A stretch of DNA of 19,569 nt from Thioalkalivibrio sp. (lineage in GTDB: Bacteria > Pseudomonadota > Gammaproteobacteria > Ectothiorhodospirales > Ectothiorhodospiraceae). The stretch lies in the NCBI GenBank assembly GCA_007120575.1, contig SKNJ01000297.1, positions 1 to 19,569 of the forward strand. Direction: 5' to 3'. Each line of letters begins with the position of its first letter. Position 1 is the first letter of the stretch. The position numbers and the translations under genes are program-made. The notes beneath the pieces were generated by a model. The model ran no database searches. It had not been told where the DNA came from and saw nothing but the letters and a program-made list of their open reading frames with translations. Shown here piece by piece: positions 1 to 19,569 of the stretch.

Positions 1-2
1 AG

Positions 3-893
3 GGGCTGTCCGCGGCGGCCGGGATCGTGGTCGGGCGTGCGGTGGTGCGCGACCGCTTCGAGGCCACCGATGCGCGCCGGGTACTGGCGCTGATTACCAT
101 GATGTTCGCGATCGGCCCGGCCGCGGCCCCGATCGTCGGGGGCTACCTGCAGGCCGGATTCGGCTGGCGCTCGGTGTTCCTGTTTCTGACCCTGTATGGG
201 GTATTCCTGTTGCTCGCGATCCGGGCCTGGCTCCCGGAAACCCTGCCGCCGGTCGGGCGCGCCTCCGGGCGTCCGGCCGTGATCCTGCGGGGCTACCTCG
301 GCACCCTGCGCAACCCGACGTTCCTGCGTCCGGCGCTCGTACATACCGGGCTGTTCGGGGCGATGTTCCTGTTTGTCGCGGCCTCGCCGACGGTGATCTA
401 TGTCCACCTGGGCGGGCAGGAACAGGACTTCTGGTGGCTGTTCCTGCCACTGGTGGGCGGCCTGGTGGTAGGCGGCTTCATCGCGGGACGCACCGCCAGC
501 CTGCTGAGTCCGCCGCTGGCGATCAGTATCGGCGTGGGGCTGGCCGGGGTCTCGCTGGCGCTGGTGGCGCTGGGGATCGTGACCGGGGGTCCGGTGGTTG
601 CGGTGACCCTGCCGTTCGCGCTGTACAGCTTCTCCCTGGCGACGGCCGTGCCCTCGCTGAATCTGCTCGCGCTGGACTGCTATCCAGGCGCACGGGGCAT
701 GGCCTCGGCCATGCAGGCCTTCCTGCAACTGGGCTTCAGCGCCCTGCTGGCCCTGTTTCTGGTGGATCGCCTGGACGACCATCTGGCGTGGCTGATCGGC
801 GGTTCGCTGGTGATCTGGGCGGCCGCGGCACTGTTGTGGTGGAGCGGGCCGGAGGCGCGTGGTCGTCGCACCCCGGCGCGGGCGTTACACTAG
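3..893 (+). CDS. Bcr/CflA-type MFS drug-efflux transporter (5' truncated by window)
   Basis: The open frame runs into the left window edge, so only the last 296 residues are visible. The first residues (GLSAAAGIVVGRAVVRD), followed by FAIGPAAAPIVGGYL, match the region after the fourth transmembrane segment of Bcr/CflA proton-driven drug exporters (DHA1 family). Several further hydrophobic helices follow, separated by short basic loops, as expected for the second half of a 12-helix inner-membrane carrier. The C-terminus is basic and short. The TAG stop (891-893) touches the left arm of the inverted-repeat element at 892-1080, so the last codons could have been altered by that element. It lies upstream of trpD, but a 409-bp gap with repeat structure makes a shared operon doubtful. 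The substrate cannot be told from the sequence; the family call is firm, the specific drug role is not. Confidence 0.85.
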   Translation, partial: GLSAAAGIVVGRAVVRDRFEATDARRVLALITMMFAIGPAAAPIVGGYLQAGFGWRSVFLFLTLYGVFLLLAIRAWLPETLPPVGRASGRPAVILRGYLGTLRNPTFLRPALVHTGLFGAMFLFVAASPTVIYVHLGGQEQDFWWLFLPLVGGLVVGGFIAGRTASLLSPPLAISIGVGLAGVSLALVALGIVTGGPVVAVTLPFALYSFSLATAVPSLNLLALDCYPGARGMASAMQAFLQLGFSALLALFLVDRLDDHLAWLIGGSLVIWAAAALLWWSGPEARGRRTPARALH

Positions 894-1080
894 TGCGGTG
901 CGTCACCCTGCGGGGTGCGTGTGGCGCCTGAAGCGCTTGCCGGGAAGGAGGTCCGTACCAGCACGAGCGCCGCGTTGGTACTCCTGGAAGGGGCGACGGG
1001 CATTCCACCCGGCGCGCCCCGCCTTGCGTTCGTGGTGGCACGGGACGCTCTACGTACCCAGCAGGGTGACGCACTACACT
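892..1080. repeat. MITE-like intergenic element with 29-bp inverted termini
   Basis: The left arm (892-920) and the reverse complement of the right arm (1052-1080) agree at 25 of 29 positions around the shared core GTGCGTCACCCTGC. Inside, GTACCA (955-960) pairs with TGGTAC (976-981), and AGGAG (946-950) with CTCCT (981-985, sharing one base), so the transcript would fold. No credible protein is encoded within the 189 bp. Size, imperfect terminal inverted repeats and intergenic position fit a miniature inverted-repeat element or a structured intergenic repeat. I see no clear target-site duplication. Mobility is inferred, the inverted repeat is seen. Confidence 0.6.
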
Positions 1081-1302
1081 GGCAGGGAAATACTGAGCAA
1101 GCGGGATATTCGTGCAGAGGCCGGCCTTGCAGACCGAAGGCCACCGGGCACTCCAGCGCCGCGTCGGGGGAGGACCCCTCAGGGATGGGGCGGTGGCGAT
1201 GTCCCCTGGTCAGTGTTTCCTCGTCCCCGGTGCGTTGCTGGCCGGCGTCTGCCGCCGAGGCGCCGCCAGGGGGCGCGCGGATTCGATTCAAGGGAGGGTG
1301 TG
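894..1302. other. Gene-free gap between the MFS gene and trpD
   Basis: This 409-bp stretch holds the 892-1080 repeat element and then about 220 bp of GC-rich sequence. Within the latter, GGCCTT (1123-1128) and AAGGCC (1137-1142) form a perfect 6-bp stem with an 8-nt loop, followed by runs of G and C around 1167-1215 that could also fold. I found no convincing sigma-70 promoter, no Trp-rich leader peptide and no T-tract terminator. The trpD frame stays open leftward through the gap, but the translation has no TrpD similarity there. It may carry the trpDC promoter or a structured leader; nothing in it is diagnostic. Confidence 0.5.
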
Positions 1303-2337
1303 GTGACGATACAAGAGGCCATTGGGGCAGTGATCGAGGGGCGCGACCTGGATGCGCCGTCGATGACGGCGGTGATGCAGGCGATCATGACGGGCGCTGC
1401 GACGCCGGCCCAGATCGGCGGGTTCCTGGTCGGCCTGCGGATGAAGGGCGAGACCATTGAGGAGATCCGCGCGGCCGCCGAGGTGATGCGTTCGCTGGCG
1501 CTGCGCGTAGACGTACCGCGGACCGGTCTGGTGGATACCTGCGGTACTGGTGGCGATGCCTCGGGCACCTTCAACATCTCCACGGCCGCCGCGCTGGTGG
1601 CGGCGGCCGGCGGCGTGCGGGTCGCCAAGCACGGCAACCGTTCGGTGTCGTCCAGTTCCGGCAGCGCGGACGTGCTGGAGTCGCTGGGTGTTTTGCTGGA
1701 CCTGTCGCCGGACGCGGTCGGCCGCTGCATCGAGGAGGTCGGGGTGGGCTTCCTGTTCGCCCCCGCCCATCACGGGGCGATGAAGCACGCCATCGGGCCG
1801 CGCAAGGAACTGGGCGTGCGCACGCTGTTCAACGTGCTCGGGCCGCTGACCAACCCGGCCGGGGCGCCCAATCAGGTCCTGGGGGTGTACTCGGCCGCCT
1901 GGGTCCGGCCGCTGGCCGAGGCCCTGAAGGGGCTGGGCAGCGAACATGTCCTGGTGGTGCACGCCGAGGACGGTCTGGACGAGATCAGCATCGGGGCCCC
2001 GACCCGCGTTGCAGAGTTGCTGGATGGCGAGATCCGCGAGTACACCCTGCGGCCGGAGGATTTCGGTCTGCAAACCGCCCCGCTGGACGCGGTTCGGGTG
2101 ACTAGTGTCGAGGCCTCCGCCGCACTGCTGCGTGGCGTTCTGAAGGGGCAGGCAGGCCCGGCACGCGACATTGTGCTGCTGAACGCCGGCGCGGCCATCT
2201 ACGTCGGCGGTGGTGCCGAGTCGCTGGCGGGTGGGGTCCGGCGGGCCGCCGAGGCGATCGATTCCGGCGCGGCGCGCGAGCGCCTCGAGCGATTGCAGCA
2301 GACGAGCGCGCGACTGGCGCGGGAGGAACAGGCATGA
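1303..2337 (+). CDS. trpD: Anthranilate phosphoribosyltransferase
   Basis: Second step of tryptophan synthesis in the cytoplasm: transfers phosphoribose from PRPP to anthranilate. The 344-residue product has the usual TrpD length. The glycine-rich PRPP loop GTGGD is at residues 81-85, NIST at 91-94, and the conserved KHGNR...SGSADVLE block at 109-126, followed by ANTH/PRPP-site features typical of the family (HHGAMKHAIGPRKELG, FNVLGPLTNPAG). The chosen start is GTG at 1303, preceded by AGGGAGGG at 1291-1298. The frame continues upstream to 859 but that part is not TrpD-like. The KHGNR block reads SVSSSSGS where most homologues have a Lys after the second Ser pair, a mild deviation. The stop overlaps the trpC start (ATGA), so the two genes are translationally coupled. 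No trpE or trpG is visible. Confidence 0.96.
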   Translation: MTIQEAIGAVIEGRDLDAPSMTAVMQAIMTGAATPAQIGGFLVGLRMKGETIEEIRAAAEVMRSLALRVDVPRTGLVDTCGTGGDASGTFNISTAAALVAAAGGVRVAKHGNRSVSSSSGSADVLESLGVLLDLSPDAVGRCIEEVGVGFLFAPAHHGAMKHAIGPRKELGVRTLFNVLGPLTNPAGAPNQVLGVYSAAWVRPLAEALKGLGSEHVLVVHAEDGLDEISIGAPTRVAELLDGEIREYTLRPEDFGLQTAPLDAVRVTSVEASAALLRGVLKGQAGPARDIVLLNAGAAIYVGGGAESLAGGVRRAAEAIDSGAARERLERLQQTSARLAREEQA

Positions 2338-3149
2338 GCGACAACCGCGAGGTCCCGGATATCCTCAAGCGGATCCTCGAGCGCAAGCACGAGGAGGTAG
2401 CGGAACGCAGCGCATTCTGGCCCCTGCGCGAGTTGCGTGGCTGGATGAACACCGCCCCGGCGCCGCGGGGCTTTCGCGCCGCGCTGCAGGCGGAGATCGA
2501 TGCCGGGCGTGCCGCGGTGATCGCGGAGATCAAGAAGGCCAGCCCGAGCCAGGGGCAGATCAGCCCGAACTTCAACCCCGAGGCATTCGCGCGCGGCTAC
2601 GAGGAACACGGGGCGACCTGCCTGTCGGTGCTGACCGACGTGGATTTCTTCAAGGGCCGCGATGGCGACCTGCGCGATGCGCGGGTGGCCTGCAAGTTGC
2701 CGATTCTGCGCAAGGATTTTGTGGTCGACCTCTACCAGGTCTACGAGGCGCGGGTACTGGGCGCGGACTGTGTGCTGCTGATCGCCGCGGCCCTGGACGA
2801 CACCGCGCTGCACGAACTGTACTTCCTGACCCGCGAGCTGGGTATGGATGCCCTGGTCGAGGTGCACGATGCCGAGGAGCTCGAGCGTGCCAAGCAGATC
2901 GGCGCGGACCTGATCGGGATCAACAACCGTGACCTGCGCAGCTTCGAGACCCGGCTGGAGACCACTCTGGAGCTGAAGGATCAGGTGCCGGCGTCCGCCC
3001 TGCTGGTGACCGAGAGCGGCATCCATACCCGCGAAGACGTCGCGCGCCTGCGGGAGGCCGGGGTCAATGCGTTCCTGGTGGGCGAGGCGTTTATGCGTAC
3101 CGAGGACCCGGGCAAGGCGCTCGGCCAGTTGTTCCGCGGCGAGGACTGA
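2334..3149 (+). CDS. trpC: Indole-3-glycerol phosphate synthase
   Basis: Fourth step of tryptophan synthesis: ring closure and decarboxylation of CdRP to indole-3-glycerol phosphate. The 271-residue monofunctional TIM barrel has all catalytic landmarks: AEIKKASPSQG (residues 64-74; Glu65, Lys67, Ser70), LRKDF with general-acid Lys127, LVEVH with Glu176, INNRDL (196-201), TESGI (226-230) and the phosphate-binding FLVGEAFMR near the C-terminus. It is not fused to TrpF, unlike the enterobacterial enzyme. The ATG start overlaps the trpD stop in an ATGA, and trpD precedes it in the same pathway. It ends 21 bp from the stop of the convergent lipoprotein gene, with a hairpin between them. Confidence 0.97.
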   Translation: MSDNREVPDILKRILERKHEEVAERSAFWPLRELRGWMNTAPAPRGFRAALQAEIDAGRAAVIAEIKKASPSQGQISPNFNPEAFARGYEEHGATCLSVLTDVDFFKGRDGDLRDARVACKLPILRKDFVVDLYQVYEARVLGADCVLLIAAALDDTALHELYFLTRELGMDALVEVHDAEELERAKQIGADLIGINNRDLRSFETRLETTLELKDQVPASALLVTESGIHTREDVARLREAGVNAFLVGEAFMRTEDPGKALGQLFRGED

Positions 3150-3167
3150 GGGCCCGTCGCGGGTCCC
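3150..3167. terminator. Hairpin between convergent trpC and lipoprotein gene
   Basis: GGGCCCG and CGGGTCCC form a 7-bp GC-rich stem with a bulged T and a TCG loop, directly after the trpC stop and before the stop of the minus-strand lipoprotein gene. It could serve both convergent operons. There is no T-tract on either side, so intrinsic termination is uncertain; it may only stabilise 3' ends. Confidence 0.4.
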
Positions 3168-3170
3168 GGC

Positions 3171-3773
3171 TCAGTCGCTTGCGAGGCGCGCGGCGGCCTC
3201 GCGGGCGGCGGCGGTGCCCGGGAAATAGTCGCGCACATAGCGCGCACGCTCGCGTGCCTCGTCGGCACGGCCATCGTCCCCGGCGGCGTCCGCCTGGCGC
3301 AGTTCCAGGCGCGCCAGGTCCTCGCGCACGTTGGCCAGGCGCGGGGCCAGGGACTCGGCGTAGCGCGAGCCCGCATGGGTTTCGAGGAAACCGGCCATCT
3401 CGCGAAACACGGCGCGTCCGTCATCGATGCGCCGATCCAGTGGCAGGGCCCGGGTCCGGCGCCATTCGCCCATGCGGGCCAGGGCGTGCAGATAGGCGGC
3501 GTAGTCCGCCTGTGCGGCATCCGTTCCGCCTTCCAGTTGCTGCGCGGCAAGCGAACGGGTCTGCGCGAATTCGCCCTGTTGCAAACACAGGTGCGCGACC
3601 TCCAGGCGGTCGCTGGCAGCCGGGTCTGCCCGCAGGGCCTCGCTGGCGCGGGTGCAGTCGTTGCGGTCCAGGGCCGCGCGCAGGGCGTCGCGTTCCGCGC
3701 TGGAAGGGTCCGGGGTGGTAGCGCAGGCGCTGACCAGCAGCGCGCTGGCGATCAGGACGGGAATTCGGTACAT
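3171..3773 (-). CDS. BamD-like TPR lipoprotein at the end of the gsp operon
   Basis: A 200-residue protein with a lipoprotein signal: hydrophobic segment at residues 5-16 and lipobox LVSAC with Cys17. The residue after Cys is Ala, not Asp, so an outer-membrane destination is expected. The mature part is all-helical and TPR-like, with paired helices rich in Ala, Arg and Leu. The C-terminal third (SRYAESLAPRLANVRE, then RARYVRDYFPGT) resembles the last TPR repeats of BamD and related lipoproteins. It lies 71 bp after gspN on the same strand and is the last gene before the convergent trpC, so it is probably part of the T2SS transcript. I infer a possible pilotin or assembly role for the secretin; the sequence does not prove this, and it is much shorter than true BamD, so it is not expected to be the essential BAM subunit. 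ATG at 3773 was chosen because it gives a complete signal peptide. Confidence 0.75.
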   Translation of the reverse strand: MYRIPVLIASALLVSACATTPDPSSAERDALRAALDRNDCTRASEALRADPAASDRLEVAHLCLQQGEFAQTRSLAAQQLEGGTDAAQADYAAYLHALARMGEWRRTRALPLDRRIDDGRAVFREMAGFLETHAGSRYAESLAPRLANVREDLARLELRQADAAGDDGRADEARERARYVRDYFPGTAAAREAAARLASD

Positions 3774-3844
3774 CGGCAGTCTCGCTGGTCGTTACGGGCG
3801 CACCGGTCTGGTGTGCCGATTGCGGAAAGAGGCCGCGGCCGGGT

Positions 3845-4666
3845 TCATGGTGTACGGGCCTCCCAGTAGTAGCCGCCCTCCGGGGCCGGTCGCAGCGCCT
3901 GGCGCAGGAACTGCTCGATCTCCGGAGCGGCCTGCGCACGCGGCGCCATGCGTACTCGACCCTCGACTCCGGGCGGCTCGCGGCGCAGGTCGACATGGAT
4001 GCGCCCGTCGGTCTCGAGCGCGGCCTCCGGGTCGGCCCGTACGCGAATCTCCAGGCGTCCGTCCTGGTCGCCGAGGGTAGCGTGCTGGGTACCCAGGTCA
4101 TAGGCGCGCGGCATGCCCGCGGCCGCATTATGCCAGAGCCAGTCGCCCTGCATGTCATGCACCAGGCCCTCCCGATCCAGGCGTCCGCGGGTGCGGTGGG
4201 CCTCGATCCGCCCGTTCAGACGGATCGCGGCGGCCGGCATGAACGGGTGCAGGGCGGTGGCCGGCAGTTCGCCGCGCAGCGCGTGGATCTCCACCCCGCG
4301 ATGGCTGACCGAGACACGGCCCTCGGCGGCACCGATCGCCAGCGGGGCCAGTTGCAGGTCCAGTTGGGCTCGGCCGGTAAGCAGCGCGGCGGGGCGCAGG
4401 CGCCATTGCACGTCGCCAAGGTTGGTGCCATCGAGCCGGACCCCTGTCAGCCGCCCGTTCAGCAGGGTGCCGCCGGCCTGTTCCCAGGCCAGTATGCGCG
4501 TGACCTCGGTGGGCAGCAGGCCGTGACCTTCGGCCTGTTCGAGTGCCACGCGGGTGGGTAGCATCACCAGCAGCGCGACCAGGTAGACGAGCAGGAACAG
4601 AGCGATCAGCCCCCACAGGCCGCGCCGACCGGGACGCCGGGTCGGGGTCTCGGTGTCAGCCGTCAT
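3845..4666 (-). CDS. gspN: Type II secretion system protein N
   Basis: Inner-membrane T2SS component of the T2SSN family. The 273-residue product has a short basic cytoplasmic tail, one transmembrane helix (about residues 15-37) and a periplasmic all-beta region with the pattern of GspN (WEQAGGTLLNGRLTGVRLDG, then repeated short strands). The start chosen is ATG 4666, which has GGGAGG seven bases upstream; a longer frame from 4699 lacks this support. It overlaps the end of gspM by 11 bp. Established knowledge: GspN is accessory in many systems, while in Xanthomonas XpsN takes the role of GspC. Since no gspC is seen here, this protein may bridge the inner-membrane platform to the secretin; that is inference. 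Confidence 0.85.
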   Translation of the reverse strand: MTADTETPTRRPGRRGLWGLIALFLLVYLVALLVMLPTRVALEQAEGHGLLPTEVTRILAWEQAGGTLLNGRLTGVRLDGTNLGDVQWRLRPAALLTGRAQLDLQLAPLAIGAAEGRVSVSHRGVEIHALRGELPATALHPFMPAAAIRLNGRIEAHRTRGRLDREGLVHDMQGDWLWHNAAAGMPRAYDLGTQHATLGDQDGRLEIRVRADPEAALETDGRIHVDLRREPPGVEGRVRMAPRAQAAPEIEQFLRQALRPAPEGGYYWEARTP

Positions 4667-5159
4667 CGTTGCCTCCCGGTACGAGGTGGAGGTCGGCATT
4701 GACCCGCCCGGGCTCGGTGGTGCGGGTGATATCCAGCTGACGCGGGGCGATCCCCTGCTCGTGTTCCAGGGTGCCGAGCCAGCCCATCAGTTTCTGGAAG
4801 TCGACCCCCTCAAAACGTACCTGAACGCCATTGTCGCGCGGGCGCGCCTGACGCATCGGTGCGTGGATGTCGGCGCGCCGCGTGCTCAGGTCGACGATCC
4901 CCAGCAGCGAACCGCCGTTGGTCTGCGCGGTGACCGGCTGGCGATCCTGAGGTGGGCGGGCCGCGGCCACTCGGTCGGCATGCGCCTCCAGCCAGGCGTG
5001 CTCCCCGCTCAGCTGCGCGAGGCGTTGCTGGGCCTGTTCACGACTCGCCAGCAGCGGCTCGACGACCAGCAGGAACAGCAGCACCAGCGCCGCGATCAGG
5101 CCGCCCAGTCCCAGGATCAGGCGCTCGCGGGTCTCGAGATTCTCGAACGCGGAGATCAT
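4656..5159 (-). CDS. gspM: Type II secretion system protein M
   Basis: Small bitopic inner-membrane protein of the T2SS platform that binds and stabilises GspL. The 167 residues show the standard plan: about 13 cytoplasmic residues, a strong transmembrane helix (about 14-36), a periplasmic coiled-coil stretch rich in Gln and Arg (about 38-65) and a C-terminal ferredoxin-like domain. The tail ends in strands typical of the family. Its ATG overlaps the gspL stop in an ATGA, and its own stop is overlapped by gspN, so expression of L, M and N should be tightly linked. Length is usual for the family. Confidence 0.9.
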   Translation of the reverse strand: MISAFENLETRERLILGLGGLIAALVLLFLLVVEPLLASREQAQQRLAQLSGEHAWLEAHADRVAAARPPQDRQPVTAQTNGGSLLGIVDLSTRRADIHAPMRQARPRDNGVQVRFEGVDFQKLMGWLGTLEHEQGIAPRQLDITRTTEPGRVNADLHLVPGGNDDG

Positions 5160-6487
5160 CGGCCGTTCTCCTCCAGGATGATGCGGCCGCGTACGCGATC
5201 GTCGCCGGTTTCGGCCTGGGTGATCCGGGTTGGCTGGCCGGCGGCCTCGCGCAGGGCCTCGCGGAGGTCCTCGAGACGCCGGATCGAGTCGGTTTCCAGT
5301 TCGATCTCCAGGCGGCTCGCGTCACCGCGCAGGCTGCGGATGGTGACCTGGCCGTTGTCGAAGGTCGTAGCGGTCGCCGCCAGGCGTTCGCCCAGCGGAC
5401 TGGCCGCGGCGGTGCCGGGGCCCGCGTCGCTGCCCCGTTCCAGTACGGCTCGGAACTGTGCGACCGGATCGACCATGCGGGTGCCGGGCAGGGCGCGTTC
5501 GAAGACGTCCTCGATGCCCTGATCCACGCGCTGCAACTCCTGTTCCAGTTGGTGGACCTCGAACCACAGGGTGGCCAGCCACACGAGGCCGAGGGCCGCG
5601 GCCAGCGCGGCGGGCCGTTTCAGGGTCTGCAGCAACGCACCGGGCGCGGCCCCAGGTTCGCTCCCGCGCGCCGCCAGGTTAAGGCTGCGTGCCTTGCGCA
5701 GCGCGCGGGCCAGTTGCCGGGCGTGGCCGGCATCGGCACCGCAGCAGGCGTTCAGCAGGCTGGTGACGGAACCGTCCCAGTTGCCCGGAAGGGTCGGCTC
5801 GCCCCGCGCGGGCTGTAGCCGGCCGGACCCCGCCAGGCGTTCCGGCACGTTGCCCTCGACCCGCACCGGGGGAGGGCTGGCATGGTCCTCGCCGTCCCCG
5901 GGGGCGGTATCCCCGGCTGGTGCGGCCGGGGCATGTGTCTGCAGCCACCAGTCGAGCAGCTCTGGGGGCAGCGCCAGGGGTTCGCTGTCCGGCTCCAGCA
6001 CCAGCGCGCGTCGGCTCCCGGAAAGGACCAGGGCCGTGGCGGCCGGCGCCCAGCCACGCAGCAGGCTGATGTCGGGCACCAGCGGGAGCGGTCCGAGGCC
6101 GTGTTCCTCCAGCCAGTCACGCCACTGATCGAGATCGCGATGCGCCACCACCGCTGCGGTGACTTGTGGCCCGCGACCGAACTCGGCGACGAAATGCAGC
6201 GCCTTGAGGTCCTCGCTGAGGCGGTCCTCCAGGGCGTAGGGCAGGGCCTGGCGCCGGGCGCGCGCGGACCCGGGCGGGAGGTCGACGCGATACAGCGGGG
6301 CGCGTTCGCCGGGCACCAGTGCGAGCACGCGGTCGCCCCGCACGATGCGCTGGCGCACTGCTTCCGGGGTATCCCGGCCGTGCTCCAGCGGGGTCCCGTT
6401 GGGGCGCAGGCGCAGCCAGCCCAGCATGGGTGCCTCGGGGCCCTGGAGGGCCTCGGGTTCCGGGAGCTCCAGCAGTATCCAGGTCAT
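5156..6487 (-). CDS. gspL: Type II secretion system protein L
   Basis: Links the cytoplasmic ATPase GspE to the inner-membrane platform. The 443-residue product has a cytoplasmic actin-like (ASKHA-fold) domain over about residues 1-250, including RRQALPYALEDRLSEDLKAL (about 78-97), a segment well conserved in GspL. A single transmembrane helix covers about 291-309, followed by a coiled coil and a periplasmic ferredoxin-like domain to the end. There is an acidic, Pro/Ala-rich linker around residues 180-220. It starts 45 bp after gspK, the widest gap between core genes apart from the gspI region, and has only a weak Shine-Dalgarno (AAGG about 12 bases away). It overlaps gspM by four bases. Confidence 0.92.
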   Translation of the reverse strand: MTWILLELPEPEALQGPEAPMLGWLRLRPNGTPLEHGRDTPEAVRQRIVRGDRVLALVPGERAPLYRVDLPPGSARARRQALPYALEDRLSEDLKALHFVAEFGRGPQVTAAVVAHRDLDQWRDWLEEHGLGPLPLVPDISLLRGWAPAATALVLSGSRRALVLEPDSEPLALPPELLDWWLQTHAPAAPAGDTAPGDGEDHASPPPVRVEGNVPERLAGSGRLQPARGEPTLPGNWDGSVTSLLNACCGADAGHARQLARALRKARSLNLAARGSEPGAAPGALLQTLKRPAALAAALGLVWLATLWFEVHQLEQELQRVDQGIEDVFERALPGTRMVDPVAQFRAVLERGSDAGPGTAAASPLGERLAATATTFDNGQVTIRSLRGDASRLEIELETDSIRRLEDLREALREAAGQPTRITQAETGDDRVRGRIILEENGR

Positions 6488-6532
6488 GCGTTGGTGGCCT
6501 TGAGGTGATTCACGGGATCCGGTGGTTTGGGG

Positions 6533-7372
6533 TCAGGGTTCGCAGGCGGAGGCCTCGCGCAGGACCGTCCGTCCGTTCGGGGCATCCAGTATGGCGCATT
6601 GAAAATACTCGCGTTGACCCATGCGGGCAACGACCTGGAGGCGGAAGTAGCGGGTATCGCGGGTTTCCTCCACCGCGCTTTGCTGTACCGCGCGCAGGAC
6701 CGGATCAGGTGCGAGATCGAGGTTGATCGCGTTGTCCCGGGTCGGGAGCGCGACCACCCAGGGGGCGATCGCCTCCCACAGTTCGCGATCGAAGCCCTCG
6801 ATCGACAGCAGCTCGGAGGCCGTGAGCAGGGGCCGGTTGCCGCTACGGCGGGGCGGGTCCATGCCCAGATAGACCGGGTTGTCGGTCTCCGGGTCCATCC
6901 AGTCCTGCACCGCCAGGGCCAGGGTGTTGCCGCGCACCCTGGACAGTCCGGCATCCAGCGCCGCCCGGTCCAGGAGTTCGGCGAACGCGGCGACCGGCGG
7001 GTCCTCGGGGCGCCCCAGGGCATTGATGTTGAACCGACAGTGCAGGTTCTCCAGCCGCGCGGAGACGGTCACCCCCTCCACCTGCAGCGGGATGCGCGGT
7101 GATGTGCAGCCCTCCCACGGCAGGTCGTCGTAGCCCGGCATGCGTTCCAGCAGATGCAGGGTCACCGCCTCCGCGCCGGACTGCAGGGCACGCGCGCGTT
7201 CGGCCTCCTGCAGGATGGTGGCGCGGTACGTCTGTTGCTGGTCGCGGGTGGTGATCGCGACCGCGGCGATCGAGGCGAGTGCCAGCACCAGCAGCACGGT
7301 CAGCAGCGCGGCACCCTCGTGGCGGGCGCGGCGCTGGGGACGGGTACGGATGGGTTGCGGGCGGAAGATCAT
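6533..7372 (-). CDS. gspK: Type II secretion minor pseudopilin K
   Basis: Large tip pseudopilin that caps the T2SS pseudopilus with GspI and GspJ. The 279-residue product has a basic prepilin leader ending RRARHEG, cleaved before AALLTVLLVLALASIAAVAI. Position +5 of the mature protein is Thr rather than Glu, the hallmark of GspK. The periplasmic part contains the conserved segment FNINALGR and the helical insertion (WMDPETDNPVYLGMDPP, ASELLSIEGFD) shared by the family. Four Cys in the mature part could form disulfides. The start is ATG 7372, overlapping the gspJ stop as ATGA; an upstream extension of the frame is spurious. It is somewhat shorter than enterobacterial GspK (about 320 residues). 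Confidence 0.93.
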   Translation of the reverse strand: MIFRPQPIRTRPQRRARHEGAALLTVLLVLALASIAAVAITTRDQQQTYRATILQEAERARALQSGAEAVTLHLLERMPGYDDLPWEGCTSPRIPLQVEGVTVSARLENLHCRFNINALGRPEDPPVAAFAELLDRAALDAGLSRVRGNTLALAVQDWMDPETDNPVYLGMDPPRRSGNRPLLTASELLSIEGFDRELWEAIAPWVVALPTRDNAINLDLAPDPVLRAVQQSAVEETRDTRYFRLQVVARMGQREYFQCAILDAPNGRTVLREASACEP

Positions 7373-8043
7373 GGTCGGCGGGGGAGCGCGATGCGGCGCT
7401 CGATCGCCCCCAGCTCGGGGTCCTCGAACGCGAGGATGACCTGGGCCGGGACCGGGGCGTTGTCGGCCGTGGTGCCTGCCCCGACCGGCGGCCAGTCCGC
7501 GCGGGTCTCGCCGGTCTGGCGCGAGACGAACGCGAAGCGGATCGCCTGTGGGGTCTCCCGGCGCCCGTTCTGGTTCCATTCGCGGTGGCTCCCGGTGCCA
7601 GAGGTGCGCAGGAACTGGCGGGTCGTGCCCGCGTCCTCGGGGGCCCCGTCGATAATCGACGAACTGTAGCGTTCCAGGCCGGTCGGCGTGATCCGCCACT
7701 CGACCCGGGCCAGACGCCGGTCGCCGCCCAGCCCCGCACGCACCAGGCGCAGCGCCTGTGGTTCGGTGTACGGGCTGTAGGACAGCGGGGGCTGGCGATC
7801 GCCGAACTGGTCGCGGGGCGCGACCGGCACCGCGTGGCGCAGGTCGCGCTCCAGCAGGGCCAGCATCACCTCGACCTCGGCCAGGCGTGTGCTCTGGTCC
7901 TGGGTGATGCGGTCCGCCTGCAGGACCGAATGCAGACCGCCCACCGCCAGGGTACCGACGATGGCGAAGATCGCGACCGCGACGATCAGCTCCAGCAGGG
8001 TGAAGCCGGTGGTGCGTGACGGCCGGCGGTCAGGGCAGTGCAT
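7369..8043 (-). CDS. gspJ: Type II secretion minor pseudopilin J
   Basis: Minor pseudopilin of the T2SS tip complex. In its 224 residues the prepilin peptidase site is Gly13/Phe14, followed by FTLLELIVAVAIFAIVG with the conserved Glu at mature position +5 (Glu18). The mature domain has the expected GspJ features, including LALLERDLRHAV after the helix. It overlaps gspI by 14 bp at its start and gspK by four bases at its end. Length and order (I-J-K) are canonical. Confidence 0.94.
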   Translation of the reverse strand: MHCPDRRPSRTTGFTLLELIVAVAIFAIVGTLAVGGLHSVLQADRITQDQSTRLAEVEVMLALLERDLRHAVPVAPRDQFGDRQPPLSYSPYTEPQALRLVRAGLGGDRRLARVEWRITPTGLERYSSSIIDGAPEDAGTTRQFLRTSGTGSHREWNQNGRRETPQAIRFAFVSRQTGETRADWPPVGAGTTADNAPVPAQVILAFEDPELGAIERRIALPRRP

Positions 8044-8695
8044 AGCCGGTTACTCGGGCGCTGGGCGTATCGCGACCGGTGCGCGCCATCGGGTGCACGC
8101 GGATGTCGATACGCAGGATGGTGGGCAGGGTGAGCGGGGCGTCCAGTTCGACGTCTTCGATGCGGATGCGCGCCTCCCAGTCCTGCCCGGCCAGGGTCTC
8201 CTCTACCCGGTGTTCGCCGGGCCGCGTGGGCCGCAGGCCGGCCTCGTAGTCGGCCAGCAGATTCCGGCCCACCCAGGTGGCCTGGGCGCGCTCCTTGAGG
8301 TAGGCCGTATTACGGGCATGCTCGCTGCCGGACTGGATCAGCGCACCGAGGGCGACCGCGAGGATCACCAGGGCGACCAGGATTTCCAGCAGGGTGAAGC
8401 CGCGCGCACGGCGTTGCGGCTCCCTTGTGCAGAACGACTGCACGGCCGTCGCCGCGCCTTGTTCGCACGCAAAAGCGACTCGAGCGCGAGCGTGTGCGTG
8501 AATCAGTGTTTCCCTGGGAGCCTGTCGGACTTGGGACGGATCTGCTGCGCGTGTGGGACAGTGGTCCCTTTTTCCGCTCTCTCTCGTTACAGAGTCCCCA
8601 CTATGCGCCTCGAGAGACCGAAAAAATGGTCTCACTCTCCCATCACGCTCGCGACGAGCGCCCAAATCCGACAGGCTCCTAGCGGCGCTGGGCAT
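8030..8695 (-). CDS. gspI: Type II secretion minor pseudopilin I, leader enlarged by an inserted repeat
   Basis: Minor pseudopilin that nucleates the tip complex with J and K. The mature region is clear: cleavage after Gly99, then FTLLEILVALVILAVALGAL with Glu at +5, and a 122-residue mature protein of normal GspI size. The N-terminus is abnormal. ATG 8695 has GGGGGA five bases upstream and overlaps the end of gspH by 17 bp, as expected for the ancestral start. But from the fifth or sixth codon the frame runs through the 165-bp element at 8516-8680, adding about 55 foreign residues in frame, then about 39 more before the cleavage site. An alternative is GTG 8443, which would give a normal 15-residue leader but has no clear ribosome site and lies in a GTGCAG/CTGCAC hairpin. 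Which start is used cannot be decided here. Confidence 0.85.
   Translation of the reverse strand: MPSAARSLSDLGARRERDGRVRPFFRSLEAHSGDSVTRESGKRDHCPTRAADPSQVRQAPRETLIHAHARARVAFACEQGAATAVQSFCTREPQRRARGFTLLEILVALVILAVALGALIQSGSEHARNTAYLKERAQATWVGRNLLADYEAGLRPTRPGEHRVEETLAGQDWEARIRIEDVELDAPLTLPTILRIDIRVHPMARTGRDTPSARVTGYALP
8516..8680. mobile_element. 165-bp MITE-like palindromic element at the gspH/gspI junction
   Basis: Termini at 8516-8535 and 8661-8680 are inverted repeats matching at 18 of 20 positions (core GGAGCCTGTCGGA). Inside, a second near-perfect pair of arms (about 8567-8586 and 8611-8630, TTTTTCC/CTCTCTCG against CGAGAGACCG/AAAAAA) surrounds a 24-bp centre, so the strand folds into a long hairpin. 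It is AT-richer than its surroundings and encodes no transposase, which is the profile of a non-autonomous element. The gspH stop TAG is formed across its right edge. Its length is a multiple of three, so the gspI frame stays open. No obvious target duplication is seen; the neighbouring 8441-8515 may also be foreign. Confidence 0.7.
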
Positions 8696-9272
8696 GCCGT
8701 TCCCCCAGGGTGCGGGATTCGCCGTCGCCGAGATCCACGGCGAGCCGGCCGCCGACGGTGGTGTGGATACGCAGTTCCCCGGGCTGGCCGGGGCGTGTGA
8801 GTTCGACCTCGAACGGGGTGATCCGGCCGTCGGGATGCAGGAAGATCAGCGCGCGATCCGGGTCGTCGTCGAGGGTGGCGCGCTGTCCTTCGACGTGCAC
8901 ACGGATCCGCAACCCCTGCCGCTCGAAGTTCACCGGTGCCAGGGTGCCGTGCGCGATCGGTTCCCAGGCGAGCTGGCCCTCGTCCAGCCAGATGCCTTCC
9001 AGGATGGCCATGCGCCCCTCGCTGAAGCCGACCGCGCGGCGCTGCCCGGTCAGCAGGGCCTCGTCGCTGGCAAGCTGGATCTGGCTGGCCAGACGCAGCG
9101 CGGTCTGCTCCATCTGGCGGCTGCCGGTCTGGGCCACCGAGAGGACCGCGACACCGGTAATCAGGCCGACGATGAACAGCACCACCAGCAGTTCGATCAG
9201 GGTGAAGCCCGTGCCCCGGGGAGGGGCCGAGGCCTGCCGTCGCGGCGAGGCAAGGGCCCGGACCGGGGCCAT
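8679..9272 (-). CDS. gspH: Type II secretion minor pseudopilin H
   Basis: Minor pseudopilin joining the tip complex to the GspG shaft. The 197-residue product has a 22-residue leader with cleavage at Gly22/Phe23 and FTLIELLVVLFIVGLITGVAVL with Glu27 at +5. The mature part has the GspH beta-sandwich pattern (QIQLASDEALLTGQRRAVGF near the helix, ITPFEVELTRP late). Its ATG follows the gspG stop with no gap. The TAG stop is created at the right edge of the inserted element at 8516-8680, so the present C-terminus (ERHAQRR) may differ from the ancestral one. Confidence 0.92.
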   Translation of the reverse strand: MAPVRALASPRRQASAPPRGTGFTLIELLVVLFIVGLITGVAVLSVAQTGSRQMEQTALRLASQIQLASDEALLTGQRRAVGFSEGRMAILEGIWLDEGQLAWEPIAHGTLAPVNFERQGLRIRVHVEGQRATLDDDPDRALIFLHPDGRITPFEVELTRPGQPGELRIHTTVGGRLAVDLGDGESRTLGERHAQRR

Positions 9273-9728
9273 TCAGAAGTCGTCCAGGTTCCAGTTGCCG
9301 ATCTCGGCGTTGACGCCGTCGCCGCCGCGCCGACCATCGGCGCCGTAGCTGAAGATGTCGATGTCGCCGTGACGCCCGGGGTTCAGGTACTGGTAGTCGT
9401 GGCCCCACGGGTCGCGCGGCAGGCGATCGAGATAGCCGCCGTCGCGGTATTGGGGGGCCTCGGGGCCGCTGGTCGGGCGCTCCACCAGGGCCTCCAGGCC
9501 CTGTTCCGTGGTCGGGTACTGGTAGTTGTCGAGCCGGTACAGGTTGAGTGCGCTCTCGATGGTGCGGATGTCCTGCTTGACCTTGGTGATGCGCGCCTCG
9601 TCCGGGCGGTCCATTACCCGCGGGACGACCACCGCGGCGAGGATGCCGAGGATCACCACGACCACCATGATCTCGATGAGAGTGAAGCCGCGCGCGTGTC
9701 GGCGCGAGCGTGCGGGATGCGATGTCAT
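9273..9728 (-). CDS. gspG: Type II secretion major pseudopilin G
   Basis: Major subunit of the pseudopilus shaft. The 151-residue product has a 14-residue basic leader, cleavage at Gly14/Phe15, and FTLIEIMVVVVILGILAAVV with Glu19 at +5. The core is strongly conserved (ALNLYRLDNYQYPTTEQGLE, RLPRDPWG, YQYLNPG), and the C-terminal loop FSYGADGRRGGDG...IGNW carries the acidic residues that bind calcium in characterised GspG. It starts two bases after the gspF stop and is immediately followed by gspH. Length is typical. Confidence 0.98.
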   Translation of the reverse strand: MTSHPARSRRHARGFTLIEIMVVVVILGILAAVVVPRVMDRPDEARITKVKQDIRTIESALNLYRLDNYQYPTTEQGLEALVERPTSGPEAPQYRDGGYLDRLPRDPWGHDYQYLNPGRHGDIDIFSYGADGRRGGDGVNAEIGNWNLDDF

Positions 9729-9730
9729 GT

Positions 9731-10957
9731 TCAGTTCACCAGTTGGTTGAGGTCGAATATGGGCAACAGTATGGCCAGCACGATGGTCAGGACAATGCCC
9801 CCCATGGCGAGGATCATCAGCGGTTCCATCAGCCCCATGCTGACGCCGATACGGGCCTCGACCTCGCGTTCCTGCGCCTCCGCGGCACGATCCAGCATGT
9901 CGGTGAGGCTGCCGGAGGACTCGCCGCTGCGGATCAGCAGGACCATGGTGGGCGGGAAATAGCGGGTGGTCTCCAGGGCCTGGCCGATCCCGCTGCCTTC
10001 CTGCACGCGCCGGGTTGCCTCGTCGACCGCCGCGCGCATGGGCCGGTTCCCGATCACGCTGGCCCCGGTGCGCATCGCCTCGAGCAAGGGCACGCCGCTG
10101 GCGGCCAGGATACTGAGGGTGCGGGCAAAGCGCGCGGTGTTGATGCCGCGGATCAGCGGCGCGATCAGCGGCAGGCGCAGCAGCAGGCGATCCAGGCGCA
10201 TGCGCGGTCCGGGCCGCCGCAGCCAGCGTGCCAGCAGGATACCGCCGGCCACCAGCACGCCGAGGGCGATCAGGCCGTAGTCGCGTGCGGCATCGCTGAT
10301 CGCGATCAGGGCACGGGTCAGGACCGGGAGCTGCTGGTCGATGCCGGCGAAGACCTGCACCACCTCGGGGACCACGTAGACGACCAGTGCCAGGGTGACC
10401 GCGATGGCCACCAGCGTCAGAATGATCGGGTAGATCATGGCCAGCGCGACCTTCTGGCGCAGGGCGTGGCGGCGCTCAAGGTAGTCGGCCAGGCGCTCCA
10501 GTACGCCATCCAGGTGGCCGGAGCTCTCGCCGGCCGCGACCGTGTTGCGGTAGATGTCCGGGAACACGTTGGGAAACTGGCCCAGCGCCTGGGCCAGGCT
10601 GTGGCCCTCCATTACGCGGGTGCGTACCCCGGTGAGCACGTTGCGGATCTTGCGTTTCTCGGTCTGGCGGGCGACCGCGCCCAGCCATTCCTCCACCGGC
10701 AGGCCGGCGCGCGCCAGGGTGGCCATCTGACGGGTCGCGAGCGCGAGATCCAGCGGACTGACCGCCCCGGTGCGCGACTCCAGGGTGCCGCGTCGGGTGC
10801 CGGCGCCGCCGGACTGGGCCCCGATCTCGCGCAGGCTGACCGGGGTCAGCCGGTCCTCGCGCAGGCGCGTGCGCACGTTGCGCGCGGTGTCGCCTTCCAG
10901 TACCCCTTTGCGGGTGCGGCCGGAGGCGTCCAGGGCCTCGTATTCGAACGCCGGCAT
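9731..10957 (-). CDS. gspF: Type II secretion inner-membrane platform protein F
   Basis: Polytopic inner-membrane protein at the centre of the T2SS platform, contacted by GspE and GspL. The 408 residues contain two related cytoplasmic domains, each with a GESSG motif (residues 143-147 and again in the second half, GESSGSL), and three transmembrane segments (about 171-197, 226-245 and 376-402). The start MPAFEYEALDASGRTRKG is typical of GspF. It begins seven bases after the gspE stop and ends two bases before gspG. Length and domain order match the family. Confidence 0.97.
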   Translation of the reverse strand: MPAFEYEALDASGRTRKGVLEGDTARNVRTRLREDRLTPVSLREIGAQSGGAGTRRGTLESRTGAVSPLDLALATRQMATLARAGLPVEEWLGAVARQTEKRKIRNVLTGVRTRVMEGHSLAQALGQFPNVFPDIYRNTVAAGESSGHLDGVLERLADYLERRHALRQKVALAMIYPIILTLVAIAVTLALVVYVVPEVVQVFAGIDQQLPVLTRALIAISDAARDYGLIALGVLVAGGILLARWLRRPGPRMRLDRLLLRLPLIAPLIRGINTARFARTLSILAASGVPLLEAMRTGASVIGNRPMRAAVDEATRRVQEGSGIGQALETTRYFPPTMVLLIRSGESSGSLTDMLDRAAEAQEREVEARIGVSMGLMEPLMILAMGGIVLTIVLAILLPIFDLNQLVN

Positions 10958-10964
10958 CGTGGGG

Positions 10965-12533
10965 TCAGCCCTCGTGGGTGATGCGCATCAGTTCCTCGAT
11001 GCTGGTGGTGCCGTCGAGGACACGTGCGATCGCACTGGCGCGCAGGTTCGGGCCCTGCCTCCGCGCGACCTCGCCCAGCGCCTGTTCGCCGGCTCCGTCG
11101 TGGATCAGGGTGCGCAGCTCGTCGGTCGTCTCGACCAGCTCGTAGATGCCACAGCGGCCGCGGTAGCCGAGCTGGTGGCATTCGGGGCAACCAGCCGGGT
11201 GGTGGATGGTAGGGGGCTGCGCCGGGTCGGCGTCCAGCAGCTCGCATTCCCAGGGGGTCGCGGGGCGCGCCTCGCGGCATTCCGGGCACAGTACGCGTAC
11301 CAGCCGCTGCGCGAGGATCCCGCTCAGGGTGGAGGACAGCAGGAAGGACTCCACGCCCATGTCACGCAGCCGGGTGATCGCGCCCACCGCGGAGTTGGTG
11401 TGCAGGGTGGAGAACACCAGGTGTCCGGTCAGGCTGGCCTGAATCGCGATCTGCACGGTGTCCAGGTCGCGGATCTCGCCGACCATGACCACGTCCGGAT
11501 CCTGGCGCAGGATCGCGCGCAGGCCGCGGGCGAAGGTCATGTCGATGCGGGTATTGATCTGGGTCTGGCCGATGCCGTCCAGGTAGTACTCGATCGGGTC
11601 CTCGACCGTCAGGATGTTGCGGCTGCGATCGTTCAGGCGCTCGAGGCCCGCGTACAGGGTGGTGGTCTTGCCCGAGCCGGTCGGCCCAGTGACCAGTACG
11701 ATGCCGTGCGGGCGGTGGATCAGGCGCTCGAAGGTCTCGAGCATGGCTGGTGGCATCCCGATTTGCGCCAGATCCAGGCGCCCGGCGTGCTTGTCGAGCA
11801 GGCGCATCACTACGCGCTCGCCATAGCCCGACGGGAGGGTGGAGACGCGTACATCCACCGCGCGTCCAGCCAGGCGCAGGGAGATGCGGCCGTCCTGCGG
11901 CAGGCGTTTTTCCGCGATATCCAGGCGTGCCATCACCTTGATACGCGACACGATCAGCGAGGCCAGCCCGGCCGGCGGATTGAGGATCTCGCGCAGCACG
12001 CCATCCACCCGGATGCGCACCGCCAGGCGGGTCTCGAACGGTTCGATATGGATGTCGGAGGCGTTCTCGCGCACCGCCTCTGTCAGCAGCGCGTTGATCA
12101 GGCGGATGATCGGCGCGTCGTCGTCGGCCTCCAGCAGGTCCTGCGGCTCGGCCAGGGATTGCGCGACCGCGCTGAGGTCCAGGTCCTCGTCCAGACCGGT
12201 GACCGACTGCATGGCCTCGGAGCTCGACGACTCGAAGCTCTCGCGCAGGCGGTGCTCGAAGGTGTCGTCGTCGACCGTCTCCAGTTCCAGTGCCTCGGCG
12301 CTGCGTCGGCGCAGTTCGATGACCGCCAGTGGGTCCGCGTCGCGGCGCACGTAGATGCGCCGTCGGCCATCGATCAGCGGACCGGGCAGGGTGCCGGAAC
12401 GCCGGGCGAAGCCGTAGCTGGTTTGCAGGTGCTGGCCGGTTTCCTCGGGGGTCATCCGATTTCCGCTCCCGCCCGGTGCGTGCGGGCTGCCCGGACCGGA
12501 TGATCGCTGGCCGCTCGCCTCGTCACGGGGCAT
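10965..12533 (-). CDS. gspE: Type II secretion ATPase E
   Basis: Cytoplasmic hexameric ATPase that powers pseudopilus assembly. In 522 residues: N-terminal domain (to about 130) that binds GspL, then the N2E and catalytic domains. Walker A GPTGSGKT is at 283-290, the Asp box VEDPIEY near 310-316, the Walker B region [14 protein letters not shown] at 343-356, the His box STLHTN at 375-380, and a four-Cys zinc site (CPEC at 416-419 and 449-452). ATG 12533 overlaps the gspD stop as TGATG with AGGA three bases upstream; ATG 12455 (MTPEETGQ), with GGGAG ten bases upstream, is a reasonable alternative that would drop 26 low-complexity residues. Confidence 0.97.
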
Positions 12534-14551
12534 CAGTCCTGGCGCCGGAAGGCGCGGCTGGGTTGCAGTGCCTCCGGCATCGAGCTGTCCACGTTGCCTG
12601 CCCGCACCTCGGCGAAGCTCGGGGGGAGGCGGGTCAGGCGTTCCCAGGATGGCAGGGTCGGGCTGCTATCCTTGTCCTGGCGTGCGCGCTCGCGGATCTG
12701 CTCGCCGCGGATGTAACTGTACTTCGCGCTGGTCAGCTCGTTGCCGCGCGAGGAATCGCGCACGATCCGCGGGTGCAGGAATACCATCAGGTTACGCTTT
12801 TCCACGCTGCTGCTGTCGGAACGGAACAGGCGCCCGATCCCGGGGATCTGGCCCAGTCCCGGGACCTGGCTCCGGGTGTCCTGCTGTTGTTCCTCGATCA
12901 GTCCTCCGAGTACCAGCATGTCGCCGTCGTCCACCAGCACGTGGGTGCGCAGGGAGCGGGTGTTGGTGATCAGGTCGGCCGCGCCGGTGGTGCCCGGGGC
13001 CAGCTGCGAGACCTCCTGTTCGATCTCCAGGCGTACCGCATTGCCCTGGTTGATCTGCGGGCGCACCCGCAGCTTCACGCCGACGTCTTCGCGGCGGATG
13101 GTATCGAAGGCCTGCCCGGAGTCTTCCAGCGAGCGGCCGACCACGAATGGGACATTCTGGCCGACCACGATCTCGGCCTCCTCGTTGTCCAGGGTCAGCA
13201 GGCTGGGCGTGGACAGGATGTTGCTGGAGGTATCCGTCTGCAGCAGGTTGATCAGGGCCGCGATCTGGGTGCTCCCGGAGGTGCCGATCCCGCCCACGGT
13301 GAGACCGTCACCGACTCTTGGCGGGCTTTCCACGCGTCCGTCGAGGAATGCGTCTACCCCGGCGGCGATCCCCAGGATGCCGCCGTCGTTGCGGTCGAAG
13401 TTGAGGAGCCCGGCCGCGCGGCTGCCGACCGCGCCCCACTGCACGCCCAGTTCGCGCGCGCGGTCCGAAGAGACCTCGGCGATCACTGCCTCGACCAGCA
13501 CCTGGGCCCGACGCACGTCCAGGCGTTCGATCACCGAATCGAGGTCATCCAGGATGTCGGCCGGGCCCAGCAGGACTACCGCGTTGGTGCTCTCGTGAGC
13601 CTGGATGTGGATGCCGTTGCGCGAGCTGGCGCGGCCGCCGGTCTCGCCGGTGGCCTCTTCGTGGCGCGCCTCGGCAATCCCCGCCAGCAGGTCGGCCACG
13701 TCCTCGGCGCGTGCGTAGCTGAGGTAGTGCACGCGGGTATTGCCGCCCTCGGTGCGGCGATCCAGCTGGCCGACCAGGGCGCGCACCGACAGGCGGGCCT
13801 CGGGGCTGCCGGAGAGGATCAGCGCGTTACTGTCGGGCTCGGCGACGATCCGTGCGCGGCTGCGCCCGGGGATGTCATCGCGTTCGGAGAGCAGGTTGCG
13901 GATGCGCTCGGCGAGGATTTCGGCGCGCGCGTGTTCCAGTTCCATGACGTCGAATTCCTCCGACATCGGCTGGTCGATGCGGTCGACCATCGCGCGGATG
14001 CGGCGCACGTTCGCGGTGGTATCGGCAATCACCAGGGTATTGGATTCGGAGGCGGCCGCGAGGTGCCCGCTCTGCGGCAGTAGCGGCCGCAGGATCGGTA
14101 CCAGCTGGGCGGCCGAGACATGGTTGACCTCGATCACCTGGGTGACGAAGTCGTCCGGACGGGTCGCCGGGCTGCCGGGGATCGATTCTTCGTCCAGTAG
14201 TGGCACCGCATCCTGCTTGGCCTGGGCATCCGGAACGATGCGCGTCGCCCCGGAGCCGGGGATCGCGGAGAAGCCGTAGACCCTCAGGATGCCCAGGAAC
14301 AGGTCCATCAGTTCGTCGCGCGCGACCGGCTGGCCGGATACCACGGTGACATTCCCGCGTACCCGCGGGTCGACGATGAAATTGGTGCCGGTCTCCTCCG
14401 AGACCAGATCGATGAAATCCCGGATCTCGGTATCGCGCAGGTTCAGCGTGAGCGTGTCGTCGTCCGCCTGTGCCGCCAGCGACAAGCAAAGCGAAACCAG
14501 GACGGTCAGCGTGATGGTGACTTGGCGGAGAGACATTCGCATGCGATCCAC
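12533..14551 (-). CDS. gspD: Type II secretion secretin D
   Basis: Outer-membrane channel of the T2SS. The 672-residue precursor has a Sec signal peptide (hydrophobic 11-26, cleavage after AQA at residue 29), then N0 (about 33-108), N1 (135-198), N2 (199-268) and N3 (272-345), and the secretin core (about 349-597) with [42 protein letters not shown], and the [12 protein letters not shown] block. A short S-domain-like helix follows (about 605-630), the usual pilotin contact. GTG 14551 gives the longest frame; ATG 14542 or 14536 would remove three or five residues. It is the first gene of the operon, with no gspC before it. A tandem 14-bp repeat lies 31-61 bp upstream. Confidence 0.97.
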
Positions 14552-14581
14552 TCGTTGATCTCGGTATCGGCTGGCGCGGGG

Positions 14582-14612
14582 CGCCGGTTAGCGTAGCTCG
14601 CCGGTTAGCGTA
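14582..14612. repeat. Tandem 14-bp direct repeat upstream of gspD
   Basis: CGCCGGTTAGCGTA occurs at 14582-14595 and again at 14599-14612, identical in all 14 bases with a 17-bp period. It lies 31-61 bp before the gspD start, where an operator or a promoter-overlapping site would be expected. Regulatory use is inferred from position and exact repetition. Confidence 0.6.
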
Positions 14613-14831
14613 TCAGAGAATTTCGCCAGTCGTGCCCGCCTTCCCGAGTTGCCGTGTCGTGCTCCCTGTTCTGGTCGGAACCTCTGGTTGCGACCGCGTG
14701 GGTCGGCTTCCTGCCCCGGTCGTTGCAAATCGCCATGCGTGCGGCTCTTCCGTTGGGGGTATTGCATTTTGGCTCCCCGGGTTTCGCTTGTCTCTCCCCT
14801 AACGTCTTGTCCGGGCGAAAGAATCCATTGG

Positions 14832-14847
14832 TGGCACGGTTTCTGCT
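14832..14847 (+). promoter_or_regulatory. Sigma-54-type (-24/-12) promoter before the TusA-YedE cluster
   Basis: TGGCACGGTTTCTGCT matches the TGGCAC-N5-TTGC consensus with one mismatch and the exact GG/GC spacing. A start about 12 bases downstream of the GC would leave a leader of roughly 90 nt before the ATG at 14949. A second site with the same TGGCACG-N5-TGCTT layout lies at 18086-18102. No experimental support; a chance match cannot be excluded for one site alone. Confidence 0.5.
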
Positions 14848-14948
14848 TTGCCACTGGCGGAAGTCTTCCCGCTCCGGTGTGCCGGAGAGAGAACTCCATC
14901 CCGTGCGGCCGGATCCGCCGCGTGAGGGCAGGGAGGAGGGTGTACCCA

Positions 14949-15293
14949 ATGTATTTTCCCTGGATAGGCAAAAGAAAACGTGAAGGCAGGCGTTCCGGAA
15001 TGCAGTCAACCTTGAACGAGAACCGAGAGACCCGGGAAGTGGAAATTCGTGGCCTGGGAGTCATGAAAGTGGCGCGCTCCGTGAATTGCATCGGAGACGG
15101 TTGTCCGAAGCCGCAGTTACTGACGCTCAAGGCGCTGAATCAGCTGCCGGAGGGGAGCGTCGTCGAGCTGATATCGGACAACCCCACTGCGGTGGAGACC
15201 ATCCCGAGCATGATGATGGCCGCCTATGGCAGTCATCTTGCGACGATCCGGGACGATTCGTACTGGAAGGTCTACGTCCGCAAGGGCATCTGA
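14949..15293 (+). CDS. TusA-family sulfur carrier with N-terminal extension
   Basis: Small cytoplasmic sulfur-relay protein. The core (from about residue 39) has the TusA fold pattern and the CPxP motif as GCPKPQ, with Cys52 as the persulfide site and a second Cys (47) five residues before it. Then comes SDNPTAVETIPSMM, the usual TusA second-helix region. From ATG 14949 the product is 114 residues, with about 38 extra at the N-terminus, beginning MYFPWIGKRKREG, short and very basic. That start has AGGAGG at 14934-14939, the best ribosome site available. ATG 15000 and ATG 15063 would give shorter forms, the latter a classic 76-residue TusA. It lies 66 bp before the YedE gene. Established knowledge: TusA-type proteins (TsuB) are paired with TsuA thiosulfate transporters, which is the likely partnership here. 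Confidence 0.88.
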   Translation: MYFPWIGKRKREGRRSGMQSTLNENRETREVEIRGLGVMKVARSVNCIGDGCPKPQLLTLKALNQLPEGSVVELISDNPTAVETIPSMMMAAYGSHLATIRDDSYWKVYVRKGI

Positions 15294-15359
15294 GTCGGCC
15301 GCCCGTTGCCGGTTTCCGAGACCCATATCATTCACAAAACACAAGAGTCGGGGGTTTAA

Positions 15360-16820
15360 ATGAGCAATGAAGTCTGTGGCGCGGGTGGATCGCGCGCCGG
15401 TGGTGTATCGGTCAAGCACCGGGGTGGTTTCAACGCCGCCGTGATCGTGGGCATTGTCGCGTTGCTGTCGGCGATCGTGCTCGCCTACGACGCGGATTAT
15501 CTCTACCTGCTGGTGTATATCTGGTTTGGCGTGGCCTACGGGTTGTTCCTGCAGTACGGCCGGTTCTGCATGGCCTCCGCGGTGCGCGATCTGTTCGCGG
15601 TCGGCGTGCCACGCATGGCGGTGGGCGTGATGATCGCCGTGGTGCTGTATTCCCTGACCGCGGCGGCGGTGACCATGGGTGGGTTCAGCACCTTCCACGC
15701 GAATCCGCTGGGCTGGCACATCATCATCGGCGGAGCGATCTTCGGCTTCGGGATTATCTTCACCGGTGGTTGTGCATCGTCGTCCCTGTACAAGAGCGGC
15801 GAAGGCAATGTGGGCTCGATGCTGGTGCTGGTGGCGATCTCCTTCTCGCAGGCGATCTTTGTCTCCAGCGAGTGGTTCAGCCAGTTCGTGCCGGCCTCCT
15901 GGACCGAGTCTGCGCTGGACAAGCGCATGCCCGAGGAGCTGGATGTGACCTCCACCTGGTTTGACCAGTTCATGACCGGGTACATCTGGGACCTGAGCGG
16001 CGGTACGGTCGCCCAGATGATGGGGCAGCCCGACACCTTCATGGGCATCTTTATCGGGAATGCCCTGCTGGGGGCGATCCTGCCCACCTTCGCCATCCTG
16101 GTGTTCCTCTACGTCGTGGCCTTCCGCAAGGGCTACATGCGTCGCGAAAAGATCGAGAACCCGGCATTCGGGGATCACCTGCGCGGCATGTGGGCGATGT
16201 TCACCTCGTCCAAGAACACCGCCATCGCGGGTCTGGGTATCGGTGTCTTTGCCGGCCTGCAGATGTGGGTGACCGGCGCGCTGCGGCAGAAGTACGACAT
16301 CCTGAACTTCGGCGAGATGCTGGAACGCAAGGGCTTTTACGAGCAGGTTTCCCTGCAGGGCACCGTGTTCGATCCGGGCTACTGGTACATCACCACCCAG
16401 GAGGCCCAGTGGGGCGGCTGGGTCATGGACAAGATCGGCTTCGAGAACATGGAGCGCAACATCTTCTTCGGCCTCGAGAACGGTCTGCCCAACCCGCTGC
16501 TGAATGCCCCGGGGATGATGTCCATCGGGATCATCCTGGGCGCCGCGGTGATCGCCAACATCAACCGCGAGTTCAAGTGGAAGCTCCCGAGCATGGAGAC
16601 CGCCATCTTCGCCCTGATTGGGGGCACGTTGATGGGCATCGGTGCGCGGGTCGGTATGGGCTGTAACGTCGGCGCGTTCTTCGCGGCGGTTACCAACGGT
16701 GACCTCACCGGCTGGATCTTCCTGGCGGGCATGACGATTGGCGGTTTCTTCGGCGTGCGTGCCCTGACCCGCTGGATGGAGTGGCGTGCGTCGCGCAATG
16801 ACGACGAGTTCGCGCTATAG
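15360..16820 (+). CDS. YeeE/YedE (TsuA-type) sulfur-compound transporter, long form
   Basis: Inner-membrane protein of 486 residues with many hydrophobic helices (for example about 26-43, 47-65, 82-104, 119-137, 225-243, 388-404, 446-465). It carries the three signature cysteines of the thiosulfate transporter family: GRFCM (Cys70), TGGCASS (Cys138) and MGCNVG (Cys435), each in a glycine-rich half-helix. Members relay thiosulfate through these cysteines. It is about 130 residues longer than typical members. The extra length lies in two polar, Trp/Phe- and acid-rich segments (about 178-222 and 305-380), probably outside the cytoplasm. It sits between two TusA genes. The substrate could be thiosulfate, polysulfide or another sulfane species; selenium transport, also known for YedE relatives, is less likely because no selD is adjacent. 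Confidence 0.92.
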   Translation: MSNEVCGAGGSRAGGVSVKHRGGFNAAVIVGIVALLSAIVLAYDADYLYLLVYIWFGVAYGLFLQYGRFCMASAVRDLFAVGVPRMAVGVMIAVVLYSLTAAAVTMGGFSTFHANPLGWHIIIGGAIFGFGIIFTGGCASSSLYKSGEGNVGSMLVLVAISFSQAIFVSSEWFSQFVPASWTESALDKRMPEELDVTSTWFDQFMTGYIWDLSGGTVAQMMGQPDTFMGIFIGNALLGAILPTFAILVFLYVVAFRKGYMRREKIENPAFGDHLRGMWAMFTSSKNTAIAGLGIGVFAGLQMWVTGALRQKYDILNFGEMLERKGFYEQVSLQGTVFDPGYWYITTQEAQWGGWVMDKIGFENMERNIFFGLENGLPNPLLNAPGMMSIGIILGAAVIANINREFKWKLPSMETAIFALIGGTLMGIGARVGMGCNVGAFFAAVTNGDLTGWIFLAGMTIGGFFGVRALTRWMEWRASRNDDEFAL

Positions 16821-16833
16821 CGCAAGTGGCAAC

Positions 16834-16861
16834 AACCCCGGGGGCTGTGCCCCCGGGGGTT
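16834..16861 (+). terminator. Strong GC hairpin between the YedE gene and the second tusA
   Basis: AACCCCGGGGGC and GCCCCCGGGGGTT pair over 12 bp with one bulged C around a TGT loop, starting 13 bases after the transporter stop. There is no T-tract after it, so complete termination is unlikely. It more plausibly attenuates transcription or protects one mRNA fragment, giving unequal levels of transporter and small relay proteins. Confidence 0.55.
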
Positions 16862-16898
16862 CCCGAACTTTCAAGACAACGTTAAGGAGAGAACACGC

Positions 16899-17150
16899 AT
16901 GGGCGTCAAGTTCGAAAAAGTAGAAGACGGTCAGTACATGCTGGACGTAAAGGGCTACACCTGCCCGCACCCGCAGATGTATACCAAGAAGGCGCTGCAG
17001 AAACTGCAGTCCGGTGACGTGCTCACCCTGGTGTTCGACAACGCCTCTTCCGGCGAATCGGTGATCTCGATGTGCGAGTCCGAGGGCAATGACCTGTTCG
17101 ATCGCGCCGATGATGGCGGCACATTCACCTGGAAGATCCGCAAGGGGTAA
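16899..17150 (+). CDS. TusA-family sulfur carrier protein
   Basis: An 83-residue single-domain TusA-like protein with the CPxP motif as TCPHPQ (Cys22 the expected persulfide carrier), followed by MYTKKALQKL and SGDVLTLVFDNASSGESV, the usual TusA strand and helix. A second Cys (59) lies in the late helix. The start ATG is preceded by AAGGAGA at a good distance. It differs from the first TusA of the cluster in sequence and lacks its N-terminal extension, so the two probably serve different steps. The DsrE-like gene starts five bases after its stop, so they are co-transcribed and likely partners in sulfur transfer. Confidence 0.93.
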   Translation: MGVKFEKVEDGQYMLDVKGYTCPHPQMYTKKALQKLQSGDVLTLVFDNASSGESVISMCESEGNDLFDRADDGGTFTWKIRKG

Positions 17151-17155
17151 GGGCT

Positions 17156-17467
17156 ATGGAGCTGGGAATCTGTGTCGTGGACGACCGCTGTGCCCCGCAC
17201 GCGATCGGCCTGCTGCAGGCCGCGCAAAACCGGGGCTGGGATACGCGGTGCTTTCTGACCGACCGCGGCGTGCATCTGCTCAATGATGCCGACTTCCGTG
17301 CGCTACTGGACTCCGGCAAGGGTCACTTCTCGATCTGCGAGCTGAGCATCGACCGCTATGCGGATGCCGGGGTCTCGGTCGAGGGGCTGGAGGATCGCAT
17401 TGTGGTGGGCGGTCAGTACCAGAACGCCGAACTGGTCCATAACAGCGACCACGTCATTGTCTTTTAG
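17156..17467 (+). CDS. DsrE-like small sulfur-relay protein
   Basis: A 103-residue protein with the alternating strand/helix pattern of the DsrE/DsrF family: starting strand LGICVVDD, helix APHAIGLLQAAQNRG, then FLTDRGVHLL, the Cys-containing ISICELS strand (Cys61), and the ending SDHVIVF strand. The segment after Cys61 and GGQYQNAELVHNSDHV look like DsrE relatives. Four cysteines (6, 12, 32, 61) are available; Cys61 best matches the position of a conserved sulfur-carrying Cys. It is shorter than classic DsrE/TusD (about 130). It follows tusA by five bases, and its stop codon overlaps the ribosome site (AGGAG) of the next gene. Family call is by pattern, moderate certainty. Confidence 0.7.
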   Translation: MELGICVVDDRCAPHAIGLLQAAQNRGWDTRCFLTDRGVHLLNDADFRALLDSGKGHFSICELSIDRYADAGVSVEGLEDRIVVGGQYQNAELVHNSDHVIVF

Positions 17468-17475
17468 GAGATTTC

Positions 17476-17733
17476 ATGAGCGATAACGCGAAACGCATTC
17501 TGGTGGTTGCGCGCGACGACAAGGTCGAAGCGCTGCGCATGGCAACCGGCCTCACCCTCCTCGACGACGAGATCCGGGTGGCGGTCCTGGGCGAGCTGGA
17601 CGAGAACTCCGACGATGTCCAGCTGCAGCTCGAGTCGCTGGACTTTGCGGATGTACCGGTCGAGCGCGTGACCGAAGGCCCCCGGGCAGTGGCCGGGATG
17701 ATGTTGAATTCCGACGCGGTGTTTTTTGTATGA
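17476..17733 (+). CDS. Very small DsrE-superfamily-like protein
   Basis: An 85-residue protein I do not recognise exactly. It begins with a strand (RILVVARDD), then a helix EALRMATGLTLLDD and strand IRVAVLG, a layout often seen at the start of DsrE/F proteins, and ends with a hydrophobic strand (SDAVFFV) as DsrE-type subunits do. It has no Cys, so it could not carry sulfur itself; a structural subunit like DsrF/TusC is possible. ATG 17476 follows TAGGAG, which overlaps the stop of the preceding gene. It overlaps the next gene by four bases. Strongly acidic. Function is inferred from neighbours only. Confidence 0.6.
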   Translation: MSDNAKRILVVARDDKVEALRMATGLTLLDDEIRVAVLGELDENSDDVQLQLESLDFADVPVERVTEGPRAVAGMMLNSDAVFFV

Positions 17734-17945
17734 GCGAATCGAATAGCAAGGTGCTGTTTCTGAAGCTGGCTGGTGCGGACGATGGGTTCGCACAGGAACT
17801 CCTCGCCGGCCTGGACGGGAGCGATGCCACCCACGAGGTGCAGGACCTCTCCGCGGGCGATTACGACGCGGTGCTCGATCGGCTGGGGCCCGGGGTCCTG
17901 CCGGTGGTACTGCGCCCGGCGATACCCGGAGCGGGAGCGGCCTGA
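17730..17945 (+). CDS. Small hypothetical protein in the sulfur-relay operon
   Basis: A 71-residue protein without recognised family. It begins with a polar stretch, then strand VLFLKLAG, helix GFAQELLAGLDG, an acidic middle, and a hydrophobic end LPVVLRPAIPG. No Cys and no signal peptide. It overlaps the preceding gene by ATGA, so it is translated with it. By position it is the third of three consecutive small proteins, as DsrH/TusB follows DsrF/TusC, but similarity to DsrH is not evident. Coding is supported by the overlap and the absence of a better frame; the last residues are GC-driven and less certain. Confidence 0.5.
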   Translation: MSESNSKVLFLKLAGADDGFAQELLAGLDGSDATHEVQDLSAGDYDAVLDRLGPGVLPVVLRPAIPGAGAA

Positions 17946-18023
17946 GGCCGGCGCGGCCCGCCCCGGGATCCCTCGGCGGATGCGATTGCAGTTTGCCGAT
18001 GGGGTCTGGAACGGGTCTTATTT

Positions 18024-18053
18024 TGCAATCACCGTGAATCGTGATGGATTGCA
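18024..18053. promoter_or_regulatory. TGCAATC...GATTGCA dyad, possible activator site
   Basis: TGCAATC (18024-18030) and GATTGCA (18047-18053) are perfect 7-bp inverted arms about 16 bp apart; a further GATTGCA lies at 17984-17990. The group sits 33-100 bp upstream of the sigma-54-type -24 element, where enhancer-binding activators bind. Similar TTGCAAATC and ATTGCA sequences lie upstream of the first sigma-54-type site. Function is inferred. Confidence 0.4.
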
Positions 18054-18085
18054 CAACCCAGTGAAAAATAAAAGAAAAGAAGGTA

Positions 18086-18102
18086 TGGCACGCAGCGTGC
18101 TT
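18086..18102 (+). promoter_or_regulatory. Sigma-54-type (-24/-12) promoter before the rhodanese gene
   Basis: TGGCACGCAGCGTGCTT matches TGGCAC-N5-TTGC with one mismatch and correct GG/GC spacing. It has the same TGGCACG-N5-TGCTT layout as the site at 14832. It is preceded by an A-rich tract (18064-18082). The predicted start leaves about 150 nt of leader. Confidence 0.5.
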
Positions 18103-18260
18103 GCATCCAGGAGTGTCGAGTAGGCACGAGCAGGATCGGTTCGATGGCGAACTCGTCGGTGGACCCGGTTGGGAACCCGCCAGGCACGTAGCGACCGCGC
18201 CGTACACCCCGAAGACCGGGTGCCGGTGCCAAGATCAATAACACAGGAGGGGTTTCGAAA

Positions 18261-19569
18261 ATGCGAAAGGCAACAACTTCACCCAGTTTTGCCCGGGCGT
18301 CGGGCACGGTTACCGCGCTCGCCGCGCTCGGCCTGCTGCTCACCGGTTGTGGCGGCGGCGAGAGCTCCAGCTCGGCCAACCCGGCAGTGCAGACGGTCAA
18401 TTCGCCGGCGCAGATCGCCCGCGAATCCGCGGAAAACTATCATGACAACGTCAATGGCCTGATCACCGGCCAGACCCTGATGCGCTGGATCGACGACTGG
18501 CAGAACAACCGTCCGGATGGCATTGATGGTCGCCTGGTTATCCTGCAGGTCACACAGGGTACCGAAGGTAATGAATACATTACCCCCAAGCCTCAGGAAG
18601 GCGTGCTGACCTACCGAATCGACGATAACCGTCTTACGCAGGTGCGCTCCAATGGCGTGATCGAGACGGTCCAGATGGTTCCGGATGGCCCCAGCGTTGA
18701 CAGTATTCTTAAGGACTACAACCTGGACCCGCGCAATGACATGATCGTTTGGGTGGTGGCCGATGGTGGTTTCGGCAACCTGATGCGCCAGGGCCGCGGC
18801 TGGTACATGATGCGCTACTGGGGTACCCCGCATGACAACCTGGCGCTGCTGAACGGGCTCGCGGTGCACGATGCGGTCATGGATCAGAGCTACCTGGGTA
18901 GTGTCGCGACCTGTGACGAACTTGTCAGTAATGGCAACTGCCTGCCGCGCAATGGCACGGTCTCGGTGAGGGACCTGCCGGAAGACAACATCTCGTTGCA
19001 GGCCACTGTCGAGGATGTGATCCGAGTGGCTGACGGACACGACGACGCCTTTATCTGGGATGCGCGTTCGCAGAACGAGTACACCGCGTGGACGGGTGTC
19101 CGTGATGGCCGCCATCGGGGTATCGACTTCCGCGCTAATGCCTCCATGCAGGGGCATCCCAACGGCGCGGTGGTGCTGCCGTATGCCAACATGCTGATGA
19201 GCGACGGAACCCTGCGCTACAAGCCCAAGGATCAGCTCTGGGCCTACATGAATGGCGAACAGGTCGATGGCGCGATGTTCGAACGCTATGAGGCGGGTTC
19301 GCTGATCCCGGTGGGTCCGGGGAATGCCTATCAGGCCGGTCAGGACAGCATCACCTACTGCGAGACGACCTTCCGCGCGATGATCACGGGCTTCGCCACC
19401 GCGGCGATCCTGGGTCTGCCGAACCGGTTCTACGACGGTGCAATGGTCGAGTGGAACTCGCTGTCCGGCGGTGTCCAGGACAAGTTCGGTTCCTTCATCC
19501 TGCCAGCCGATTCGCCGTGGCGTACTGATCTGCCGATGCGCTCGCATTTCGAGTACAACACCCCGGCGG
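18261..19569 (+). CDS. Exported tandem-rhodanese lipoprotein (3' end outside window)
   Basis: The frame is open to the window end; 436 residues are visible. The signal ends in lipobox LLTGC with Cys30, followed by a Gly/Ser linker, so the protein is lipid-anchored and faces the periplasm or beyond. Two rhodanese-like domains follow (about 55-200 and 245-410). In the first, the place of the active Cys is taken by Asp168 (VVADGGFGN), so it should be inactive. In the second, DARSQNEY (from Asp267) and the active loop YCETTFR (Cys367) are intact, followed by ILGLPN and the FYDGAMVEW end strand. Cys218 and Cys227 in the linker may form a disulfide. This plan matches thiosulfate or mercaptopyruvate sulfurtransferases. 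ATG 18261 has AGGAGG nine bases upstream. It probably supplies or accepts sulfane sulfur outside for the neighbouring transporter and TusA system. Confidence 0.88.
   Translation, partial: MRKATTSPSFARASGTVTALAALGLLLTGCGGGESSSSANPAVQTVNSPAQIARESAENYHDNVNGLITGQTLMRWIDDWQNNRPDGIDGRLVILQVTQGTEGNEYITPKPQEGVLTYRIDDNRLTQVRSNGVIETVQMVPDGPSVDSILKDYNLDPRNDMIVWVVADGGFGNLMRQGRGWYMMRYWGTPHDNLALLNGLAVHDAVMDQSYLGSVATCDELVSNGNCLPRNGTVSVRDLPEDNISLQATVEDVIRVADGHDDAFIWDARSQNEYTAWTGVRDGRHRGIDFRANASMQGHPNGAVVLPYANMLMSDGTLRYKPKDQLWAYMNGEQVDGAMFERYEAGSLIPVGPGNAYQAGQDSITYCETTFRAMITGFATAAILGLPNRFYDGAMVEWNSLSGGVQDKFGSFILPADSPWRTDLPMRSHFEYNTPA

Follow-up and report, generated by a model that had tools for sequence, protein, structure and literature searches.

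Introduction

Sulfur import into the cytoplasm is called poorly understood in the available portion of PMC11582611, and the passage of solid or polymeric extracellular sulfur through both membranes of sulfur oxidisers is an open question. According to a 2026 report, DsrEFH type II is the product of the YTD gene cluster, and the Electronema proteins transfer sulfur in vitro from TusA to Cys67 of DsrE and on to DsrC (PMC13293266; a further source on YTD and DsrEFH type II is PMC13047784). Pseudomonadota account for 21% of the published YTD subtype 1, and in a study of 111 proteomes the complete cluster was confined to Desulfobacterota and Nitrospirota (PMC12998232). Homologues of the porin ExtI are named in Desulfobacterota in the accessible part of PMC5877670. 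In Desulfurivibrio dismutans, which has the porin RS05170, lipoprotein sulfurtransferases and YeeE, polysulfide import through the outer membrane is suggested in two sentences of the available text of PMC12142623.

Here we describe a locus of Thioalkalivibrio sp. whose yedE–tusA–dsrE–chp–chp core is the published YTD cluster (PMC13293266); the original prediction, made from the sequence alone, knew of no described system with its gene set, which was wrong for this core. The reading that we favour with modest confidence is that a sigma-54-controlled operon of about 13 genes moves extracellular sulfane sulfur to the cytoplasmic sulfur-oxidation machinery. Its observed basis comprises gene content, gene order, conservation, cysteines, a promoter element, the DsrF fold predicted for one small protein, and hosts with sox and often dsr genes; from these we infer the substrate, the direction, the order of transfer, the chemistry and the role of the cytochromes.

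Gene set and genomic setting

The window, that is, the whole 19,569-nucleotide stretch of DNA analysed, is the entire contig C270 of the host genome. All seven predicted genes are present on the forward strand at positions 14949–19569 and in the order claimed: TusA1, YedE (486 aa), TusA2, a DsrE-like protein, two small acidic proteins and a rhodanese lipoprotein.

14832..14847, + strand: sigma-54-type (-24/-12) promoter element TGGCACGGTTTCTGCT, 11 of the 12 informative bases of the consensus
14949..15293, + strand: TusA1, TusA-like sulfur carrier with a C-x4-CPKP motif, 114 aa (PF01206, 52.6 bits)
15360..16820, + strand: YedE/YeeE-type inner-membrane sulfur transporter, long form, 486 aa (PF04143, 159.7 bits)
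16899..17150, + strand: TusA2, YTD-type TusA with a CPHP motif, 83 aa (PF01206, 64.2 bits)
17156..17467, + strand: DsrE subunit of DsrEFH type II, 103 aa, candidate active Cys61 (profile match to canonical DsrE)
17476..17733, + strand: probable DsrF subunit of DsrEFH type II (tiny acidic protein 1), 85 aa, without Cys
17730..17945, + strand: putative DsrH subunit of DsrEFH type II (tiny acidic protein 2), 71 aa, without Cys (position only)
18261..19568, + strand: ExtH-like rhodanese lipoprotein, lipobox Cys30, motif YCETTFRA at Cys367 (NCBIfam ExtH, 111.4 bits)

Since the window is a whole contig, the seven-gene set covers no more than the operon's first half; the exported rhodanese lipoprotein had been correctly foreseen, with the amendment that its gene is open at the contig end (position 19568). 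For TusA1, we chose ATG 14949 (114 aa) over ATG 15000 (97 aa) because several orthologues have, by eye, a similar basic N-terminal stretch. The promoter element was scored against TGGCACGN4TTGCW, which we take to be the sigma-54-type consensus. Ahead of the TusA1 core, 21 of 22 loci (all but L007) have an element with a score of 9 or more, the chance expectation being 0.07–0.21 per 350 nt.

The contig belongs to the host bin, since its TrpD shares 87% identity with the TrpD of G223, a genome of the same genus, and the second-best match, from the same family, reaches 73% (G337 gave no TrpD match); bin contamination was rejected on this ground. GspE by itself was not decisive on contamination.

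The downstream half of the operon

Behind ExtH, the 21 named beta- and gammaproteobacterial loci carry, within the limits of their contigs, a pentaheme and then a triheme cytochrome with a CxC protein between them; the outer-membrane porin ExtI comes next, followed by a kinase and a sigma-54 activator. These last three stand together on contig C31 of the host (ExtI-HK-RR). ExtI lies well over the 150-bit cut-off of NF040900 (327.1 bits on C31 and 343.1 bits in locus L004). ExtH stays below the 200-bit cut-off of NF040901, both in the window (111.4 bits, with the gene incomplete) and at full length in L004 (103.2 bits), the rhodanese domain of the window lipoprotein scores 19.8 bits in Pfam (cut-off 22.2), and the ExtKL-like protein of L004 reaches 42.6 of the 250 bits of NF040886. 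The lipobox Cys of ExtH is conserved in 21/21 sequences and Cys367 in 20/21, the exception (L012) being ended by its contig; likewise, five CXXCH motifs are present in 18 of 19 pentaheme cytochromes, and the exception (L008) is ended by its contig.

From porin to DsrE, invariant cysteines occur in ExtI, the CxC protein, ExtH, YedE, TusA1, TusA2 and DsrE, and the kinase has them as well. The invariant cysteine of ExtI sits in a low-confidence loop of the predicted structure and may be structural; it need not speak for sulfur, because Geobacter ExtI is also reported with one cysteine.

The cytochromes bring up an alternative that we hold to be unlikely, namely an outer-membrane electron conduit of the ExtHIJKL type to metals, metal sulfides or electrodes, in which the sulfur carriers would be accessories taking sulfur freed from metal sulfides. 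Geobacter extHIJKL is a putative outer-membrane electron conduit that, as the sole one left, sustained up to 50% of the reduction of Fe(III) oxide and 75% of that of Mn(IV) oxide (PMC6148476, available part), and the pentaheme and triheme cytochromes were found here wherever a contig extends to them. However, the 13 operon genes include no recognised outer-surface multiheme cytochrome, Foldseek ranks the substrate porins OprP and OprO highest for ExtI, and Fe(III) citrate reduction was unchanged in a Geobacter extI mutant (PMC5877670, accessible part). Our data suggest that ExtI and ExtH may serve sulfur (chalcogen) uptake.

Conservation and hosts

TusA1 and YedE occur in all 21 named beta- and gammaproteobacterial loci, TusA2–DsrE–small protein 1–small protein 2–rhodanese in all 20 with a contig long enough (L020 ends inside YedE), and the 13-gene order is collinear in 21/21 as far as the contigs reach. 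This neighbourhood search had been named beforehand as a test of the prediction, and the objection of non-conservation fell; the same order in relatives indicates that the gene set is not due to chance. Among 369 genomes of the class (the host included), a YedE of at least 63% identity is found in eight, all of which are among the nine with ExtI over the cut-off (hypergeometric P 1.1e-15). The ninth, G267, has a single stretch that carries TusA1, DsrE, DsrF, ExtH, both cytochromes, ExtI, the kinase and the activator, and two half-YeeE genes take the place of its transporter gene. ExtI is found in none of the nine class genomes with a YedE of 47–53% identity. At E up to 1e-20, ExtI had matches in 29/369 class genomes, 20 of them below the cut-off and set aside as other porins. 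An extension of the whole operon to other phyla was rejected, as ExtI occurs in 0 of the 7 YTD-bearing genomes covered, all of them outside the beta- and gammaproteobacteria and the Desulfobacterota. In L028 (Nitrospirota), an ExtH-like gene (60 bits) stands at a contig end.

The genus-named hosts (Thiobacillus, Thiohalomonas and Thioalkalivibrio) are sulfur oxidisers. SoxB is over the cut-off in 8/9 operon genomes, which is no specific tie to the operon since the same-genus G223, without the operon, has it too. dsrA is present in six of the nine operon genomes versus 119/369 in the class overall; the other three lack a dsrA match, two of these being 99–100% complete, so the sink is not always Dsr, and the idea of Dsr as sole sink is weakened by G026 and G236. 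Four operon genomes own a type I DsrE within a dsr cluster, so DsrEFH type II may be redundant. SoxB together with a dsr cluster carrying type I DsrE is a gene set known from sulfur oxidisers, which argues against assigning the operon to sulfur disproportionation, a very improbable reading in which the Ext part would supply S0 to a YTD core that acts as has been suggested in Desulfobacterota and Nitrospirota. The YTD cluster has been proposed as a marker of that metabolism, and its proteins are more abundant on thiosulfate disproportionation (PMC9751629, PMC12998232), but the idea that YTD is essential for disproportionation has been described as poorly supported (PMC13293266).

Sulfur carriers and transporter

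Both TusA proteins exceed the Pfam TusA cut-off (PF01206, 28.6 bits) and YedE exceeds that of Sulf_transp (PF04143, 27 bits). The two motif cysteines of TusA1 and C70, C138 and C435 of YedE are each conserved in 22/22 loci, and YedE aligns with TsuA (6leo) around the three cysteine motifs. C22 of TusA2 is found in 21/21 true TusA2 sequences, the remaining row of the 22-row alignment being the TusA1 of the truncated locus L020. YedE falls below both TsuA cut-offs (NF052577, 93.8 of 400 bits; NF041049, 85.9 of 645 bits).

YedE also scores with the selenium YedE models, as would suit a selenium/tellurium system in which ExtI, ExtH and the cytochromes reduce selenite or tellurite and YedE, TusA and DsrE handle selenium for detoxification or selenoprotein synthesis. 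Although the NCBIfam names of ExtI and ExtH derive from a selenite/tellurite operon and loss of Geobacter ExtI impairs selenite and tellurite reduction (PMC5877670, as far as its available text goes), we consider this quite unlikely: YedE misses both selenium cut-offs (NF033796, 136.3 of 350 bits; TIGR04112, 53 of 200 bits), the genus-named hosts oxidise sulfur, soxB and dsrA are common in the operon genomes, and Electronema DsrEFH type II is a sulfur transferase in vitro (PMC13293266).

DsrE and the two small proteins

The two tiny proteins behind DsrE are indeed acidic, as predicted (pI 4.12 and 4.11), but they occupy the DsrF and DsrH places of DsrEFH type II. The DsrE profile aligns with canonical DsrE (hhalign 93%, E 3.4e-7); the window protein matches Pfam weakly, with 15 bits against a cut-off of 22.7 (E 0.028), and among 32 relatives 21 have a PF02635 match with E no higher than 0.1. 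Cys61 is conserved in 32 of 32 sequences and is probably the equivalent of Electronema DsrE Cys67.

Neither small protein has a Pfam family, and they and DsrE have no NCBIfam family at E up to 1; canonical DsrEFH (type I) was rejected for these genes, as the NCBIfam models TusD/DsrE, TusC/DsrF and TusB/DsrH were unmatched. Sequence-profile comparison was negative for small protein 1 against DsrF and, with hhalign, for small protein 2 against canonical DsrH. With small protein 1, Foldseek alone gave no row at E 0.001 and no recognised DsrE/F-fold title among the 50 rows listed; VIA re-inspection ranked DsrE/F-fold rows first, and the modeling supports a DsrF fold for this protein. Small protein 2, directly behind DsrF in 20/20 named loci, is putatively DsrH by position.

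Proposed function

If the operon serves sulfur uptake, its substrate would be sulfane sulfur (polysulfide, S0-derived or thiosulfate-type sulfur), which the porin ExtI would admit through the outer membrane and which ExtH, the CxC protein and the two cytochromes would capture or redox-activate at the outer membrane and in the periplasm. YedE would move the sulfur across the inner membrane along its three cysteines, with TusA2 and/or TusA1 as acceptor behind it. Cys61 of DsrE would then receive it for delivery to DsrC, and to DsrAB where present; where Dsr is absent, DsrE would pass it to another oxidation system. The kinase and the sigma-54 activator may turn the operon on as its own two-component control. 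The predicted envelope-to-cytoplasm relay fits the collinear neighbourhood of the 21 loci, in a system larger than the set first named.

The in vitro transfer between TusA and DsrEFH type II is bidirectional (PMC13293266), which counts against a fixed inward direction and would also suit an outward path, with DsrEFH type II, TusA and YedE exporting surplus sulfane sulfur that is deposited outside as S0. Such export appears highly unlikely, as the YeeE-family proteins with a given direction in the available part of PMC11582611 (TsuA, SoxT1A and zero-valent sulfur uptake proteins) are importers and transfer from DsrEFH type II to DsrC is unidirectional (PMC13293266).

A more specific form of the uptake reading, which we regard as doubtful, is a persulfide relay across both membranes from the ExtI cysteine to ExtH and the CxC protein, YedE, TusA1/TusA2 and DsrEFH type II, in which the cytochromes would supply or take the electrons of each S–S exchange and the cysteine-bearing kinase would read the cytoplasmic sulfur load. 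If true, it would be, to our knowledge, the first complete one-operon path by which extracellular zero-valent sulfur enters a Gram-negative sulfur oxidiser. The operon offers candidates for the whole sulfur path in one cluster, in Thiobacillus and other sulfur oxidisers, with the cysteines named.

Comparison with known systems

The locus shares with YTD a long YedE, a YTD-type TusA, a DsrE with one invariant Cys and two small CHPs (DsrF and a putative DsrH) behind it: a YeeE/YedE with three conserved cysteines adjoins tusA, and the DsrE with its conserved candidate active cysteine is followed by a small protein with a predicted DsrF fold. It differs in that a single operon adds a TusA1 ahead of this set and, after it, ExtH, two cytochromes, the CxC protein, ExtI, the kinase and the sigma-54 activator, and in that some hosts also have dsr clusters with type I DsrE. 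The words 'porin', 'cytochrome', 'outer membrane' and 'rhodanese' do not occur in the main text of PMC13293266.

With TsuA/TsuB (YeeE/YeeD) and SoxT, the transporter shares the family, three conserved cysteines and a cytoplasmic TusA-type partner (6leo; PMC11582611, available part), whereas it exceeds the 339-aa TsuA chain by about 150 aa and misses both TsuA cut-offs. Co-localisation of a porin, lipoprotein rhodaneses and YeeE recalls Desulfurivibrio dismutans, which belongs to another phylum and for which the accessible text states that DsrEFH is absent and makes no mention of cytochromes or a regulator (PMC12142623).

The Geobacter extHIJKL and extHIJKLMNOPQS clusters, as described in the available parts of PMC6148476 and PMC5877670, likewise have a rhodanese lipoprotein, a single-cysteine ExtI porin, a pentaheme cytochrome and a small periplasmic protein. 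Here, in contrast, no ExtM-P part was recognised among the 13 genes, the ExtH and ExtKL analogues are below their cut-offs, control is of the sigma-54 two-component type instead of by LysR (PMC6148476, available part), and the Ext-like genes share an operon with those for an inner-membrane importer and for sulfur carriers of the cytoplasm. The core is already known as YTD (yeeE-tusA-dsrEFH type II); what is new is its joining to ExtH, the cytochromes, the CxC protein, ExtI and the regulators, which connects two separate literatures, that on YTD and DsrEFH type II and that on Geobacter Ext.

Gene set in the window and the host bin

The original prediction placed seven genes on one strand at the end of the window, and its content, order and strand all proved correct.

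14832-14847, upstream of TusA1: -24/-12 element, TGGCACGGTTTCTGCT
14949 to the contig end, + strand: TusA1, YedE, TusA2, a DsrE-like protein, two acidic proteins and a rhodanese lipoprotein

The YedE transporter comprises 486 aa, the DsrE-like protein 103 aa and the two acidic proteins (DsrF and the putative DsrH) 85 aa and 71 aa, and the gene for the ExtH-like lipoprotein is open at 19568, at the contig end. A perfect, GC-rich inverted repeat (16836-16858; 10-base arms, 3-base loop, no T-run) lies between yedE and tusA2 and may tune expression between them.

The host bin amounts to 2.15 Mb in 344 contigs and is 67% complete; the window is its entire contig C270, which belongs to this genus (TrpD, 87% identity). 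Host contig C31 (4.2 kb) is cut inside the gene for the outer-membrane porin ExtI, which is followed on the same strand by kinase and activator genes, all three products sharing 67-77% identity with those of locus L004. The host cytochrome and CxC protein genes would be expected in the gap between C270 and C31. A third host TusA (87 bits) is encoded on a contig that also carries soxB (L001, contig C259 of G000).

Conserved operon order in relatives

Searching a species-level genome collection with YedE, using peptide patterns that favour close relatives, returned 28 loci. In 21 of these (L004-L023 and L029), from Thiobacillus, Thiohalomonas, Thioalkalivibrio, Hydrogenophilaceae and other beta- and gammaproteobacteria, the operon continues beyond the point at which the window ends, in the order TusA1-YedE-TusA2-DsrE-DsrF-DsrH-ExtH-pentaheme cytochrome-small CxC protein-triheme cytochrome-ExtI-PAS kinase-sigma-54 activator. 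TusA1 and YedE are present in 21/21 loci and TusA2, DsrE, DsrF, DsrH and ExtH in 20/20, followed, among contigs reaching that far, by the pentaheme cytochrome (19/19), the CxC protein, triheme cytochrome and ExtI (18/18), the kinase (17/17) and the activator (16/16). The denominators shrink because contigs L020, L012, L008, L018 and L022 end; the activator on the L012 contig is a paralogue located elsewhere on it and not the operon gene. ExtI is found elsewhere in the genome for all three loci whose contigs end before it (L008, L012, L020).

The remaining seven loci (L024-L028, L030, L031), which include Nitrospirota and one Actinomycetes bin, retain YedE-TusA2, with DsrE upstream in three and DsrF in two; ExtI was found in none of the seven genomes, and a single ExtH-like gene occurs, in L028.

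The small CxC protein looks exported (L004 7332-7619 and orthologues) and its motif is invariant (18/18). The L005 member has no Pfam or NCBIfam match; it is perhaps the counterpart of Geobacter ExtJ.

Type II secretion genes adjoin the operon divergently in the window (4656-14551, - strand; GspD assigned with Pfam and the rest by visual inspection) and lie directly upstream of it in L020 (1-6957) and L021 (1-8439). In five beta loci (L014-L017, L019) the activator is immediately followed by a gspC-type gene, an assignment tested for L014 alone. Speculatively, this secretion system might deliver ExtH to the cell surface.

Regulation

A -24/-12 element precedes TusA1 in 21 of 22 loci, L007 being the one without it, against 0.07-0.21 elements expected per 350 nt from each locus's own rate. 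The last operon gene encodes a sigma-54 activator (Sigma54_activat, 234 bits in L004). The kinase (L004 9549-11000 and orthologues) has five cysteines conserved in 20/20 sequences and a sixth in 19/20, making it a possible thiol, persulfide or redox sensor.

Linkage between YedE and ExtI

Across 369 genomes from the class, the host's own included, long YedE occurs in 17, with at least 63% identity in eight and 47-53% in nine. ExtI exceeds the curated cut-off in nine genomes, 20 further genomes with matches below it not being counted. All eight genomes with YedE of at least 63% identity fall among these nine (hypergeometric P 1.1e-15, genomes treated as independent), and the 25 Ext-linked rows of the 37-row YedE tree all lie to the same side of a branch supported at 100/100. 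Contig ends divide the gene set in G334 and G026, the latter having a kinase-activator pair upstream. The same-genus genome G223, 99% complete, yielded no match to YedE, ExtI or dsrA, and the operon is therefore patchy.

In the ninth ExtI genome, G267, a single stretch encodes TusA1, DsrE, DsrF, ExtH, the pentaheme and triheme cytochromes, ExtI, the kinase and the activator; TusA2 is missing. Immediately ahead of TusA1 lie two genes, each coding for roughly 200 aa, that match the C-terminal and N-terminal halves of YedE; the C-terminal half comes first (L077 277-1599; L057), and the pair replaces the long transporter. Half-transporters of the YeeE kind are known as PmpA and PmpB (PMC11582611). 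G267 offers a natural test of whether long YedE is paired with TusA2.

Sulfur oxidation genes of the hosts

SoxB exceeds its cut-off in eight of the nine operon genomes, the exception being G337 (75% complete), and also in G223, which is devoid of the operon. Six of the nine carry dsrA (partial in the window's host) versus 119/369 of all genomes; it was not found in G026, G236 and G337. Type I DsrE lies beside dsrA, over the cut-off, in G309, G014, G240 and G334, so both DsrE types coexist in one cell; type I DsrF and DsrH were tested in G309, and in the other three fit by size and order only. G334 has two dsrA genes on separate contigs (L071, L072): one is clustered with type I DsrE, and a DsrC-family gene comes after the second.

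Proposed function

The best-supported reading is that sulfane sulfur is imported through both membranes and enters a TusA/DsrEFH type II relay. The proposed cytoplasmic end draws on published biochemistry of relatives, and family knowledge suggests the inner-membrane step; gene order and cysteines point to putative outer-membrane and cytochrome steps. We consider it unlikely that the operon acts instead as an electron conduit, and less likely still that it handles selenium or tellurium. Export of sulfur is highly improbable, as is, to the same degree, sulfur disproportionation, a process discussed in PMC12998232, PMC9751629 and PMC8780430.

Comparison with known systems

The relay import originally predicted for 14949..19569 survives in enlarged form, as the operon continues, and its novelty is partly pre-empted, the core being the published YTD cluster (yeeE-tusA-dsrE, now yeeE-tusA-dsrEFH type II). 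We found no description of the joined operon, or of a link between DsrEFH type II and ExtI, in the main texts of the open-access literature searched. PMC13047784 models the same DsrEFH type II complex; the Ext portion has been described from Geobacter (PMC6148476, PMC5877670); porin-aided polysulfide import, beside lipoprotein sulfurtransferases and YeeE, is suggested for Desulfurivibrio dismutans (PMC12142623); and yeeE, rhd and tusA transcripts are reported for D. alkaliphilus (PMC12545173). Of genomes with type II, 4.7% carry oxidative dsrAB according to PMC13293266, whereas four of the operon genomes described here combine both DsrE types.
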